Below are positions 1 to 64,000 of a stretch of DNA of 64,000 bases, piece after piece (position 1 is the stretch's first letter; every line of letters starts with the position of its first letter). The DNA comes from Desulfosporosinus youngiae DSM 17734. GTDB lineage: Bacteria; Bacillota; Desulfitobacteriia; Desulfitobacteriales; Desulfitobacteriaceae. A model generated the notes under the pieces. It was not told the DNA's origin, did no database searches, and worked only from the letters and a program-made list of their open reading frames with translations. The stretch is taken from contig NZ_CM001441.1 in NCBI RefSeq assembly GCF_000244895.1, positions 2,934,226-2,998,225 of the forward strand, written 5' to 3'. The translations under genes were made by a program, and so were the position numbers.

Positions 1-1
1 A

Positions 2-1102
2 AATATAACATTGTTGCGGGAAGTTAGAGAGGATGAATATAGCAATTTTGCTTCGATAACAAGAAAATTCAATGATTTCCTTATGGAAGTCGATTATTAT
101 AAGGTATTTGATAAACCATATAAAGAACTTATTAATTTTCTTCAAAAATACTTACAAAAGAGGAGCAATTTCCAATTAATGGATATTAATAGGTATACAA
201 TGAATTACCTTTATGGTATTAGAACATTCTTGGATCATTGGGAGGCTCGCATTAAACGAAAGTATCGTGGTAACCAGCAGTATCTAGAATTATTTAATAA
301 AGCAAAAAGTCAAGAATATGATAATCACATGGCTTACAGAATAGTGTATAGATTAAGAAATTATGTTCAGCATTGTGAGATGCCTATTTCTAATGTAACA
401 GAAAGACTTATTACAGATAACAAAGAAGAAATACTGGTATACGTAAATCGGGATAGACTTCTATCCAATTTTAAAGAGTGGAAACCAGAAGAAGTTGCAT
501 ATCTTAATTTACAAGAACAACAATTTGAAATAATGCCTTTATTTATAGAAATGAATAATTGCTTAGTAAGAATACAAGAACAACTAATTAATTTTAACAT
601 TAATAAAAATTTTATTTTAGATTGTGTGAAAGTCTTGAAACTGAGGAATCAATTTCAAGAATATGAAGGAACATTAGCAATTATAGAATATGCTGATGAT
701 CGTATAGAAAATGAAATCGAACTAATTACTAATAGCAACACTGTATGGAATATCGAACAGTTACCGACCGCGACATGTGAAAATGTAATTAGAATGCATA
801 TCCGAAATAATGCAAAATTTATTAAAATATTTCATTATAGTGGAATTTGTTGCGGAGAGACTAATACAAGCTTTCCTTATTCCACAAAGAAGAACGAAAA
901 TGGTTTGCTTCTATTCGTCAAGGGAAAGGACATTGTAAATGTAAAAAGCAGGAATTGGATTAGACTCGTTGAATCTATGTCTCATGATGAGACCAATAAC
1001 TATAATGCCGTCTATGCAGATGCTAGATTTGGAATGAAGGAATTGAAAGAACTTTCGAATCTTTATAGCGATATATGTGATGTTCTGTATAAATTTACTT
1101 AG
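2..1102 (+). CDS. Uncharacterised protein with HEPN-like RNYVQH motif (5' end outside window)
   Basis: The frame is open to the left edge, so the gene probably starts upstream; the first possible in-window start is TTG at 11. About 366 residues are visible, charged and predicted mostly helical, with no signal peptide or membrane segment. Around residues 75-125 (numbered from the TTG) the chain reads RTFLDHWEARIKRKY and later RLRNYVQHCEMPI. The R-N-x3-H arrangement matches the short RNase motif of HEPN domains, and I recall similar 'RNYxQHC' hypothetical proteins, but there is no independent proof of the fold. The gene is AT-rich and followed by a GC-rich hairpin (1124-1146) without a T-run. 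No partner gene is visible because transposons follow. Function unknown. Confidence 0.7.
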   Translation, partial: NITLLREVREDEYSNFASITRKFNDFLMEVDYYKVFDKPYKELINFLQKYLQKRSNFQLMDINRYTMNYLYGIRTFLDHWEARIKRKYRGNQQYLELFNKAKSQEYDNHMAYRIVYRLRNYVQHCEMPISNVTERLITDNKEEILVYVNRDRLLSNFKEWKPEEVAYLNLQEQQFEIMPLFIEMNNCLVRIQEQLINFNINKNFILDCVKVLKLRNQFQEYEGTLAIIEYADDRIENEIELITNSNTVWNIEQLPTATCENVIRMHIRNNAKFIKIFHYSGICCGETNTSFPYSTKKNENGLLLFVKGKDIVNVKSRNWIRLVESMSHDETNNYNAVYADARFGMKELKELSNLYSDICDVLYKFT

Positions 1103-1689
1103 ATACTAGTAATATTTGTCCAAGGGGCCGACGCCCTGTCGGCCTCTGAATCTGGGGGCGCGCGACTTTACATAACAAATGGATTCATGGATATAGGAAA
1201 TTATTTTTCGGGTAAATGAGCTTCCTATCCATAGGAATGCGCTGCTTGAGAGAATATGCGAACTTCCCATATGGTTAAAAATGCGAAGTTGCCCAGAATT
1301 TGTTCAAGTGATGAGTATTTATATAACAGGTAAACAAAGAAGGGGAAAATATATGATTGATAATTTTCAAATGACATGGGCAGTTATATGCTGCACATTA
1401 TCCTTAGCAAATTATCCGGAGTTAGGCGTAAAAAAGCTCAAGCCCAAATTAGAGCCTGAGTATATAAATACACATATCTAGGGGAACCGATTCTTGCCTA
1501 ACTTTGGATAATTACGATAGCACGAAACCGCCGGGAAAAGCACATCAGTATGGGGATTGAATAGTATTCTCCTGTCTAGTTTTGAGAACTGTTACGGAAT
1601 CAGCGTTAAGACGCAATAACTACTATGAAAAATCAACATCAAATATGGCAACATAGACATAGTTCCCCCCTCCCCATAACAGGGCACTT
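1103..1689. other. Intergenic, no convincing gene
   Basis: This 587-bp gap holds a 9-bp-stem hairpin at 1124-1146 with no T-tract. A 66-codon open frame (1281-1481) has no good ribosome site and no recognisable motif. The right part probably contains the end of the IS91-like element: agcacgaaaccgc at 1519-1531 matches, 12 of 13 and inverted, the sequence at 5503-5515 beyond the integrase gene. Confidence 0.5.
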
Positions 1690-1836
1690 TTAAGAGTTTG
1701 TAATTTTTATGGCGGCAGGAGGAGATTTACCAAAGTCCATAAATCGCTTTAGTTTGTCCGATCCACAGTGGGGACATTTGGACAAATCCAGTCCTGTGAG
1801 TTTTTGGATAAGCTGAAGATTGGAAGCCTCTTCTTT
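1690..1836 (-). pseudogene. 3' fragment of the IS91-type transposase gene
   Basis: Read on the minus strand this encodes KEEASNLQLIQKL, then a CPHCG zinc-type motif, then ...AAIKITNS and a stop at 1690. It joins in frame to the main transposase frame at 3508 when the inserted element and one AATT copy are removed (1050 + 147 nt = 399 codons). It is therefore the cut-off C-terminus and not a separate gene. The CxxC motif is the type seen at the C-terminal end of IS91 transposases. Confidence 0.85.
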
Positions 1837-1840
1837 AATT

Positions 1841-1853
1841 AGGGCTTGCTAAC
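1841..1853 (+). repeat. Left terminal inverted repeat of the IS
   Basis: agggcttgctaac is a perfect inverted match to 3495-3507; similarity falls off after 13 bp. It abuts the AATT target duplicate at 1837-1840. Confidence 0.85.
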
Positions 1854-1972
1854 GAGTGCTAAACGCCAGGGAAAAACCTGATTTAACAAGGGTTTTTGGG
1901 CATTTACGTCGAATCTTTAGTGCAAGGAAATATGAATTTAGATTAAAAAAACCGTGCACTTGGAGGTTGAAA

Positions 1973-3472
1973 ATGTACCGTAAACCGAGTCCCCAGCTAA
2001 CCATAGATGATTTCATCCTGCCTTTTTCGGGGAAACTGGATCCCGAAAATCGTTGGGTTCAATTAGCTAATATAATTCCTTGGGATGAGTATGAAAAAGA
2101 ATACGCCCATATGTTTCCGAGTGATCGTGGCAATGTGGCCAAACCGGTCCGTATGGCACTCGGTACGTTAATCATCCAAGCTCGCTGCGGTTATACTGAC
2201 CGTGAAACGGTTCAGCAGATTACGGAGAATCCTTATCTCCAATGGTTCATAGGCCTCAAGGAGTTTCAATTGACTCGTCCTTTGACTCCAGTCGCCCTGG
2301 TGAAATTTCGCAAGCGCTTTAAGAAAGACCGCATGGCTAAAATCAACGAGCGCATTGCTTTAGCTGAGCGGGCGGCAAAAACATCTGAAAAGGAAGCCGA
2401 GAAGAACGATGATGATCAACAAGGACCTAATCTTCCGGATGCGGATAAGGAAGAGAAGAAAACCCCTGCTGACTCTGATTCAGAAGAATCCAAACCGAAT
2501 CAAGGTATGTTGATCCTTGATGCCACCTGCACACCGGCCGATATAAAATATCCGACAGACCTCGGACTGCTTAACGAATCCCGCGAGAAACTGGATGAGA
2601 TCATTGATACGCTTCATAAAGCGAAGGGTAAAGCAACCAAACGGCCGAGAACTTACCGTGAAAAAGCGAGAAAAGCTTATCTGAGTGTGTCTAAACAGCG
2701 GAGTCCGAGAAAGAAGCAACTTAGAAAAGGCATCAAGCAGCAATTGCAATATTGTAAAAGAAACCTTCGCCACGTTGACCAAATGCTGAAAGAAATTCCC
2801 TCAGGCTTTGAAGCCTTAAGCAACCGACAAGTCAAGTTATTGGAAACCATTCGAACCGTAATTGAGCAGCAGGAAACAATGTATAAGACAAAACAACATC
2901 AGATACCGGATCGAATCGTCAACCTCTATCAGGATCATGTCCGACCGATTGTACGCGGCAAAGCCAGTGCCAAAGTAGAATTCGGGGCTAAGGTAGCCAT
3001 AAGCATCGAGAAGGGATTCTGCCGCATCGAAAAATTGTCTTGGGACGCGTTTAATGAAGCAGAAACATTGATAGATAGCGTAGAGCGTTACAGAGCCCGT
3101 AATGGATGCTATCCTGAGGCGGTGCTGGCCGACAAGATATACCGTAACCGCAAAAATCTGGCGTATTGCAAAAACCACAACATCCGGCTCAGCGGTCCCA
3201 AACTAGGCAGGCCCTCAGGAGATGCCCTGAAAAAAGTAGAGAAGGCCATTGAACGGATGGATGCCAAGATGCGTAATGCTGTAGAAGGCAAGTTTGGCGA
3301 GGGTAAAAGGAAATATGGCCTTGATCGTGTTTATGCTAAATTGAAAGAAACAGCAGAGTGCATGATTAGCATGCAATTCTTTGTCATGAACTTGGAGCAT
3401 AAGCTCAGGGTTCTTTTTGTCCAAATTTTGAAGAGGTATTTTCAAATTACAGATATTGGTGTATTTGCGTAA
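1973..3472 (+). CDS. DDE transposase, IS5/DUF772-type
   Basis: The protein has 499 residues from ATG 1973, with GGAGGT six bases upstream. An upstream GTG at 1856 lies just inside the left repeat and lacks a ribosome site. The N-terminal part, with 'SGKLDPENRW' and a helical 'QARCGYTDRETVQQI' stretch, is the DUF772 region of IS5-like transposases. An acidic, low-complexity linker (about residues 150-180) precedes the first catalytic aspartate (ILDATCTPAD, about D183). The second is in LADKIYRNR (about D387) and the glutamate in AVEGKFGEGKRKYG (about E438). All three positions are present and the frame is intact, so the enzyme is probably active. It is the only gene of the element. A subgroup other than IS5 is possible. 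Confidence 0.88.
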   Translation: MYRKPSPQLTIDDFILPFSGKLDPENRWVQLANIIPWDEYEKEYAHMFPSDRGNVAKPVRMALGTLIIQARCGYTDRETVQQITENPYLQWFIGLKEFQLTRPLTPVALVKFRKRFKKDRMAKINERIALAERAAKTSEKEAEKNDDDQQGPNLPDADKEEKKTPADSDSEESKPNQGMLILDATCTPADIKYPTDLGLLNESREKLDEIIDTLHKAKGKATKRPRTYREKARKAYLSVSKQRSPRKKQLRKGIKQQLQYCKRNLRHVDQMLKEIPSGFEALSNRQVKLLETIRTVIEQQETMYKTKQHQIPDRIVNLYQDHVRPIVRGKASAKVEFGAKVAISIEKGFCRIEKLSWDAFNEAETLIDSVERYRARNGCYPEAVLADKIYRNRKNLAYCKNHNIRLSGPKLGRPSGDALKKVEKAIERMDAKMRNAVEGKFGEGKRKYGLDRVYAKLKETAECMISMQFFVMNLEHKLRVLFVQILKRYFQITDIGVFA

Positions 3473-3494
3473 TCGAACGAATAAAAAGGATTCG

Positions 3495-3507
3495 GTTAGC
3501 AAGCCCT
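3495..3507 (-). repeat. Right terminal inverted repeat of the IS
   Basis: gttagcaagccct is the reverse complement of the left end and is followed by the second AATT copy (3508-3511). The repeat supplies the final codons and stop (R-A-C-stop) now seen at the end of the interrupted IS91 transposase frame. Confidence 0.85.
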
Positions 3508-4527
3508 AATTAGAACTGGCGTATTAGTAAGCTGTTTGCAAATTTTCAGTTTGGTAGTCCTGTTACGATTGCCAAGCAAGCCATAATGTCTAATCTTCAT
3601 AAAACGGCTTGGCAAAATATGAATAAGAAATCTGCGGATGAACTCATCAGCAGAAACAGTCATTAGCTTATGCTTGCTGCTATCTTTGTAATCCCGCCAT
3701 TTGAAGGCAATGTTACCGTTTTCCATACTGACGATACGCTTGTTGGATATAGCCACTCTGTGAGTATATCGACCCAAATATTCGACAACACAAGAAGCAT
3801 TTTTAAAAGGAGGTTTACAGTAAACAATCCACTCTTTGCTATAGAGAGGGGAGAGTAACTTTTCAAATTCATGATCGTTGGAAAGATACGATTGACTACC
3901 GTGGAATTCAAGCTTATTTTGGCAGTATAGTTGTTTAAGGTAATACAGGAATTTGCCTCTGAATTTTCGAGACAGAACCTTAACAGGGATGAAAAATTTC
4001 TTTCTGCTATTAACCCATTTACCAATTGAGGATAATCCACCACCTGGTACAATGCAGTGAATATGCGGGTGGTGCATAAGATTTTGCCCCCACGTATGGA
4101 GGACAGAGGTGAAACCAATCTTTGCACCGAGATATTTCTTGTAAGAGGCTAATTCTGCAAGAGTTTCGGCAACCGTCTTAAACAACAGTGTATAAACTGC
4201 TTTCTGATTTTGATAGGCCATCAAATTTAGAGTATCTGGAATAGTGAAGACTACATGGAAGTACCCAACGTCAAGCAAATTGCTCTTCTGGTTTTCAATC
4301 CAACGTTCTTTCGCAAGAGTTTGACATTTAGGGCAGTGTCTATTACGACAAGAATTGTAAGAAATTCGAGTATGCCCACAACTATCACAAACGTCCATAT
4401 GACCGCCTAACTGTGACGATCGACATTTTTGAATGGCAGACATCGCTTTATGCTGCACCAGAGTGAGCTTATGGTTGTTTCGATAGTCAGTGCCGTAGTT
4501 TAGGAAGATATCTTGAACTTCAACCAT
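3508..4527 (-). pseudogene. IS91-family Y2 transposase, C-terminus displaced by IS insertion
   Basis: This is a rolling-circle (HUH) transposase of the IS91 group. An N-terminal zinc finger is visible (CDSCGHTRISYNSCRNRHCPKC), followed by the HUH-like 'HPHIHCIVPGGG' block and the 'YLGRYTHRVAISNKRI' block carrying the catalytic tyrosine region. I chose ATG 4527, overlapping the recombinase stop, because family members start similarly; a TTG at 4557 is the alternative. The frame currently ends in the right repeat of the inserted IS (stop 3496-3498), adding three foreign residues. The native C-terminus of about 49 residues, including a CPHCG motif, lies at 1690-1836. Loss of it probably inactivates the enzyme. 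Confidence 0.9.
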
Positions 4528-5383
4528 TAGGCTTTTCCAATTCAACGAGCAGATCAAGAGGGCTTGTTACATTTAGAGATTCAATCTTAAGTAAATGCAA
4601 ATAGAAGCATGTAGTGCTGATATCTGAGTGCCCAAGTAGCTGCTTAATGTGGAAGATACTTATGCCTGATTCAAGTAAGTGGGTGGCAAAACTGTGCCGC
4701 AGGCTATGGACAGTCACGTTTTTGGTGATTTTTGATTTGTTGATATATTTATGAAAAACATTTTGTACAGCTTTGGAAGTCATGTGTGTGCCAGTCTTGT
4801 TCCTGCTGTAAAAAAGCCATTCTTTCGGGCGATATGCCTTCCAGTAATCTCTAAGAATTTCAAGATTAGCTTGTGAAAGTAGAGCATATCTATCTTTGCT
4901 GCCTTTAGCATTACGAATGAAAAGCTGCATTTTTTGACTATGAATATCTGAGACTTTAAGGGAAGCCACTTCACTAAGGCGAAGTCCTGCACCATAGATG
5001 GTCATTAGAATACATTTATCTCTCAAATTATCACAAGCCTTGAAAAGGGTTTGAATTTCCTGTTGAGTAAGGATATCAGGGAATTTGCGTTGTTTACGGT
5101 GACGAGGGATTTGCTTGATGTTTAAATTAATATCCAACGTTACGCCATACAAAAAGCGGAGACCGCTATTATAGGAATTTACCGATCCAGAAGCGAGACC
5201 TTTTTCTGTAGTGAGATAGTGGAGGAACTTTCTAATGTCCTGCTCACCTAACTCAGTAGCAGGTCTATCAAAGTACTCCTGAAAGATTTTAGCTTTGGTA
5301 TAATACTCATCTTGGGTATTCTTGCTTAACCCCCTGAGTTCTACATCGAATTTCAGCTTTTCCAGAACTTCTTCTTTGGTCAT
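4520..5383 (-). CDS. Tyrosine recombinase/integrase of the IS91-like element
   Basis: This 287-residue XerC/D-like recombinase has an N-terminal SAM-like core-binding domain (about residues 5-85) and a C-terminal catalytic domain. The catalytic set is visible: Arg in YGAGLRLSE, His-x-x-Arg in HSLRHSFATHL, the LLGHSDISTT histidine and a downstream tyrosine in CFYLHL. It starts with ATG behind GGAGATG-type purines and overlaps the transposase start by eight bases, implying translational coupling. In this element type the recombinase probably works with the Y2 transposase, though the role is not established. The frame is complete. Confidence 0.9.
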   Translation of the reverse strand: MTKEEVLEKLKFDVELRGLSKNTQDEYYTKAKIFQEYFDRPATELGEQDIRKFLHYLTTEKGLASGSVNSYNSGLRFLYGVTLDINLNIKQIPRHRKQRKFPDILTQQEIQTLFKACDNLRDKCILMTIYGAGLRLSEVASLKVSDIHSQKMQLFIRNAKGSKDRYALLSQANLEILRDYWKAYRPKEWLFYSRNKTGTHMTSKAVQNVFHKYINKSKITKNVTVHSLRHSFATHLLESGISIFHIKQLLGHSDISTTCFYLHLLKIESLNVTSPLDLLVELEKPNG

Positions 5384-5442
5384 AATAGAACATCTCCTTT
5401 AATCTAAATTAGCTCTAATTGTAAAGGAGAGTAATAAAAAAG

Positions 5443-5464
5443 GAACTGATTATTATATCAGTTC
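5443..5464. other. 8-bp stem hairpin upstream of the integrase gene
   Basis: gaactgat-tattat-atcagttc forms a perfect 8-bp stem between the integrase start and the presumed element end, near a second small hairpin (accgcgaagcggt, about 5495-5507). Such paired hairpins could be origin-end structure of the IS91-like element. No T-run supports a terminator. Confidence 0.4.
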
Positions 5465-5574
5465 AGCAACAGGCATCTTAAAATTACGGAGACCACCGCG
5501 AAGCGGTTTAGTGCTTTCCATATACCGGAAGATTAATAAGTTAAGTTAGGATATACATAGGATGTGAGGTTATC

Positions 5575-6636
5575 ATGGCGACTGAAGATTACAAAGAGGG
5601 GATTCCTGTCATGGGGAAGATACCTGAGACGCTGCCTGAATGGAAGGTTTACTTTGACGGCAACTTTTGGGGACATCATGGCCGTGAAAGAGCCGGTAAG
5701 GAAATTTCTCTCGCTAAGCAGTTTATCTGGGACGGTGAGGTCTGGCTTATGCCAGCGATCTATACCTGCAGTAAAGGCTTGGTAGTGGACTTTTGTATAC
5801 AAGTTCCGGCTGAGCGTATCCGGTTCTTTATGGATAAGTGGAATCTCTCTATGGAGAACGACGGGACCCACTTTACCGAGGAACAGCGGATGCAGATTGA
5901 AGCAGATAATCCGCTGACCATCAATGTAAGTCCGCAAGTTGTATTAAACGGAACTGTCCTTTCAAAAACTCGTGGCTGCGGAGTGTCATGGAATCCTTGC
6001 CTTCCGAAGGTCAACGACTTTGAGGCCAGGAACGTGATCCGCCATTACGGTCTTGATCCTGCCTATGGTTGGGCAATCTGGCGCGCTGCCTTTCCCTGGA
6101 CGAAAAAACGCAAACCGCAGATCAGAACGCTCAGCATAAACCTGATGCAGATCCCTGTCGCTATATCAGGGCCGCATTTCCAAGTGTCGGCCCCCGGTGA
6201 GCGCATCGAGTTTACCCACCCGACTAGCGGAGCACAGAATACGTTGATTGTGCAGGAATATGACCATCGCGAAATGTCCCGGGAGGATTTTGACAACCAA
6301 AATCAGGAGTTTCCGACACATTACACTGTGATGAGCTATACGCTCTCGCAGGACCTGCCTGATGACGCATTTACCGTTACAGATTGCCTTCGTTCCGACC
6401 AACCTCGGAAAAAGCACAACAATCCCAATAATCTGCAGACAACCGACGGCATTTGCTTCGTAATTGTTGGCGGGGCAGATCGTCCGACTGCCATCATTTA
6501 TGGCGGGAATGAACAAAGTAAGCTCCATGTAGTTTGTTCCGCACTGCACTTTCCACCGGTGGAGGATGTGGAATGGCGCATGGTATTTTATGAAAAAAGA
6601 CGCGAAGATCTTACGGTGGAGATAATCTCAGCCTGA
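5575..6636 (+). CDS. Uncharacterised 353-residue protein
   Basis: ATG 5575 follows GTGAGG at a suitable distance. The protein has no signal peptide or membrane segment and is rich in Trp, Phe and Tyr, with several short aromatic strands (VYFDGNFWGHHG, WKVYF, YGWAIWRAAFPW, DVEWRMVFYEK), suggesting a compact beta-rich cytosolic fold. Cysteines are scattered and do not form a metal motif. Codon use and GC are higher than in the transposon to its left, so it is probably native chromosome. The GNAT gene begins 20 bp downstream and the two are likely co-transcribed, ending at the terminator at 7295. I recall no family with a known function. Confidence 0.8.
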   Translation: MATEDYKEGIPVMGKIPETLPEWKVYFDGNFWGHHGRERAGKEISLAKQFIWDGEVWLMPAIYTCSKGLVVDFCIQVPAERIRFFMDKWNLSMENDGTHFTEEQRMQIEADNPLTINVSPQVVLNGTVLSKTRGCGVSWNPCLPKVNDFEARNVIRHYGLDPAYGWAIWRAAFPWTKKRKPQIRTLSINLMQIPVAISGPHFQVSAPGERIEFTHPTSGAQNTLIVQEYDHREMSREDFDNQNQEFPTHYTVMSYTLSQDLPDDAFTVTDCLRSDQPRKKHNNPNNLQTTDGICFVIVGGADRPTAIIYGGNEQSKLHVVCSALHFPPVEDVEWRMVFYEKRREDLTVEIISA

Positions 6637-6656
6637 AAAATGTGAGGAAAAATCAA

Positions 6657-7238
6657 ATGAGACATAAGGGAACTAAAAGACTCGAAACAGACCGACTAAT
6701 ATTACGCAAGTTTCAACTAAGTGATGCTGAATCAATGTATAGAAATTGGGCGAGTGATCCGGAAGTAACCAAATATCTAACCTGGCCTCCGCATGGCAAT
6801 GTCAATGTTTCATCCCATGTATTGGAGGACTGGATCGGCCAATATGAAAACGATGCATTCTATCAATGGGCGATTGTGTTCAAGGAAAATGGAGCAGAGC
6901 CTATAGGAAGCATTAGCATTGTTAAAATGGATGAACGCATTGCAATGGTTCATGTCGGTTATTGCCTAGGAAAACGATGGTGGAATAAGGGCGTTACATC
7001 GGAAGCGCTTTCTGAATTGATTCGTTTTTTCTTTGAGGAAGTTCATGTTAATCGGGTTGAGTCCATACATGATCCTCGTAATCCTAATTCCGGTAAAGTC
7101 ATGCGCAAGTGCGATTTGGTATTGGAAGGTACAGTGAAGATGGGATACTGGAACAATCAAGGCATCTGCAATTACTCCATGTATGGACTGGTGGCAGAAG
7201 ACTATTGCCAAGGAGGAGGGAGATACAGTCTCAAATAG
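6657..7238 (+). CDS. GNAT-family N-acetyltransferase (RimJ/RimL type)
   Basis: The protein has 193 residues from ATG 6657, which has GAGG nine bases upstream; a GTG at 6642 lies before that site and is less likely. The opening TERLILRKFQLSDAESMYRNWASDPEVTKYLTW is the classic start of the RimJ/RimL acetyltransferase group. The acetyl-CoA-binding strand and turn follow at VGYCLGKRWWNKGVTSEAL (about residues 98-117), with R/Q-x-x-G-x-G/A-like spacing in KRWWNKG. Such enzymes acetylate ribosomal protein N-termini, amino acids or antibiotics; the substrate cannot be told here. It is probably in an operon with the preceding unknown gene. Confidence 0.88.
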   Translation: MRHKGTKRLETDRLILRKFQLSDAESMYRNWASDPEVTKYLTWPPHGNVNVSSHVLEDWIGQYENDAFYQWAIVFKENGAEPIGSISIVKMDERIAMVHVGYCLGKRWWNKGVTSEALSELIRFFFEEVHVNRVESIHDPRNPNSGKVMRKCDLVLEGTVKMGYWNNQGICNYSMYGLVAEDYCQGGGRYSLK

Positions 7239-7294
7239 GAGCACCCTGAACAAATTGCTTGGCAGCAATTATTATAGTAGTTTTGAGTATTAGG

Positions 7295-7323
7295 GCACCT
7301 GCCAAATTAAGCAGGTGCTTTTA
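7295..7323 (+). terminator. Rho-independent terminator after the GNAT gene
   Basis: gcacctgc, an 8-nt loop, gcaggtgc, then a T-rich tail (7319-7322). It closes the 5575-7238 unit and separates it from the kinase gene. Confidence 0.85.
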
Positions 7324-7536
7324 TTCTTTAACTGATTTCAGGACTTATACAGTTTCAGTAAATACATGGAATTAGGATTATAATTAATTACAATGGTCTT
7401 TTCATTGGAAGTGGTCATGTTAAAGGGTTTGAGGGGATAAATAGCGAATTTCTAGTTAGTCTGCAAGAAGGTTTAAACCGTGCGAAGACAGTGTCTTCAA
7501 AGCATGCTCACTGTCATGCCAAAGGAGTTTATGTAA

Positions 7537-9456
7537 ATGCCAAGACAATACAGAAGGAAAATCAATCTTAAACCCGGTGCTGATCAAGGGACAGATATAT
7601 CTCATAAAATGGCATCCTATCGTCAAAGCAACGAATTATACCGGGTATTAGTCGATCAAGCCGGTGTGGGCATCTTTGTAACTGATGGCGAATACCGCCT
7701 GATAAACATAAATTCCTGGCTCTGCTCAATGTTTGGCTATGCTGAGGAAGAACTCAGAGAGAAAAATTTCGTTGAGTTAATTGCTTCGGAAGGCCTGAAT
7801 AACGGGTATGAACTTGTTTCTAATCTTAAAGAAGGCAAGAAAATTATTGAAGAATTATGGTGCCGGTGCAAAGATAACTCTGTTTTCTTGTGTGAACTAA
7901 CCATTAATATGGTTCCCGGCGGCAGACTGCAAGGGATTGCCCGGGATATTACCAAATACAGGCAGACTGAACTGGCTTTAAAGGAAAGTGTGGCCCGCTA
8001 CCAGGCAGTGGTGGAAGATCAGATAGAACTTATCAGGCGTTTCCGGCCGGACGGTACCCTGACCTTTCTCAATAGTGCCTTCTGCAAATATTATGGTAAG
8101 GACATGAATGAATTGCTGGGCCACAATTTCATGGATTTATTTCCGGTGGAAGACCGGGAAACTGTCAAAGGGCAAATATTTTCCCTGAACAAGGATAACC
8201 CGGTGGCTATCGCTGAGCGCCGCTTTATCAGACCTAACGGCGAAGTTGTTTGGCAGCAGTGGACCAATAGGGCTGTCTTTAACGAGAGCGGGCAAATTGT
8301 TGAGTATCAATCCGTTGGCAGGGATATTACCAACCAAAAACAATTTGAGCAGCAGCTCAAACGAAGTGAAGCCAGGTTCAGGGCAATTGTCGAGGATCAG
8401 ATTGAACTGATCAGGCGGTTTAATACCGATGGAACCCTGACCTTTGTCAATGGCTCCTTCGGCAAATTTATCGGGCAGCCGGTGGAAGAAATTATCGGGC
8501 AAAATTTTACGACGTATATTCGTGCTGATGACCGGGAGGAAATCAGGAAAAAAGTTTACGCTTTGACCCCGGAAAACCCTGTTGTGGTTACGGAACCGAG
8601 ATTTGTTGACAATCAAGGCAAACTACATTGGACCCAGTGGGTGAACCGGGCTATCCTGAATGAGCATGGTGAAATCGTAGAATATCAGTCTGTGGGACGA
8701 GATATAACGGCCCAAAAAAAAGCGGAATTAAAGATTGCCGAAGCTAGAGAGGCAACTGAAAGGGCTTCCAGGGTTGCCACCCTGGCCGTTATCGGCGGAG
8801 GAATTGCTCACGAAATTAACCAGCCATTAAATGCCATTAAGGTTTTGGCAGAAACCATCCTCTATCTCTATAACTCCAGGAAAGAGGTGACTGGAGAAGA
8901 AATCATAAAAAATGTCACGAATATTTCCCGTCAGGTTGACCACATAGATTCCATAGTAAACCACTTGCGTTCCTTCCTTAAATACAGCCAGAGTTTTAAG
9001 TATGTACCCTGTGATATCAACGAAGTGGTGGAAAATTCCTTGTCCCTGGTCAATAACCAGATTTTATCACGGCGTATTAAAGTCATTAAAAAACTAGAGG
9101 CTGTTTTACCTGTCTGCGGCTGCTTTGTTCGTTTTGAGGAAGTTGTGTTAAACTTACTAATGAATGCAGTACAGGCCTTAGAACCCTATCAACAGGAACA
9201 AAAAGAAATCATAATCAGTACCTGGGCAGCAGACCAAAAAATCCACCTAACAGTTAGGGATAATGGACCAGGGATTGACCCGGAGATTGCTCAAAAAATA
9301 TTTGAACCCTTTTTTAGTACCAAGGATGCCGGCAGCTCAATGGGCCTGGGAATGTCCATCGTTCATTCCATTGTAATGTCTAGTAACGGAACGATTTCAG
9401 TCGCTAATAACCCCGGTGGCGGAGCGCTTATTCATATTACCTTTCCTAGTTGTTAA
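7537..9456 (+). CDS. Soluble triple-PAS sensor histidine kinase (NtrB/AtoS type)
   Basis: The 639-residue kinase has no membrane segment, so it senses a cytoplasmic signal. ATG 7537 has AAAGGAG ten bases upstream. It carries three PAS domains (about 30-140, 150-268, 276-393). The second and third are close copies: both open VEDQIELIRRF, share DGTLTF and end EIVEYQSVGRDIT or similar, so one arose by duplication. A HisKA dimerisation domain follows with the phospho-accepting His425 in GGIAHEINQP, then a HATPase domain with DNGPGIDPE and GLGMSIVHSIV. The family pairs with sigma-54 activators, and the next gene, 21 bp on, is one. The kinase probably controls the Ehr operon downstream. No haem, FAD or metal motif identifies the ligand. 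Confidence 0.93.
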   Translation: MPRQYRRKINLKPGADQGTDISHKMASYRQSNELYRVLVDQAGVGIFVTDGEYRLININSWLCSMFGYAEEELREKNFVELIASEGLNNGYELVSNLKEGKKIIEELWCRCKDNSVFLCELTINMVPGGRLQGIARDITKYRQTELALKESVARYQAVVEDQIELIRRFRPDGTLTFLNSAFCKYYGKDMNELLGHNFMDLFPVEDRETVKGQIFSLNKDNPVAIAERRFIRPNGEVVWQQWTNRAVFNESGQIVEYQSVGRDITNQKQFEQQLKRSEARFRAIVEDQIELIRRFNTDGTLTFVNGSFGKFIGQPVEEIIGQNFTTYIRADDREEIRKKVYALTPENPVVVTEPRFVDNQGKLHWTQWVNRAILNEHGEIVEYQSVGRDITAQKKAELKIAEAREATERASRVATLAVIGGGIAHEINQPLNAIKVLAETILYLYNSRKEVTGEEIIKNVTNISRQVDHIDSIVNHLRSFLKYSQSFKYVPCDINEVVENSLSLVNNQILSRRIKVIKKLEAVLPVCGCFVRFEEVVLNLLMNAVQALEPYQQEQKEIIISTWAADQKIHLTVRDNGPGIDPEIAQKIFEPFFSTKDAGSSMGLGMSIVHSIVMSSNGTISVANNPGGGALIHITFPSC

Positions 9457-9477
9457 TCAGCATGGAGGCGAGAAGCT

Positions 9478-10944
9478 GTGAAGATTTTACTTGTGGATGA
9501 TGAACGGGAGAGCAGGTCATTTTTAGCCAACTACTTAGCTCTCCAGGGTCATACTGTCATCGAATGTGATTCCGGAGAAGAAGCTTTGGAAGTTTACAAA
9601 GAGAACCGCTTTCAGATGGTATTATCAGACATAAAAATGTCCGGTATGTCGGGGATAGAACTGATCGAGGCCATTAAGTCCTTGGATATGGAACCCAAGG
9701 CAGACCTGGTGCTTTATACAGGTTTTGTTGACGTATCTCTGGCTATTTCCGCTTTAAGGGCAGGAGCTTATGATTATTTGACCAAGCCCATTAACTTTGA
9801 GGAATTAACCTCTATTCTGGAACGGGTTGAGGAACACCAGAACCTCTTGTACGAAAATAAAGTGCTGACGGAGCACTTTGATGAGAAGCTAAAAGAGGCC
9901 ACCAGGGACGCTGAACAGCAATTAACCCAGCTAAAGCAGCTGGTTGCTAAACAGGCCGGGCTTGAAACGATTGGGGTTTTCTCCGCTGAAATGAAAAACC
10001 TGGTCAAGCATGCTCAGCAATATCATACTGACCGCACGGTACCTGTCTTGATTCAAGGGGAAACGGGAGTGGGGAAAGAGGTTATCGCCAGGATCATCCA
10101 TTATGGAACTATGGAAACCCCCAGTCCCTTTGTCGATATAAACTGTGCCGCTATTTCCCCAACCTTATTTGAAAGTGAGCTCTTTGGTTACGAGGGCGGT
10201 TCTTTTACCGGGGGAGTGAACAAAGGGCAAAAAGGCAAATTTGACATTGCCGCCGGCGGCACTCTGTTTTTGGATGAAATCGTGGAATTGCCTTTGGAGC
10301 TGCAGGCTAAACTTCTCCGCGTCTTAGAAGAAAAAAGTTTCTATCGTGTCGGCGGCTTGAAAAAGATTAAAACGGATGTGCGGATTATTTGCACCGCAAA
10401 CCTGGACTTTGAAAAGCAAATTGAGGAAGGTATGTTCCGTAAAGATTTGTACTACCGGCTCAAAGTGGGGCGGATCTTAATTCCTCCCTTGCGTGAAAGA
10501 GCGGACGACATTCTGCCCCTCACCCTCATGTTTTTAACCGACTTCTCCAAACGCCGGGGTAAACATTTTAGCAGGATCAGTGAACCGGCTGCCAAGTTTC
10601 TCTTGTCCTATCAATGGCCGGGCAATGTACGGGAACTTCGCAACGCAATGGAATGGGTATCGTTTATGTTTGATGATGAAGAATTAAAATTAGAGCATCT
10701 CAGCAATCTAACTCCAAACGCTGCAGGTAATCTTACTCCCAAGGGTACAGGGGAGAAAACGGAAACCAAATCCTTACCGCCTGATCCAATTAATCTTGAC
10801 AAGCATATAGATGATCTGGTTGAGGAAGCCCTGAGAATATACAAGGGCAACAAAACAAAAGCCGCTCAACATTTGGGAATTTCAGTGCGAGCCCTTTACT
10901 ACCGTCTTGAAAGAATACAGAAAAACCTTGCCAGAAAGAATTAA
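9478..10944 (+). CDS. Sigma-54-dependent response regulator (NtrC family)
   Basis: GTG 9478 follows GGAGGCGAG. Residues 1-120 form a receiver domain (acidic pair D7/D8, phospho-acceptor about D51, Lys in YLTKPIN). A coiled linker (115-160) leads to the AAA+ sigma-54 activation domain, with Walker A GETGVGKE (about 194-201) and Walker B GTLFLDE (about 261-267). The sigma-54 contact loop reads GSFTGG instead of the usual GAFTGA but keeps the Phe and Thr. The C-terminus is a Fis-type helix-turn-helix (NKTKAAQHLGISVRALYYRL). It is the partner of the PAS kinase upstream and is followed at once by a terminator. The obvious target is the -24/-12 promoter at 11173. Confidence 0.94.
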   Translation: MKILLVDDERESRSFLANYLALQGHTVIECDSGEEALEVYKENRFQMVLSDIKMSGMSGIELIEAIKSLDMEPKADLVLYTGFVDVSLAISALRAGAYDYLTKPINFEELTSILERVEEHQNLLYENKVLTEHFDEKLKEATRDAEQQLTQLKQLVAKQAGLETIGVFSAEMKNLVKHAQQYHTDRTVPVLIQGETGVGKEVIARIIHYGTMETPSPFVDINCAAISPTLFESELFGYEGGSFTGGVNKGQKGKFDIAAGGTLFLDEIVELPLELQAKLLRVLEEKSFYRVGGLKKIKTDVRIICTANLDFEKQIEEGMFRKDLYYRLKVGRILIPPLRERADDILPLTLMFLTDFSKRRGKHFSRISEPAAKFLLSYQWPGNVRELRNAMEWVSFMFDDEELKLEHLSNLTPNAAGNLTPKGTGEKTETKSLPPDPINLDKHIDDLVEEALRIYKGNKTKAAQHLGISVRALYYRLERIQKNLARKN

Positions 10945-10952
10945 TGATCTTC

Positions 10953-11007
10953 CCCCCGCACCATCATTGTAAGTGTTCACTTATGAATGATGGTGCGGGG
11001 GATTTTT
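10953..11007 (+). terminator. Strong terminator after the kinase/regulator pair
   Basis: A 16-bp perfect stem (10953-10968 with 10986-11001) is followed by six T. It separates the regulatory genes from the Ehr operon, which then needs its own promoter. Confidence 0.93.
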
Positions 11008-11042
11008 TATATAAAACCATGCAATATTTTCATACCTATAAC

Positions 11043-11060
11043 AATAACGTATACGTCATT
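11043..11060. promoter_or_regulatory. Near-palindrome, candidate activator-binding site
   Basis: An exact 10-bp palindrome ACGTATACGT (11047-11056) extends to 18 bp with one mismatched pair. It lies about 113 bp upstream of the -24/-12 promoter, the usual distance for an enhancer site of a sigma-54 activator. Binding by the regulator encoded at 9478 is inference. Confidence 0.5.
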
Positions 11061-11172
11061 GCTAGCCTGCCCGGAAGATGATCGTTTTTTATCTGACTGA
11101 AAAGTCCATCTATTCTTGTAATCATGCGGGTTTAGCCCGTCGTTGAAAGAGACCGCAAGCAGCAAATAATAT

Positions 11173-11188
11173 AGGCATAGTTCTTGCT
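11173..11188 (+). promoter_or_regulatory. Sigma-54 (-24/-12) promoter for the Ehr operon
   Basis: AGGCATAGTTCTTGCT matches the consensus TGGCACGRNNNTTGCW with the invariant GG and GC exactly ten bases apart; three positions differ in the -24 box. It sits about 150 bp before the first Ehr gene and just after the gene for a sigma-54 activator. The gap 10945-11340 otherwise holds only the terminator and the palindrome. Confidence 0.75.
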
Positions 11189-11340
11189 AATTAATGCTAT
11201 ATAATGTCAAATCGTCCAACCATAAAGCAACTAAATAGTTGTCAGGGGAAGGAGCTGGCGAACTAGTGAAATAATTCCAAGTTGGTCTCATTATTTCTTA
11301 ACAAACCAATAAACAAACCAATCAATAGGTGGTGAATTTC

Positions 11341-13359
11341 GTGATAGAAACTATCTATCCGGTAATGCTGCTGCTGTTTACCGCAGGCATTTTAACGCCC
11401 ATCCTAACGAACAGCAGCCCAAAAGTAACGAACATTTTAGCTCACGGTTTATCCGTGTTAGGTTGTTTAGCCATTGTGGCCTGTTCAGTTGAAGTATTTA
11501 TTGCCGGTGGCGTAACGTTCACGTATGCTATGGGTCTGCCGGTTGGATCCTTAATCATCCGAATTGATAATTTATCTGCTTTTTTCTTGCTGGCCTTAGG
11601 AGTTGTAGGGACAGCGGCCAGTATCTACGCTCTCGGCTACAGCCGTGAGTTTTACAAGCAGCGTTTAGCACTAATGGCCGCACTTTATAACGGTTTTATC
11701 TTATCCATGGCCCTGGTACTAACCGTCAGCCAGGTGGCCTATTTCCTGATCGCCTGGGAGCTCATGACCGTAGTTTCTTTCTTCCTGGTCAACCATGAAT
11801 ATGAAAAGACAGCTAACACCCGTGCTGCCTATAAATACATATTGATGACCACCCTGGGTACAGTCTTTATTACAACGGCATTATTAATCCTTAGTATGAC
11901 GGTGCACAGTTTGGACTTCCAAATGTTCAAAGGTGCTTCCTTAACGAATACCCTGCGTAATACTGTTTTTTTCTGTGCCTTAATCGGTTTCGGTACCAAG
12001 GCAGGTGTGATCCCCCTGCACATTTGGCTGCCTGAAGCACACCCGGCGGCACCTAGCCATGTCTCGGCTCTGATGTCCGGTATTATGATCAAAACTGCGA
12101 TTTATGGCCTGTGCCGGTTTTACCTGGAGTTCTTAGGTGTCGGACCTGCCTGGTGGGGTGGGGTGGTTCTTTTCCTGGCCATTATCTCCTCAGTCCTGGG
12201 TGTATTATATGCCTTGATGCAGCACGACCTGAAGCGTCTGCTGGCGTATCACTCGGTAGAAAACATTGGTATCATCCTGCTTGGTATTGGCTCGGGTATG
12301 GTCTTCATGAGTACAAATCAGCCTGTCCTGGCGGGACTTGCTTTTGTGGCAGGACTTTACCACGTTTTTAACCACGCCGTCTTTAAATCTCTGCTCTTCC
12401 TGGGTGCCGGTTCTGTACTTTATGCAACCCATACAAAAGACATCGAACATCTGGGCGGATTGATTAAGAAAATGCCTTACACCGCAGTTTTCTTTCTGAC
12501 CGGAGCTGCTGCAATTTCAGCTTTGCCGCCACTTAATGGTTTCGTCAGTGAATGGCTGACCTATCAGTCACTTTTCTATTTACCCCAGGCTGTAACAGGG
12601 GTCATTCCTCGTTTAGGGTCTGTAATTCTGATTGCTTTGCTGGGATTAACGGGTGCCTTGGCCGCTGCCTGTTTTGTTAAGGCCTTTGGGGTAACCTTCC
12701 TGGCCAAGCCCCGCAGTAAACACGCGGAACAGGCCAAAGAAGTTCCCGGCACAATGCTGACCGGGATGGGCCTTCTGTCCTTAATGTGCTTGGCTTTGGG
12801 TGTTTGGCCCCAATGGATGCTCAACCTTTTACAGGGGGTTGTCTCCCAATCTGCTGGACTTAAGGTCAGTGGTCTGTTCAGCAATCATTGGTATGCCGCG
12901 GCATTCAACATCCCACAGGCCAATGGCGTCATCGCCATGCCGGTGGTCGCGGGTCTGCTGGTGGTTGGTCTGATCGCCGCTGTGCTGGTCTACAACTTCA
13001 ATGGTAAACCGAAAAATGTTGAGGGAGAAACCTGGACCTGCGGTATTATTCCCACTGCCCGGATGGAATACACTGCCACCGGTTTTGCCCAACCGGTTCG
13101 CCGAGCCTTTAAGGTTTTTCTCCGTTCCAAAGACGATGTTACTGCCGACAAAACCCTTAATCCCTATCACGGGGTTAAGATGAAAATGACAGTGGGGATC
13201 AGCTATTTAATTGACAGCTGGCTTTATCAACCGCTTAAAAAAGGAATCTTATTTTTAGTCAGCCGTGTCAAACCCCTGCAATCCGGTAATTTGCAGCATT
13301 ACATTGGTTATGTCCTGCTTGTAACGGTCGTTATTCTAATTCTGGGAGTGAGGTGGTAA
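11341..13359 (+). CDS. hyfB: HyfB-like proton-pumping membrane subunit (Mrp/NuoL family)
   Basis: This antiporter-like subunit of the membrane arm moves ions using redox energy. GTG 11341 is best placed behind AGGTGG; GTGs at 11329 and 11332 are alternatives. The protein has about 672 residues and some 14-16 hydrophobic helices. The family core is clear: IAWELMTVVSFFLVNHE with its conserved Glu, then GFGTKAGVIPLHIWLPEAHPA with the functional Lys, and a His-rich FVAGLYHVFNHAVFK helix. It resembles HyfB/HycC in length and in the C-terminal extension after residue 500. It heads the operon, and its stop lies two bases before the next start. Confidence 0.92.
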   Translation: MIETIYPVMLLLFTAGILTPILTNSSPKVTNILAHGLSVLGCLAIVACSVEVFIAGGVTFTYAMGLPVGSLIIRIDNLSAFFLLALGVVGTAASIYALGYSREFYKQRLALMAALYNGFILSMALVLTVSQVAYFLIAWELMTVVSFFLVNHEYEKTANTRAAYKYILMTTLGTVFITTALLILSMTVHSLDFQMFKGASLTNTLRNTVFFCALIGFGTKAGVIPLHIWLPEAHPAAPSHVSALMSGIMIKTAIYGLCRFYLEFLGVGPAWWGGVVLFLAIISSVLGVLYALMQHDLKRLLAYHSVENIGIILLGIGSGMVFMSTNQPVLAGLAFVAGLYHVFNHAVFKSLLFLGAGSVLYATHTKDIEHLGGLIKKMPYTAVFFLTGAAAISALPPLNGFVSEWLTYQSLFYLPQAVTGVIPRLGSVILIALLGLTGALAAACFVKAFGVTFLAKPRSKHAEQAKEVPGTMLTGMGLLSLMCLALGVWPQWMLNLLQGVVSQSAGLKVSGLFSNHWYAAAFNIPQANGVIAMPVVAGLLVVGLIAAVLVYNFNGKPKNVEGETWTCGIIPTARMEYTATGFAQPVRRAFKVFLRSKDDVTADKTLNPYHGVKMKMTVGISYLIDSWLYQPLKKGILFLVSRVKPLQSGNLQHYIGYVLLVTVVILILGVRW

Positions 13360-13361
13360 GC

Positions 13362-14258
13362 ATGTCAGTATTGTTCATGCTCTTACAGGTGGTTGTGCTG
13401 GCAATGCTGGCTCCTTTGGTAGCCGGTGTGATCAAAAATACCAAGGGCAAAATGCAAAGCAGAAGGGGACCCGGTTACTTTCAGGTTTACTACGACCTAC
13501 GAAAATTCTTCAAAAAAGATAATGTATTTTCTCCCACAGTATCCTGGATTTTCAAAGCAGCCCCCTATATTTATTTTGCCACAGCCCTGGGAGCGGCAGC
13601 CTTAGTACCGACTCTCCTGTTTGACCGGGGTTTGCACTATGATAACATCTTTGTCTTGATCTACATGCTGGGACTAGGCAGGTTCTTTCTGGCCCTGGCC
13701 TCCCTGGATGCAGGCAGTACCTTTGGCGGGATGGGTGGTTCCCGGGAAATGTTCATTAATATTCTGGTGGAGCCTGTGCTGATGCTGACCTTGTTAACTG
13801 TGGCTATGCGGGCCAATGGCACGGTCATGTCGCAAATGGCCAGCGCCTCAGCATCTTCCGGAATTTCCCTGTCGGCCATCCTGGCAGCCATCGCCTTTCT
13901 GATTCTTACTGTGGCTGAAACCGGACGTATCCCGGTGGACAACCCGGATACTCACCTGGAATTAACCATGGTTCACGAAGGGATGGTCTTAGAGTATTGC
14001 GGGCGCTCAGTTGGTTTGATCTTTTGGGGTTCCGCTCTTAAGCAGCTGGTCACCATCTTGCTGATGGTCAACTTCTTTCTGCCCTGGAACCCTGCCGGCA
14101 GTCTGCCGCCCGTTGTTTGGCTGATCCTTAAGGTCTTGGTAATTGCTGTTGTCCTGGCCGGTATTGAAACCAGTACCAATAAGATGCGTCTGTTCAGATT
14201 GCCAGGATTGCTGACCGCAACCGGCTGCTTATCACTGCTGGCGATCATCGCCATGTAG
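13362..14258 (+). CDS. hyfC: HyfC/NuoH-like membrane subunit
   Basis: This 298-residue protein has about eight helices and anchors the soluble arm and shapes the quinone-like cavity in the NuoH/HycD family. ATG 13362 lies behind GAGGTGG. Family marks include GKMQSRRGPGYFQVYYDLRKFFKK near the N-terminus and AETGRIPVDNPDTHLELTMVHEGMVLEYCGR (about residues 186-218), the conserved acidic loop facing the NuoB/NuoD subunits. That loop's Glu and Asp residues are intact, so the coupling machinery is conserved even though the catalytic subunit is altered. Confidence 0.92.
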   Translation: MSVLFMLLQVVVLAMLAPLVAGVIKNTKGKMQSRRGPGYFQVYYDLRKFFKKDNVFSPTVSWIFKAAPYIYFATALGAAALVPTLLFDRGLHYDNIFVLIYMLGLGRFFLALASLDAGSTFGGMGGSREMFINILVEPVLMLTLLTVAMRANGTVMSQMASASASSGISLSAILAAIAFLILTVAETGRIPVDNPDTHLELTMVHEGMVLEYCGRSVGLIFWGSALKQLVTILLMVNFFLPWNPAGSLPPVVWLILKVLVIAVVLAGIETSTNKMRLFRLPGLLTATGCLSLLAIIAM

Positions 14259-14275
14259 TAAGGAGGGAAAGATTA

Positions 14276-14890
14276 ATGACACTATTGACAGTCCTGCTTT
14301 TAGCCGGTGCGATCCTGTTAACCAGGGTATCCTCTCTACGGACTGCTGTGGGTATCTTAGGATTCCAGTCGGTGATTGTGGCTCTGGCTTGTTTGATATT
14401 CGGTCTTAAGACCGGGGAATTTCATATGTATATCGCCGCAGTGCTGACGGCGGTCATTAAAGTTGGGTTAATTGTTTATTCTCTGTGGAGGGTTACCTTG
14501 CAATTAAAACATGAAAGGGAAATTGCTAACTTCAACGTCTCTTTCCTCCTGGCCATTCTGGCGATCATCGTTTCCTACGGGTTTGTGAATAAAGTATTGC
14601 CCCATATGGCGGGAGAAACCTTGGGAGCAGCCATCGCCTTAACGATGATTGGTCTCTTGATGATCATCGCCCGGTCTCAGGCCATTATGCAGGTTGTCGG
14701 TCTAATAACCATGGAGAACGGACTGTACCTTTTAGGTTTATCCATTACCAAAGGTTTACCGCTGATCATCGAGATGGGTATCTTCTTTGATATTCTGGTT
14801 GCTGTGGTTGTGTTGGTAATTCTCACTCATAGACTTAAGTACTCCTTTGAGACCACCGACACCAGCATCTTAAACGAGTTAAAGGGGTGA
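14276..14890 (+). CDS. hyfE: HyfE-like membrane subunit
   Basis: The protein has 204 residues and about six membrane helices. ATG 14276 follows AAGGAGGGAAAG. The sequence resembles HyfE, with NuoK-like character in the second half (TMENGLYLLGLSITKGLP, conserved Glu in a helix). Charged residues in helices (Lys in TAVIKVGLIVYSLW, Glu in MENGLYL) could take part in the proton path. It ends just before the next coding region. Confidence 0.88.
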   Translation: MTLLTVLLLAGAILLTRVSSLRTAVGILGFQSVIVALACLIFGLKTGEFHMYIAAVLTAVIKVGLIVYSLWRVTLQLKHEREIANFNVSFLLAILAIIVSYGFVNKVLPHMAGETLGAAIALTMIGLLMIIARSQAIMQVVGLITMENGLYLLGLSITKGLPLIIEMGIFFDILVAVVVLVILTHRLKYSFETTDTSILNELKG

Positions 14891-14895
14891 TATCG

Positions 14896-16359
14896 ATGTT
14901 CGAGTTGATCTTAGCGGCCTTAGTGCTGCCTATTGTCATAGGGTTAATTACCCTGCCGCAAAAGAAACTTGCCGCAATCCGCTATACCAATCTGGCAGGG
15001 AGCGCCTTAACCAGTGGTATTATCCTGGCGATCATCGGCAAGATAACGGAAATTAAAGTATTTAGCAGCGAGTTTCTGTATGTGGACTACCTGAGTGCTG
15101 TACTCCTTTTAGTGGTAGCTCTGCTGACCTTTACCGCCACCTTATTTTCCCTGCCTTATATGGAGAAGGAAGTAAAAGAAGGACATGCCACGGAAAAGAT
15201 GATTCCCCGCTATTATGCCCTGCTTAACTTGTTTACCTTTGCCATGGTGAGCGTTCTGGTTGTAGGGAACCTAGGTCTGATGTGGGTGGCTGTGGAAGGC
15301 ACAACTCTGGCTTCTGCGCTGCTGGTGGCCTTCTATTTTAACCGTTCTGCCCTGGAAGCAGCCTGGAAGTACGTCATGATTTGCACGGTAGGTATTTGTT
15401 TAGCCTTGCTGGGTACTATGATTCTCTATTATGCCCAGGTTAATGCCGGTGGCGAGACCCAGGCTCTGAATTGGCTCTACCTGAAGCAAATCAGTCACAC
15501 CCTTAATCCTGCCATTGTAAAATTAGCCTTTGTCTTCATCTTGATTGGTTACGGTACCAAAGCCGGTCTGGCCCCCATGCATACCTGGCTGCCGGACGCC
15601 CACAGTCAGGCTCCCTCGCCGGTCAGCGGTCTTTTATCCGGTGCGCTTTTGAGCTGTGCTTTTTACGCATTGATTCGCAACGTCATTATTATCCAAGGAA
15701 CCATTGGTACGGAATTTATTCATACGGTGCTTCTCGGACTGGGTATTCTGTCGATCATGCTGGCCATACCCTTTGTCTTGATACAGCATGATGTTAAACG
15801 ATTGCTGGCCTATTCGTCCGTCGAGCACATGGGGATTATCGCCATCGGTTTCGGGATTGGCAGCCACCTGGCAGTGTATGCAGCACTGCTGCACATCATT
15901 AACCACGCCATAGCCAAGTCGGCTCTATTTTATCTGGTCGGTATCATTAGCCAGGAGTATAAAACCAGAAACATTAAAGAGATTCAAGGAATTGCCCGGG
16001 TTATGCCCGCCGTAGCCACTATGTTCATGATTGGCATCCTAGCCATCACAGGGACACCTCCGCTAAACATCTTTATTAGTAAGTTCTTGCTGATTAACGC
16101 CATGTTCGAGAGCAAAATGTGGCTCCTGGGTGGTTTAACCCTCCTGTTGCTGGTGGGCGTCTTTGCCGGTTTGATGAACTACGCCTTAAAGATGACCTTC
16201 AGCAGTGTTCCCGAAAAAATGAAGCGGGCCAATGTTTCGCCAGTCGCTCTAACCGCCATTGGTCTTTCCATCTGCCTGCTGATAATCGGCGGACTTTACC
16301 TGCCACCGTTTCTAAGCGAAATCTTAACCAAAGCGGCAGACATTGTGATAGGAGGTTAA
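14896..16359 (+). CDS. hyfF: HyfF-like proton-pumping membrane subunit
   Basis: This is the second antiporter-like subunit of the operon, shorter (487 residues) than HyfB and without its C-terminal extension. ATG 14896 has AAAGGGG upstream; a GTG at 14887 overlaps the previous stop and is less likely. Family signatures include the Glu in LMWVAVEGTTLASALLVAF, the Lys in GYGTKAGLAPMHTWLPDAHSQAPSPVSGLLSG and the AALLHIINHAIAKSALF helix. There are about 13-14 helices. Two such subunits mean up to two or more ion channels per complex. Confidence 0.91.
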   Translation: MFELILAALVLPIVIGLITLPQKKLAAIRYTNLAGSALTSGIILAIIGKITEIKVFSSEFLYVDYLSAVLLLVVALLTFTATLFSLPYMEKEVKEGHATEKMIPRYYALLNLFTFAMVSVLVVGNLGLMWVAVEGTTLASALLVAFYFNRSALEAAWKYVMICTVGICLALLGTMILYYAQVNAGGETQALNWLYLKQISHTLNPAIVKLAFVFILIGYGTKAGLAPMHTWLPDAHSQAPSPVSGLLSGALLSCAFYALIRNVIIIQGTIGTEFIHTVLLGLGILSIMLAIPFVLIQHDVKRLLAYSSVEHMGIIAIGFGIGSHLAVYAALLHIINHAIAKSALFYLVGIISQEYKTRNIKEIQGIARVMPAVATMFMIGILAITGTPPLNIFISKFLLINAMFESKMWLLGGLTLLLLVGVFAGLMNYALKMTFSSVPEKMKRANVSPVALTAIGLSICLLIIGGLYLPPFLSEILTKAADIVIGG

Positions 16360-16365
16360 GGAACC

Positions 16366-17874
16366 ATGAAGGATTATAAAACGATTCCGGCTGCCGAGTT
16401 AAGAGAGACTGCCTGCCAGCTCTACGCTGAAGGACAAAATGGCCTGATGTCCATGTTCGCCAATGACGAACGGCAGCTAAACGGCAATTATGCCATCTAC
16501 TGCCTGTTTTCAGTCGGTAAAAGTATGCAGGTCATCAAAGCTGTCCTGAAAGAAAAAGGGAAATTGGAGTTCCCTTCAATTACTCCTAAGATTTCAGGCG
16601 CAGCTTGGTATGAGCGTGAGATTTACGACATGTTTGGTCTAAAGCCAGTGGGCCACCCGGATTTAAGGCCGCTTGCCTTGCATGAGAACTGGCCCCAGGG
16701 GATCTTTCCGTTGCGCAAAGACTTTAACAACCAAACACCCGTACCCACTGCTAAGAAAGAGTTTCCCATGGCCGGGGTGGAAGGGGAGGGAGTATTTCAG
16801 GTCCCTGTAGGGCCAATCCACGCGGGTATTATTGAACCAGGTCACTTCATCTTCAGCCAGGCAGGCGAGGACATTATCCGCTTGGATGCCAAGTTATTCT
16901 TCCTGCACCGGGGCATTGAAAAAGCCATTGAAGGGGCACCGATTGAAAGAGCTTTCTACCAGGTGGAACGGATCTCGGGTATCTGCACCGTTGCCCACTC
17001 TTTGTCCTATTGCCAGGCTATTGAAACCATTGCCGGTGTAACCGTTCCGCCTAGGGCCCAGTATTTAAGAGCGCTGGTAGGTGAAATGGAGCGCCTTTAT
17101 AACCATGTGGGCGATATTGGCAACTTGTGTGCCGGTATGGGATTTGCTGTGGGAATTATGGCCGGTGCCCGTCTGAAGGAAGATATCATGAGGGTTAACG
17201 AAGCACTTACCGGTCACCGTTTTCTGCGGGGCATGGTTGTCCCCGGTGGTGTGCGCCTTGACATTAATGATCAGTTAAGCGCTGAGATCAGGTCAATGCT
17301 GGACAAACTGATACCTGACTTCAATGAGATGATTGAACTCTTTAGAGGAAACGATGCCTTCCTGAACCGTGTCGAGACCACCGGCATTGTGCCCCGGCAG
17401 GCAGCTCTGGATTTAGGAGTCGTTGGGGTTGGCGCCAGGGCCTCCGGTGTTGATGTCGATATCCGGCGGGATTTCCCCTATGGATGCTATTCCTCGCTGA
17501 AATTTGAGGTTCCGATCTACACGAGCGGTGATGTGGCAGCCCGCCTGTGGGTTCGTGTTGATGAAGTGGCTCAGACTGTGAACCTGATTCGCGAGATATT
17601 AGAGAAAATGCCTAAGGCTAAGGGTCCCCTGAAAGCAGCTATCCCTGTTATAAAACCCTACAGCAGCGGGTTTGGCTGGTGCGAATCACCTCAGGGCAAT
17701 AACATTCACTGGCTTATGGTAGGGGAGAACAATACCGTTTACCGCCTGTATGCCCGGGCTGCCGCTTATCCGAACTGGCCGGCCCTAACGGTAGCTGCAC
17801 CCGGTAATATCATCCCCGACTTCCCGCTCATAAATAAGAGCTATGAACTATCATACGCCTGTGTGGACAGATAG
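16366..17874 (+). CDS. hyfG: HyfG-like NuoC-NuoD fusion lacking two nickel-ligand cysteines (Ehr type)
   Basis: Residues 1-150 are NuoC-like (WYEREIYDMFG); 150-502 are the large [NiFe]-hydrogenase/NuoD fold. Group 4 hydrogenases bind nickel through two CxxC motifs. Here the first reads RISGICTVAH (Ser204, Cys207) and the second ELSYACVDR (Ser496, Cys499), so the first Cys of each pair is Ser. The chain also ends exactly at the Arg of the second motif, where hydrogenase precursors carry a tail removed by a maturation protease, and no maturation genes are nearby. This fits the energy-converting hydrogenase-related (Ehr) complexes, which pump ions without being hydrogenases. ATG 16366 has AGGAGGTTAAGG just upstream. 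Confidence 0.9.
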   Translation: MKDYKTIPAAELRETACQLYAEGQNGLMSMFANDERQLNGNYAIYCLFSVGKSMQVIKAVLKEKGKLEFPSITPKISGAAWYEREIYDMFGLKPVGHPDLRPLALHENWPQGIFPLRKDFNNQTPVPTAKKEFPMAGVEGEGVFQVPVGPIHAGIIEPGHFIFSQAGEDIIRLDAKLFFLHRGIEKAIEGAPIERAFYQVERISGICTVAHSLSYCQAIETIAGVTVPPRAQYLRALVGEMERLYNHVGDIGNLCAGMGFAVGIMAGARLKEDIMRVNEALTGHRFLRGMVVPGGVRLDINDQLSAEIRSMLDKLIPDFNEMIELFRGNDAFLNRVETTGIVPRQAALDLGVVGVGARASGVDVDIRRDFPYGCYSSLKFEVPIYTSGDVAARLWVRVDEVAQTVNLIREILEKMPKAKGPLKAAIPVIKPYSSGFGWCESPQGNNIHWLMVGENNTVYRLYARAAAYPNWPALTVAAPGNIIPDFPLINKSYELSYACVDR

Positions 17875-17885
17875 GAGGGTACGAG

Positions 17886-18620
17886 TTGTTAAAGGTTTGG
17901 AAAAAAGTTATCGCCACCGGTAATGTAACAGAACCCTGGGAAAAGGCGGTACCCTCGGAACGTTCCCGGGGTGAAGTGGTCGTAGAGCAAAATGCAGCCT
18001 GCAAGGGTTGTAATCTTTGCGTCAATGTTTGTCCGACCAATGCTATAAAATTGTACGAAGGTTCACGGGTAGTTAATCAGAAGGCTTGTGTCTTTTGTGG
18101 GCTCTGCGTTGATTCTTGCCAGGAGGGCTGTTTAAAACAAACTACTAATTACAAATTGGCAATCTTGGGCGGTTCACTGGCTGAGAATACCGGTTCAGAA
18201 TTGAGAAATAAAATCCGCAGGGTCCTGGGCCGGTCCCTGCATATCAGGCATCTGGACATCGGTTCCTGCAACGGCTGTGATTTTGAAATGAACCATGTCT
18301 GCAACCCTGTTTACGATATCCAACAATATGGGATTGACTTTGTAGCCTCTCCCCGTCATGCGGATTTGTTGATGGTTACCGGGCCTGTCACCCGTAATTC
18401 TACCCAGGCTCTGATGATGACCTATGAGGCAACACCTACTCCCAAACTGGTCATGGCCCTGGGGGCCTGTGCCTGCAGCGGCGATCAGATTTTCGGTGAG
18501 AGCTATGCCATTAGAGGAGCTGTTGATGCCTTTGCTCCCGTTGATATCTACGTGCCTGGCTGCCCTCCGCGGCCGCAGGCTATTATTCATGGGTTAATGC
18601 TGGCTCTGGACCGGATGTAG
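17886..18620 (+). CDS. hyfI: Fusion of 2x[4Fe-4S] ferredoxin (HyfH/NuoI-like) and small subunit (HyfI/NuoB-like)
   Basis: TTG 17886 follows a perfect AGGAGGG. The 244-residue protein joins two subunits that are separate in E. coli hydrogenase 4. Residues 36-82 hold two CxxCxxCxxxC-type clusters (C39, C42, C45, C49 and C68, C71, C74, C78). Residues 90-244 are the NuoB-like small subunit with cluster ligands C128, C131, one of C195/C197 and C226 in PGCPPRP. All iron-sulfur ligands are intact, so electrons can still reach the altered large subunit. The electron donor is not encoded here; ferredoxin is the usual guess. This is the last gene of the operon. Confidence 0.92.
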   Translation: MLKVWKKVIATGNVTEPWEKAVPSERSRGEVVVEQNAACKGCNLCVNVCPTNAIKLYEGSRVVNQKACVFCGLCVDSCQEGCLKQTTNYKLAILGGSLAENTGSELRNKIRRVLGRSLHIRHLDIGSCNGCDFEMNHVCNPVYDIQQYGIDFVASPRHADLLMVTGPVTRNSTQALMMTYEATPTPKLVMALGACACSGDQIFGESYAIRGAVDAFAPVDIYVPGCPPRPQAIIHGLMLALDRM

Positions 18621-18767
18621 CTGGTCATGGGATTAAAAATGATCGTCCATAATTTCCATCAAATTGTCATTTCATTTTAGCTCTCATTCTCATCTTTCTG
18701 ATGGTGTGGTCTTTAAATTTAGAACACATTTTAGCCAAGATTTTAGAGAAAAGAGGTAAGGTTCAAA

Positions 18768-19229
18768 ATGAAGAAGATTTTTATCAGTCACTCATCCGAG
18801 GATAAGGAGATGTGTGACGCATTTGTAGACGTTTTAGAACAATTAGGTATTCCTGAGGCTGACATATTATATACATCTTCAGCAAGGCATGGTGTACCTG
18901 GAGATGAAGATATATTCGAATATCTGAATAAGCATATTAAACAAAGATTGAATGTATTTTATATGTTGTCCAATAATTATTTTAAAAATATCCATTGTAT
19001 CAATGAAATGAGGGCAGCTTGGCGAGCACAAAATGAATATTCAATTTATATCTTACCAAATTTAAATTACGCAATGAAAGGCTTAAACAGTAAGAAAGGT
19101 TATAATTTAACGTCTGCTATGGAATTGACCAATCTCAAAGATAGAATAACAAAAATGTATAATACGTCTATACCAGAAAATAAATGGGAAGAAGTTAAAA
19201 ACAAATTTCTTGAAGTAGTGTTAAGATGA
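18768..19229 (+). CDS. Stand-alone TIR-domain protein
   Basis: The 153-residue protein is essentially one TIR domain. It starts KKIFISHSSEDKEMCDAFVDVL (strand A, helix A), continues with ILYTSSARHGVPGDEDIFEYL and reaches NIHCINEMRAAWRAQ, where the Glu sits at the position of the catalytic glutamate of NAD-cleaving TIR domains. ATG 18768 has AGAGGTAAGG upstream. It has its own terminator and lower GC than the Ehr operon, suggesting a mobile accessory gene. Bacterial TIR proteins act in antiphage defence or as effectors, but no sensor partner is adjacent. Confidence 0.88.
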   Translation: MKKIFISHSSEDKEMCDAFVDVLEQLGIPEADILYTSSARHGVPGDEDIFEYLNKHIKQRLNVFYMLSNNYFKNIHCINEMRAAWRAQNEYSIYILPNLNYAMKGLNSKKGYNLTSAMELTNLKDRITKMYNTSIPENKWEEVKNKFLEVVLR

Positions 19230-19263
19230 ATCACTCAAATTTAATATAAAGTATTCGCTACTA

Positions 19264-19294
19264 AAGCTAATCACTTGCTGATTGGCTTTTTTCT
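19264..19294 (+). terminator. Terminator after the TIR gene
   Basis: aagctaatca-cttgc-tgattggctt forms a 10-bp stem (one G-T pair) followed by six T. It lies between convergent genes. Confidence 0.85.
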
Positions 19295-19377
19295 CATAAA
19301 TCAAGCGGCCTGGTTTGGATCCGGGCCAGCCAAGCTGCTTAACTGAAATACAGTTTCAGCTAATTTTTAAAATATCC

Positions 19378-19953
19378 TTATATAAAAACCGGATTTAGGT
19401 CTATTACTAAGTCTTGAAAAATTGATAGTGCAATTTTGTCATTCTCAGTATATATTTCAGGCCTTCCGTATCTTTTGGATTTTCCTAATATAAATACACT
19501 AATGAATTTCTGATCTGGTTCTACTATCCAATATTCTTTAACACCTGCTTTTTCGTACTTATTAAATTTTATGATTTTATCGTTTCTTGTTGATGGCGGA
19601 GAAATTATTTCAATGATCATGTCGGGAGCTCCGAGACAGCCTTTATCATCTAATTTTGATTTATCACAAATAATAGAAATATCGGGTTCAACTACGTTTT
19701 TAAGATCATTTTCGTTTTTATCACATTCTTGGGGCAATCGTACACAAAAGGGGGCTGGATATACTTTGCATGACTTCCCTGTCAAATATACTGCGATTTG
19801 TTTCGATAATTCCATTAGTATTTCTTGGTGTATGCGTGTCGGCGTTGCTTGCATGTAAGGTATTCCGTCAATGATTTCCCATCGCTCTTCTTCCGGCCAA
19901 TTTAGGTAGTCGGCGTATGTGTATTCTTTTCCTGCTTGAGGGTGTGACATCAT
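19378..19953 (-). CDS. Uma2-family (DUF820) restriction-endonuclease-like protein, copy 1
   Basis: The protein has 191 residues from ATG 19953, seven bases after AAAGGAG; a GTG at 19959 is possible but overlaps that spacing. The PD-(D/E)xK-like core is visible as EPDISIICDKSK, then PDMIIEIISPPSTRNDKIIKFNKYEKAGVKEYWIVEP, with Asp, Glu and Lys in the expected order. The N-terminus (YTYADYLNWPEEERWEIIDGIPYMQATP) is typical. Such proteins are abundant in cyanobacteria and some Firmicutes, and their role is unknown. A related copy at 37337-37915 has the same orientation beyond the DUF6603 cluster. Confidence 0.88.
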   Translation of the reverse strand: MMSHPQAGKEYTYADYLNWPEEERWEIIDGIPYMQATPTRIHQEILMELSKQIAVYLTGKSCKVYPAPFCVRLPQECDKNENDLKNVVEPDISIICDKSKLDDKGCLGAPDMIIEIISPPSTRNDKIIKFNKYEKAGVKEYWIVEPDQKFISVFILGKSKRYGRPEIYTENDKIALSIFQDLVIDLNPVFI

Positions 19954-20513
19954 TAACACTCTCCTTTAATTTAAGCTTTTGGCATAAAGTTCTTAGTAGC
20001 CTTTTTCCACTTTTGTATCTCAAATTGAGCTTGATCCAACGCTATCCATTAGTTCATTTTATACCATTTCGAGATACAAAAGACAAGGGATTTAACAAAA
20101 AGGTATCTCAAACGTTAAGCCTGGCGCCGGCCGGCAGCTCAATAATTGAGATATATTTTATTGATTAAAACGCATGCTCTATTTTAAAATTTACAATCTA
20201 TCCATTTAATAAAAATGTATCCAATTTATCCAAAATGTAGTTGATTGTTACAAATTATTTCGATATGCTATATATGGTACATGAAGCCTTTTTTCATTTT
20301 GACATAGCTTATACCCACACCCCAGACTTGATCAGGTCTGACGTATTGAGCGTGATAACGTTTGCTGAGATTGGGTTTTGGATTAATTGTGATAATATTC
20401 ATCAATTTCATTAAACGCTGGACCACTCAGGCAAATGAATAAAAGGTAAAAGTAATTCACCCCAGCGATTCAGCATCGCATGCTTTCACATACATACAAG
20501 GAGGCGTATTGTA
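19954..20513. promoter_or_regulatory. Promoter region with nested inverted repeats upstream of the DUF6603 cluster
   Basis: This 560-bp gap separates the divergent Uma2 gene and the cluster. It holds a perfect 12-bp inverted repeat (cttttgtatctc 20010-20021 and gagatacaaaag 20071-20082), a further tatctcaaa at about 20104, and two CTCAA-type palindromes (ctcaaattgag 20019-20029; ctcaataattgag near 20138). A separate 18-bp imperfect palindrome, cagacttgatcaggtctg (20323-20340), lies closer to the first gene. Repeated TATCTCAA-like boxes suggest binding of a regulator, but no regulator gene is nearby. No clear -35/-10 pair could be chosen. Confidence 0.5.
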
Positions 20514-21056
20514 ATGAATGAAATGATGTTAAACGATCCGAATGGCCTGGAAAACAATGTACTTGCGTTTGTAGATTTAACACTTCTCAACTGTAAACTT
20601 AAAGGGGTTTATCAATACCAGGTTTTAGATCCTTCAAAGGCAGATAGTGAAAAAAGAACTCGAATCCTCGTTATACCGACCGATCCGGAACCACAAGGCA
20701 TGAGACTGACTGAGCTGATTACTGAAGTCAACAAAATTATTACTGATTTTGGCGGTGGTCAACCTGTTACTGAAGAGGATATGAAAGCAACACTTACTTC
20801 AATGGGTCTTGATGTTTTTAATAACATTGAAATACAAATGCGACAACTTTTCATTTACGTTGACAAATCAACTATTGCGGCGAATACCAAACCATTTGAG
20901 TATGCGCTCAACTTTGTGATTCTAAATCCTGTTAAGCCGGATGAGAGTCTTAAAATATTCCATATTGATTCATTGGGACTTGCTGTTTACAACACAAAAC
21001 GCGCTAAAATTATTGAGCGAATGAAACTTGAAAATATTGATGAGCTCCTAAAATAA
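20514..21056 (+). CDS. First gene of DUF6603 cluster: uncharacterised 180-residue protein
   Basis: ATG 20514 lies behind AAGGAGGCG. The protein is acidic and cytosolic-looking, with no signal peptide, membrane span or cysteine motif. It reads as alternating strands and helices (VLAFVDLTLLNCKLKGVYQYQVL; a helical C-terminus TKRAKIIERMKLENIDELL). No family is recognised. It is separated by only 14 bp from the next gene, in the same orientation, and heads a run of nine genes, so it is probably a small component or adaptor of the same system. Confidence 0.75.
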   Translation: MNEMMLNDPNGLENNVLAFVDLTLLNCKLKGVYQYQVLDPSKADSEKRTRILVIPTDPEPQGMRLTELITEVNKIITDFGGGQPVTEEDMKATLTSMGLDVFNNIEIQMRQLFIYVDKSTIAANTKPFEYALNFVILNPVKPDESLKIFHIDSLGLAVYNTKRAKIIERMKLENIDELLK

Positions 21057-21070
21057 AGGGAGCGGAGGAT

Positions 21071-23863
21071 ATGAAAGTACAAGATGCTGAGTCACTTGAT
21101 TTAAAAGTAGCGCTTTACAGCGATTTTTATATTAATAACGCACTTTTTCAACTTGTTTTCCTAAACTCTCCCAAAGGTACAGCTGTATCCGGGCAGTGGA
21201 TTAATCGGGATTTTATTTTTAAAATGCAGGAAGTTGCTGAATATTTCGGTGTTGAATTTCCTGACTGTCTCGATTTTGAACTTTTTATTGAAACGATCCG
21301 TTTAAGATACGCTACAGTCAATCAGTTGATTGATTTCAACGCAGTAATCCGTGACTTCGGGAGTTTGACTTTATCGACCAAACTCATTGGAACAAACAGA
21401 AATTACAGCTTTGAGATGGTATTTAATCAAAAATTAGAGCTTTCGAGCCTGCCGATTGTAGGCCAATTTTGTGACGACGGCGATGGTTTTCTCTTTAAAA
21501 AAATAGATTTAGCGTACACTGCAAATGTTGAGTTCGTATTTTCTATCGTTTCAGAACTCAGAATAAAGAAAATTCCATTAGACTTGTCTGTTGACTATAG
21601 ACAGTCATTAAAAAAACAGGTGAAAAGCCTTGGCTTAAATGCCGAACAGCCAAAGAACACAATTTACTGGCTTAAAATCGATAAAGGGTTCAGCGTCCTA
21701 TACTTTTCACAAATTGGGGTGAGCTTAAACGGCTCTGACTTGAAGCTTTATCTCGACGCGAGCTTTACAATTGCCATGCTGCGTGTCGATTTTTATGAAC
21801 TATATGTTTCTACATCCCTTAAAAAGCTAACCGACATTGGCTTTGGCTTAGGCGGGTTAATGGTAAATGTGGAAACAAAAGCATTTAGTTTAATTGGCGG
21901 ACTGTATAAATCTCAAGAAGAAGAGTGTCTTTACAACGGTTTGCTTGGATTAACGCTTTCAAAATACAGCTTCATGGCACTGGGATCTTATGGACAGCTG
22001 CCTGGAAGTGGAGAAATGAGCTTTTTTGCCTACCTCATGATTGGTGCCCCAATGGGTGGACCGCCGTACTTCTTTGTAACAGGCTTAGCGCTGGGTTTTG
22101 GAATCAATAGAACACTTAAATTACCGAACTTAGACGGTGTAAGGACGTTTCCATTAGTTGCTGCAGCTATGGGCGGCAGTAGTGCATTAAAACCTGACAC
22201 GCCTCCTAAAGCGGCATTAAGCGCACTCAGTAAATCGATTGTACCGATTAAAGGTCAGTATTTCTTTTCTGCGGGCATACGGTTTACTTCATTTGGAGTT
22301 CTTGAAACCTTCTTGCTGCTCAACGTTGAACTTGGCAACAATGTTGTTATTTCACTGCTAGGGTTAGCAGACGCTTCCCTACCGCCAAAAGTATCAGGCC
22401 TGAATCCGATTGCCAGGGCAGAATTAGCCATTAAGGCAGTGATTGATATTGGGGCTGGAGAAATTATAATCATGGCAGCTCTGACAGACCGTTCATTTTT
22501 ATTCCATCCCAGTTGCAAGCTGACGGGTGGTTTTGCTTTAGGCTTCTGGTTTGGCGGTGCTTATAAGGGAGATTTCATTGTAACGATTGGCGGGTGCCAT
22601 CACCCTCAGTTTGTGAATAAGCATTACCCTGATATTCCGGCACTGGGTGTCACTTGGATTTTGAATAAGAATATTTCGGTTAAGGGTGAGGCGTATTTTG
22701 CGTTAACACCAACCTGTATGATGGCGGGCGGTCAGCTTAAATTATTATTTGAGCTGGGCAACTTAAAGGCGTGGTTTTTTGCAGCAGCAGAATTTTTAAT
22801 GCAGTGGAAACCATTTTTCTATTCTGCACGTGTACAAGTAAGTGTTGGCGTATCGTACAGAATCAGTATTTTTGGAATTGGAAAGACCTTTAAGGTTGAG
22901 ATGGGTGCCGGGCTCAGTTTATGGGGTCCTGATTTCTCGTGTGAAGTCTATATAGATTGGTACATCCTATCCTTTACTATTGGCTACAACAATAAAAATG
23001 ACAGAAAACCAAAGCCTATCGAATGGGGTGAATTTGCTGAGAGCTTCATACCGGAATCCACTCAAAAAAGCAAAGCAGCTTCACAAATTCCATTACCAAT
23101 AAAAGGTAAGAAGGCAGCTGCCGAAAGTGCTTCTTTAGGAACGGTACTGAGTAAAACATCAGTAAGCGGCGGACTTTTAGGTGAATATAAAACGTCTCTA
23201 GGTGAACCCGCCTATATTGTTGACGGCTATAACGCAGCTTTTTCAGTAGACCAAAAGACGCCATGCAGCAAGTTGTACTACAATGGCAGTTTAGTGTTTG
23301 AGTTTGGCAAATCATTTGGTATTGTGCCTATGGCAGTCAGTAGTGTGACAATTGAGCAGAAAGTCAGCGTCTATAAAAAGGGTCAAACTACTAAAACAGC
23401 AAAACTATTTGCGACGCCAAGTCTGAAAAATGTGCCATCGGCTTTATGGGGCAACACAGACCCTGGTATCAATGGCGAACTCCTTACAGACGCGCCAATG
23501 GGTATGCAGCTGAATGCTTCAAACTTTGCAGAAGTACTTCACATTATTCCAAGTCAAGGCGCTTATAAAGAGTCTGTGCTCAGCCAAAGAGAATCTATAA
23601 CCAAAGAAATCCGTTATATAAGACCTAACTTTATTGACCCCAAGCATTACGACGAAGAGGAAGATGTGGTTATGGAAACCATTCAAAAGACAATAACAGA
23701 AAACGAGCGCCGCAACAATATTATTGAAGAAACCAGCTTTAATTTTGGTACGTGGAATTTTGCCAGGTTTAAACAAATTGGGGACAACCCTAGAGCGGTA
23801 TTTTTTACAGCGCCAAAGCTGAGAACAGAAGGCAGTCTGGAAATGCAGGTGATAAGACAATGA
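21071..23863 (+). CDS. DUF6603-domain protein, 930 residues
   Basis: ATG 21071 lies behind GGGAGCGGAGG. About residues 230-660 match what I remember of the DUF6603 family: glycine- and aromatic-rich beta strands with GGPPYFFVTGLALGFG (about 330-345), FLMQWKPFFYSARVQVSVGVSY (about 575-595) and GLSLWGPDFSCEVYIDWYILSFTIGY. Residues 1-220 are a globular N-terminal region and 660-930 a linker plus beta-rich tail. There is no signal peptide. The repeated amphipathic strands recall a beta-barrel or solenoid, but the structure is unknown to me. The stop overlaps the next start (ATGA), so the two proteins are translationally coupled. DUF6603 proteins usually sit in clusters of large uncharacterised genes, as here. 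Confidence 0.82.
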   Translation: MKVQDAESLDLKVALYSDFYINNALFQLVFLNSPKGTAVSGQWINRDFIFKMQEVAEYFGVEFPDCLDFELFIETIRLRYATVNQLIDFNAVIRDFGSLTLSTKLIGTNRNYSFEMVFNQKLELSSLPIVGQFCDDGDGFLFKKIDLAYTANVEFVFSIVSELRIKKIPLDLSVDYRQSLKKQVKSLGLNAEQPKNTIYWLKIDKGFSVLYFSQIGVSLNGSDLKLYLDASFTIAMLRVDFYELYVSTSLKKLTDIGFGLGGLMVNVETKAFSLIGGLYKSQEEECLYNGLLGLTLSKYSFMALGSYGQLPGSGEMSFFAYLMIGAPMGGPPYFFVTGLALGFGINRTLKLPNLDGVRTFPLVAAAMGGSSALKPDTPPKAALSALSKSIVPIKGQYFFSAGIRFTSFGVLETFLLLNVELGNNVVISLLGLADASLPPKVSGLNPIARAELAIKAVIDIGAGEIIIMAALTDRSFLFHPSCKLTGGFALGFWFGGAYKGDFIVTIGGCHHPQFVNKHYPDIPALGVTWILNKNISVKGEAYFALTPTCMMAGGQLKLLFELGNLKAWFFAAAEFLMQWKPFFYSARVQVSVGVSYRISIFGIGKTFKVEMGAGLSLWGPDFSCEVYIDWYILSFTIGYNNKNDRKPKPIEWGEFAESFIPESTQKSKAASQIPLPIKGKKAAAESASLGTVLSKTSVSGGLLGEYKTSLGEPAYIVDGYNAAFSVDQKTPCSKLYYNGSLVFEFGKSFGIVPMAVSSVTIEQKVSVYKKGQTTKTAKLFATPSLKNVPSALWGNTDPGINGELLTDAPMGMQLNASNFAEVLHIIPSQGAYKESVLSQRESITKEIRYIRPNFIDPKHYDEEEDVVMETIQKTITENERRNNIIEETSFNFGTWNFARFKQIGDNPRAVFFTAPKLRTEGSLEMQVIRQ

Positions 23864-25149
23864 GCAGAGGCATTCGATTTTCACAAATGACCGTTCCGCC
23901 TTTAGAGGTTGGCGAATATGAAATTAAGGTTGAACAAGTAACAAACTTAAAAGTGGCGCTTGCATCAGAATCTTTGAATATAACCGTTGCAACGGAGCGG
24001 TTTAGCATACCAGGCGGTCAGGTTTATTCGGTATACCCGCCTGCAAGTGCTGTCGGTGATTACAGCGAGTGTTTGCCGCATATTGTTTTAAAACGCAGAA
24101 CTTTACCTTGGGAGATGAAATTAAATAATGAGCTGCCTGAAATGCCTTGGCTGATGCTGCTTGTATTAGACGAAACTGATGTGTTTTCAGTGGTGAATTC
24201 CAATTATCAGGAAGCCATTCAACCTGAATTGAACACCTTTGTTCCTAATCTAAAGCTTGAAGCTCATGAAAAGGACGATTCGCCGTGCAGTTTTGTAACT
24301 TTGCCGAAGAGTCTTTTCACGGAGTTGGTGCCTTACGAAAGAGAACTGTGTCTTTTGGCTCATGGCAAAGGTGTCAGCCTGGATTATAAGGTAACCGACG
24401 AAACCGTGAAGGATGACTGGTTTGCGACAATTGTTGCCAATCGATTTTGTCTTATGCCATTGGATGAAACCCACGCCATTACTCATACGGCACTATTGGT
24501 GTCACTTGAAGGCTTTGAAAAATGCTTAAAGGATTCAACGCAGCGCGAAGAAATCTTGAGTGGGTGTGAAAACGTCAGAATGATTGTTTTAAGCAGTTGG
24601 CAGTTTTCAATGGCTAAACCACTCTTTGATTTCGGATCTGTCTTTACAAACTTAAAGGCAGGCATGATGGAAACACCCTACAGCGGAACGAATGAGTTGG
24701 TTCAAAAGCTCTGCAATCAGGGCTATATGCCAATGAATCATCAGATTCGTGATGGCAGTCAGACTGTTTCCTGGTACCAATCACCGTTTATACCCTATGC
24801 TGAAGAACCTGTTGAACTGAGGTGCGCACAATTTGCGGATCAACTCCTTTGCTATGACCCTGAGTTGAGTATGTTTGACGTTCGCTACGCAGCAGCGTGG
24901 CAGCAAGGCAAATCAATGGCTTTGACAGATCAAGGATTTGCACAGAAGCTTTTTGAGTGGCGCCTGAACAATCAAAAAACAGTCAAGACCTCTAAGTACC
25001 ATACTCTAATGTTAAACCATTTAAATGACAACAGAAACAAGGTTTTACCACATCATTTGACACAGCAGGCATTAAAAACTGAACTTAAAGCGTCTCTAGA
25101 GGATGCCATCGCGGAGGTGCTGGGAAATGCCAATTCGACTGGCCCATGA
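23860..25149 (+). CDS. DUF6603 cluster: uncharacterised 429-residue protein
   Basis: It starts at the ATGA overlap with the DUF6603 gene. The N-terminal 90 residues are beta-rich and include VYSVYPPASAVGDYSECLPHIV followed by KRRTLPWE; I recall similar 'PP...LPHIVLxRxTLPWE' proteins beside DUF6603 genes, without a function. The middle is a mixed alpha/beta fold (MPWLMLLVLDE) and the C-terminus is helical. No catalytic motif, signal peptide or membrane segment is visible. The coupled start implies a fixed ratio to the DUF6603 protein and perhaps a direct complex. Confidence 0.75.
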   Translation: MSRGIRFSQMTVPPLEVGEYEIKVEQVTNLKVALASESLNITVATERFSIPGGQVYSVYPPASAVGDYSECLPHIVLKRRTLPWEMKLNNELPEMPWLMLLVLDETDVFSVVNSNYQEAIQPELNTFVPNLKLEAHEKDDSPCSFVTLPKSLFTELVPYERELCLLAHGKGVSLDYKVTDETVKDDWFATIVANRFCLMPLDETHAITHTALLVSLEGFEKCLKDSTQREEILSGCENVRMIVLSSWQFSMAKPLFDFGSVFTNLKAGMMETPYSGTNELVQKLCNQGYMPMNHQIRDGSQTVSWYQSPFIPYAEEPVELRCAQFADQLLCYDPELSMFDVRYAAAWQQGKSMALTDQGFAQKLFEWRLNNQKTVKTSKYHTLMLNHLNDNRNKVLPHHLTQQALKTELKASLEDAIAEVLGNANSTGP

Positions 25150-25981
25150 ATCCCTAAGGATTTTTAATTCAGAACAAGAGCATCATTTTTATCAAAGCAT
25201 GCGTGAAACTATTAACGATTCCGGAGAACTTTTAGAAGACGATCTACTGGCGTGGTTAAGCGAAATCTGTCTTTTAAAGAACGTTTCCTTTCATTACTTA
25301 GTACCCTCAGAAAACCTACTGCCAAGCAATTCAGTTCGTTTTTTCTACGTGAACAGCAATTGGCAGAGAGTCATTATGGATGGTGCTTGCAGCTTAGGCA
25401 GGACGGCGTCTGCAGACTTACATCACGATGAAGTTCTATTAAAAAATGCCTACGACAATGTCTTTAAAAGAATTCAAGCCGTTAGACCCCTATTACAAGG
25501 TAAGTCGGTAGCCAATGCGTCCATGTCAGAGCCCGTTTCTATTATGGGAGGATTTCTTTTAAGGTCGCCTCTTGTCAGAGGCTGGAGAGGTCTGGAGTTT
25601 CAAGCCTATGATCATTCAGATGCAGTCATTAAAGCACTCAGAATAGAAACCCTTTCCGACGAAGTTCTAATTGGGCTCTTTGCTGGCGTACCGTATAAAC
25701 TTGAAATTGCTCAACCGCCAGAAGGCTTTTTTTTTGGATTTAACCACATTAATGACAAGTTTTATAAGCGGCTCAGAAGTTTTGAAGACGGGTCGCTGCT
25801 TAGCGAAACCGACACTGTTGAGGTCGTGTTAAAAAATAAAAATGCCAGAACAATCGATGTAGCGGCGACTGCTAAGAATATGGAGACTTTTTTCAGTAAA
25901 CCATTTACATCGGCTGAGTTCGCACTTCAAATGATTAAGACCCCTTACCTAGGAAAAGTCATCCGCAAAGATGCAAAATAA
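25127..25981 (+). CDS. DUF6603 cluster: uncharacterised 284-residue protein
   Basis: ATG 25127 has GGAGGT nine bases upstream inside the end of the previous gene, giving a 23-bp overlap; an earlier ATG at 25103 lacks such a site. The protein opens with a helical region (RLAHESLRIFNSEQEHHFYQSMRET) and continues with mixed strands, including VRFFYVNSNWQRVIMDGACSLGRT and GGFLLRSPLVRGWRGLEFQAYD. A hydrophilic C-terminus follows. No family is recognised. The overlap and shared strand place it in the same operon. Confidence 0.75.
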   Translation: MPIRLAHESLRIFNSEQEHHFYQSMRETINDSGELLEDDLLAWLSEICLLKNVSFHYLVPSENLLPSNSVRFFYVNSNWQRVIMDGACSLGRTASADLHHDEVLLKNAYDNVFKRIQAVRPLLQGKSVANASMSEPVSIMGGFLLRSPLVRGWRGLEFQAYDHSDAVIKALRIETLSDEVLIGLFAGVPYKLEIAQPPEGFFFGFNHINDKFYKRLRSFEDGSLLSETDTVEVVLKNKNARTIDVAATAKNMETFFSKPFTSAEFALQMIKTPYLGKVIRKDAK

Positions 25982-25995
25982 AGGAGTGTGAGATC

Positions 25996-27624
25996 GTGTA
26001 TCCATCGTTATCTGATCTTAAAAATAAGGTCTTAAAAGAAATTGATCCAAGAATTGGCTATCTGGAACTGGATTTTTCAAATGAGAATCACTATAAATTT
26101 TTTACAGAGCAAGTGGGTGGGTTGAAGAAATTTGAAGAAGAAAACCCGGAGCTTATAGGGGTTTTGAAAAAATTAAGAAAAGAGAAAAAAGTAAAAACAG
26201 AGCTATTTCGAAACGATGGTTACCATGATGGGCCAGACAATCAAATGGCGATTGAAAACCTTTTAGTTAGAGAAAGGCACTCAGTTTCAAACGATGTAAA
26301 CGACGGAAATGATCCGGCAGGCACAGGGCTGGCTGAAATTAGAGCAGACTATATCAACACCAAAAAGAGGATTAAAGTTGTTACGGAGTTTCGTGATGTT
26401 ACCTTAAATATGCTCTTAAGCACACTTGAGGAGTATGTAGACAATACGAATCTCTATAACGGCATAATAACCGCTGATTACTCAAAACTGGTACAGGATA
26501 AACCAAGGCAATTTTTAATTATTAGTACCTTTTATTGTTCTGAGGAGCATCAAAGCGGGGGGTCTACTGAGCTTAAATTGAATGCTTATGTTACAAAGCA
26601 AGACAGTTTTATGGTTAAAAGCAACAAAGACATGATCAAGAGTTTTACAGTCAATGCGCCAGTCATTCAAGAAAAACATAAAAAGGACCCTAATCACGAT
26701 AAAGTTCAAGTGTCTTATTTAAGAGATGGCGTTATACCAAACTACGACTATTCTTATCCATATGATCCATTTATAGATGACAAGCATGAAAAAATATTGG
26801 TCAGAATGCCGTTTTCAGTGACCGTTGAGGCAAATGACGGCTTCTGGATTGACGGTATGGCTGAAGAGTATGGCTATGATTTGTGGCTTACAAATGTAGT
26901 CAATGGTCAAATTCGTGCCTTTGCAAATTACTCAGAAATTATTCAAAGAAAAGATGCTTTTAACAGCCAAAATCAATGTACGAAAATGACCTTCATTTTT
27001 CCGGATTCTTGGCGCAACATCATAGACAACTCAAAGCTTGGCTACCAACCCAATACCAATGTTGACTTCTACGGTTCTTTTAAAGTACTCATTACGGATG
27101 AGTTTTCTTCGCTGCCTATCGGTGTTTCGGTAAAAAGCTATGGCGACTTATACGACAGACTGAATCTTCAATGTCCAAAAATTTGGATTCAATGGGGCTG
27201 TGTTGCCAAAGAAACCCTCATAACCTTAGCAGATGGCACATTTAAGGAAGCCCAGTACGTGACAATGGAAAATTTAATTATGACTCGTAATGGGACAGGG
27301 GCAAAACTAACCAATATATACAAAGGGCCTCAAGGGAAGATTCAAGAAATCATCACAGACAGCGGCAAATCCATCAAAATGACCAAGGACCACATCATCT
27401 ATTCGGAAAATGGTCTGCTGCCTGCCTTTCAGTTATTAGTGGGCATGAAGATCAGAACAGTAGATGGTCTTGAAAGTGTCATTCAAAATAACGAGGTTGA
27501 CTATAACGACACCGTTTACAATTTCCAATTTGCCAATAATCAAGTCATTATTGGCAATGGAATGTATATAGGCGACTATATCCTCCAAAATTCAATAAAG
27601 GAGATCACTCAATATGAAGATTAA
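25996..27624 (+). CDS. DUF6603 cluster: 542-residue protein with C-terminal Hint (hedgehog/intein) domain
   Basis: GTG 25996 follows AAGGAGTG. Residues 1-400 are an unrecognised mixed domain (predicted helical start, then beta-rich). From Cys402 a Hint domain begins: CVAKETLITLADGT (block A), then the TKDH motif (Thr463, His466) in the block B position, GLLPAFQLLVGMKI, and a final strand region ending YILQN at about 532. The usual terminal His-Asn is Gln-Asn, followed by Ser533 and only ten residues. This fits a self-cleaving bacterial Hint unit with almost no C-extein. It could release or tether residues 1-401, as hedgehog proteins do. It overlaps the next gene by 11 bp. Confidence 0.82.
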   Translation: MYPSLSDLKNKVLKEIDPRIGYLELDFSNENHYKFFTEQVGGLKKFEEENPELIGVLKKLRKEKKVKTELFRNDGYHDGPDNQMAIENLLVRERHSVSNDVNDGNDPAGTGLAEIRADYINTKKRIKVVTEFRDVTLNMLLSTLEEYVDNTNLYNGIITADYSKLVQDKPRQFLIISTFYCSEEHQSGGSTELKLNAYVTKQDSFMVKSNKDMIKSFTVNAPVIQEKHKKDPNHDKVQVSYLRDGVIPNYDYSYPYDPFIDDKHEKILVRMPFSVTVEANDGFWIDGMAEEYGYDLWLTNVVNGQIRAFANYSEIIQRKDAFNSQNQCTKMTFIFPDSWRNIIDNSKLGYQPNTNVDFYGSFKVLITDEFSSLPIGVSVKSYGDLYDRLNLQCPKIWIQWGCVAKETLITLADGTFKEAQYVTMENLIMTRNGTGAKLTNIYKGPQGKIQEIITDSGKSIKMTKDHIIYSENGLLPAFQLLVGMKIRTVDGLESVIQNNEVDYNDTVYNFQFANNQVIIGNGMYIGDYILQNSIKEITQYED

Positions 27625-29536
27625 CTTTCAATATTTCGCAGTTAAATATGTTGCCAGCGTAGTGGGTTATACCGATGAAGAAGCTCAACTGGTTTCTTCA
27701 ATGTGTCAGTTTATTAGTGACAACAATCAAGATGCGAAAATTTATACCAATTATGCGAGCTTGTCTCAAAGGATTATTGACAACAACCTCTTTACGGGCA
27801 GTGGAGACCATTGTACTGTACCACTTCTTTTAACCGCACTTGAAAGCTATGACGACTTAAAAGCCTTAAGCGACAAAGACCTTCAAGAAAAAATATTGAT
27901 TCCCTTTGAGTACTTTCCAGCGTATCAAATTGAAGACGACACAGATTACCTGGTCAAACCAATTTCAGATATTGGCGACAATGATCTTTTTGCTAAATTT
28001 TTCAAGGATGCCAAGGATTTGTACTCGACACCTGAAGAGAATGGACTGGAAGACTCCAGTCTGACTCACCCTCAGAAGAATGCCCTTGTTCGACTTGGCA
28101 TACTGATGCATATTTTGTCTAATACCTTTATTCACGAGCCCTTCAATGGCTACACAGCCGATAAAAATGCGCTTATCCTCAACGAAGCGTACAACTCGGT
28201 TACTTATGAAAATATAACCAGCCATTATACACCTGATAAATACAAGGATTATCCAAATGTAGGCAGTGTAAGGCTTGGAGGCGCCGATAGCGATTATAAC
28301 GTTCAGTTTTTTGCTCAAAATACAATAGACAAACGCAAAAGTCTAACGCGGGTGAATGAGCCTATTTTTAAGAAAGCTGGTCGTGGGGTCTATAACTTCT
28401 TAATGCTGTTCAAAAATAAAAGACCGTCACAGCAGGATTGGGAGAACAGTGTTTATCCAAACTTGCAAAAAGCTTTAAACACAAACTATACGAGCATAAA
28501 CGATTTACAAGAGTGGTGGTCTAAAGTGACGCCATTCCAATACCATTATGAAGCAGAAGCTTGTAAAACAAGCCTTGTAAGGCTGGAAGACCTTAACAAT
28601 CCTGAGAAACAAGGGTATTTCGATTTCTTAGTGACAGTCGATCATATTAGAAAAAGTGTTATAAAATCTGGAGGTGTGTCAATGGAAACCCACGGATTCT
28701 CAACTGCTCAAATTTCTTGTGAAGTAGAAAACCCTAATTTTGACGGTACAGACTTAACTGTGAATACAAATGTGTCCCTCAGCAAAAAGCTGGACTGTAT
28801 AGGTGTTGTTTTAACTGTGACAGAATCACCTTCCGGGATTCAGATTGTCACAAAAGAACACCAGTTTAAGAATACTTCCAAGTTCAAAATGGATTTTACC
28901 CTTCCCATTCCTTTAGACGACAAAGAATATGATCTGAACATCGATTTTTCCTGGAAAGAAAATGGCATAAACAAGAGCTCCACTTATTCTAACAGCCTTA
29001 AAATTAAAGGCAACAACAGCATTATTGCAACTAAAAATCTCGTTCACCCTTGCAGCAGCACAGGCAAAGAAGTGGTTCAAGTTATTAATGGAACAGACAG
29101 CGGCATTGGCAACTACAAATATCCACTAAATGACAATTATACCGCTCAAGACGGTTCGCAACAGCTGGATTTGTATTTGCCAATTGAGTTTGAGCTGCAG
29201 TTGATTGAGCATTATAAAATACTTAAATTGGACAACTATTCCTTCACCCTTAAAGAGTCGCCTGACAAGGTTCTGACTTATTGCAACAATAAAAAATACA
29301 TCAACACAAAAGTGGACAAGGAAGCAGGAAGCTTTAGCATTAAAGCGACAGAAGAATGGAAAAATCATATTCTGACAAAGCCTTACACATTGCGAAAAGC
29401 AAGTCTAATCTTTGAATTGGACGTTCAATTAGAAGTCATTTCATCAGACGAAGAAGGCTATAGAATTATAACGCTTAAGTCTAAAGATGGAGCACCGCTT
29501 AGTAAAAACATTGACTTCTTCTGGGACTTCCAATAG
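27614..29536 (+). CDS. DUF6603 cluster: DUF6765-like helical domain plus beta-rich C-terminus, 640 residues
   Basis: ATG 27614 overlaps the Hint gene, whose 3' end supplies an AAAGGAG ribosome site. Residues 1-340 resemble what I recall of DUF6765, an all-helical family related in layout to zinc-dependent phospholipase C. Marks are NFQYFAVKYVASVVGYTDEEAQLV at the N-terminus and LGILMHILSNTFIHEPFNG (about 160-178). The family's usual 'DFHYYAT' is NFQYFAV here, so two likely metal ligands are changed and enzymatic activity is doubtful. Residues 350-640 are two or three beta-sandwich-like segments. No signal peptide. Part of the same operon. Confidence 0.72.
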   Translation: MKINFQYFAVKYVASVVGYTDEEAQLVSSMCQFISDNNQDAKIYTNYASLSQRIIDNNLFTGSGDHCTVPLLLTALESYDDLKALSDKDLQEKILIPFEYFPAYQIEDDTDYLVKPISDIGDNDLFAKFFKDAKDLYSTPEENGLEDSSLTHPQKNALVRLGILMHILSNTFIHEPFNGYTADKNALILNEAYNSVTYENITSHYTPDKYKDYPNVGSVRLGGADSDYNVQFFAQNTIDKRKSLTRVNEPIFKKAGRGVYNFLMLFKNKRPSQQDWENSVYPNLQKALNTNYTSINDLQEWWSKVTPFQYHYEAEACKTSLVRLEDLNNPEKQGYFDFLVTVDHIRKSVIKSGGVSMETHGFSTAQISCEVENPNFDGTDLTVNTNVSLSKKLDCIGVVLTVTESPSGIQIVTKEHQFKNTSKFKMDFTLPIPLDDKEYDLNIDFSWKENGINKSSTYSNSLKIKGNNSIIATKNLVHPCSSTGKEVVQVINGTDSGIGNYKYPLNDNYTAQDGSQQLDLYLPIEFELQLIEHYKILKLDNYSFTLKESPDKVLTYCNNKKYINTKVDKEAGSFSIKATEEWKNHILTKPYTLRKASLIFELDVQLEVISSDEEGYRIITLKSKDGAPLSKNIDFFWDFQ

Positions 29537-29545
29537 GACTTAGCG

Positions 29546-32500
29546 ATGAAGAAACTAATAAACTCTGAGATGAGTACGTTACTTGTACCTATGAAAGTTT
29601 ACGCCCTGCGGGTGGGTAAATCCCCTGTACCAACGGTTTTTACCAACTTAGCGGACGATTTTACAAGAATAAAGCTAAACCCATTAGGCGATTTAGTTCC
29701 ATCTGAGCTTATGTCAGACAAAACCACTGAAAAACCAGGCATTCACGTGCATTGGTTTATTCCAAAGAGTCTTAGACAAGGCATTCAAGCATCCCCCGAA
29801 GAACCACCTGTTTATCCGAGAGTGCCAAATCGCTATATAATTACTCGATTATGGAAAATGAAAAACGAATCAACCGTAAGCGTTAAAAACTGGCTTGTGG
29901 AAAGCGATGTTTTACAATTAACCTGCACACCCGAAAACTATAACGATGACAGTTGTAGTTATCCGTACCTTCAAGACAGTCAGCTGCCTTACAGATTTTT
30001 AGGAAGAGTTTACCCATATGGTACGGTTGTTAGTAAAGCAGAAACTTCGGTAGATGTGTTAACAACCATAAACAGCGGTAATCCTGTGTTTTCAGTCGTG
30101 TATTCTTATTGCCGAAACGTATTTGGTTTTTACGATGATTTACTGGATGACAACCAAAAAAGGATTGAAAATGCTGACATTAGTTACAGCATTAGAGGCT
30201 ATTATGAAGGCGAAGCGCTCATTGTCAAGGATGCTGATGAGTGCTTAGGGCTTTACAACTGGAAGCCTAGTGCAGCCGCAGCATTTCCGGCAAAACCATT
30301 TTTACATGGATTTATAACCAATATCAGTTGGGAATCGGATTTGGTAGATTATAACGGTCCCTTTATCCGTGGGTTAAAATCGCCTGAGCTAGCGGTCGGC
30401 AACACGTCTGCCGAAGCTCTTTCAGCGCTAAAAAGCAGTTCTTTAAAAAACGAAAATCTGATGAAGGTTCTGCTCAACAATAAAGTTCATGAGTTGACGG
30501 AATTAAACGGTGTATTCAAATCGAATTATTCAGAGCATGAACAGCGCTTTATCACCAAAAGCGAAGAGAAAATCTATACCTTGCAGAGTTTGTTAAACAG
30601 TAAGGACTATCAAGAGCTGCCCGACATACCTGCCCTTGACAAACGTTATTATGACAGGTTGAAAAGACTAGAAAGTGAGCGTACACAATCGATTTACGAG
30701 CTTAATGCCACAAAATCTGAAATAAACGATATTTGGTCAAAGTACGTTCTAAAATCATTAATACTTTTTCCACCGGCAGACAAAGCCGCAGCTCAAAAAT
30801 GGATGAAAACGTACGAAGAAATGCTTAAAACTCTTTTTGAAAAGAGCCAACAGCTAAACGATCAAATTCAAGAACTCCAAAAACAAATAGAGTTCTTGAC
30901 TCAGCAGCTAAATGAGGATTTGAAAAACAATTATGAAGCTCAGAAAACAGCGGGTGATCGGTATTTTGAGCCTAATGCGCCTGTTTTGCTACTTTCAGGC
31001 GTCGAAAGAAATCATGTTTTTAAGCCCAAGAATGAAGACGGAAAAGACGACCCGTTAATTTGCAGAAGCATCAGCGACACGCTGGACTACCTGCCAATTG
31101 CCTTTAAACTTAGGGGACAAGACTATGCAGTTCAAATCCAAAGAACCGACCTTATAAAACCCGACGCATTAGTGGGTGAGTGTAAAGAAGTGTTACTGGA
31201 AAGTGCGCTTTTTCTGGGTTGTAATAGCAGCTTTATTTTAGAAAGTATTATCAATAAGACTGGCATTCAAAATCTTACAGCCGCTGAAAGAGCCTATCTT
31301 CTTCAAGAAATATTAACAACCCAAAAAACACCCTTTAGTGAAACCGGCAAAATCTACCCAGATGCTAACTGCATGAATTTTTGGGAGGGTATGAATTGGG
31401 AACCCATAATGCTTTACTGGAGAGGGCTTTATTATCCTGACAAAGAGCTTTTAACCAGTCAACCCAGCTTGAAAAATTGGAAACTGCAGGACAGTGATTA
31501 TACTTATATAGGTGAAGCAGTCACTACAGACCAGCCTGTAACCTTAGAGGGTCGCATACTGTTAACCCCGCAGGTGACGGATTTGCTTTATGAAAGGGTT
31601 CAGAAATACCTAGCGGATCATGATTTAAACCGATTAAAAGGACTTAATGAACTGGGAGTATTATCGCAGATGCTGGACAGCTTTAATGACAGATTTCTCA
31701 TGAATTTATTGGTACTCCGGTTTCCGGCAATCATCTACAAAAATGGAAGTGTAGATCTTGCTGACGCCGTAAGGCAGGCACTTTCTGACTTCATTATTGA
31801 GAAACCTATTTTCAACAGCTTCTTTTCGCCTTTACGCGGCGGGTTCTTTAAATTCGACAAAATCAGACTGATAGATACTTTTGGAGAATTTCAAAATGTT
31901 GAATGTAAGTCTCTGGCAATTTCAGAAGACCTAAGCCCAGAGAAGGGTAAACATGGGACTTATGTCATGCTGCCGCCAAGATTCATGCAGTCTACAAAGC
32001 TGCAGTTCGACTTTTTAGACTCAAAAACAAATGCGCCATGCGACTTTAGTCTTAAGGACACCCCAATTTGCGGATGGGTAATTCCCAATCATATTGACCA
32101 AAGCTTAATGCTCTATGACGAAAGCGGTCAAATGTTAGGCAGTCTGGTCGTCACAGGCTTTAAAGACAGTCCTGTCATGTTGAGACCAGCTGCCGGACAC
32201 TCTGAAATTCCAATCATGCAGCGTGAAATAAAAGCATTTGCAGATGAAATTTTGTCTAGAAGCAGTCAACACGAAAACGTTTTAACACCACTCCTTGGCA
32301 TTATCGATTCATCCTTTTGGGACATACAAGGCAGTGGGGGCGCTCAAAGCACTGGTTTAAGTCTATACATAGGCAGACCCCTTGTTTTGGCAAGAGCACG
32401 CATGAGCATTGTGCAAGAGGGACCTTTAGCTCGGTTCAAGGTGCTTGAGAGCAATACAAAAACCCCTGTACCTATTCCGCCGACGTCTATTGAGTCTTTT

Positions 32501-33031
32501 AAAATGCCACTTGTTGTAGGGGAAAGAGACCATTTAGAAGATGGTGTTATTGGTTTCTTTATCGAAAATGGTCAGAAAACGTATGCTCAGTTCAACAGCA
32601 TATATTGCCAAGAAGAAACCTCTGACTACTTTAATAAAAACAATAAGGCAGACATTCCAATGGCAGTTTCAGGCAAGAATCAGACGCTGACAGTGCTCAT
32701 TGACCCGCTTCAAACTATGAATCTCATTTCAGGTATGCTGCCGGTTATGACACAGCGCATTCCTCAAAATCGAATTGAGACCGCGCTTAACTCACTTTAT
32801 TTAACACTTTATACAGGTCCAATATTGGTTGGTAATGAGCCGCTGGTTATGCCCTATGCCAACATACCTGACAGAGCTTGGTCGTTTATTGTGCCGTTGG
32901 GAGATGACAAATGGTATGAGACTTCTGATCTGTATCCTGCAAATGGAAACGCATTTTTAGCAAAAGACCCTATAGGTATTGCAGAAGGTTTTTTGAAACT
33001 GAAAGCAGGTGAGAACCATGAAACAAAATGA
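29546..33031 (+). CDS. DUF6603 cluster: 1,161-residue protein with central coiled coil
   Basis: ATG 29546 lies nine bases after the previous stop with a weak ribosome site. The N-terminus has KPGIHVHWFIPKSLRQG (about 63-79) and RVPNRYIITRLW. I associate this 'GxHxHW...P...VPNR' signature with large uncharacterised proteins next to DUF6603 genes. A long heptad region spans about 365-470 (MLKTLFEKSQQLNDQIQELQ and flanks). It is followed by NAPVLLLSGVERNHVFKPK, another shared block. The C-terminal 600 residues look globular. No signal peptide or membrane helix. Length and coil suggest a scaffold or fibre-like structural protein, which is inference. It overlaps the next start by 14 bp. Confidence 0.78.
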   Translation: MKKLINSEMSTLLVPMKVYALRVGKSPVPTVFTNLADDFTRIKLNPLGDLVPSELMSDKTTEKPGIHVHWFIPKSLRQGIQASPEEPPVYPRVPNRYIITRLWKMKNESTVSVKNWLVESDVLQLTCTPENYNDDSCSYPYLQDSQLPYRFLGRVYPYGTVVSKAETSVDVLTTINSGNPVFSVVYSYCRNVFGFYDDLLDDNQKRIENADISYSIRGYYEGEALIVKDADECLGLYNWKPSAAAAFPAKPFLHGFITNISWESDLVDYNGPFIRGLKSPELAVGNTSAEALSALKSSSLKNENLMKVLLNNKVHELTELNGVFKSNYSEHEQRFITKSEEKIYTLQSLLNSKDYQELPDIPALDKRYYDRLKRLESERTQSIYELNATKSEINDIWSKYVLKSLILFPPADKAAAQKWMKTYEEMLKTLFEKSQQLNDQIQELQKQIEFLTQQLNEDLKNNYEAQKTAGDRYFEPNAPVLLLSGVERNHVFKPKNEDGKDDPLICRSISDTLDYLPIAFKLRGQDYAVQIQRTDLIKPDALVGECKEVLLESALFLGCNSSFILESIINKTGIQNLTAAERAYLLQEILTTQKTPFSETGKIYPDANCMNFWEGMNWEPIMLYWRGLYYPDKELLTSQPSLKNWKLQDSDYTYIGEAVTTDQPVTLEGRILLTPQVTDLLYERVQKYLADHDLNRLKGLNELGVLSQMLDSFNDRFLMNLLVLRFPAIIYKNGSVDLADAVRQALSDFIIEKPIFNSFFSPLRGGFFKFDKIRLIDTFGEFQNVECKSLAISEDLSPEKGKHGTYVMLPPRFMQSTKLQFDFLDSKTNAPCDFSLKDTPICGWVIPNHIDQSLMLYDESGQMLGSLVVTGFKDSPVMLRPAAGHSEIPIMQREIKAFADEILSRSSQHENVLTPLLGIIDSSFWDIQGSGGAQSTGLSLYIGRPLVLARARMSIVQEGPLARFKVLESNTKTPVPIPPTSIESFKMPLVVGERDHLEDGVIGFFIENGQKTYAQFNSIYCQEETSDYFNKNNKADIPMAVSGKNQTLTVLIDPLQTMNLISGMLPVMTQRIPQNRIETALNSLYLTLYTGPILVGNEPLVMPYANIPDRAWSFIVPLGDDKWYETSDLYPANGNAFLAKDPIGIAEGFLKLKAGENHETK

Positions 33032-34313
33032 AGCACTAGCAGAAACGATTGAAGGCGTTGACAATTGCTTGTATTTAATGGATGTTAATGACAATCGCAT
33101 TTATGTGAATACACAAGATATTATTTTAAAAGATCAACCCGTCATATCCAATCTTGTTTTTCAACTCATGAACCCAGATCGAGTGCATAACATTACCTTC
33201 AAAAATCCCAAAATGCTGACAGCAGAAGCTATTCTAAAGAAACTGCAAAATGGTGAGGGAGTGGAAGACACTTCGTACATTCGATTTTTCCTTCCCTATG
33301 GCAGCACCATGGGTGATTTCATTGACGCAGAACGCGGGAAGCTTATAACGTTCGAAACGGAATCCGATGATTGGTCAGTAGCAGAAGGTGTGGTTGAAGA
33401 CAGACATTTAAGTTTTGTCATCAGTTGTTATAAACAAAAGGTTATAGAAACGCTGATTAGCGTCTATTTTAAATGCAAAAACATTCAATCTTATTGCCCA
33501 GAGGGATTGACCTATGTTTACGCCGAAATTTCAAACGTTGTAGGCATTCAAGACGTCATTAAAATGTTTCCAATTCAGAAGGTCAAAGCAGTACCGCAAG
33601 TTTGTAGGTACATACCAATGCCGTCAACCGCAGGGCTGAATGAGGAAGTAACTTTAAAATGGGATGTCAGAGGCGCAAGTTCCGGAAAAATATTGCCAGA
33701 GGGCATAAACATTTTTAAAATGCCATCGCCTGAGTTAAAAGTTCATGTGAATCGCAATATGTCCTATATGCTCAACGTTGAAGGGAGTGGCTTTAATATC
33801 GACTCGGCAGCCAATGTTTATGTTTCACCGCCTAAACTAAAAAGCTTCAATTATGACGTTAAAAGTCGGACACTTTCCTGGGAATCGGCATACAGCGCTT
33901 CATTAACTTTAAAAACCGGTAACATTCAAAAAGACGTTGATGCCTGTGGGAATTTTGTGGTACCAATAGGTGAATTCCAACAAGCAACTTTGAAAGCTAA
34001 GGGCAGTTCATACACCCTTTTTAAGGCGATTAGCCTTCAAGGCAGAGCTTTTAACACACCTCAGATTTTTGATTATGAATGCCAGGCATACCCGGACTAC
34101 TTCTACACAACATTTACTTGGCAGACAAACAATGTAAATCAAGGGGAGCTTTACATTTCTCTAGACAATGATACATGGTACAAAGTCTCGCAGGTTTGCA
34201 GCGGTGATTTTGAATATACGTCTAATCGCCCAGTGGTTTCAGCAAAGCTCTGCTTAACGCAAAGCAGCGGAAACCGTTACCCCGACCTCGTTCTAAAGAA
34301 GGAGGCATTTTAG
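33018..34313 (+). CDS. DUF6603 cluster: 431-residue protein with Ig-like segments
   Basis: ATG 33018 follows AGGTGAG; a GTG at 33009 is upstream of a proper spacing. The first 185 residues form a beta-rich domain (DNCLYLMDVNDNRIYVNTQD). From about 190 the chain reads as consecutive Ig-like sandwiches: TAGLNEEVTLKWDVRGAS, then PPKLKSFNYDVKSRTLSWESAYSASLTL and a third segment ending in VVSAKLCLTQSSGNRYPDL. Similar 'G-x-V-x-L-x-W' strands occur in the next protein, so the two may be paralogous in part. No export signal. Probably a structural or binding subunit. Confidence 0.72.
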   Translation: MKQNEALAETIEGVDNCLYLMDVNDNRIYVNTQDIILKDQPVISNLVFQLMNPDRVHNITFKNPKMLTAEAILKKLQNGEGVEDTSYIRFFLPYGSTMGDFIDAERGKLITFETESDDWSVAEGVVEDRHLSFVISCYKQKVIETLISVYFKCKNIQSYCPEGLTYVYAEISNVVGIQDVIKMFPIQKVKAVPQVCRYIPMPSTAGLNEEVTLKWDVRGASSGKILPEGINIFKMPSPELKVHVNRNMSYMLNVEGSGFNIDSAANVYVSPPKLKSFNYDVKSRTLSWESAYSASLTLKTGNIQKDVDACGNFVVPIGEFQQATLKAKGSSYTLFKAISLQGRAFNTPQIFDYECQAYPDYFYTTFTWQTNNVNQGELYISLDNDTWYKVSQVCSGDFEYTSNRPVVSAKLCLTQSSGNRYPDLVLKKEAF

Positions 34314-35569
34314 TGGATCGGTATATTCAGGGACAAATTTGCGGGTCAAAGTGGCTTATGCTCAGTGAAAAGACATGTGATAAGGACATACAAATTCGCA
34401 ATCAAATTAACGTCGAAATTGAAAATGTCAGTTGTGTGAAAAGCATCAGTTTCATAAATAACCTAAAAGACGGTGACCCCATACCAGACATTGGCGTAGA
34501 GCAGCACAACATTTCAGTCATATATGTGTACTTTCCTTTAGGCGATGGAGAGGCTTATTTAACGACAGAAAGTCTTGCCAATGATTTTGTATGTTATGCA
34601 CCTTACAATTGGAATGTAGAAAAGGCATATGATAAAAACCAGTACGGTGTCTATTTCAAGCTGTTTCCTACAGCAGGCTATACATTTGAGCCGAGAGAGA
34701 AAATGTATTTTAGTATAACCAATATGGTGACTTACGGCAGCTTAGAAAAAATGGTCTATGTGGCTGTGGATTTTACTTCCATTTTTATGGAAGAAGGAGA
34801 AAATGCCAATGGCACCGATTTTCTGGCGTGTTTCAAAAAAAGAATGCTATTAGAAGTCGTGTCTTTTGAAGCAACACCTGCAAGAGCAGCCGTAGGAGAC
34901 ACTATTAAGCTGAGCTGGGTTGTTGGAGGTGACGCCGTTAAGTGTATACTGACCCCAGGTGATCTTGAAGTCAGTAAGACTGGGAGTATTCAAACAAGCG
35001 TAACAGAAGACACTGAATTTATGATTTATGCAATAGGCGATGATCAACAAGTGAGCAGGTCCGCTACAGTATATATTGAAACGCCTATTATTCGCTTGTT
35101 CACCTGTAGTGCCAAGGACAACAAAATTCGTTATGGTGACTGCGTCACCTTCGAATACGATGTTCTGAACTGTTATAGCATCTTTATGAATCAAGGCATA
35201 GGGCGGTTAACAAGCAAAGTATTCAATGTGGTGCCAACACTGAAGTCAACGGATTATACTCTATGCTGTAAAGGTCCAAATGGATTGATAAAGCAGACAA
35301 TTACCATTAACATAACAGACTTCTTAGAAGTTAAAAATGTCGTTTTTTACAGATCAAAAAAATCGGATGGAAGCTATCAGTACACCTTGAGCTGGATTAT
35401 ACTAAACAACACTTCCAGTAAAATCATGACATCGGATGGTATTGTTAGAAGCCAAGATCAGCAAACCGGAAACATTACGTTCACAGATTCGTCTGGCAAT
35501 GCGCTGACAGTTAGGTTTTTATGTACTGGTAATGGTGGGCAGAAAATTGACAACGTGTATAGTGTTTAA
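34313..35569 (+). CDS. DUF6603 cluster: 418-residue protein with tandem Ig-like domains
   Basis: GTG 34313 overlaps the previous stop by one base and has an excellent AAGGAGG. An N-terminal domain of about 175 residues (YVYFPLGDGEAYLTTESL) resembles the start of the preceding protein in layout. Two or three Ig-like repeats follow, beginning EVVSFEATPARAAVGDTIKLSWVV (about 180), IIRLFTCSAKDNKIRYGDCVTFEY (about 258) and FLEVKNVVFYRSKKSDG. The 'ATPxxxxxGDTIxLSW' opening is typical of bacterial Ig-like folds used for binding or as spacers. It is the last intact gene of the cluster. Confidence 0.75.
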   Translation: MDRYIQGQICGSKWLMLSEKTCDKDIQIRNQINVEIENVSCVKSISFINNLKDGDPIPDIGVEQHNISVIYVYFPLGDGEAYLTTESLANDFVCYAPYNWNVEKAYDKNQYGVYFKLFPTAGYTFEPREKMYFSITNMVTYGSLEKMVYVAVDFTSIFMEEGENANGTDFLACFKKRMLLEVVSFEATPARAAVGDTIKLSWVVGGDAVKCILTPGDLEVSKTGSIQTSVTEDTEFMIYAIGDDQQVSRSATVYIETPIIRLFTCSAKDNKIRYGDCVTFEYDVLNCYSIFMNQGIGRLTSKVFNVVPTLKSTDYTLCCKGPNGLIKQTITINITDFLEVKNVVFYRSKKSDGSYQYTLSWIILNNTSSKIMTSDGIVRSQDQQTGNITFTDSSGNALTVRFLCTGNGGQKIDNVYSV

Positions 35570-35798
35570 TGAAAACTCAAAATCACACGCTAATAACAAT
35601 AAAGGCCTGACTTTCAAAAATTCGGAAGAACTACAGCGCCGTTTATCGAAGCATCAAAAAGCATGGGAAAGTTATACCCAGGCCATTGAAGCATATGATA
35701 AAATCTTATTGCTGTCACCAGATAATATTGAAGTTCATAAGAATATGGGCCTTGCCCTAAAAAGATTGGGAGATCTGCAGAGCAAGGAGGTACTGTAG
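35532..35798 (+). pseudogene. Tetratricopeptide-repeat remnant
   Basis: This open frame of 88 codons overlaps the 3' end of the previous gene and has no ribosome site for its nominal ATG. Its second half is a clean TPR unit (HQKAWESYTQAIEAYDKIL, then LSPDNIEVHKNMGLALKRLGD). TPR proteins are normally much longer, so this is most likely the stump of a gene fused to the cluster end by a deletion. It could also be a very short real TPR protein. Confidence 0.55.
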
Positions 35799-36784
35799 AG
35801 GAGATAGGCTGTATCGATTAGACATATGATAAAGCTTTGTAGTTGTCAATCAAATGAATTTATTAAAGAGTGAAATCCATACAAGAACCTGAAAAGATGT
35901 TTATGAAATAATGTTTAATACTTATTGCAAATGGGGTAGGGGATGATAATGTCTTCTTATTGTAAACCACTCTATAAGCTAAGGAACAAGTTAAAGAAGT
36001 ACCGTATTATACTGACGATTAGCTTAAATGTTAAGATGAACATATAGAAAATCCAACTACAGTTGGAAGACTTAATACGCGAAAGAATAAGAAGAAAAGC
36101 ACTTAATATTAACTCTTCACTAAATAGTCATTTAACGCATAGTTGATAGTGCAAGTGGTCAGGAATATTTTAATAAGTCATTGCTAATAACCCTAGAGAA
36201 TCCAATTCGTTTAGTCATGCATCACAATTTAACAATATAAAGTTCTGAATCGTATTATTAACACTTTCAACGCTTTGTATGGCACCTGTGGCCACAGTTT
36301 TCTCGGATCAGATGGTATTCCACACACTAGGCAACTATTTCAAAAGCCATACAGAGGTTTCTAGCGGCTAGTTTTTCAGTCCTATATATAGGACTCTGAC
36401 AAAAGATCCGATGGATAACGATAGTCCCAAACCCGATGTTTAATTATCATTTGAGTTTATCTAAATGCCCAATGTGCATACCTAATTAAAAAATCACAGA
36501 TAGCCAGAAAATCGCTGAGAAGGATAAATTGCGTTTATAAATCCTGTAAACCCGCATCGAGCTTTTCAGGCTATTATCTGTATAGCCCCCTGCGATAAAA
36601 CACACTCTACTTTACATAATATCTATTATAGGACCCAAAATAATATTCTTATTAACCTTTGAAGTCATTACAAAAAACAAAAATCACTGCAGATAAATAA
36701 ACAGTGATTTTTTGAATAGAGTCACGATCCAAATCTGCCGATAAAAATTTTCGTTAAGCAATATATAATTTGCCTTCGTAAATT
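35799..36784. other. Non-coding or decayed stretch
   Basis: This 986-bp AT-rich stretch has no open frame of useful length on either strand. It includes an exact 18-bp palindrome (AGTCCTATA and its complement, 36378-36395) and a hairpin at 36681-36710. With the TPR remnant at its left edge it looks like eroded gene sequence; I could not identify what it came from. Confidence 0.5.
36677..36714 (-). terminator. Bidirectional terminator-like hairpin
   Basis: aaatcactg, a 12-nt loop, cagtgattt, with A-rich flank on the left and T-rich on the right. It is downstream of the small minus-strand gene at 36785 and could also end plus-strand transcripts. Confidence 0.7.
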
Positions 36785-36997
36785 TCAACAATGATCAATG
36801 AATTGATAATCTGGCCAATTGATTTGATGATATAATTTTGCTAGTTTAGGATCAGTAAAACTCAACCATCCGCCATCTCGTTTCAAATCGCCTATTCCTT
36901 TATACAGTGTCTCACTCTTTTTTTGTAAGTAGGAGCAATTATCATTCATGTGTAAGGTACACTTTTTAGCTGGTTGATCAACATCGAGCCAAACCAT
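36785..36997 (-). CDS. Small conserved-looking hypothetical protein, 70 residues
   Basis: ATG 36997 lies eight bases after AAGGGGG, a good ribosome site, and the gene is followed by a terminator. The peptide MVWLDVDQPAKKCTLH... contains C-x-L-H and a second Cys (NDNCSYL), then a basic middle and the segment RDGGWLSFTDPKLAKLY. No membrane segment. The C/H pattern could bind metal, but nothing proves it. Composition and signals support a real gene; function unknown. Confidence 0.6.
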   Translation of the reverse strand: MVWLDVDQPAKKCTLHMNDNCSYLQKKSETLYKGIGDLKRDGGWLSFTDPKLAKLYHQINWPDYQFIDHC

Positions 36998-37336
36998 AAT
37001 AAGTTCCCCCTTCTTCCCATGACTGTATTAAGGCTAAGTTTAACATGAAAGAGTCATTCAATATTCAATTTTCTCATCCTAAACCATTCTTCATTTGTTC
37101 ACATATTCCTCTATAAAGACTAAAAAACTATGAATATTTATTTAATTTATTCTCACTCCCTAATCAACAGACCTACAAAAATTAGTGTTACCCCAGGGAG
37201 AATGGTTGTATCTCCCCCCCCTTTTAGACTAACTTCGTTTTTTCTTTTTCCTGTAAGTACGCCAGTGAACTTTACCCTTGGCCGACATAGGCAGACAGAC
37301 TCTCTGCAAATTCCACGATCGTGGATATTCATAGGA
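36998..37336. other. Intergenic, no gene seen
   Basis: AT-rich with a C8 run (about 37213-37221) and an exact 14-bp palindrome around CGATCG (37312-37325). It contains the upstream region of the small minus-strand gene. Nothing else is supported. Confidence 0.4.
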
Positions 37337-37915
37337 TTAAATACCCGTGAAAACCGGCTTTAAATCTATTGCGAGATCCGGGAAGATACTTACTGTAATT
37401 TGGTCTTCTTCTGAAAATACATTCGGTCTACCGTATCTATTGTTCTCCTGCAGCAAGAATACGCTCACGATCTTTTGTTCCGGTTCAACAATCCAGTATT
37501 CTTTTACGCCGACCTTTTCATATTTGTTGAATTTCGTTATTTTATCCGTTCTTGCAGTTGAAGGTGAGATTATTTCGATGATTAATTCTGGCACTCCAAA
37601 AAAACCTGTCTTTCTAAGTTTACTTTTATCACAAATTACAACGATATCTGGCTGGGAGATAACGTTAGAGATTTTTTCATCACTTTCATTAAATTCAGGA
37701 ATACAAAGGTCAAAAGGAGCAGCAAAAATCTGACAGGACTTGCCTTTAAGGTATTCGTAGAATTGGCCGAAAATATTGCCGGATATAGCTTGGTGTTGCC
37801 AGGAAGGAGCAGCTTGCATATAAGGTACACCGTCGATGATTTCCCAACGTTCACCTTCCGGCCAGGTTAGGTAATCAGCATAAGTATATTTTTCCTTGGA
37901 TTCCAGAATTGGCAT
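37337..37915 (-). CDS. Uma2-family (DUF820) restriction-endonuclease-like protein, copy 2
   Basis: The protein has 192 residues from ATG 37915, with AGGGAGTG upstream. It is clearly paralogous to the protein at 19378: both contain TYADYL(N/T)WPE, ERWEIIDG(I/V)PYMQA, KITKFNKYEK-type cores and KEYWIVEP. The PD-(D/E)xK residues (Asp in QPDIVVICDKSK, Glu in PELIIEIISPS, Lys in TKFNKYEK) are intact. It has the same orientation as copy 1 and lies on the other side of the DUF6603 cluster. The family's role is unknown; some members accompany mobile DNA. Confidence 0.88.
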   Translation of the reverse strand: MPILESKEKYTYADYLTWPEGERWEIIDGVPYMQAAPSWQHQAISGNIFGQFYEYLKGKSCQIFAAPFDLCIPEFNESDEKISNVISQPDIVVICDKSKLRKTGFFGVPELIIEIISPSTARTDKITKFNKYEKVGVKEYWIVEPEQKIVSVFLLQENNRYGRPNVFSEEDQITVSIFPDLAIDLKPVFTGI

Positions 37916-38007
37916 AAAATCACTCCCTGTTAAAAAATTCCTTTTAAATAGTTTAACATATCCGATATATGGATAACAGATAAAAAGTTTATTTTGTAAC
38001 TATAACA

Positions 38008-39081
38008 TTACTTTTTAACCATAGGTAATTCAACGGTGAAAATCGACCCTTTCCCTAGCTCACTGTTAAAATATATTTTCCCATTAGATAATTCAATAAT
38101 CTTCTTCACTATAGCGAGACCTAAGCCATTACCCTCTTTAGAGCGTGATTTGTCAGCCTTATAAAAACGATCAAAAATTCTCTCCTTATCTTCCTCAGAT
38201 ATGCCTTTCCCATTATCGGCAATGTCAACTCTAATGATATCTTCGCTCCTATATAGATTAACTCTGAGTGAACCATTTTGATTGGAAAATTTAAGGGCGT
38301 TTTGAATTAGGTTAAGCCATACCTGCTGAAGCAGATGTTCATTCCCTATATAAATTATTTTTTCCAGATTGATATCTAACCTAATATTTTTCTCCATCCA
38401 ATCCGCTTCCAGAATTAAAATACAAGACCTTAATTGTTCATCAAGAGAAAAAACAGTTGCTTGTTCTCGAATGCTTTTACTATCCAATTCCGAAAGCTTC
38501 AATAAATTAGTGGACAGCAAAGAAAGCCTTTCGCTCTCATTCACAATGATGTCACTGTACTCTTGTAATTGTTCGTCGGATAGTTGACCATTTCTGATTA
38601 ACTTGGCAAACCCTCTTATTGAGGTAATAGGGGTTTTGAATTCATGTGAAACATTGGAAACAAAATCTTTATGAATATGATCTATGCTCTTTAGTTCTTT
38701 AGCCATCAAATTAAAATCAGAGGCTAACTGCCCAATTTCATCCTTACTTTTGATCATTACATGAGTATCGAAGTTACCTTTGGCTACCTCTTTGGAAGCC
38801 TCGGAAATAAGCTTTATTGGTTTTATGATTTTTCTCACAGTCAATAGAATTATAATCGTTCCGATTACTGCGCTAAGCTGAAATGTTAATCCGGTTGCTA
38901 ACCTGATTCTTTGAAATTCATTGTAAAATTCTTGCCGGTCAACTGTCAGCTCTGTAAAAACACTGTTTCTCATAATCAACATTATAACGCCGAAAGTTAG
39001 AGAATTTAAAAACCACCAAATTCCCAAAAAGATAAGGGTAAATTTAATGTAGATTGAATTGAAAAACAATCGCTTTTTCAT
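38008..39081 (-). CDS. Membrane sensor histidine kinase (HAMP, HisKA, HATPase)
   Basis: This 357-residue kinase has two membrane helices (about 13-37 and 65-83) flanking a very short extracellular loop of about 27 residues. A HAMP domain follows, then HisKA with His146 in NVSHEFKTPITSIRG and a HATPase domain with N (LIQNALKF), DNGKGI and GNGLGLAIVKKI. The short loop is typical of kinases that sense the membrane or a partner transporter and not a free ligand. ATG 39081 overlaps the regulator stop (ATGA). The efflux genes upstream are the likely partners. Confidence 0.93.
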   Translation of the reverse strand: MKKRLFFNSIYIKFTLIFLGIWWFLNSLTFGVIMLIMRNSVFTELTVDRQEFYNEFQRIRLATGLTFQLSAVIGTIIILLTVRKIIKPIKLISEASKEVAKGNFDTHVMIKSKDEIGQLASDFNLMAKELKSIDHIHKDFVSNVSHEFKTPITSIRGFAKLIRNGQLSDEQLQEYSDIIVNESERLSLLSTNLLKLSELDSKSIREQATVFSLDEQLRSCILILEADWMEKNIRLDINLEKIIYIGNEHLLQQVWLNLIQNALKFSNQNGSLRVNLYRSEDIIRVDIADNGKGISEEDKERIFDRFYKADKSRSKEGNGLGLAIVKKIIELSNGKIYFNSELGKGSIFTVELPMVKK

Positions 39082-39752
39082 AGATACTTTTCCACCTTAT
39101 ACCCTAGCCCTCTAATAGTAATAATTTTGAATTCCTCATACTTGTCAAATTTCTCACGAAGCCTTTTAATATGAACATCTACCGTTCGTTCGTCCGTGTC
39201 GCTATCGAATCCCCAAATCTCATCCATTAGCTCTTGACGCGTGAAAATTCTTTTTGGATAATTAAGCAGTTTGAATAATAGGTAAAACTCCTTTTGAGGA
39301 AGTAGAATTGCTTCGGTTTTTGTTGTTACTGTTAAGGTCTCATAATCAAGAGTAATATCACCCACAACAATTTTATGCTCGTTAGAAATCTTAGCTCGAC
39401 GAAGCAAGGCGGAGACTCGCAGCAGCATTTCATCAAAATCGATGGGTTTAACCATATAATCGTCGCTTCCCACTGAAAAGCCTTTTTTCTTATCTTCAAT
39501 GGTTTCCTTAGCCGTTATCATTAGAATGGGCAAATTAAAGTTTAAGCCTCGAAGTTCCTTAGCCAGACTATACCCGTCCATGTTAGGCATCATAATATCT
39601 AAAATTATGAGATCAATATGCTCTTTATCTAATACGTCTAAAGCCTCCAAACCGTCCGCAGCAGCAAAAACATTGTATCCATCACGAAGCAAATACATCT
39701 TCAATAGCTTCCGAATACTGTCGTTATCGTCGACAATTAGTATATTTACCAT
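39078..39752 (-). CDS. OmpR-family response regulator
   Basis: Residues 1-120 form a receiver domain with D9/D10, phospho-acceptor D52 (LIILDIMMPNMDG) and Lys in YMVKPIDF. Residues 125-224 form a winged-helix DNA-binding domain (KRIFTRQELMDEIWGFDSDTDERTVDVHIKRLREK). ATG 39752 has GGGAGG upstream. It is coupled to the kinase by a four-base overlap. It probably regulates the adjacent MacAB-like pump, whose genes end 66 bp upstream on the same strand. Confidence 0.94.
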   Translation of the reverse strand: MVNILIVDDNDSIRKLLKMYLLRDGYNVFAAADGLEALDVLDKEHIDLIILDIMMPNMDGYSLAKELRGLNFNLPILMITAKETIEDKKKGFSVGSDDYMVKPIDFDEMLLRVSALLRRAKISNEHKIVVGDITLDYETLTVTTKTEAILLPQKEFYLLFKLLNYPKRIFTRQELMDEIWGFDSDTDERTVDVHIKRLREKFDKYEEFKIITIRGLGYKVEKYL

Positions 39753-39765
39753 GATTAAACCTCCC

Positions 39766-39794
39766 TAGCCCCCAAAACTATGTTTTAGGGGCTA
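39766..39794 (-). other. Hairpin between efflux genes and two-component genes
   Basis: tagcccc(c)aaaac-tat-gttttaggggcta is a 12-bp stem with one bulge, placed just before the ribosome site of the regulator gene. There is no T-tract, so it is more likely an mRNA processing or stability element than a terminator. Confidence 0.45.
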
Positions 39795-39817
39795 AATTAA
39801 TGGGACAGACACCATCC

Positions 39818-40990
39818 TTATAAACTGCGCAGTGCGTCAATGGGATTTAACTGACTTGCTTTTCTTGCAGGCATATATCCGAATACAATACCTACTAATC
39901 CGGAAAATCCTACAGCAAGTGCAATGGTAGCCAGGGAAAGGGAAAATCCTATACCAATTAAAGCTGCAGCAGTGTAAGCTATTAAACCTCCCAGAACCAA
40001 GCCAATAAGACCACCGACTAGGGAGAGAAATATTGACTCAATAACAAATTGAAGCTGAATTCTATTGGGTGTTGCACCTAAGGCTTTCCGCAAACCTATT
40101 TCCGTCGTTCGCTCAGTAATAGATACAAGCATCATATTCATAATTCCAATACCGCCTACGACAAGGGATATGCCAGCAATTCCAGCCAGCAGGAGTGACA
40201 TCATGGACATCATGGATTCAAAGGATTCGATCATGTCCCCCATGTTAAAAATAGTATAGGCATTATCCTTATAGTTAAAAGCCGGATTAAGCACTCCTTT
40301 AATATCTGTCACAGTATCATCAGCTAATGAAGTATCCTCCAAAAATACATCCAGACTGGATATATTCTTTACTCCCAGGCTTCGCAATGCTGTAGTATAG
40401 GGGATTATTACAGAGTCATTGTTTGATCCCATACTAAATCCACTGGAAGCCTTTAAGGTACCAATTACGGTAAAATGGGTACCATTGACAACAAGATCTT
40501 TGCCAAGAGGATCGACACCATAATAAAGTTTGTCTATAATATCGCTGCCAATAATGGCAACCTGATTTTTACTGTTTAAGTCAAGACTATTTATAGGCCT
40601 GCCGGTCTTAAGCAAGCTGGAATCCATGTTGAAATACACATCGTTTTTACCCTGAACTGAAACGTTCTCCAGGAGCTTTCCGGCGTAGACGACACCGGTC
40701 TTTCCTGAAATTGTTGGAGATACCCCTTTAATATTCTCTACCTCTGAAATGTTCAGCATATCCTCTTGATTAAGCCCTTGTTTAAGAGGAGTACCCATTA
40801 CATTTACAGTGATTTTATTGGCACCTAGTTCAGTGACCTGATCACTGATACTATTTGTTGCACCCTGAACAATCGTAATTAAGGCAATAATTGATGCTAC
40901 TCCTATTACAATACCCAGCATTGTCAAAAATGAACGCAGTTTATTTCTAACAATATTTTCATAGGACATTTTTATACTCTCAAGCAGCAT
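39818..40990 (-). CDS. MacB-like ABC transporter permease (FtsX/MacB core)
   Basis: This 390-residue protein has one N-terminal helix (LTMLGIVIGVASIIALITIVQGA), a large extracytoplasmic domain (about 45-260) and three C-terminal helices, the MacB layout. Marks include ENIVRNKLRSFLTMLGIVIG at the start and SITERTTEIGLRKALGAT before the last two helices. It forms a tripartite-type export or mechanotransmission pump with the ATPase and adaptor encoded upstream. The start lies directly after the ATPase stop. Confidence 0.92.
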   Translation of the reverse strand: MLLESIKMSYENIVRNKLRSFLTMLGIVIGVASIIALITIVQGATNSISDQVTELGANKITVNVMGTPLKQGLNQEDMLNISEVENIKGVSPTISGKTGVVYAGKLLENVSVQGKNDVYFNMDSSLLKTGRPINSLDLNSKNQVAIIGSDIIDKLYYGVDPLGKDLVVNGTHFTVIGTLKASSGFSMGSNNDSVIIPYTTALRSLGVKNISSLDVFLEDTSLADDTVTDIKGVLNPAFNYKDNAYTIFNMGDMIESFESMMSMMSLLLAGIAGISLVVGGIGIMNMMLVSITERTTEIGLRKALGATPNRIQLQFVIESIFLSLVGGLIGLVLGGLIAYTAAALIGIGFSLSLATIALAVGFSGLVGIVFGYMPARKASQLNPIDALRSL

Positions 40991-41674
40991 CTACTGAACC
41001 TCCTGTTCCGTCAAATGTCCATCCAGAATATTGACAACCCTCTTGGCATGACGCGCAATCCCGATATCGTGGGTAATCATAATTATTGTTCTTCCGTCAT
41101 GATTCAATTCCTCAAAGAGCTCCATAACCTGAGTCCCTGTTTTTTGATCTAAGGCACCCGTTGGTTCATCAGCCAGCAAAATTGTCGGCTCAGTAACCAA
41201 AGCACGGGCAATTGCCACACGTTGTTGCTGACCTCCGGACAGCTGTGTCGGTAAGTTTTTTGTTTTTTCAACTAAACCTACCCGATCAAGCATTTTCATA
41301 GCACGTTCTTTTCGTTCGGATGATGATAAGCCCGCATAAATCAACGGAAGCTCTACATTTTGAAGCGCGCTTAAGCGAGGCAGGAGCTGAAAGCTCTGAA
41401 ATACAAAGCCAATTTCTTTATTTCTAATAAAGGCAAGTTCAGTTTCGTCGAGGTCTTCAATATCATTGCCAGAGAGCAGATATTTTCCCGATGTTGGCAT
41501 GTCCAAACAGCCAATGATGTTCATCATAGTCGATTTCCCCGATCCTGAGGGTCCGAGCAAGGATAGAAATTCGCCGGAATTTACGGTCAAGTTAACATTA
41601 TGCAATACTTCCAACTCTTCTTCTCCCATATAGTAGCTCTTGGAAATATTCTGCATACTCAGGACTTCTGGCAT
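40991..41674 (-). CDS. MacB/LolD-type ABC transporter ATPase
   Basis: The protein has 227 residues and all ATPase motifs: Walker A GPSGSGKS, Q-loop in FQSFQLLPRLSALQN, signature LSGGQQQR, Walker B TILLADEPTG and the switch His in MITHD. 'GALDQKTG' after Walker B is typical of the LolD/MacB group. The start overlaps the adaptor gene stop by one base. It energises the permease at 39818. Confidence 0.94.
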   Translation of the reverse strand: MPEVLSMQNISKSYYMGEEELEVLHNVNLTVNSGEFLSLLGPSGSGKSTMMNIIGCLDMPTSGKYLLSGNDIEDLDETELAFIRNKEIGFVFQSFQLLPRLSALQNVELPLIYAGLSSSERKERAMKMLDRVGLVEKTKNLPTQLSGGQQQRVAIARALVTEPTILLADEPTGALDQKTGTQVMELFEELNHDGRTIIMITHDIGIARHAKRVVNILDGHLTEQEVQ

Positions 41675-42555
41675 TAATCATCACCCCCTGTATTATTCAT
41701 CCCGCCTCCGGGAAAATTCATTCCTTCCGTGGTTGAAGTCTTGGTATAGTAAACAGTCTCTCCGCTTACAAGACCACTTTTAACTTCTACGACTATCCCA
41801 TCATTGAGGCCGGTAGTAACTTCAGTCCTGGTTTCCGCACCACTCTCATCTTTTTTAAGAATATAGGGTTTATTATTCTCGTTAAATTGAAGTGCTGTCA
41901 TAGGCAATGTGACAACCCCGTTAACTTGATTGCTAATAATTTTTACCTCAGCAGACATTCCGATTCTGACACTTTCATCCTTTTCAAGATCGATTATTGC
42001 CGTAAAGAATGTCACCCCATTAGTAATCTGTCCTTCTTTAGACATTGAGCTGATCTTACCCTTTATTTCTTTGTTTATTGCTCCTAATTTAACCGTTGCC
42101 TCCTTGCCTTTCTCAATAGCTCCGATGTCATACTCATCTACTTTGACTTTGATCTGAAGATTGTCATAATCTACGACTTCTAATAGTTTGGTACCGGCCA
42201 TTACTTGTGCCTTTTCCTCAACATTGATATTAACTATTTCCCCCTGTATTTTTGACTTAATTTCTTCTCCGGCGGAAGTTTTAATTAATACAGTCCCTTC
42301 TTTGACGAGCTCCCCTTCTTTCACTTTGATTTCCGAAATTTGCATAACCTTTTCCGAAGTCACGGTTTGACGATCTTTTGTCTCTACATTTCCTGAGAAG
42401 GAATAATAGGTTGTAATATCTCCTGTTTTAGCAACTACGCTTTCATAAGGAGATGGTGCCGGTTTCCTGATATAGGTAACTCCTAACCCCACAACTGTTG
42501 CAGCTATCACCCCGAACACAATCCATTTAAGAGCTGATTTTCTTTTTTTGCTCAT
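41674..42555 (-). CDS. Efflux RND-type membrane fusion protein (MacA/HlyD-like)
   Basis: I chose ATG 42555, with GGAGG upstream; an earlier in-frame start at 42591 adds 12 residues. One N-terminal helix (WIVFGVIAATVVGLGVTYI) anchors a periplasmic-type adaptor: a split biotinyl-lipoyl domain (VMQISEIKVKEGELVKEGTVLIK and GEIVNINVEEKAQVMAGTKLLEV) and beta-barrel segments. The helical hairpin is very short, as usual in Gram-positives without an outer membrane. A glycine/asparagine tail ends the protein. First gene of the adaptor-ATPase-permease operon. Confidence 0.9.
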   Translation of the reverse strand: MSKKRKSALKWIVFGVIAATVVGLGVTYIRKPAPSPYESVVAKTGDITTYYSFSGNVETKDRQTVTSEKVMQISEIKVKEGELVKEGTVLIKTSAGEEIKSKIQGEIVNINVEEKAQVMAGTKLLEVVDYDNLQIKVKVDEYDIGAIEKGKEATVKLGAINKEIKGKISSMSKEGQITNGVTFFTAIIDLEKDESVRIGMSAEVKIISNQVNGVVTLPMTALQFNENNKPYILKKDESGAETRTEVTTGLNDGIVVEVKSGLVSGETVYYTKTSTTEGMNFPGGGMNNTGGDD

Positions 42556-42591
42556 TTTTAACGATAACCTCCATTTTTTTATTGAAGACAT

Positions 42592-42945
42592 GAATAATCT
42601 TAATACGGTTGTATGAATTCAATATGAACTTGAACCTTTATCCTCAAATTACAGTTTTCTACATATGTACAAGAAAATATGCAAGCTTAATCAGTTGAGC
42701 GTGATTCCCTACGATAGTTGATCGTGAAAGGGTTAAAGCCGAAAGCGTTAATCCGGAAGCGTGATAAAACAGGAAAATGACGATAAAAAAAAAGCCATCC
42801 CTTGTAAAAAGATTACAAGGAAATGGCTTCTTCATCTTAGCAGGCATGGAATGTAATTGAATAAGTGCAAATAATTAAGTGTGTCCCTCAATGAGTAAGG
42901 TCATAGCTTACTGGATAGGCGCTTGAAGGGGAATTGGTTCCCGGG
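42592..42945. other. Intergenic with terminator
   Basis: Contains the upstream region of the efflux operon and the terminator at 42785-42830. No gene supported. Confidence 0.5.
42785..42830 (-). terminator. Terminator downstream of the CDP-alcohol phosphotransferase gene
   Basis: Two stacked stems (aagccat/atggctt outer, cttgtaa/ttacaag inner) are followed on the minus strand by nine T. Confidence 0.88.
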
Positions 42946-43506
42946 CTAATCTCCCGATGCACTCGCCAGATCTTTTGAAAATATACTCTTTCTATTTACT
43001 TCTAATTTATTGGATATTAAAAGAATGGCTAATTCTTCTATTGCAGAAATACTTGCAACTGCGCAAGCTATATACATCAGCAGGCCTGGTTGGAAAAAAG
43101 CAAGTGATAACGGGAACGCAAACAGCACAAACCCGGTTAGTTTATTTCCATATGTATGAAGTATCCCAAAGGTTCTATATTTTACAAATACAATGATCAT
43201 CGAAATCGCTCTGATCATTACAATGATAACTATCCAAGTAACGATTTGAACGGGTGGATTGATTATTGGATAAAATACAATGATCAATACCACGACCATT
43301 GTTAAATCTGCAGCAGAGTCGAGCTTTTCACCCAATTTGCTTGTCGTGTTGGTTTTTCTTGCTATATATCCATCAAGAACATCGCTAATTCCGCACACCA
43401 TATAGATTGCATAAAACTCTGTACTCAATGGCTTTACCCAAGCAAATGTAAGTGAAAGAAAAAGTCTCAGAATTGAGATATAATTTGCTATTGATTTCAC
43501 CTGCAC
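42946..43506 (-). CDS. CDP-alcohol phosphatidyltransferase
   Basis: This 186-residue integral membrane enzyme transfers a phosphatidyl group from CDP-diacylglycerol to an alcohol, commonly glycerol phosphate. The signature D-G-x2-A-R-x8-G-x3-D-x3-D is present in full at about residues 45-67 (SDVLDGYIARKT then GEKLDSAAD). Five or six helices follow. GTG 43506 has GAGGTG upstream. It resembles PgsA, but a chromosome usually has another pgsA elsewhere and this copy sits beside vanW, so the accepted alcohol is uncertain. Confidence 0.9.
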   Translation of the reverse strand: MQVKSIANYISILRLFLSLTFAWVKPLSTEFYAIYMVCGISDVLDGYIARKTNTTSKLGEKLDSAADLTMVVVLIIVFYPIINPPVQIVTWIVIIVMIRAISMIIVFVKYRTFGILHTYGNKLTGFVLFAFPLSLAFFQPGLLMYIACAVASISAIEELAILLISNKLEVNRKSIFSKDLASASGD

Positions 43507-43537
43507 ATCACCTCATCGGATAAATATCGAACTTCGC

Positions 43538-44425
43538 TTAACTATTCTTTGTCCCTTCTCCCAGCAATGGTTCATACATCATAATGGCATAGTTTTCTGT
43601 CACAAATTCTTCTGCAATTTTATTGTTGTTATGGTCAATAATACTGCGCATTATCACGTTATGGCGTATGTAGCCGCCCCACCATTCTTGTTTAATCTTA
43701 TGCTCGCTTTCATAGATTTGATATTTAAATGGACAGGATTGTTCACATCTCCATTCGCCTTCCAGGTCACTCTCCCCCACCCTGACCTTAAGTTGATATT
43801 CATGTGGAGTCTCATTCTTTATTTGTAAATCAACATAATTATAAACGACCGTTGCACCACTTCCGAACGGCTGGGTTCGATTTGCATCAGGAAAAACATC
43901 GTGTGTATGCCGCCAACGTTCTGTAACTGTTAAAGGCGTATGAAGTGTCATCCAATAGATGAGGTTTGAGAGCTGGCATAGACCACCTCCAACTCCCCCG
44001 GTAAATGAACCATTTGTCAGAACCATCCCTTCCAAAAAGCCCTTTGCTTTTGTCGGCTTTCCAACCAAACGCCAAAATGATAAAGTCTCTCCTGGTTTTA
44101 ATAATATCCCATTCAGCTTTTCACAAGCCAATGTTAAATTAGTTACTTTATTCGTTTGTAGCCACATGTCAACATTGCGTAGTCGTCTATATAATGGTGT
44201 CTTGTGAGTTGCCACTAAATGAGTAAGTTCTTCGGATCTGAAACTAGACACGTAGCGGATCGATGGATTGAATATCCAGAGAAAATAACGCCGCCATGTG
44301 AAGTACGACTTCCCAAGAAACATTCGGACCTTTGAGCGAGAAATAGGCCTTGTAGTTTGAAAATCATGGTTCAAAACGGCAACATTCCCTTCCTCTATCT
44401 TGTCCAGATAAGTCAGTGAAGTCAA
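43538..44425 (-). CDS. vanW: VanW-family protein
   Basis: The 295-residue protein starts at a TTG (44425) with GAGG eleven bases upstream, the least certain point. The VanW core is clear: LLKPGETLSFWRLVGKPT, then EGMVLTNGSFTGGVGGGLCQLSNLIYWM and RTQPFGSGATVVYNYVDLQI. There is no signal peptide. VanW proteins are named from vanB glycopeptide clusters, but most, like this one, lie outside resistance loci, and their role is unknown. No vanH/A/X genes are nearby. It precedes the CDP-alcohol phosphotransferase by 31 bp on the same strand and may be co-transcribed with it. Confidence 0.9.
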   Translation of the reverse strand: MTSLTYLDKIEEGNVAVLNHDFQTTRPISRSKVRMFLGKSYFTWRRYFLWIFNPSIRYVSSFRSEELTHLVATHKTPLYRRLRNVDMWLQTNKVTNLTLACEKLNGILLKPGETLSFWRLVGKPTKAKGFLEGMVLTNGSFTGGVGGGLCQLSNLIYWMTLHTPLTVTERWRHTHDVFPDANRTQPFGSGATVVYNYVDLQIKNETPHEYQLKVRVGESDLEGEWRCEQSCPFKYQIYESEHKIKQEWWGGYIRHNVIMRSIIDHNNNKIAEEFVTENYAIMMYEPLLGEGTKNS

Positions 44426-44556
44426 TAAATATGATTAACCTCATAATTCCAACAGCTTACATTATTCTACAGTCTTATGATGATCTCCTCTAAATGGGAG
44501 AAACCGCCTGGACGTAATGTGCAAGCGGTTCTATCTACTTATTAAACAATGATTAA

Positions 44557-46068
44557 TTAAATGATCGGCCATACTGAACAATCAGGCGCATCGTTACCTT
44601 TATTCTTTTTTGTAACTTGTGTCAAAGTTTTCGCCAAACGCTGTACGCCTTCAAGCAAAACTGTTTCATTGTGGGTTGTAAAACAAATGCGGAACTCTTT
44701 ATCCGGGGTGGGAACTGTCTGGAAAGCTTCGCCGGGCACAAAGGAAATCCGGTTTTTGGCAGCTTCTTGCAGAAGCCGCTGGGAAGTGCCTGATTGCTTT
44801 AACTTACACCAAAAATAAAACCCTCCTTCAGGTACGGTAAAATCAATCTCGTTTACACACAAACGCTGAAGAGCTTTAGCCATTGTATCCCTGCGTTTTT
44901 TATATTCTCTGCGCACAGTCGTTAGATGCCCGGGAAGCTTTCCTTCATTTAAAAACATCGTCACAAGCCATTGGGCAATGTTGTTTGAATGCAGGTCAAT
45001 ATACTGTTTTTCTAAGGCAAGCCGGTTGATTAAAACAGGCGGACCGGCAATATAACCTATACGTAAACCTGGCAACAGAATTTTCGAGAAAGTCCCCAGA
45101 TAAATCACTCCTCCGTAGGAATCTAAAGCTTTAAGAGCCTGGGGAGGCTGTTCACCATAGTACAAATCACTATATGGATCGTCTTCCACTATAACAAGCC
45201 GGTGGCGTTTGGCAAGTTTTATCAAATCTTGGCGTTCTTGGGCCGGCATTACCCTGCCGCTTGGATTTTGATAAGTAGGTATGACATACAACAATTTTGG
45301 ACGGTACCGAATTAAAAAGTCTTCCAACAGCTCTAAGGATAATTTTCCCGAGCAAGGCAGGCTTAAAACTCTTGCCCCGGCAGCCTGAAATACCTGAATA
45401 GCACCGATAAATGTAGGTGCTTCCATCACAACATAGTCACCTGGCTCCAGCAAAACTTTGCTGAGCAAATACAAGCCTTGCTGGGACCCTGAGAGAGTGA
45501 GTATGTTCTCTGACGAAGCAGGTATCCCCTTCCCGTTCAGCATGGCGGCGATTGCCCTCCTCAACGGGCTATAACCTTCTGTAGGAATATGTCCAAAATC
45601 CTCAGGGGCAGTCTTGCTAAGATGGTTGTTAAATAATTCTGTAAGGACGTCCATAGGATAAAGAGCTGGATCAGCCATACCTGCAGCTAAAGAAATGGTG
45701 CCTGGCGCAGGAGTGGAAACCAGATCCCTCAACATTGATCCTAATGGGTTCTGGGGATAGGCAGTAAAGAGTTGGGGCCAGGGTACTTCAGACAAAGACT
45801 CTAAATCACCGGCCTGGGCTACATAAGTCCCGCTGCCTACCTTCGTCCATACCAATCCCTGCTGTTCTAAATTGCGGTAGGCATTGATAGCAGTTGTACG
45901 GCTTACGGTAAAGATGTCAGCTAATTCACGTTCAGGGGGCAGCTTCGTACCTGAAGGCAGGATTTGCTTATGGATTTTGTCAGCAATAAGCAAGGCAATT
46001 TGCAGGTAGAGCGGCTGCTTACTTGAGGTATCCAGTTCTGAGCCATTTAGATATTTGGATATATCCAT
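44557..46068 (-). CDS. MocR-type regulator: GntR helix-turn-helix fused to aminotransferase
   Basis: Residues 15-85 are a GntR winged helix (QPLYLQIALLIADKI, then LPPERELADIFTVSRTTAINAYRNLEQQGLV). Residues 110-490 form a class I aminotransferase fold with the pyridoxal-phosphate Lys in YLGTFSKILLPGLRIGY and the Asp/Tyr pocket (VEDDPYSDLYYG). MocR proteins use a bound amino acid-PLP adduct as signal. It is divergent from azlCD, which exports branched-chain amino acids in the characterised case, so that pair is the likely target. Repeated ATATCCA boxes overlap its start codon and upstream region. Confidence 0.93.
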   Translation of the reverse strand: MDISKYLNGSELDTSSKQPLYLQIALLIADKIHKQILPSGTKLPPERELADIFTVSRTTAINAYRNLEQQGLVWTKVGSGTYVAQAGDLESLSEVPWPQLFTAYPQNPLGSMLRDLVSTPAPGTISLAAGMADPALYPMDVLTELFNNHLSKTAPEDFGHIPTEGYSPLRRAIAAMLNGKGIPASSENILTLSGSQQGLYLLSKVLLEPGDYVVMEAPTFIGAIQVFQAAGARVLSLPCSGKLSLELLEDFLIRYRPKLLYVIPTYQNPSGRVMPAQERQDLIKLAKRHRLVIVEDDPYSDLYYGEQPPQALKALDSYGGVIYLGTFSKILLPGLRIGYIAGPPVLINRLALEKQYIDLHSNNIAQWLVTMFLNEGKLPGHLTTVRREYKKRRDTMAKALQRLCVNEIDFTVPEGGFYFWCKLKQSGTSQRLLQEAAKNRISFVPGEAFQTVPTPDKEFRICFTTHNETVLLEGVQRLAKTLTQVTKKNKGNDAPDCSVWPII

Positions 46069-46124
46069 TTATCATTTCTCCTTATTTCATATCCAATTAT
46101 CATTATATATTCGCAATTGGATAT
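46061..46124. promoter_or_regulatory. Repeated operator-like boxes between the MocR gene and azlC
   Basis: ATATCCATTTATCATT (46061-46076) and ATATCCAATTATCATT (46089-46104) are direct repeats with one mismatch, 28 bp apart. A third copy of the first ten bases, inverted, lies at 46115-46124, making a perfect 10-bp inverted repeat with 46089-46098. The first box covers the regulator's start codon, which suggests autoregulation. Confidence 0.65.
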
Positions 46125-46184
46125 TTACAATGTTTCCCTTACTGGTTAAGATTTAAAGAAATATTAAAGGTAGGTGGAATGATA

Positions 46185-46910
46185 ATGCAACTGTCAAATC
46201 TCCTCTCAGGCAAGCACGAACTAGCGGAAGAAGTATGGACGGCACTTCGCGATTGCACTCCGGTGGTACTCGGGGTAGTGCCCTTTGGCATCACCTGCGG
46301 GATAATGGGGCTTACAGCAAACATGTCAGGATTAGAAACGATTCTTATGTCTGTCTTTGTTTTTGCCGGTGCGTCACAGTTCATTGGCATTACTATGCTG
46401 GGTGCAGGCATAACGGGCGGAGGAATTATTGTACTTACAACCTTATTAGTAAACTTGCGCCATTTGATCATGGGATCATCCTTGGCGCCCTATATGATGA
46501 AATTGCCCCTTCCGCTTCAAGCATTTACAGCATTTTTTTTGACCGATGAAGCTTATGCCCTGACCATCAGCCGAACTCACAAAGCCAGCTACAGTGTGCT
46601 CTATCAATTGACCGTGAGTACAAGCCTTTATCTGGTTTGGGTTTTAGCCACTGTAGCCGGTGTCGTCCTGGGCAGCTACATATCGGATCCCTTAACTTGG
46701 GGGCTTGACTTCGCCATGCCGGCAACCTTTCTGGTATTGCTGGTACCGTTGTTGGCAGACCGCATTAGTCTGATTGTATTTGGTATGGCTGCAGTGATTT
46801 CGGTATTTGCGGCCCTGTATTTACCGGGTAAATGGTATATCGTTATCGCCTGTCTGGCGGCCAGTTTAATTGGGGGATTATTAGAGGGGGATCGTGAACA
46901 TGCGCAGTGA
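46185..46910 (+). CDS. azlC: AzlC-family branched-chain amino acid exporter, large subunit
   Basis: The protein has 241 residues from ATG 46185, eight bases after AGGTGG; an ATG at 46179 is closer to the site. It has seven or eight helices. The AzlC signature is seen in ALRDCTPVVLGVVPFGITCGIM, then FAGASQFIGITML and LLVNLRHLIMGSSLAPYM. AzlC and AzlD together export branched-chain amino acids or analogues. It overlaps azlD by 11 bp. The control region is shared with the divergent MocR gene. Confidence 0.93.
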   Translation: MQLSNLLSGKHELAEEVWTALRDCTPVVLGVVPFGITCGIMGLTANMSGLETILMSVFVFAGASQFIGITMLGAGITGGGIIVLTTLLVNLRHLIMGSSLAPYMMKLPLPLQAFTAFFLTDEAYALTISRTHKASYSVLYQLTVSTSLYLVWVLATVAGVVLGSYISDPLTWGLDFAMPATFLVLLVPLLADRISLIVFGMAAVISVFAALYLPGKWYIVIACLAASLIGGLLEGDREHAQ

Positions 46911-47217
46911 AGTTTTATACATTATTATCGGGATGGCCTTAGTTACTTATTTTACCCGCTTCGGTGCTCTGGCTTTATTCCGGTTTACAGGGGTGCCAAC
47001 CTGGTTAAACAGATGGTTAAAATATGTCCCGGTTGCCGTATTGACAACCTTAATCATACCTTCATTGCTTTTGCCCAAGGGATATTTGGATATTAGTTTA
47101 CACAATCATTACCTGATTGCCGGCATTGTTGCTGCTTTTGTGGCTTATAAGAGCCGTAATATTATTGTCACCTTAGGTCTTGGGATGTCCGTTATGTTTG
47201 TGCTGAAGTTATTGTAA
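46900..47217 (+). CDS. azlD: AzlD-family small subunit of the amino acid exporter
   Basis: The protein has 105 residues with three or four helices, from ATG 46900, nine bases after AGGGGG. Family features: ALVTYFTRFGALALFR near the start and WLKYVPVAVLTTLIIPSLL. The overlap with azlC means coupled synthesis of the two-subunit exporter. Confidence 0.92.
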   Translation: MRSEVLYIIIGMALVTYFTRFGALALFRFTGVPTWLNRWLKYVPVAVLTTLIIPSLLLPKGYLDISLHNHYLIAGIVAAFVAYKSRNIIVTLGLGMSVMFVLKLL

Positions 47218-47317
47218 GATGAGAGACTGCCTCTGTTTATTAAGATAAAAATCTGATATAAATAATTAGAATGTATTACTCTTATCTGACGTTATACAGT
47301 CAAAGGATGTGAACAAA

Positions 47318-47959
47318 ATGGGTCGCGGGGAAATAGAGATGGAATCCAGTTATCGTATTGTTTATGATAAATTGTGGCAGGATTTAAAGAAACGTGATCC
47401 TGAAGAGATAACAGCAGTACGCGCTGTTTCCTACAGCAGCAACACCTGTCAGTTCGTGGTGATGTTTTTTAATGAGGAGTATATCGTAGACAGCGCTAAG
47501 GAGACAATCCGCCGGAAAACAGACGGATACATCCCCGATGTGATGGCTACAATTATTATCCTCAATTACTTAGCCTATGCTCAGCCTTTACCGGAATCCG
47601 TCCCAAGCTGGGTGAGCATTAAAGAAATACCGGGCGGAATGATATTTTATTCGGCGTTTCATAAAACGGCTGTCTCAGTGCTGATCGAGACGTTCGGACA
47701 TCAGACCGGACGGTTAATGAGGGTTGCTCCTTCCCTGGGAGGTCAGGCGGGCCCCTTTGGTCATGAGTCCGTCGTATTCAGGGCATTTCCCGAAATTCCT
47801 TTGTGTGTGATAGTTTGGCAAGGAGATGAAGAAGTTAAGGCCAACGCCACCATTCTGTATGATCCTTCCATAGAGCTCATGCTGCGCAGCGCGATCAGCA
47901 TTGATCTTGGCGTATACCTCGCAGGTCAGCTTAAGAGGCTGAACACCGCACATGAATAA
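47318..47959 (+). CDS. DUF3786-domain protein
   Basis: The protein has 213 residues from ATG 47318 behind AAAGGA. The body matches the DUF3786 layout: a phosphotransfer-like beginning (YRIVYDKLWQDLKKRDPEEI), then PGGMIFYSAFHKTAV and the C-terminal FRAFPEIPLCVIVWQGDEEVKANATILYDPSIELML. The family is frequent in anaerobes with corrinoid or acetyl-CoA metabolism and has no proven function. It stands alone and ends at a strong terminator. Confidence 0.87.
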   Translation: MGRGEIEMESSYRIVYDKLWQDLKKRDPEEITAVRAVSYSSNTCQFVVMFFNEEYIVDSAKETIRRKTDGYIPDVMATIIILNYLAYAQPLPESVPSWVSIKEIPGGMIFYSAFHKTAVSVLIETFGHQTGRLMRVAPSLGGQAGPFGHESVVFRAFPEIPLCVIVWQGDEEVKANATILYDPSIELMLRSAISIDLGVYLAGQLKRLNTAHE

Positions 47960-47973
47960 TTCAGGAGACAGAG

Positions 47974-48013
47974 ATGACACGAGAGGTCGCCACATAGCGA
48001 CCTCTCGTGTCAT
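47974..48013. terminator. Long perfect hairpin between convergent genes
   Basis: A 17-bp perfect stem (atgacacgagaggtcgc and complement) with a 6-nt loop lies between the convergent DUF3786 and ABC-F genes. It probably acts on both strands. Confidence 0.85.
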
Positions 48014-48058
48014 TCTATCCTAAAAAAGAAGGCTCCCGTTTTCATCCTCTGCCGATGC

Positions 48059-49537
48059 TTAAATATTTACAATCTTTGTCGCAATAGCCTCACTAAACAT
48101 CCTATCATGCTCGACAAACAGAATGGTCGGTTGGTATTCAAGCAAAAGCTCTTCGATTTGTATCCGGGAAATTACGTCAATATAGTTGAGCGGTTCATCC
48201 CAAATATATAGATGTGCTTGTTCACAAAGGCTCCTGGCAATCAGCACTTTTTTCTTTTGCCCGCCACTAAACGCTGACATATCCTTTTCAAATTGAACTC
48301 TGGAAAAACCCAGTTTTCTCAAAATAGTTTTAAACAGACTTTCATCAATAAGGTTGCTTGCAGCATAGTCGGTTAAATTACCCTGAAGATGGGATGTGTC
48401 CTGTGAAACATAGGATAGTTTAAGCTGACTTCCTTTCCTGAAAGTTCCTGTATAGTTTATAGCCTCCCCACAGATAAGTTTGATAATACTTGATTTTCCT
48501 GAGCCGTTTTTACCCATAAGCGCAATGCGGTCACCTTGATCAATAGTAAAGGATATATCTGTACTTACCATCTTTTCATCATAATAGATGGAGAGATTTT
48601 CAAGCTCTGCAAGCCTGTCTTTGTGGTAAACAAGTTGAGAAATCTTCAGACTGTCGGCGTCTTCAAGGTTTTTTAGAAGTTTAGACTTCTCGTCAATGGC
48701 AGTTTGCTGTCTCTTTTCGATTGACTTGGAGCGTTTCATCATTTTGGCGGCCTTATGGCCAACATAACCTTTATCCAGCTTAGAACCGGAATTTTTCGTT
48801 CCTTTCTTTGTCTTTTCCACTTCGTGTGACCAGCTATTCGTTCGCCTGGCAGAATCCGTGAGACGATTAATATCTCTTCTAAGCTTTTCGTTTTCTGCAA
48901 GCTCAAAGTTGTCCTGCCTTTTTTTATTTTCCCACCAACCGGAAAAATTGCCTTTTTGGATTTCTATATTGGTCTTATTAATAGACAGAATATGGTCAAC
49001 GCAGTTATCAAGAAATGCTCTGTCATGAGATACCAGAATAAACCCCTTCTTGCTATCGAGATAATCACTAACAAGCTTTCTCGCAGTCATATCGAGGTGA
49101 TTGGTCGGCTCGTCAATCAGCAAAAAACTATTTTCCTTAAGAAATAAAGCAGCAAGCAGCACTTTCGTTTGTTCTCCGGAGGACAATGAAGCAAAAGGAC
49201 GATATAAAATATCCTCAGAAACATCCAGCAGTGAAAGTTCACGCATCAATTGCCAGTGGAGATAGTCCGGGAAAATTTCACTGATCACATCAATGGTATT
49301 GTTCTCTTTGTTTGCCACTTGAAAAGGAAAGTATTCAAAACTGACATTGGCAGAAATATTACCGCTGTATTCATAGTTACCGAGCAATAAATTTAGAAAG
49401 GTTGTCTTACCCCTGCCATTTCGACCTGTAAATCCTAATTTCCAATCCGTATCTATTTGAAAACTCACGTTTTCAAAGATGTTGTCATAGCTGCCATCAT
49501 AGGCAAAGGATAGGTTTGTGACATTTATTAGAGACAT
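48059..49537 (-). CDS. Lsa-type ABC-F ribosomal protection protein
   Basis: The 492-residue protein has two ABC domains and no membrane helices, as in ABC-F translation factors. The first has FTGRNGRGKTT, LSSGEQ and FLLIDEPTNHLD; the second LMGKNGSGKSS, FSGGQKKK and LYIWDEPLNYID. The long linker (about 185-300, KKRQDNFELAENEKLRRDINRL...) is the antibiotic-resistance domain region. The opening MSLINVTNLSFAYDGSYDNIFENVSF is very close to Lsa proteins, which protect ribosomes from lincosamides, streptogramin A and pleuromutilins. A leader with terminator and short ORFs (49553-49753) suggests drug-induced antitermination. Confidence 0.9.
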   Translation of the reverse strand: MSLINVTNLSFAYDGSYDNIFENVSFQIDTDWKLGFTGRNGRGKTTFLNLLLGNYEYSGNISANVSFEYFPFQVANKENNTIDVISEIFPDYLHWQLMRELSLLDVSEDILYRPFASLSSGEQTKVLLAALFLKENSFLLIDEPTNHLDMTARKLVSDYLDSKKGFILVSHDRAFLDNCVDHILSINKTNIEIQKGNFSGWWENKKRQDNFELAENEKLRRDINRLTDSARRTNSWSHEVEKTKKGTKNSGSKLDKGYVGHKAAKMMKRSKSIEKRQQTAIDEKSKLLKNLEDADSLKISQLVYHKDRLAELENLSIYYDEKMVSTDISFTIDQGDRIALMGKNGSGKSSIIKLICGEAINYTGTFRKGSQLKLSYVSQDTSHLQGNLTDYAASNLIDESLFKTILRKLGFSRVQFEKDMSAFSGGQKKKVLIARSLCEQAHLYIWDEPLNYIDVISRIQIEELLLEYQPTILFVEHDRMFSEAIATKIVNI

Positions 49538-49552
49538 AATTTACCTCCTGTG

Positions 49553-49590
49553 AAAAAAATGAGCTGCAAGAAAGTTAATTCTTGCAGCTC
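49553..49590 (-). terminator. Leader terminator (attenuator) of the ABC-F gene
   Basis: Minus strand: gagctgcaagaa-ttaact-ttcttgcagctc with a 12-bp perfect stem, then a run of seven T, ending just before the AGGAGG of the ABC-F gene. A terminator inside a leader must be conditional. Its 3' half plus loop (taactttcttgc) is perfectly complementary over 12 bases to gcaagaaagtta at 49659-49670. Confidence 0.88.
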
Positions 49591-49658
49591 GTAAAATACA
49601 CAGCAAAGCCAGACCCATATTGGTATGGCAGGGATGTATTATTTGAGTGAAGAGATAG

Positions 49659-49670
49659 TAACTTTCTTGC
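49659..49670 (-). promoter_or_regulatory. Antiterminator segment in the ABC-F leader
   Basis: On the minus strand gcaagaaagtta can pair with the terminator's loop and 3' arm (12 bp), preventing termination. It can instead pair with ttcttgc and adjacent T in the first leader ORF (49736-49743, 8 bp), freeing the terminator. It begins one base after the second leader ORF. Confidence 0.7.
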
Positions 49671-49718
49671 TTAAGCACAACAAAACAAGCGGTTTCTGCA
49701 ACCGTGTCTGTATTTCAT
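49671..49718 (-). CDS. Leader peptide ORF 2 (15 residues)
   Basis: ATG 49718 preceded by GGAG (four-base spacing) encodes MKYRHGCRNRLFCCA and stops immediately before the antiterminator segment. A ribosome stalled here would control which RNA hairpin forms. Rich in Arg and Cys. Confidence 0.55.
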   Translation of the reverse strand: MKYRHGCRNRLFCCA

Positions 49719-49732
49719 TATGCTCCGTATCA

Positions 49733-49753
49733 TTAGCAAGAAAAATTACGCAT
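49733..49753 (-). CDS. Leader peptide ORF 1 (6 residues)
   Basis: ATG 49753 has GGAG eight bases upstream and encodes MRNFSC. Its Phe-Ser-Cys codons contain the tttcttgc stretch that can pair with the antiterminator segment, so translation of this ORF would hide that stretch. Confidence 0.55.
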   Translation of the reverse strand: MRNFSC

Positions 49754-49865
49754 CTTTTCAACTCCAATCATTGATTATTGGCTTTTATTTTACTATATAA
49801 CTTCGGAAAATACAAACGATCTTAGTTTAGTGAATCCAGATCTAATCAAAATTGGATTTATATTA

Positions 49866-50300
49866 TTATTTAAGCATCTGCAGCCCGGCAAATCCCCAAG
49901 TGCTTATAGCTGTCAATATAACAGTCCAAATTACAATACCAATAGTCATCCAAATAAAAAGCCGTCTGGGTGATGCTCCTAATGAAATTCCTATCGCGGC
50001 ACCTAAGGGTGCGCCTGTTATCAGTGGGGATATCATTCTCAGACCGATCACCCCATACTTTTCCCAGATTCTATAAATTCGTCCTTTTTTACCTTCACCC
50101 TTCGCCTTCTTCCTCAGCAGCCACTTGCGCAGTCGTTCTCCAAAGAAAATAATGACCAATGCTCCAATGATAGAACCCAGAGCTGAGGCTATACCGTTTA
50201 GCAAAGGATGAAGTTCTAATGCAGTTCCTATGGGGATGGCAGCCCATAGCTCAATTATTCCTATACCAGTTACAGTTATAAACTTAATAAATAGTTCCAT
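49866..50300 (-). CDS. Small multidrug export family protein (COG2426)
   Basis: This 144-residue protein has three or four helices. The pattern GIIELWAAIPIGTALELHP near the start and RMISPLITGAPLGAAIGISLGAS matches the Sm_multidrug_ex family, small DedA-like membrane proteins whose transport role is only presumed. A basic loop (RKWLLRKKAKGEGKKGR) follows the second helix. It is a single gene with its own upstream region, lying behind the ABC-F leader on the same strand. Confidence 0.85.
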   Translation of the reverse strand: MELFIKFITVTGIGIIELWAAIPIGTALELHPLLNGIASALGSIIGALVIIFFGERLRKWLLRKKAKGEGKKGRIYRIWEKYGVIGLRMISPLITGAPLGAAIGISLGASPRRLFIWMTIGIVIWTVILTAISTWGFAGLQMLK

Positions 50301-50606
50301 AAAGCCTAAAACCTCCAGTTAGACAGCTTATCAAATAGTTTTGTGAGCCTTTATATTATATCGAGTAATTCTACCACTTTCCTCAATTCATTAGTCATAT
50401 TATTTCTTGTCAGATAATCCTTTAAACGATGTACTACTATTACTATACCACAGGCAGCGCATAACAACGCTGTGACACAATGGGAATTTTATTATCAATC
50501 GTAGGGACAAGTACTGAACCGAGGGGTAACCGGTACGGTGCAATAACAGAAGCAGACATCCATTCACGATTATGTGGGCGGATGTCTGCTTTTTCTTGAA
50601 TTGATA
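50301..50606. other. Intergenic with hairpin
   Basis: A perfect 11-bp stem (agcagacatcc 50551-50561 with 50580-50590) followed by five T on the plus strand is located just downstream of the minus-strand XRE gene. It may work as a weak terminator for that operon. Nothing else is supported. Confidence 0.55.
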
Positions 50607-51203
50607 TTAGTTGAAAAGATCAGTATATTTTTGTAAACCGTGCTTTGTACAATACAAATATAAGTCGCCATCGTTTTTTATCATAGGAATACGGGCTTCT
50701 GCACTTTGCTCCGGATACAAGCGGGTTAGAAGTACTCTGTCACAAAGTACATATGCCACAAACGCGATATAGTGGGCTTTCATCATATCATGTCGAATGG
50801 AAATATAGTAGTCTATGTCCATTTCTTGCACTGTAATTTCATGTCCTGCTGTGTAAGGCAACGGCTTCAACGGCCGCAGCTTTCGTCCGCAGCAGGAAAT
50901 GGAGGCGTTTCCTGTACTCGTTAGAATGTTTCCGCAGGCAGGACATACATAGAATTGGGTTTTATCAATCTTTCCCACGTCAGGCAGATTTGGATCAAGT
51001 TTTCCCTCCAGCATTTTTTGAATATCTGCCCCCAGCACTATCGCAAGCTCAGACCAGAGCGTAACATCGGGGCAGCCCAAACCGCACTCCCATTTGGATA
51101 TAGTCTTGTTGCTGATATTCAGCAAATCCGCAACCTGCTGCTGTGTCAGACCCTTTTCTTTTCGTAGCTGAAAAATCAAACGCCCAATCTTGGCGCAATC
51201 CAC
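50607..51203 (-). CDS. XRE-family regulator with zinc-ribbon C-terminal domain
   Basis: The protein has 198 residues from GTG 51203, about eight bases after GGAGGT; the GTG at 51212 lies inside that site. Residues 5-60 are a Cro/CI helix-turn-helix (GRLIFQLRKEKGLTQQQVADLLNISNKTISKWE). Next come CPACGNILTSTGNASISCCG, a four-Cys zinc-ribbon-like motif, and a C-terminal domain ending YLYCTKHGLQKYTDLF. It closes the operon begun by the GIY-YIG gene and may regulate it. Similar HTH plus zinc proteins are common in Clostridia, with unknown signals. Confidence 0.88.
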   Translation of the reverse strand: MDCAKIGRLIFQLRKEKGLTQQQVADLLNISNKTISKWECGLGCPDVTLWSELAIVLGADIQKMLEGKLDPNLPDVGKIDKTQFYVCPACGNILTSTGNASISCCGRKLRPLKPLPYTAGHEITVQEMDIDYYISIRHDMMKAHYIAFVAYVLCDRVLLTRLYPEQSAEARIPMIKNDGDLYLYCTKHGLQKYTDLFN

Positions 51204-51239
51204 ATTAATCACCTCCAGGATGTTAAGGGTTTATCATTG

Positions 51240-53285
51240 CTATAAGTATTTAGCAATGACTTGAACCAGCCGTGCGGGAAGCTGCCGTAAATCGGTGATA
51301 TCCAAAAAGCGTTCCTGCCCGTAAATATCACATATAGTCTCTTTATCCCGCCCAATGGCAGCAGCTAAAAATAATACGCCTTTGCGGCTATATTCCTGTA
51401 GCACCCCTTTCATATCAGCTATAGCAGCCTCGCCGGTATAGTCCGGCATAGCTTTTGGCTGACCGTCGCTGATGCTGATAAGCAGCTTCGTCTTTTGCGG
51501 CGCTTTCATGAGTTTTTCAGACAGGATGCGCAGTGCCATGCCATCTCGGTTGTTGCTGTGTCCCTGTATCGCCATAAGGCAATACTTGTCGTTCAGGGCT
51601 GGGTTCTCGTAGTCGATATAGGAGTAGAGCGACATCCTCTCCAAGGATGAGCGGTCTGCTGTATCTCCGTATATTAACATTGGTATTTTGCAGCTTTCAC
51701 AAAATTCATAAACTGCGACAGCCGCCTGCTTTGCGGCATCCAACCGCCCAAAGGCACTCATAGAAGCCGATTCATCAATTCGTAAGGCAACCGCAAGAGA
51801 AGGATCTTCATCCGGCGGACATTTTTGGGAATAGTAGTGAAAATCGAGAGAAGCCAGCTTCTCTGCATGGAACTTCGTCCCATAAACACAGGATTTGGCA
51901 AACTCCATAGATACTTCGTGTTCTAACAGCGGAACAGTTTTTCGCACCAACTCCCGGATTACCGGCATCAACGCGTATGCAATCTGATGATATTCACGAT
52001 GATGAGCAAGCGTTGCTTCTGGTCTGTGAACAATTAAGTTTACTTTCTCATGGGGAGAACCCTTTACCATTTCCCGCGCTTGCTGGTTCAGATGCTTGCG
52101 AAATTCCCGCCTTTGCTGCTCCAATTTCTCACTGGTTGTTTGTTGCAACTCATGATATATGGGGTCTCCGCCCTCGCCGTTATGAGAGCTTTGCGTATCA
52201 GCGGCATTTTCCGCATCATGATTGGACTGACCTTCGCTATCAGCTGATTTTTGCAGGGCAACCGCCGGGATGTCATTCGGTACAGTATCAGAGGACTCTG
52301 TCTCCATAGCTTCTTCTGTATGGATTTCCATAACCTCATAAACCTCACCGTTGGTTTTGATTCGCCGTTCCCATATCTCCTCCAGTTCTGACAACATCCC
52401 ATGCTTTGATAAGGCTTGTTCCAGAATAACGATTTCATCGGGGTCGGTAGTGATTTTATAAATAACCTTGTGATATAGCGCGTCCACTGTCTCTGAACCC
52501 TGAAGGGCAGCGTCCACCCAGAAAAAATAGGAGCGCATACCTGCCACACCCTTTATGGCGTTTGCCTTTGCGGTTTGATCCAATAAAACAATAACACGGG
52601 CAAAAGTCAGCAACAATCCTTCATCAGTACAGCCAGTTTTGCTTGCTGCTCGTTTTGTCATAACTTCGACAGAGGGCAAATCCATCTTTTCGCTGTGCTG
52701 CACACGGTCGCGCAGGGCCTCGTTCAGCGGGCGGCAGCCATTGTAACCCCGATTTGTGGTAATAACAGCAATAAAATCAGGATGACGATGGACAATCCGG
52801 GTAGGCAGATTAATGCTGCCGTCCGGCTCCAACGCCGAGTTAAGTGACATTAGCACCGCTGCGTCACGAATTACTGTAGGCTCCTGAATTTCCAACAACC
52901 AGCCGTTTTCATAAGCTCGCACAATTTCTGACGGATAATATTTGTATATTACGCTTTCAGTATTATTTTCATCCTCTGGCAGCACCGGCAGGATAGAACC
53001 TAACACGTCGGATTTGTCCATATCCGCAAAACAGGTCACCTTAGTATAGGGCAGTCCAAAGTCAGCGGAGAGAGCTTTTGCAAGCTGTGTCTTGCCGGAA
53101 CCGGCATCTCCCTCTAGAAGGATATTTGTAATTTTCATTTCGCCGCGTGTCCAATTCCGATAAACCTCTGCACAAATGCGGCGCTCAGCGTCACTCTCGA
53201 TGTGGGTGACAGGCTTTTGCCAGACAAGGGATTTTTCTTCTTCCGTCAACTGTCTGGCAGGCGACAGAAGCCATTGATTTTTCAT
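51240..53285 (-). CDS. Fused MoxR-type AAA+ ATPase and VWA-domain protein
   Basis: The protein has 681 residues from ATG 53285, two bases after the DUF6530 stop. Residues 35-300 form a MoxR/AAA_5 ATPase: Walker A EGDAGSGKTQLAK, Walker B WLLEIQEPTV, sensor FIAVITTNRGYNGC and an Arg-finger region EALRDRVQH. An acidic linker (330-400) leads to a VWA domain with the MIDAS start LRIDESASMSAFGR and later SISDGQPKAMPD. MoxR and VWA proteins are usually separate partners that remodel or insert metal into a client; here they are fused. Clients might be the adjacent DUF6530 protein. Confidence 0.9.
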   Translation of the reverse strand: MKNQWLLSPARQLTEEEKSLVWQKPVTHIESDAERRICAEVYRNWTRGEMKITNILLEGDAGSGKTQLAKALSADFGLPYTKVTCFADMDKSDVLGSILPVLPEDENNTESVIYKYYPSEIVRAYENGWLLEIQEPTVIRDAAVLMSLNSALEPDGSINLPTRIVHRHPDFIAVITTNRGYNGCRPLNEALRDRVQHSEKMDLPSVEVMTKRAASKTGCTDEGLLLTFARVIVLLDQTAKANAIKGVAGMRSYFFWVDAALQGSETVDALYHKVIYKITTDPDEIVILEQALSKHGMLSELEEIWERRIKTNGEVYEVMEIHTEEAMETESSDTVPNDIPAVALQKSADSEGQSNHDAENAADTQSSHNGEGGDPIYHELQQTTSEKLEQQRREFRKHLNQQAREMVKGSPHEKVNLIVHRPEATLAHHREYHQIAYALMPVIRELVRKTVPLLEHEVSMEFAKSCVYGTKFHAEKLASLDFHYYSQKCPPDEDPSLAVALRIDESASMSAFGRLDAAKQAAVAVYEFCESCKIPMLIYGDTADRSSLERMSLYSYIDYENPALNDKYCLMAIQGHSNNRDGMALRILSEKLMKAPQKTKLLISISDGQPKAMPDYTGEAAIADMKGVLQEYSRKGVLFLAAAIGRDKETICDIYGQERFLDITDLRQLPARLVQVIAKYL

Positions 53286-53287
53286 TT

Positions 53288-53752
53288 TTAACAATACTCC
53301 ATTTCTTCAAATATTCGGGACAGCACACGCAGCCGTTCCCCGGTCAGTTCGCCCAAATCATTTAAAGCCTGGGAAAACGTCTGAATGTCTTCGTTGATAT
53401 TCGGATTTTCGGTACAGACAGCGACCGGTAGAACGCCGCCCTGAACTCCAATCCGTTCTACAGTCGGTTTCTCGGGGTCGTATAACAGCGGAAACCGATA
53501 GGCTTCACGAAAATACAGCAGAGTGCGGCTTAGAAAAATCATCAGATCAACTACCTGATGTATGGGCAGTTCAGCGCTGATTTCTAATTCGCCGTTCGCC
53601 GTTTCTTTCCAGATTTGCGCTGTAATTTGCATATTCTTGTTGATTTCCAAAGCTGGTGTGCCCAGCGTCAGCCGTTTGATGTCAGACTGATAGGCGTTTC
53701 TGCCATCAATACGGTCATATCCTACTGCGGTCATTACTATTTTTTCATTCAT
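53288..53752 (-). CDS. DUF6530-family protein
   Basis: The protein has 154 residues from ATG 53752, eight bases after AGGAGG, starting in the ATGA stop of the upstream gene. 'GYDRIDGRNAYQSDIKRLTLGTPAL' and 'LPIHQVVDLMIFLSRTLLYFREAYRFP' correspond to what I recall of DUF6530. No catalytic motif is evident. Translational coupling on both sides ties it to the MoxR-VWA protein, of which it may be a client or partner. Confidence 0.78.
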   Translation of the reverse strand: MNEKIVMTAVGYDRIDGRNAYQSDIKRLTLGTPALEINKNMQITAQIWKETANGELEISAELPIHQVVDLMIFLSRTLLYFREAYRFPLLYDPEKPTVERIGVQGGVLPVAVCTENPNINEDIQTFSQALNDLGELTGERLRVLSRIFEEMEYC

Positions 53753-54093
53753 CTCCAAATCCTCCTTGCTTGTTTATCCTGTACCAGGCACTGCTCACGC
53801 AATGCATTAAGCTCATCTGTGTAATCAGCTTTGGGATCTTCGTATTTCAAATCCTTAAGTACAGATAGTTCAAAACCACTTTCTCCATATTGGTTCCAAA
53901 GTTCTTGCAGCCGTTTGTTTGGATGCCAGTTGGCTGCCAGTTTACAACGAGTGCTGTTGAAATCAGCCTTGGTATCTTTAGAAATACCAAGAAAAGCTTC
54001 TCCTGTTGCAATACACCTGAAAGAAACCACACCCATATTTGGTTTTCTGTTTATATATTCTTCAAGCATTTGTTTTTTTCTTTTCATATCCAT
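53749..54093 (-). CDS. GIY-YIG-related small protein
   Basis: The protein has 114 residues from ATG 54093, close behind GAGGTGAG; an upstream start at 54129 is possible. It resembles short proteins annotated as GIY-YIG nucleases: MGVVSFRCIATGEAFLGISKDTKADFNSTRCKLAAN, then NKRLQELWNQYGESGFELSVLKDLKYE. The canonical GIY and YIG tripeptides are replaced (GVVS, FLG), while the Arg and the Asn/Gly-rich loop remain, so nuclease activity is uncertain. First gene of the four-gene operon. Confidence 0.75.
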   Translation of the reverse strand: MDMKRKKQMLEEYINRKPNMGVVSFRCIATGEAFLGISKDTKADFNSTRCKLAANWHPNKRLQELWNQYGESGFELSVLKDLKYEDPKADYTDELNALREQCLVQDKQARRIWR

Positions 54094-54221
54094 ATTGCTC
54101 ACCTCGGTTTTATTGTAGATGCTGTACATAGAGAAAACAATCTATGCTCCGTAGACTCTACTCTCTAAGAAAACAGGTGGGATAAAACGGCTCTATGAGG
54201 AAAACATTGCATAGAAAGCGC

Positions 54222-54253
54222 ATGAGGCGAACGACTTTCGCCGTCCGCCTCAT
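54222..54253 (-). terminator. Hairpin after leuD
   Basis: A 14-bp stem with two G-T pairs (atgaggcgaacgac and gccgtccgcctcat) lies downstream of leuD. The following minus-strand bases are not T-rich, so termination would be weak. Confidence 0.5.
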
Positions 54254-54301
54254 ACATAAGCTTTGTTCATAAAATGTTCCTATAAACGCTACGCTTATGA
54301 A

Positions 54302-54827
54302 TCAATAGTTTTTATCCGCGTAACCTACCCAGCCGCCTTCTTTAACAAGCGTCTTGTCAAACTCGCCGACGTTGAAATCAATCTCTTCTGATTGGTCTGT
54401 AGAAACGACGATAATCTTATCGTTTTCAATGTCAATAGTTAGCGAAGTATCTTTCCCCGCGTAGTTCTCAAAAAGATAGTCGATCTTTTCTGTTGGCAAT
54501 TCTATGGCGAACATACCGCAATTGTACATATTCTGTCTGAATATTCTCGCGAAGCTTTCAGCTATCACTACGTTGATTCCATTGACTTCTAACGCCCAGG
54601 GAGCATGCTCTCTGGAAGAACCACAACCAAAATTAGCTCTTGTCACAAGCACAGCTTTACCCTTTATATCGTCTTTATTGTTAAAATCCGGTCAGAGACA
54701 AATCCTCCAATAAATAAGGTTTCAAAGCTTCTTTGGTGATTTCAGTAAGATACTTGGCCGGAATGATTTCATCGGTATTAATATCACTTCTATCTAAGAA
54801 TAAGACGTTTCCGCTAAATTCTTTCAT
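54302..54827 (-). pseudogene. leuD: leuD (isopropylmalate dehydratase small subunit) with a +1 frameshift
   Basis: ATG 54827 (GGAGG upstream) encodes 48 residues, MKEFSGNVLFLDRSDINTDE onward to LEDLSLTGF, then stops at TAA (54681-54683). The remaining sequence continues in another frame from NNKDDIKGKAVLVTRANFGCGSSREHAPWAL to the end at 54302. The break is one extra T in ggattttaac. LeuD needs both parts: the GCGSSREHAP swivelling-domain motif is in the second. It pairs with LeuC 15 bp upstream. Possibilities are a true mutation, a sequencing error, ribosomal slippage at TTT-TAA, or restart at GTG 54652. LeuC is intact, which argues that the subunit may still be made. Confidence 0.85.
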
Positions 54828-54842
54828 TTTTGCCTCCGATAC

Positions 54843-56129
54843 TTACACTTTATACAATTCTGAATTAGCTATTTTCCCTTCAATCGCTGAAGCTGCTGCA
54901 GTAGCCGGACTCATCAGATGAACGGTACCGCCCTTTCCCATTCTGCCATTAAAATTGCGGTTTGTCGTAGAAGCACAGGTTTCACCATCAGCAAGAACCC
55001 CGTTACTCATGCCGAGACAAGCTCCGCAGGTTGGGTTGGTAACGCAAAAACCAGCATTCTGGAAAATCTCAATGAGGCCTTCTTTTAAGGCCATGGAATA
55101 AATATCCGGGGTTGCAGGGCTGACAATAGCACGCAGGTCATCACTGATTTTTTTGTCCTTAAGGATGCTTGCAGCAATTCTCAGATCTTCTATGCGGCCA
55201 TTGGTACAGCTTCCAATATAAACCTGATCAATTTCTGTACCCGCCATTTCATGGACGGTTTTAACCTGGTCAGGTTTGAACCCGAACGTAACCATTGGTT
55301 CTAAATTCGTAACATCATATTCATAGACTTTTTCATAGGAAGCATCCGCATCCGAAACCCATTTTGAGTATTCTTTCAAAGCGTCTTCTTTTGTGTTAAA
55401 TTCGTCTTTAATGAATTCCCACAGGTATTCCACGGTTGTCATATCCGGGTAGCATATACCACAAGTACCTCCAGCTTCAATGGCCATATTGCATAAGGTC
55501 ATACGGGATTCCATTGACATGGCATCGACCACCGGTCCGGTAAACTCTATGACCATGTTTGTGGCACCATTTACAGTCAGTTCTTTAATAATGAAAAGGA
55601 TCAGGTCTTTGGCATAAACGCCCGGTTTTAAGGCACCATTAAGCACCATTTTAATGGTTTTCGGGAAATGGAAGGCACATACACCCTTAAGTATCCCTAC
55701 TTCAAGGTCAGTGGTTCCAACCCCTGCAGCAAACGCTCCAAACGCTCCATGGGTACATGTATGGGAATCCCCCATGATCACTGTATAACCCGGTCTTACG
55801 AATCCTTTTTCCGGGAAAATCGCATGACAAACGCCATTTCTTCCAACGTCAAAAAAGTCCTTGATACCATGTCTTTTAGCCCAATCCCGCAGTATTTTTC
55901 CCTGTTCGGCAGTTTTGGAATCTTTGGCAGGTGTTACATGGTCTATGACAGCTTTGATTTTCGTAGGATCAAAGACTCTGTCCATTCCCCTTGCCATAAG
56001 ATCCGTGATGGCAATCGGGGTGGTAATTTCATGACAGAAAACCCTATCCAATTTTAAAACATGCGTATCAGGAAACGGCATATTTACCCTGTGAGCATCA
56101 AATAGTTTCTCAGCTATTGTTTTTCCCAT
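54843..56129 (-). CDS. leuC: 3-isopropylmalate dehydratase large subunit (aconitase family)
   Basis: This 428-residue hydro-lyase of the aconitase superfamily binds a [4Fe-4S] cluster through three Cys: one in IGSCTNGR and two in NPTCGACLGM. GDSHTCTHGAFGAFAAGVGTTD is the conserved substrate-side block. The length matches the prokaryotic LeuC/HacA class (about 420), where the small subunit is separate. No leuA or leuB is nearby, so the substrate might be another 2-alkylmalate (homoaconitate, citramalate or dimethylmalate type). ATG 56129 with GGGAG upstream. Confidence 0.88.
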   Translation of the reverse strand: MGKTIAEKLFDAHRVNMPFPDTHVLKLDRVFCHEITTPIAITDLMARGMDRVFDPTKIKAVIDHVTPAKDSKTAEQGKILRDWAKRHGIKDFFDVGRNGVCHAIFPEKGFVRPGYTVIMGDSHTCTHGAFGAFAAGVGTTDLEVGILKGVCAFHFPKTIKMVLNGALKPGVYAKDLILFIIKELTVNGATNMVIEFTGPVVDAMSMESRMTLCNMAIEAGGTCGICYPDMTTVEYLWEFIKDEFNTKEDALKEYSKWVSDADASYEKVYEYDVTNLEPMVTFGFKPDQVKTVHEMAGTEIDQVYIGSCTNGRIEDLRIAASILKDKKISDDLRAIVSPATPDIYSMALKEGLIEIFQNAGFCVTNPTCGACLGMSNGVLADGETCASTTNRNFNGRMGKGGTVHLMSPATAAASAIEGKIANSELYKV

Positions 56130-56243
56130 TGTATTCTCCCTTATAGTTGATTATTGAATTTCAAAATCTGTACTGATTATTTCAAGCTCTCTATCGTTCT
56201 ATTGTATAACAAATTCTTGTAAGATAAAAGAAAATTTTTCACT

Positions 56244-57785
56244 CTAAGTATACTTCATTTTGAGTTGTTTCTTATCAAGCTTACCTAAAGGTGTATAAGG
56301 CATATAATCAACGAAGATTATGTCTTTTGGCAACTGGAATCTTGCTACCCTGGAGCGCAGCCATTCTACTAGTTCTTCTTTGGTAATATCAGTGTTATTG
56401 ATTGGAAGTACATAGGCCATTAACCGTTGCCCAAAAACTTCATCATTAATTCCGATAACGGCTGCATCTTCTACTTGAGGGTGATTTATTAACACTTGCT
56501 CTATTTCAAGCGTATAAACATTTTCACCGGCCGAAACAACCATATCATCCATTCGTCCGCATAAATAATAATAACCTTTATGATCCCGGTAACCCAAATC
56601 CCCTGTTTCGATCCAGGAACTACTGCTATTTCTCATTGACCATCTATTTTTAATGCACAATTGACCTACGCGGCCAATGCTTACTTCATTTTTATTAGAG
56701 TCTAATAGTTTTAAATGAACACCGGCTATTCGTTTGCCTACCGTTTTTGCCGAATAAATTAAATCCTGCGGCGTTGCTATAGTACTCAAACCAGCTTCAG
56801 AGGTGCCGTATAAATTATACAATACTTCTCCTAATGCATTAAAAATATCACTTGTCAGCTTGGGATTGAGTTCAGCACCCCCAGAAACAATACAGGTAAG
56901 GGACTTTAAATCTTCCGCATTGTATTTTAACATTTTATGAATCATTAATGGTACGACGATTGCCACTTGAACATTGTGCTCCCAAATTAGACAACACGCC
57001 TTTTCTGCTTCAAATCCATTACTGATCACCACTTTTTTACCTAATGCCGTAAATAATAATAACATAGCTGCCCCATAACCATGATAAATCGGAGTAGCAA
57101 TATAAATAGTACTATGATTTATAAGATTGAGTCTGGTCAGTACGGTTAAAAATGGATTTAAATAATTGAGCAGTGATGGTTTATGGGCGGCTGTTTTGGG
57201 ATTTCCTGTCGTACCACCTGTCAGTATTACAATTTTGCTCGATGAAGACCTTGGTATTTTTTGATTTTCATTCACTCTTGTATCAAGCAAAGTATTGATT
57301 GCCGGCAAATGATAATGGTAACTCAGAATCATTCCTTTACTGTAAGATGACTGTTCAATTAAAGAAGTCAATTCAAAATCATAGATCAGAAAGTCAAACT
57401 GATAGTGATCGACTAAGCTATTAAACTGACTTCTGCTCATTTCCGCATTGAGCAGATAGATATCTGCTCCTAACTGAGAAACTGCAAAAATTGATTTAAC
57501 TAAAGAAGCATGGTTTTTACATAACAGTCCTACCTTTTGACCGCTTTGAAGTTGGTAGTTCTTTTTTAAAATCCTTGAAAGCTTTTCTGACTGTGATAAT
57601 AATTGGGCAAAACTTAATGTTTCATTCTCATCCACTAACACAGTTTTATTAGCATATGCCTTTTCCGCAAAACGCAGCAGAGACATTAGGTTCACTCCAT
57701 ACTTTAGAATTGCGAAAATCAGGCTGTACACTCCTAAAGGCGAAAGTAATCTCATTTTGAATAAAGCATAGAGGATTTTAACCAT
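56244..57785 (-). CDS. AMP-binding acyl-CoA synthetase-like enzyme
   Basis: This 513-residue member of the adenylate-forming (ANL) superfamily has an N-terminal hydrophobic stretch (LLSPLGVYSLIFAILKYG) before the usual core. ATP-binding P-loop-like ILTGGTTGNPKTA (about 192-204), then YNLYGTSEAGL and the hinge region TGDLGYRDHKGYYYLCGRMDD, with the catalytic Lys near the end (TPLGKLDKKQL). ATG 57785 overlaps the SDR stop by eight bases; ATG 57686 with its own GGAG is an alternative. It probably activates a fatty or other carboxylic acid in a pathway with the SDR. Confidence 0.88.
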   Translation of the reverse strand: MVKILYALFKMRLLSPLGVYSLIFAILKYGVNLMSLLRFAEKAYANKTVLVDENETLSFAQLLSQSEKLSRILKKNYQLQSGQKVGLLCKNHASLVKSIFAVSQLGADIYLLNAEMSRSQFNSLVDHYQFDFLIYDFELTSLIEQSSYSKGMILSYHYHLPAINTLLDTRVNENQKIPRSSSSKIVILTGGTTGNPKTAAHKPSLLNYLNPFLTVLTRLNLINHSTIYIATPIYHGYGAAMLLLFTALGKKVVISNGFEAEKACCLIWEHNVQVAIVVPLMIHKMLKYNAEDLKSLTCIVSGGAELNPKLTSDIFNALGEVLYNLYGTSEAGLSTIATPQDLIYSAKTVGKRIAGVHLKLLDSNKNEVSIGRVGQLCIKNRWSMRNSSSSWIETGDLGYRDHKGYYYLCGRMDDMVVSAGENVYTLEIEQVLINHPQVEDAAVIGINDEVFGQRLMAYVLPINNTDITKEELVEWLRSRVARFQLPKDIIFVDYMPYTPLGKLDKKQLKMKYT

Positions 57786-58665
57786 TATTTTTATCGTTTC
57801 TCCTCTTTCTTAAAATAGCCGGAGTTGATAATTCCCAGATTCCTCTGAATATAATTGATGCAAACTGTCCGAAGATTAACCACCATGGCCGGTACTTCCG
57901 GCTTTTTGTATACATTGCTTTGCAAATGATTCTTCCCACATGATCCGGACTCATGGCCGGAAGTTTCTGATAAGCCGGTGTCGGAAGAATCATGCGTGTT
58001 TTTACAAGAGGAAGATAGATCGTTGTGGTTGATATACCCATGGCATTCAACTCTGGCGCTGCAGATCGAAACCATGTATCAAAAGCAGTTTTTGATGCCT
58101 GATAAGCAGCCCAATAAGGGAAGGGTATTAACAAAACATTTATGGTTGATATGTTGATAACATGTCCTTGATTTTTCTCCAGAAGGGGAATGACTGACAA
58201 TAGCAATTGAACCGGTGCCAAATAATTGATGGCCATCGTTCGAGTAACATCGTGATAGCGATCTAATGAATTGTTAAGAGATCGCCTGATTGATATACCC
58301 GCGTTGCTTACTAGAAAATCTATACCACCAGGCAGTTTATGAATAAAGGTTAAAAGTTCCTGAATCTCTTCTGAATTTCTAAGGTCTGCCTGGAAAACAC
58401 TTACTTTGGCTGCTTTCCCTTCAATCTCTTTTTTCATTGTTAAAAGCTTTTCCTCTGTTCTGGCTACTAAAATCAAATGAATATTCAGATCTGCCAGCTG
58501 ATAAGCTAATTTTTCTCCAATCCCAAAGCTCGCTCCGGTGATAAGAATTGTCTTTCCTTGAAGCTCAGACCTAAGTTTCTTTTCGTTCAAATAAACTGGC
58601 GGAAACAAAAAATTTTGCCAAACTAAACTTATACATAACAACTCCTTTTTTGTTCTAATAGTCAT
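57778..58665 (-). CDS. Short-chain dehydrogenase/reductase
   Basis: The protein has 295 residues. The Rossmann nucleotide motif TGASFGIG is at about 43-50, NAGIS at about 117-121, and the catalytic Tyr-x3-Lys in YQASK follows a Ser in INISTIN. A C-terminal extension of about 40 residues ends with basic RKRRND. N-terminal residues 1-30 are unusually hydrophobic, perhaps a membrane anchor. ATG 58665 has only a weak ribosome site but follows the small upstream gene closely. It is coupled to the acyl-activating enzyme; together they could reduce or modify an acyl chain. Confidence 0.88.
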   Translation of the reverse strand: MTIRTKKELLCISLVWQNFLFPPVYLNEKKLRSELQGKTILITGASFGIGEKLAYQLADLNIHLILVARTEEKLLTMKKEIEGKAAKVSVFQADLRNSEEIQELLTFIHKLPGGIDFLVSNAGISIRRSLNNSLDRYHDVTRTMAINYLAPVQLLLSVIPLLEKNQGHVINISTINVLLIPFPYWAAYQASKTAFDTWFRSAAPELNAMGISTTTIYLPLVKTRMILPTPAYQKLPAMSPDHVGRIICKAMYTKSRKYRPWWLIFGQFASIIFRGIWELSTPAILRKRRNDKNNG

Positions 58666-58678
58666 ATTATTAAACTAT

Positions 58679-58888
58679 TCAAACCGATGCATCTTTCTTC
58701 AAATTCAACTTTTTAAACAACAGCCTGCCTAAATCAAACAGCATTATGGCAATCGTCATAGCAATTGCATTTCGCAAGAGTGAATCCCCTTCAAACCAGT
58801 TCCATAATTCATCTAAGAAATAGGTTAGTCCTAAAAGTATAAGGAAAAACCTTAAATACCCTAAAATCGAACTTAATAGTCCATTCAC
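58679..58888 (-). CDS. Small membrane protein upstream of the SDR gene
   Basis: The protein has 69 residues from GTG 58888, with AAGGGAG about eleven bases upstream; a TTG at 58909 would overlap that site. Two hydrophobic helices (ILGYLRFFLILLGLTYFL and AIAMTIAIMLFDLGRLLF) flank an acidic loop (WNWFEGDS), with a basic tail. It leads the three-gene operon with the SDR and AMP-binding enzyme. It could be an anchor or accessory; no family recognised. Confidence 0.6.
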   Translation of the reverse strand: MNGLLSSILGYLRFFLILLGLTYFLDELWNWFEGDSLLRNAIAMTIAIMLFDLGRLLFKKLNLKKDASV

Positions 58889-59071
58889 ATTACTAATGTC
58901 TCCCTTCAACCTATCTATTCCAACCCCCTATAACAAAGCAAAGAGGACCTTTGCATACTCCGCCCGCTAAAGCTCCTTGCTCTGCAATATCCTATTATAA
59001 TCCCTCTCTCGTTTCTTCATATTTTCTTAATGGATAATGAACTGTATGCTTGACTAAGCTTAGCTTTAAAA

Positions 59072-59110
59072 GTACACGGAAGATATAATTATCTTCCGTG
59101 TACACTTTTT
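59072..59110 (-). terminator. Terminator of the pspA-nfeD-flotillin operon
   Basis: A perfect 14-bp stem (59072-59085 and 59090-59103) with a TAAT loop is flanked by T on both strands. It is the only feature seen in the 58.9-59.2 kb gap besides the upstream region of the small membrane gene. Confidence 0.9.
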
Positions 59111-59191
59111 GTGTAATTATTTTATTTCCAATCCTGTTCATCTTAGCCTAATTACCATCGTCCCTTTTTAAGCCCAGAGTTCTCAAGCTAT

Positions 59192-60709
59192 TTAAGAAAT
59201 TGATTCTTGGTTTTTGTCAGCGGCCTGTTCGTCCACGTGATAAACAGGTTCAGGCTCCCTGGTCAACTGTTTCACCAGTTTTTCCAGGTCGATGCCGGAC
59301 ACACTTTTCAGCATTTCCGGAGCAGTTGCCATGAGCGAGGTAACATAATTGCTCACCCTGGCAGCTCCTTCCCCGTTGCCGGTGTCTACAACCGTTAGCT
59401 TATCTATGGATTTCAAGGGGTCGGCAATCTTTCCGGCAAGTTCAGGCAGCATTTTGACAATGATGTCCAGTACAGCCGCCTGCCCGAATTTTTCGAAAGC
59501 CTCGGCCAGTTTCTCCTTGGCCTCCGCTTCAGCTAAACCTTTAAGCCTTACAACCTCAGCCTCGGCAGTCCCTTTGGCCTTTTCAGCCTCCGCGATAGCC
59601 AGACCTTCAAGACGTTTTTGTTCGGCGTTGGCCTTGGCTTCAGCCTCAATCCTATATTTGAGGGCATCAGCTTCCCGCATTCGTTTAGCTTTATCAGCTT
59701 CGGCAGCCTGTTCAACGGCATACCTGTCAGCGTCCGCTTTTTTCTTAACTTCAGCGTCATACTGTTTCTCGCGGCGCAATATTTCTTTTCCTTCAATTTC
59801 TATTTCTTTTTCTTTCCTGACGAGAGAAACTTTCATTTGCTCTTCAGTAACCTGCTGCTGCGAACGCGCCTCTTGAATATGGTAGGCTTGGTCAGCCTCA
59901 GCCTTAGCGGTATCCTGATCCTTTTTATAGGAGGCCACTTTAAGTTCCTTTTCCTTGGTTGCCTCGGCGATGCTTGTATCTCTGAGCAGCTCAGCTTTCT
60001 GACCCTCTTCAGCAGCTTTAGCTTTTTGAATCCGGGCATCACGAACAGCTTCCGCTTCGGCAACTTCAGCATCCCTCTTTACAGCTGCGATCCTCGGTTT
60101 ACCGAGAGCTTCAAGATAGCCGTTTTTGTCGCGGATATCTTTGATCGTAAAGGATACGATTTGCAAGCCCATTTTCTTCAAGTCCTTGGCCGCAACTCCC
60201 TGAACCTCCTGAGCGAATTTATCCCTGTTGCGGTAGACTTCCTCAACGGTCATCATCCCCAGGATTGCCCGCAGGTGTCCCTCAAGAACTTCCTGAGCTT
60301 CCAACCGCAGGGCATCGGTAGGTTTGCTCAGAAATTGCTCAGCCGCTGTTGCCACATCTTCGACGGAACCGCCGATTTTGATGATTGCCACCCCGTCCGC
60401 CATTACCGGAACACCTTGTTCCGTATATACTTCCGGCGTGGTCACATCAAGTTTGTGTGATAGTAACGATACAAATTCCGCTTGCTGAAAAATCGGCAGG
60501 ATGAAGGCACCTCCGCCGCGAATGATTTTAATCTTACGGCCTGATTCGTCAGTATGAACATTCTTGCCGCCCAGGTAGGATCCGGTGACAATCATGGCCT
60601 TATCCGGTCCTACCGTCTTATACCTGGCCCAAAAAGCCAAGCCAAGAACAATGATGACTCCCAGCACTGTCATAGGAATCACCATGACATCCATTACTAA
60701 ATTACCCAT
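59192..60709 (-). CDS. floT: Flotillin-family protein (SPFH/band 7)
   Basis: The 505-residue protein has an N-terminal membrane hairpin or helix (MTVLGVIIVLGLAFWARY), an SPFH domain (about 30-200; GPDKAMIVTGSYLGGKN, GVPVMADGVAIIKIGG) and a long Ala/Glu/Lys coiled-coil region (about 205-400) rich in EAE repeats, followed by a globular tail. Flotillins scaffold functional membrane microdomains. The EA-rich coil gives long spurious frames on the opposite strand. ATG 60709 follows GGGGAAC and is the last gene of the pspA-nfeD-floT unit. Confidence 0.92.
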   Translation of the reverse strand: MGNLVMDVMVIPMTVLGVIIVLGLAFWARYKTVGPDKAMIVTGSYLGGKNVHTDESGRKIKIIRGGGAFILPIFQQAEFVSLLSHKLDVTTPEVYTEQGVPVMADGVAIIKIGGSVEDVATAAEQFLSKPTDALRLEAQEVLEGHLRAILGMMTVEEVYRNRDKFAQEVQGVAAKDLKKMGLQIVSFTIKDIRDKNGYLEALGKPRIAAVKRDAEVAEAEAVRDARIQKAKAAEEGQKAELLRDTSIAEATKEKELKVASYKKDQDTAKAEADQAYHIQEARSQQQVTEEQMKVSLVRKEKEIEIEGKEILRREKQYDAEVKKKADADRYAVEQAAEADKAKRMREADALKYRIEAEAKANAEQKRLEGLAIAEAEKAKGTAEAEVVRLKGLAEAEAKEKLAEAFEKFGQAAVLDIIVKMLPELAGKIADPLKSIDKLTVVDTGNGEGAARVSNYVTSLMATAPEMLKSVSGIDLEKLVKQLTREPEPVYHVDEQAADKNQESIS

Positions 60710-60724
60710 TAATAGTTCCCCTCC

Positions 60725-61252
60725 TTATAATTCATAACGGAAAACATAGAGTACGCCGTCTCTTGTTTCCCCAACCACGACCTTTACCCCAGCCGGAATC
60801 TCTGCCTGCTCAAGAGTCGCGGCAATCTGATTTGTGTTGCTGGCTCCAACTTTAAGGAGCACCTCTCCATAACCTCCAACCGGAATTGGAACCGTAACCT
60901 CACCGATTTTGCCGACTAGATCTTTAATTGAAAAACCGGAGGAATTCTCACTGTTTTTCATAGGTTTCACATACGAAAAATAAACCAATATTGAAACTGC
61001 TGCGGAAATCATTACCGAAATCATGGCTACCGGGATAGGTTCCAGAAATGTATATTGATTAAGCATTATCCCGGAGCCTCCAAAGACGGTGATTCCTCCA
61101 ACCAGAATCATTGGCTGCAGAAAGTCAAGATGATCCATGGAGAGGGAGTCGAAGAATCCGCCGAATATATCTCCTAAGATATCCCCGAATACGACGGTAA
61201 CCACAGCAAAAAGCACTCCGCCAATTAAACATGTCCAGTAAAACTCAAGCAC
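60725..61252 (-). CDS. NfeD-like membrane protein (YuaF type)
   Basis: The protein has 175 residues from GTG 61252 behind GGAGGGAG. Three hydrophobic helices (about 5-25, 48-66, 75-95) are followed by an OB-fold-like domain (about 105-175: LVGKIGEVTVPIPVGGYGEVLLKVGASNT). This is the short NfeD form that partners flotillins. Placed directly upstream of the flotillin gene with a 15-bp gap. Confidence 0.88.
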   Translation of the reverse strand: MLEFYWTCLIGGVLFAVVTVVFGDILGDIFGGFFDSLSMDHLDFLQPMILVGGITVFGGSGIMLNQYTFLEPIPVAMISVMISAAVSILVYFSYVKPMKNSENSSGFSIKDLVGKIGEVTVPIPVGGYGEVLLKVGASNTNQIAATLEQAEIPAGVKVVVGETRDGVLYVFRYEL

Positions 61253-61298
61253 GACCAGCTCCCTCCTCCGAACTATCTATTCTGCCGGCCAGCCAGCG

Positions 61299-61967
61299 TT
61301 ACTCTTTGCTAAACATAAGGCCCTCCTTTAGGGCAGCTAATTCCTTTTCTATGTCATTTTCATGATTCAATGATTCCAGTTCCTGATCAAGGCTTCTGCT
61401 CTTCAAGCCCCCGGCCACCTGAGCCTCGGCTTCCATACGCAGTACTTTATCTTCCATTCTGTCAAAATTCTGCCGGGTACTGTCCTTGCCAAATCCGCTC
61501 ACAGCTCCGTAGATTTCTTTTTGTGCTTTGGCAGACTGTACTCTTGCTATCAGAGTATCCCGTTTCAGACGTAATTTGTCGTATTCAATCTTCATTTCTT
61601 TCAACTCTGATTTAAGCTGTTCGGCCATCGCCTGGCCGTTCTCGTACTGAAGACGATAGTTCTCAGCCTTGGCCTTATTTACGTTCTTGTCTTCTAAAGC
61701 TTTACGGGCTAAGTCTTCACGTTCCTTTTTCAAGGCTTCAACAGCTTGAGCCTCACGTTTCTCAACCATAGCCAGGGCGTCATCCAATTGGGCCTTGAAT
61801 TTCCAAGTCACAGCCAGCTGTCTTGCTACAGAGCCCTCAGCATCGGAGATATCCTCTTCCATATCCCGCAGGTATTGATCAAGCATCTTCTCCGGGTCCT
61901 CTGCCTTATCTAACAGTGAGTTAAGATTAGCCCTGATATTGTCGCTGAACCTCTTAAATAAACCCAT
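61299..61967 (-). CDS. pspA: PspA/IM30-family protein
   Basis: The 222-residue, almost wholly helical ESCRT-III-like protein begins GLFKRFSDNIRANLNSLLDKAEDPEKMLDQYLRDM, the family signature. Long coiled coils span 30-160. PspA binds stressed inner membrane. ATG 61967 with AGGAGGAG upstream; a likely promoter lies in 61968-62100. It heads the operon with NfeD and flotillin, a known membrane-stress grouping in Gram-positives. Confidence 0.93.
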   Translation of the reverse strand: MGLFKRFSDNIRANLNSLLDKAEDPEKMLDQYLRDMEEDISDAEGSVARQLAVTWKFKAQLDDALAMVEKREAQAVEALKKEREDLARKALEDKNVNKAKAENYRLQYENGQAMAEQLKSELKEMKIEYDKLRLKRDTLIARVQSAKAQKEIYGAVSGFGKDSTRQNFDRMEDKVLRMEAEAQVAGGLKSRSLDQELESLNHENDIEKELAALKEGLMFSKE

Positions 61968-62353
61968 AAACAGACTCTCCTCCTTTACTAAATTAAGCTA
62001 TAACAGTAAGTATTAGTTGCCTACTGTTCAGAAACCATTATTTGAAGAACCATGGTTTATGATCGAAAATAGGGTGCGTTTAACCACATGGATCTGCCGG
62101 CATAAAGAACTATGCCTTTCAAAATACTCACCGCATCCTCGAACTAGACCTTTTAGGCGGAGGTAAACTCTGTAATTAAACTATTTACTCCTTAAATACA
62201 AGATAATTCCTTCCTTGTTAAATAGTTTCCACGTTAAACCTACATTTCCTGCCAAGAATCGAAAATAAAAATCCTGAATAGAAAAATAAGACCGTTTTAT
62301 AACGATCTTACCCATTCATGCACATCATATACCCAAATTTTTGGCTTTACGAG
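61968..62353. other. Intergenic: pspA upstream region and terminator
   Basis: Contains the upstream region of pspA, a 10-bp palindrome aaccatggtt (near 62050) and the terminator at 62281-62310. No gene seen. Confidence 0.5.
62281..62310 (-). terminator. Terminator of the Cys-rich protein gene
   Basis: A 10-bp stem with one mismatch (taagaccgtt and aacgatctta) is followed on the minus strand by a T-run. Confidence 0.75.
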
Positions 62354-62608
62354 TCAATCTATCGAATGGCTCTTTGATTTAACCTTATAACGACTCCCAG
62401 GTCCTCTAAACCGATGATCGGTTGTTTTGTCCTGAGTATTGATTAATACATCCTCAATCTCAATTTCAGCATAGTCTCCCTCGGGGGTTTTAATACACTG
62501 GCAGCAGCTATCACATTGTTTAGCCGGATCTAAATCACAAACATCACATTCACCGCATTCAGTACAGACACGCTCCTCTAAAACACAGGGCTCTCCAAAG
62601 TTATTCAA
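62354..62608 (-). CDS. Small cysteine-rich protein, 84 residues
   Basis: TTG 62608 follows GGAGG at nine bases. Nine cysteines lie in the first 40 residues (CVLEERVCTECGECDVCDL and then CDSCCQCI), with CxxC, CxxCxxC and CC spacing suited to zinc or an iron-sulfur cluster. The rest is acidic (EIEIEDVLIN) with a basic tail. No family with a known role is recognised. It lies next to a cell-wall carboxypeptidase gene, but separate function is likely. Confidence 0.7.
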   Translation of the reverse strand: MNNFGEPCVLEERVCTECGECDVCDLDPAKQCDSCCQCIKTPEGDYAEIEIEDVLINTQDKTTDHRFRGPGSRYKVKSKSHSID

Positions 62609-62653
62609 TCTTAAAATCCTCCATCAGATAATTCCTGAGTAAATTCAGGCAGG

Positions 62654-63655
62654 CTAAAAAATTCCCGGACTTAAAATAAGGGACCTGGGGTCTTTGACCA
62701 AACCTTTCAGAGCTGCTTCCGAACGCTGCTCAGCCCAAGCGTTATCCAGCAATTTAATAGTGTCTCCGTAGCGCTGCTTGCTTCCCAATAAGACTAACAA
62801 TAGATCCCCGTCAGGCCGTGAGACATAAGAAACAAGACACTGTCCTGCTTCGGTTGTCGTCCCCGTTTTTAAGCCCCGGTCTCCCGGATAAGCAGTGAGA
62901 AGACGATTAGTATTATACAGATCAGCTTCACGCAGCATCCCTTGGGCATCCTTCCATTGGACATGAGCGCTGGCTAATTTCACATACTCCATCAGTTCCT
63001 CATTCTTGAGAAATTGAACAGCAATCTTACTCAGATCATTGGCCGTAGTGTATTGATCAAGGTCGGGCATTCCATGGGGAGTTGTAAAATTTGTAGTTTG
63101 GCACCCCAGAGCAGCGGCATATTCGTTCATTTTCTGAGCAAACGCCGGAATTGAACCACTGATTTTTACTGCCAAAGCGGCTGCGGCATCATTGGAACTG
63201 TTGACATATAGGGCGGTAAATAACTCATGGACTGATATTTTATCCCCTGGTCTCAGTCCGAGGCGAGACCCTTCGACATTTACCTCCGAACCAACTTGGA
63301 TGATATCCGTCTTCTTCAAGGTCTCTGAGGCTATAAGTCCCGTGATGAGTTTTAAGGTACTGGCAGGGGCGCGCTGAATATCAGCATTATGAGATTGCAG
63401 GATTTCATTGGTTTGAGGGCTGATCATTACATAGCTTAGATCTTGGGTTGAAAGTGTTGAAAGATTTACCTGGGAAGAGTCTGATTTTGATGATTCGGGT
63501 TTTGTTTCAGCAATGGCTGATTTTAAAAGAAAGCTGGTGTCTGCTGTGCTCAAATAGCGAAATCCTGCCAGCAATAGAATAACCGTCATCATTAACATTG
63601 TTATTCTCATAGTTTTAGATTTCGCCCTTGAAAAATCTTGGTTTGGTTTTTTCAC
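62654..63655 (-). CDS. D-alanyl-D-alanine carboxypeptidase (S11, DacF-like)
   Basis: The protein has 333 residues from GTG 63655 with AGAGGG upstream; ATG 63691 is a weaker alternative. One N-terminal helix (MRITMLMMTVILLLAGFRYL) is a signal or anchor. Penicillin-binding motifs are complete: SxxK in PASTLKL, SxN in NSSNDAA and KTG in GLKTGTT. The enzyme trims the terminal D-Ala of peptidoglycan stem peptides outside the membrane. The usual C-terminal beta domain of DacA is absent, as in short DacF-like forms. Confidence 0.92.
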   Translation of the reverse strand: MKKPNQDFSRAKSKTMRITMLMMTVILLLAGFRYLSTADTSFLLKSAIAETKPESSKSDSSQVNLSTLSTQDLSYVMISPQTNEILQSHNADIQRAPASTLKLITGLIASETLKKTDIIQVGSEVNVEGSRLGLRPGDKISVHELFTALYVNSSNDAAAALAVKISGSIPAFAQKMNEYAAALGCQTTNFTTPHGMPDLDQYTTANDLSKIAVQFLKNEELMEYVKLASAHVQWKDAQGMLREADLYNTNRLLTAYPGDRGLKTGTTTEAGQCLVSYVSRPDGDLLLVLLGSKQRYGDTIKLLDNAWAEQRSEAALKGLVKDPRSLILSPGIF

Positions 63656-63706
63656 GATAATCCCTCTTTTGCGACAAGTAAACAACGACATTATAACCCA
63701 ATTTCA

Positions 63707-64000
63707 TCAATCCAGGCAAGTTTCCCCCCACATTTGCCAAACCGTTAAAAACGGATAGGGATTAATCCATTGCCCGTTGGGCAGTTCAATACCAAGATGA
63801 AGATGATCAGGAGTTGTCAGAGCATCACCGGTATGTCCCATTCCTCCTATAAATTCTCCCGCTTCAATTCGTTTACCTTTAACAAGTTCCGGCGCGATGT
63901 ATTGCAGGTGAGCATAATAATAATAATTTCCATCGTCTCCACGAACCCCGACACGTTCACCCCCTAATCGGTTCCAGCCCAGTTGTTCGATAATACCTCC
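63707..64000 (-). CDS. M23 (LytM-type) metallopeptidase, C-terminal part
   Basis: The gene enters from the right edge; 97 codons and the stop are visible. The frame reads NYYYYAHLQYIAPELVKGK, GEFIGGMGHTGDAL and DHLHLGIEL, the LytM C-terminal zinc/catalytic block (HLH). The start is outside the window, so length and any signal peptide are unknown. These enzymes cut peptidoglycan peptides; the neighbouring D-Ala carboxypeptidase suits a cell-wall locus. Confidence 0.85.
   Translation of the reverse strand, partial: GGIIEQLGWNRLGGERVGVRGDDGNYYYYAHLQYIAPELVKGKRIEAGEFIGGMGHTGDALTTPDHLHLGIELPNGQWINPYPFLTVWQMWGETCLD

What the first reader, a model, noticed from the sequence alone, without database searches (positions are those of the whole stretch)
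20514..35798. Nine-gene DUF6603 cluster of unknown function
Seen: nine large same-strand genes over 15 kb with 14-bp gaps or overlaps throughout, no regulators, transporters or known enzymes. Known or recalled: DUF6603, DUF6765-like and a Hint domain. Inference: the coupled, mostly beta-rich proteins, two with Ig-like domains and one with a 100-residue coil, form a multi-subunit particle or surface-like assembly. None has a signal peptide, so it acts in the cytoplasm or leaves by lysis or an unusual route.
Basis: partly seen in the sequence, partly recalled or inferred. Interest (0 to 1): 0.85.

Follow-up and report, generated by a model that had tools for sequence, protein, structure and literature searches.

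The report
Unknown multi-phylum fibre-bearing protein module
Nine linked genes in this Desulfosporosinus-type genome belong to an undescribed gene module, found together across at least four bacterial phyla, that most likely builds a multi-part protein assembly carrying exchangeable phage-tail-fibre-like binding proteins; I found no study of it.

Summary
In detail: nine same-strand genes (20514-35569) run with gaps of at most 14 bp or overlaps. They include DUF6603 (E 2.6e-141), DUF6765 (E 3.4e-23) and a below-cut-off Hint domain. In 36 DUF6603 genes from Bacillota, Actinomycetota, Chloroflexota and Bacteroidota, the P3/P4 family lies beside DUF6603 in 35, P7 in 29 and P8/P9 in 18. In reverse, P7 or P3/P4 was found only in genomes with DUF6603 (7/7 in 350 Chloroflexota, 10/10 in 345 Bacteroidota, 3/3 in 61 relatives). 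P3+P4 are fused elsewhere; P5+P6 once. Relatives of P8/P9 share a core but carry interchangeable ends: phage tail-collar fibre (E 1e-82), S74 fibre chaperone, Kelch and WD-like propellers, discoidin, laminin-G lectin. That is the pattern of receptor-binding subunits. No sheath, tube, baseplate, capsid or defence genes were found, and no phage record matches DUF6603 or P7. Many relatives add a metallo-beta-lactamase-fold hydrolase; this lineage has Hint and DUF6765 proteins instead. Best reading: a cell-targeting protein particle with a lipid-facing beta core. The module is shown; particle, release, cargo and target are inferred.

The parts
20514..21056 (+). P1, 180 aa, unknown; in 5 of 36 loci, all of the Clostridia type
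   Evidence: weak, non-significant resemblance to the N-terminal region of long DUF6603 proteins
21071..23863 (+). P2, 930 aa, DUF6603 protein; domain at residues 204-677 (window 21680-23101); predicted long antiparallel beta meander with one nonpolar face
23860..25149 (+). P3, 429 aa, unknown; N-terminal partner of the P3/P4 family, fused to P4 in many genomes; family beside DUF6603 in 35 of 36 loci
25103..25981 (+). P4, 292 aa as the longest ORF (true start probably further in), unknown; C-terminal partner of P3
25996..27624 (+). P5, 542 aa; N-terminal part related to the C-terminal part of P6; Hint domain from Cys402 (about 27199-27590)
27614..29536 (+). P6, 640 aa; DUF6765 at residues 1-305 (27614-28528), then the domain shared with P5
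29546..33031 (+). P7, 1161 aa, unknown, with a probable coil at about residues 365-470 (30638-30955); in 29 of 36 loci
33009..34313 (+). P8, 434 aa; paralogue of P9; family of probable receptor-binding (fibre/adhesin) subunits
34313..35569 (+). P9, 418 aa; paralogue of P8; residues 159-332 match phage virion structural family phrog_2155
35562..35798 (+). 79-aa TPR-like ORF overlapping the end of P9; probably not part of the module
   Evidence: read; absent downstream of P9 in the two relatives checked

Best explanation
The nine genes are one lineage's version of a conserved, patchily distributed module that encodes a multi-subunit, cell-targeting protein particle or complex. P2 (DUF6603), P3/P4 and P7 form the body. 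P8 and P9 are exchangeable receptor-binding (fibre or adhesin) subunits: a shared part docks on the body and a variable part recognises a surface. DUF6603 forms a large antiparallel beta sheet whose one face is almost wholly nonpolar, so it probably contacts lipid (membrane insertion or lipid binding) once the particle has bound. P5 (Hint) and P6 (DUF6765) take the place of the MBL-fold hydrolase of other lineages and are probably cargo or a processing pair, with Hint thioester chemistry cutting P5 at Gly-Cys402. With no signal peptides seen, the complex would assemble in the cytoplasm and leave by lysis or another unconventional route. Shown: the module, the fusions, the co-occurrence and the fibre/lectin domain repertoire of relatives. 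Inferred: particle formation, release, lipid contact, cargo and target.
For: Two-way co-occurrence: P3/P4 in 35, P7 in 29 and P8/P9 in 18 of 36 DUF6603 neighbourhoods. P7 is in 7 of 350 Chloroflexota genomes, all with DUF6603 (Fisher p 3e-13). P3/P4 is in 10 of 345 Bacteroidota genomes, all with DUF6603 (p 1.7e-16; not corrected for phylogeny). P7 is in 3 of 61 relatives, exactly the 3 with DUF6603 above cut-off. Fusions P3+P4 and P5+P6. Fibre and binding domains in P8/P9-family proteins: phrog_1800 tail collar fibre E 9.5e-83 and 2.9e-50, Peptidase_S74, Collar, Laminin_G_3, Kelch, WD40-like, lactonase-type propeller, F5/8 type C. One nearly wholly nonpolar face in most DUF6603 strands; the model resembles the ApoB beta belt and outer-membrane barrels. 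MBL motif largely kept.
Against: No structural or experimental evidence of a particle. The body proteins have no homologue of known function. In this window P8 has no fibre-domain match and P9 only one phage structural match. In several relatives the P8/P9-family match is weak and confined to about 60-90 residues. The DUF6603 model is mediocre (mean pLDDT 47; rmsd 7-12 A to its matches), so lipid contact is tentative. P6 here has Gln and Asn where two relatives keep His and Asp at putative metal ligands, which speaks against an active enzyme. No cargo is demonstrated.
Confidence: 0.45

Rival explanations
1. A cell-surface or matrix adhesion complex of the producer itself (sheath, biofilm or prey-contact adhesin) that carries the binding domains but delivers nothing.
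For: Binding-type domains (laminin-G, discoidin, Kelch, fibre) in P8/P9 relatives; large beta-rich proteins.
Against: No signal peptide or membrane-anchor-like stretch in the nine proteins by a crude scan; a hydrolase or Hint/DUF6765 genes travel with the module.
Confidence: 0.2
2. A cytoplasmic lipid-binding or lipid-transfer machine: DUF6603 is a lipid-lined groove, P3/P4 and P7 its scaffold, P8/P9 adaptors.
For: Nonpolar face of the DUF6603 sheet; ApoB-belt resemblance, Z 12.9 at rmsd 8.4 A; no export signal.
Against: Does not explain tail-collar fibre, S74 chaperone and lectin domains in the P8/P9 position, nor the patchy, plasmid-borne distribution.
Confidence: 0.13
3. A degenerate phage tail or extracellular contractile injection system whose body has diverged beyond sequence recognition.
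For: Fibre domains; a phage virion structural match in P9; several large coupled genes without signal peptides.
Against: No sheath, tube, baseplate, terminator or capsid profile match among the nine proteins or ten flanking genes; no phage-record match for P2 or P7; the viral-contig pattern scan was empty.
Confidence: 0.1
4. An intracellular conflict or anti-phage defence operon.
For: Patchy distribution; a TIR-domain gene nearby; CATRA/CHAT conflict genes near the Streptomyces copy.
Against: PADLOC gives only a coil-level hit in P7; those neighbours do not recur across the 36 loci; fibre and lectin domains do not fit.
Confidence: 0.07

Closest known systems
Extracellular contractile injection systems (eCIS; for example Streptomyces coelicolor, PMC10020575)
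   Same: Horizontally spread operons of coupled large genes, fibre-type receptor-binding subunits (PMC10020575); no export signals (own knowledge for eCIS)
   Different: No sheath, tube, baseplate or terminator homologue; the body is made of unrelated families
Phage tail collar and S74 tail fibres (PHROG 1800, 1980, 5481; Pfam Collar, Peptidase_S74)
   Same: C-terminal parts of P8/P9-family proteins in relatives are homologous
   Different: Found in a bacterial module without other phage genes; the window's own P8 and P9 lack these C-termini
Outer-membrane beta barrels and the ApoB beta belt
   Same: Antiparallel meander with one nonpolar face
   Different: No sequence homology, no signal peptide, model only moderately confident; also present in Gram-positive-type hosts
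Hint (Hedgehog/intein) autoprocessing domains
   Same: Cys402 and His466 kept in all five P5 relatives; weak profile matches
   Different: Below curated cut-offs in the window protein; no visible C-terminal His-Asn pair for full splicing (inference)

Membership tests
DUF6603 (PF20248) | Score above the curated cut-off over the domain | tested here: met
   472 bits against 27, profile positions 2-474 of 502
DUF6765 (PF20551) | Score above the curated cut-off | tested here: met
   83.2 bits against 26.6, profile positions 1-262 of 325
Hint / intein | Score above the curated cut-off | tested here: not met
   TIGR01445 20.6 against 24.5 bits; Pfam Hint models below cut-off; a relative in L019 passes PT-HINT narrowly, 27.8 against 27.7
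Hint / intein | Conserved first Cys and block-B His | tested here: met
   Cys402 and His466 invariant in five relatives
eCIS / contractile tails | Sheath, tube, baseplate and terminator proteins | tested here: not met
   No such profile match in nine proteins or ten flanking genes; feature list from PMC10020575
Phage or prophage | Capsid, terminase or portal genes, or homologues in phage records | tested here: not met
Known anti-phage defence systems | PADLOC profile matches | tested here: not met
   Only a coil-level hit in P7 to LmuB, E 0.0037
Outer-membrane beta barrel (P2) | Closed barrel fold | tested here: inconclusive
   Porin-like matches at Z 10-12 but rmsd 7-12 A from a moderate model
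Outer-membrane beta barrel (P2) | Signal peptide | tested here: not met
   No signal-peptide-like N-terminus in a crude hydropathy scan
Fibre / receptor-binding proteins (P8/P9 family) | Shared core with variable binding-type ends | tested here: met
   shown for relatives in the same module
Fibre / receptor-binding proteins (P8/P9 family) | Surface binding | not testable with these tools
   Needs a binding assay

The most novel reading that the evidence does not exclude
A previously unrecognised class of non-phage, fibre-armed protein particle that binds cells through exchangeable adhesins and acts on or through lipid membranes by way of the DUF6603 beta structure, with lineage-specific proteins (MBL-fold hydrolase, Hint/DUF6765) as cargo.
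Probability: 0.3. Interest if true: 0.92.

Novelty: categorically new. Interest (0 to 1): 0.7.

Why it matters
A module of at least three large, near-obligate proteins plus fibre-like binding proteins recurs across four phyla, yet its core families have no described function, no solved relative by sequence and no paper found in the held library. If it builds a targeted particle it would be a further, non-contractile kind of bacterial delivery or attachment machine, testable in strains already in hand (Streptomyces clavuligerus ATCC 27064 plasmid pSCL4 and Paenibacillus polymyxa YT9 plasmid p-YT9A carry the core).

Tried and rejected
Single-protein scan of genome contigs with P2 found no relatives; a nine-sequence alignment was too diverse to search with; a four-sequence alignment gave four named loci. 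Profile searches of the PDB with P2, P7, P3/P4 and P8/P9 gave nothing beyond coil-type or chance hits. The second structure job (fused P3/P4, A13) was of poor quality (mean pLDDT 42.6) and was not searched. Foldseek against viral structures gave only low-TM matches. P1 as a stand-alone copy of the DUF6603 N-terminal module: not significant. PLD-like protein in the Paenibacillus polymyxa locus: separated from P7 by gaps of about 500 bp and another gene, so not counted as part. Frameshift between P3 and P4: rejected, since relatives have either two separate genes or one fused gene. P7 without DUF6603 in a Paenibacillus sonchi plasmid: the P7 gene is split and a transposase lies nearby, so I read it as a decayed locus and not as independent use. 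Promoter and terminator scans were near chance level. Empty-site test: the two flanks are on different contigs in a congener, so no clean insertion could be shown.

Full report
WHAT IS THERE. The window lies in a complete 5.66-Mb genome (G000). A genome drawn as 'same genus' (G024) carries its match on a contig of the same number and length (C157, 47,776 bases) and at the same position as the record JARLHV010000074.1, titled Desulfosporosinus sp. (L018), so the host is most likely a Desulfosporosinus. Nine + strand ORFs fill 20514-35569 with gaps of +14, -4, -47, +14, -11, +9, -23 and -1 bp. I call them P1 to P9. P2 is a strong DUF6603 protein (E 2.6e-141) and P6 a clear DUF6765 protein (E 3.4e-23). 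P5 carries a below-cut-off Hint domain. P1, P3, P4, P7 and P8 match nothing curated, and P9 matches a phage virion-structural family at residues 159-332 (E 6.9e-12).

DOES THE SET RECUR? They do. I collected 36 DUF6603 genes with their neighbourhoods from Bacillota, Actinomycetota, Chloroflexota and Bacteroidota and searched them with iterated profiles of the nine proteins. P3/P4 is beside DUF6603 in 35 of 36, P7 in 29, P8/P9 in 18, P1 in 5, P5 in 5, P6 in 4. Several loci are close relatives of one another and some contigs end early, so these are counts of loci, not of independent events. All nine families are present in three further genomes: a second member of the genus, one of the same order and one of the same phylum. 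In the last, P1 is inverted and P5 is fused to P6.

REVERSE TEST. Whole genomes were searched for the partners without asking for DUF6603. P7 occurs in 7 of 350 Chloroflexota genomes, and all 7 have DUF6603. P3/P4 occurs in 10 of 345 Bacteroidota genomes, all 10 with DUF6603. P7 occurs in 3 of 61 relatives, exactly the 3 with DUF6603 above cut-off. Fisher p values for the first two are 3e-13 and 1.7e-16, without correction for phylogeny. The module is rare and patchy: 3 of 61 relatives, 3 of 398 genomes of the phylum, 9 of 350 Chloroflexota and 14 of 345 Bacteroidota have DUF6603 above the cut-off. It sits on plasmids or secondary replicons in Streptomyces, Embleya and Paenibacillus.

FUSIONS. 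P3 and P4 are one protein of about 720 aa in Paenibacillus, Streptomyces and many Chloroflexota and Bacteroidota. P5 and P6 are one 1077-aa protein in L015. P5 and P6 also share a domain. Fusion and constant adjacency argue for physical partnership.

THE FIBRE SIGNAL. P8 and P9 are paralogues. Their relatives share a core and then differ: seven-bladed propeller (L062), Collar (L059), WD40-like (L065), Peptidase_S74 (L066), Kelch (L067), F5/8 type C (L082). In the Chloroflexota operons the protein between P7 and the MBL gene has an N-terminal laminin-G-type lectin domain (E 1e-19) and a C-terminal tail-collar fibre (phrog_1800, E 9.5e-83). A Bacteroidota locus has three adjacent stand-alone genes that look like Collar proteins, two of them scanned and confirmed. 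A shared core with exchangeable binding ends is how receptor-binding proteins of phage tails and injection systems evolve (general knowledge). In the more distant loci the match to the P8/P9 core is weak (full-sequence E about 1e-4 to 1e-8 in several).

DUF6603. Without deep alignment the model of P2 is mediocre (mean pLDDT 47.1), but residues 200-480 mostly reach 65-85 and form a long antiparallel meander. Across 25 sequences most strands have one face that is nearly all nonpolar. Structure matches are the lipid-wrapping beta belt of ApoB (Z 12.9, rmsd 8.4 A) and many outer-membrane barrels (Z 10-12, rmsd 7-12 A). I read this as a lipid-facing or barrel-like sheet, tentatively; the matches do not prove a fold.

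ENZYMES. In 11 loci an MBL-fold gene belongs to the cluster. Its invariant residues across six members include Thr63, His64, Asp68, His69 and a His-His-Gly motif, the residues expected of an active hydrolase (own knowledge). The Clostridia-type version has P5/P6 instead. The Hint domain of P5 keeps Cys402 and His466 in all five relatives but lacks a visible C-terminal His-Asn pair, which would fit cleavage at Cys402 rather than splicing (inference). P6 resembles, from memory only, zinc phospholipase-type motifs; the window copy lacks two of the putative ligands that L009 and L015 keep, so enzymatic activity here is doubtful.

WHAT IT IS NOT. No sheath, tube, baseplate, terminator or capsid match was found among the nine proteins or in ten flanking genes; eCIS particles are built from those parts (PMC10020575). 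DUF6603 and P7 have no relative in 50,697 phage records, and a pattern scan of viral contigs gave none. PADLOC gives only a coil-level hit. No paper in the held library names DUF6603, PF20248 or DUF6765; most subscription papers are not held, so this is not proof that nothing is published.

CONTEXT. In congeners whose flanks are about 90-96% identical, homology on the left ends at 19,239-19,292 in four genomes and at 18,622 in a fifth; on the right it begins at about 38,024 in two. The stretch between carries two Uma2 genes, 58% identical to each other, near its edges. It is therefore lineage-specific, but the two flanks lie on separate contigs in the congener, so a clean insertion is not demonstrated.

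VERDICT. Shown: a real, co-occurring, multi-phylum gene module with a core (DUF6603, P3/P4, and P7 in most) and fibre or lectin-type partners. Inferred: that it forms a cell-targeting particle, that DUF6603 contacts lipid, that P5/P6 or the MBL protein are cargo, and that it leaves by lysis or an unusual route. I mark it 'categorically new' because no core component could be linked to a known system with the tools at hand; that is provisional until well-supported structures of P7 and P3/P4 exist.

Noticed in passing
window 19378-19959 (-) and 37337-37915 (-): Two Uma2-family genes, 58% identical to each other, flank the nine-gene cluster on the opposite strand, near the edges where homology to congeners ends.
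   Followed up: partly
window 18768-19229 (+): A TIR-domain protein (E 7.9e-11) sits between a hydrogenase/complex I-like gene set and the cluster; the stretch is shared with congeners.
   Followed up: no
window 35562-37336: A 79-aa TPR-like ORF overlaps the end of P9 and is followed by about 1.5 kb without an ORF of 100 aa or more.
   Followed up: partly
L063, L070, L071, L072, L074, L075: A divergent DUF6603 subfamily lacks P7 and instead has a ~1,640-2,230-aa and a ~600-650-aa protein of unknown family in a fixed order; five of the six also have a P3-like protein.
   Followed up: partly
L006 3063-12221 (Paenibacillus polymyxa plasmid p-YT9A): A cassette annotated as baseplate assembly protein V (twice), DUF4280, GH-E nuclease and ankyrin repeat protein lies about 7 kb upstream of the DUF6603 gene.
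   Followed up: no
L105 13500-19899: Two adjacent, similar-looking ~1,060-1,070-aa unknown proteins follow P7 in a Bacteroidota genome; the first has no Pfam match.
   Followed up: no
L062 1472-2557, L067 17203-19248, L073 2-715: A small recurrent unknown family lies beside the module in three loci.
   Followed up: no
L015 11729-12376: The P1 homologue is on the opposite strand inside an otherwise collinear operon.
   Followed up: no
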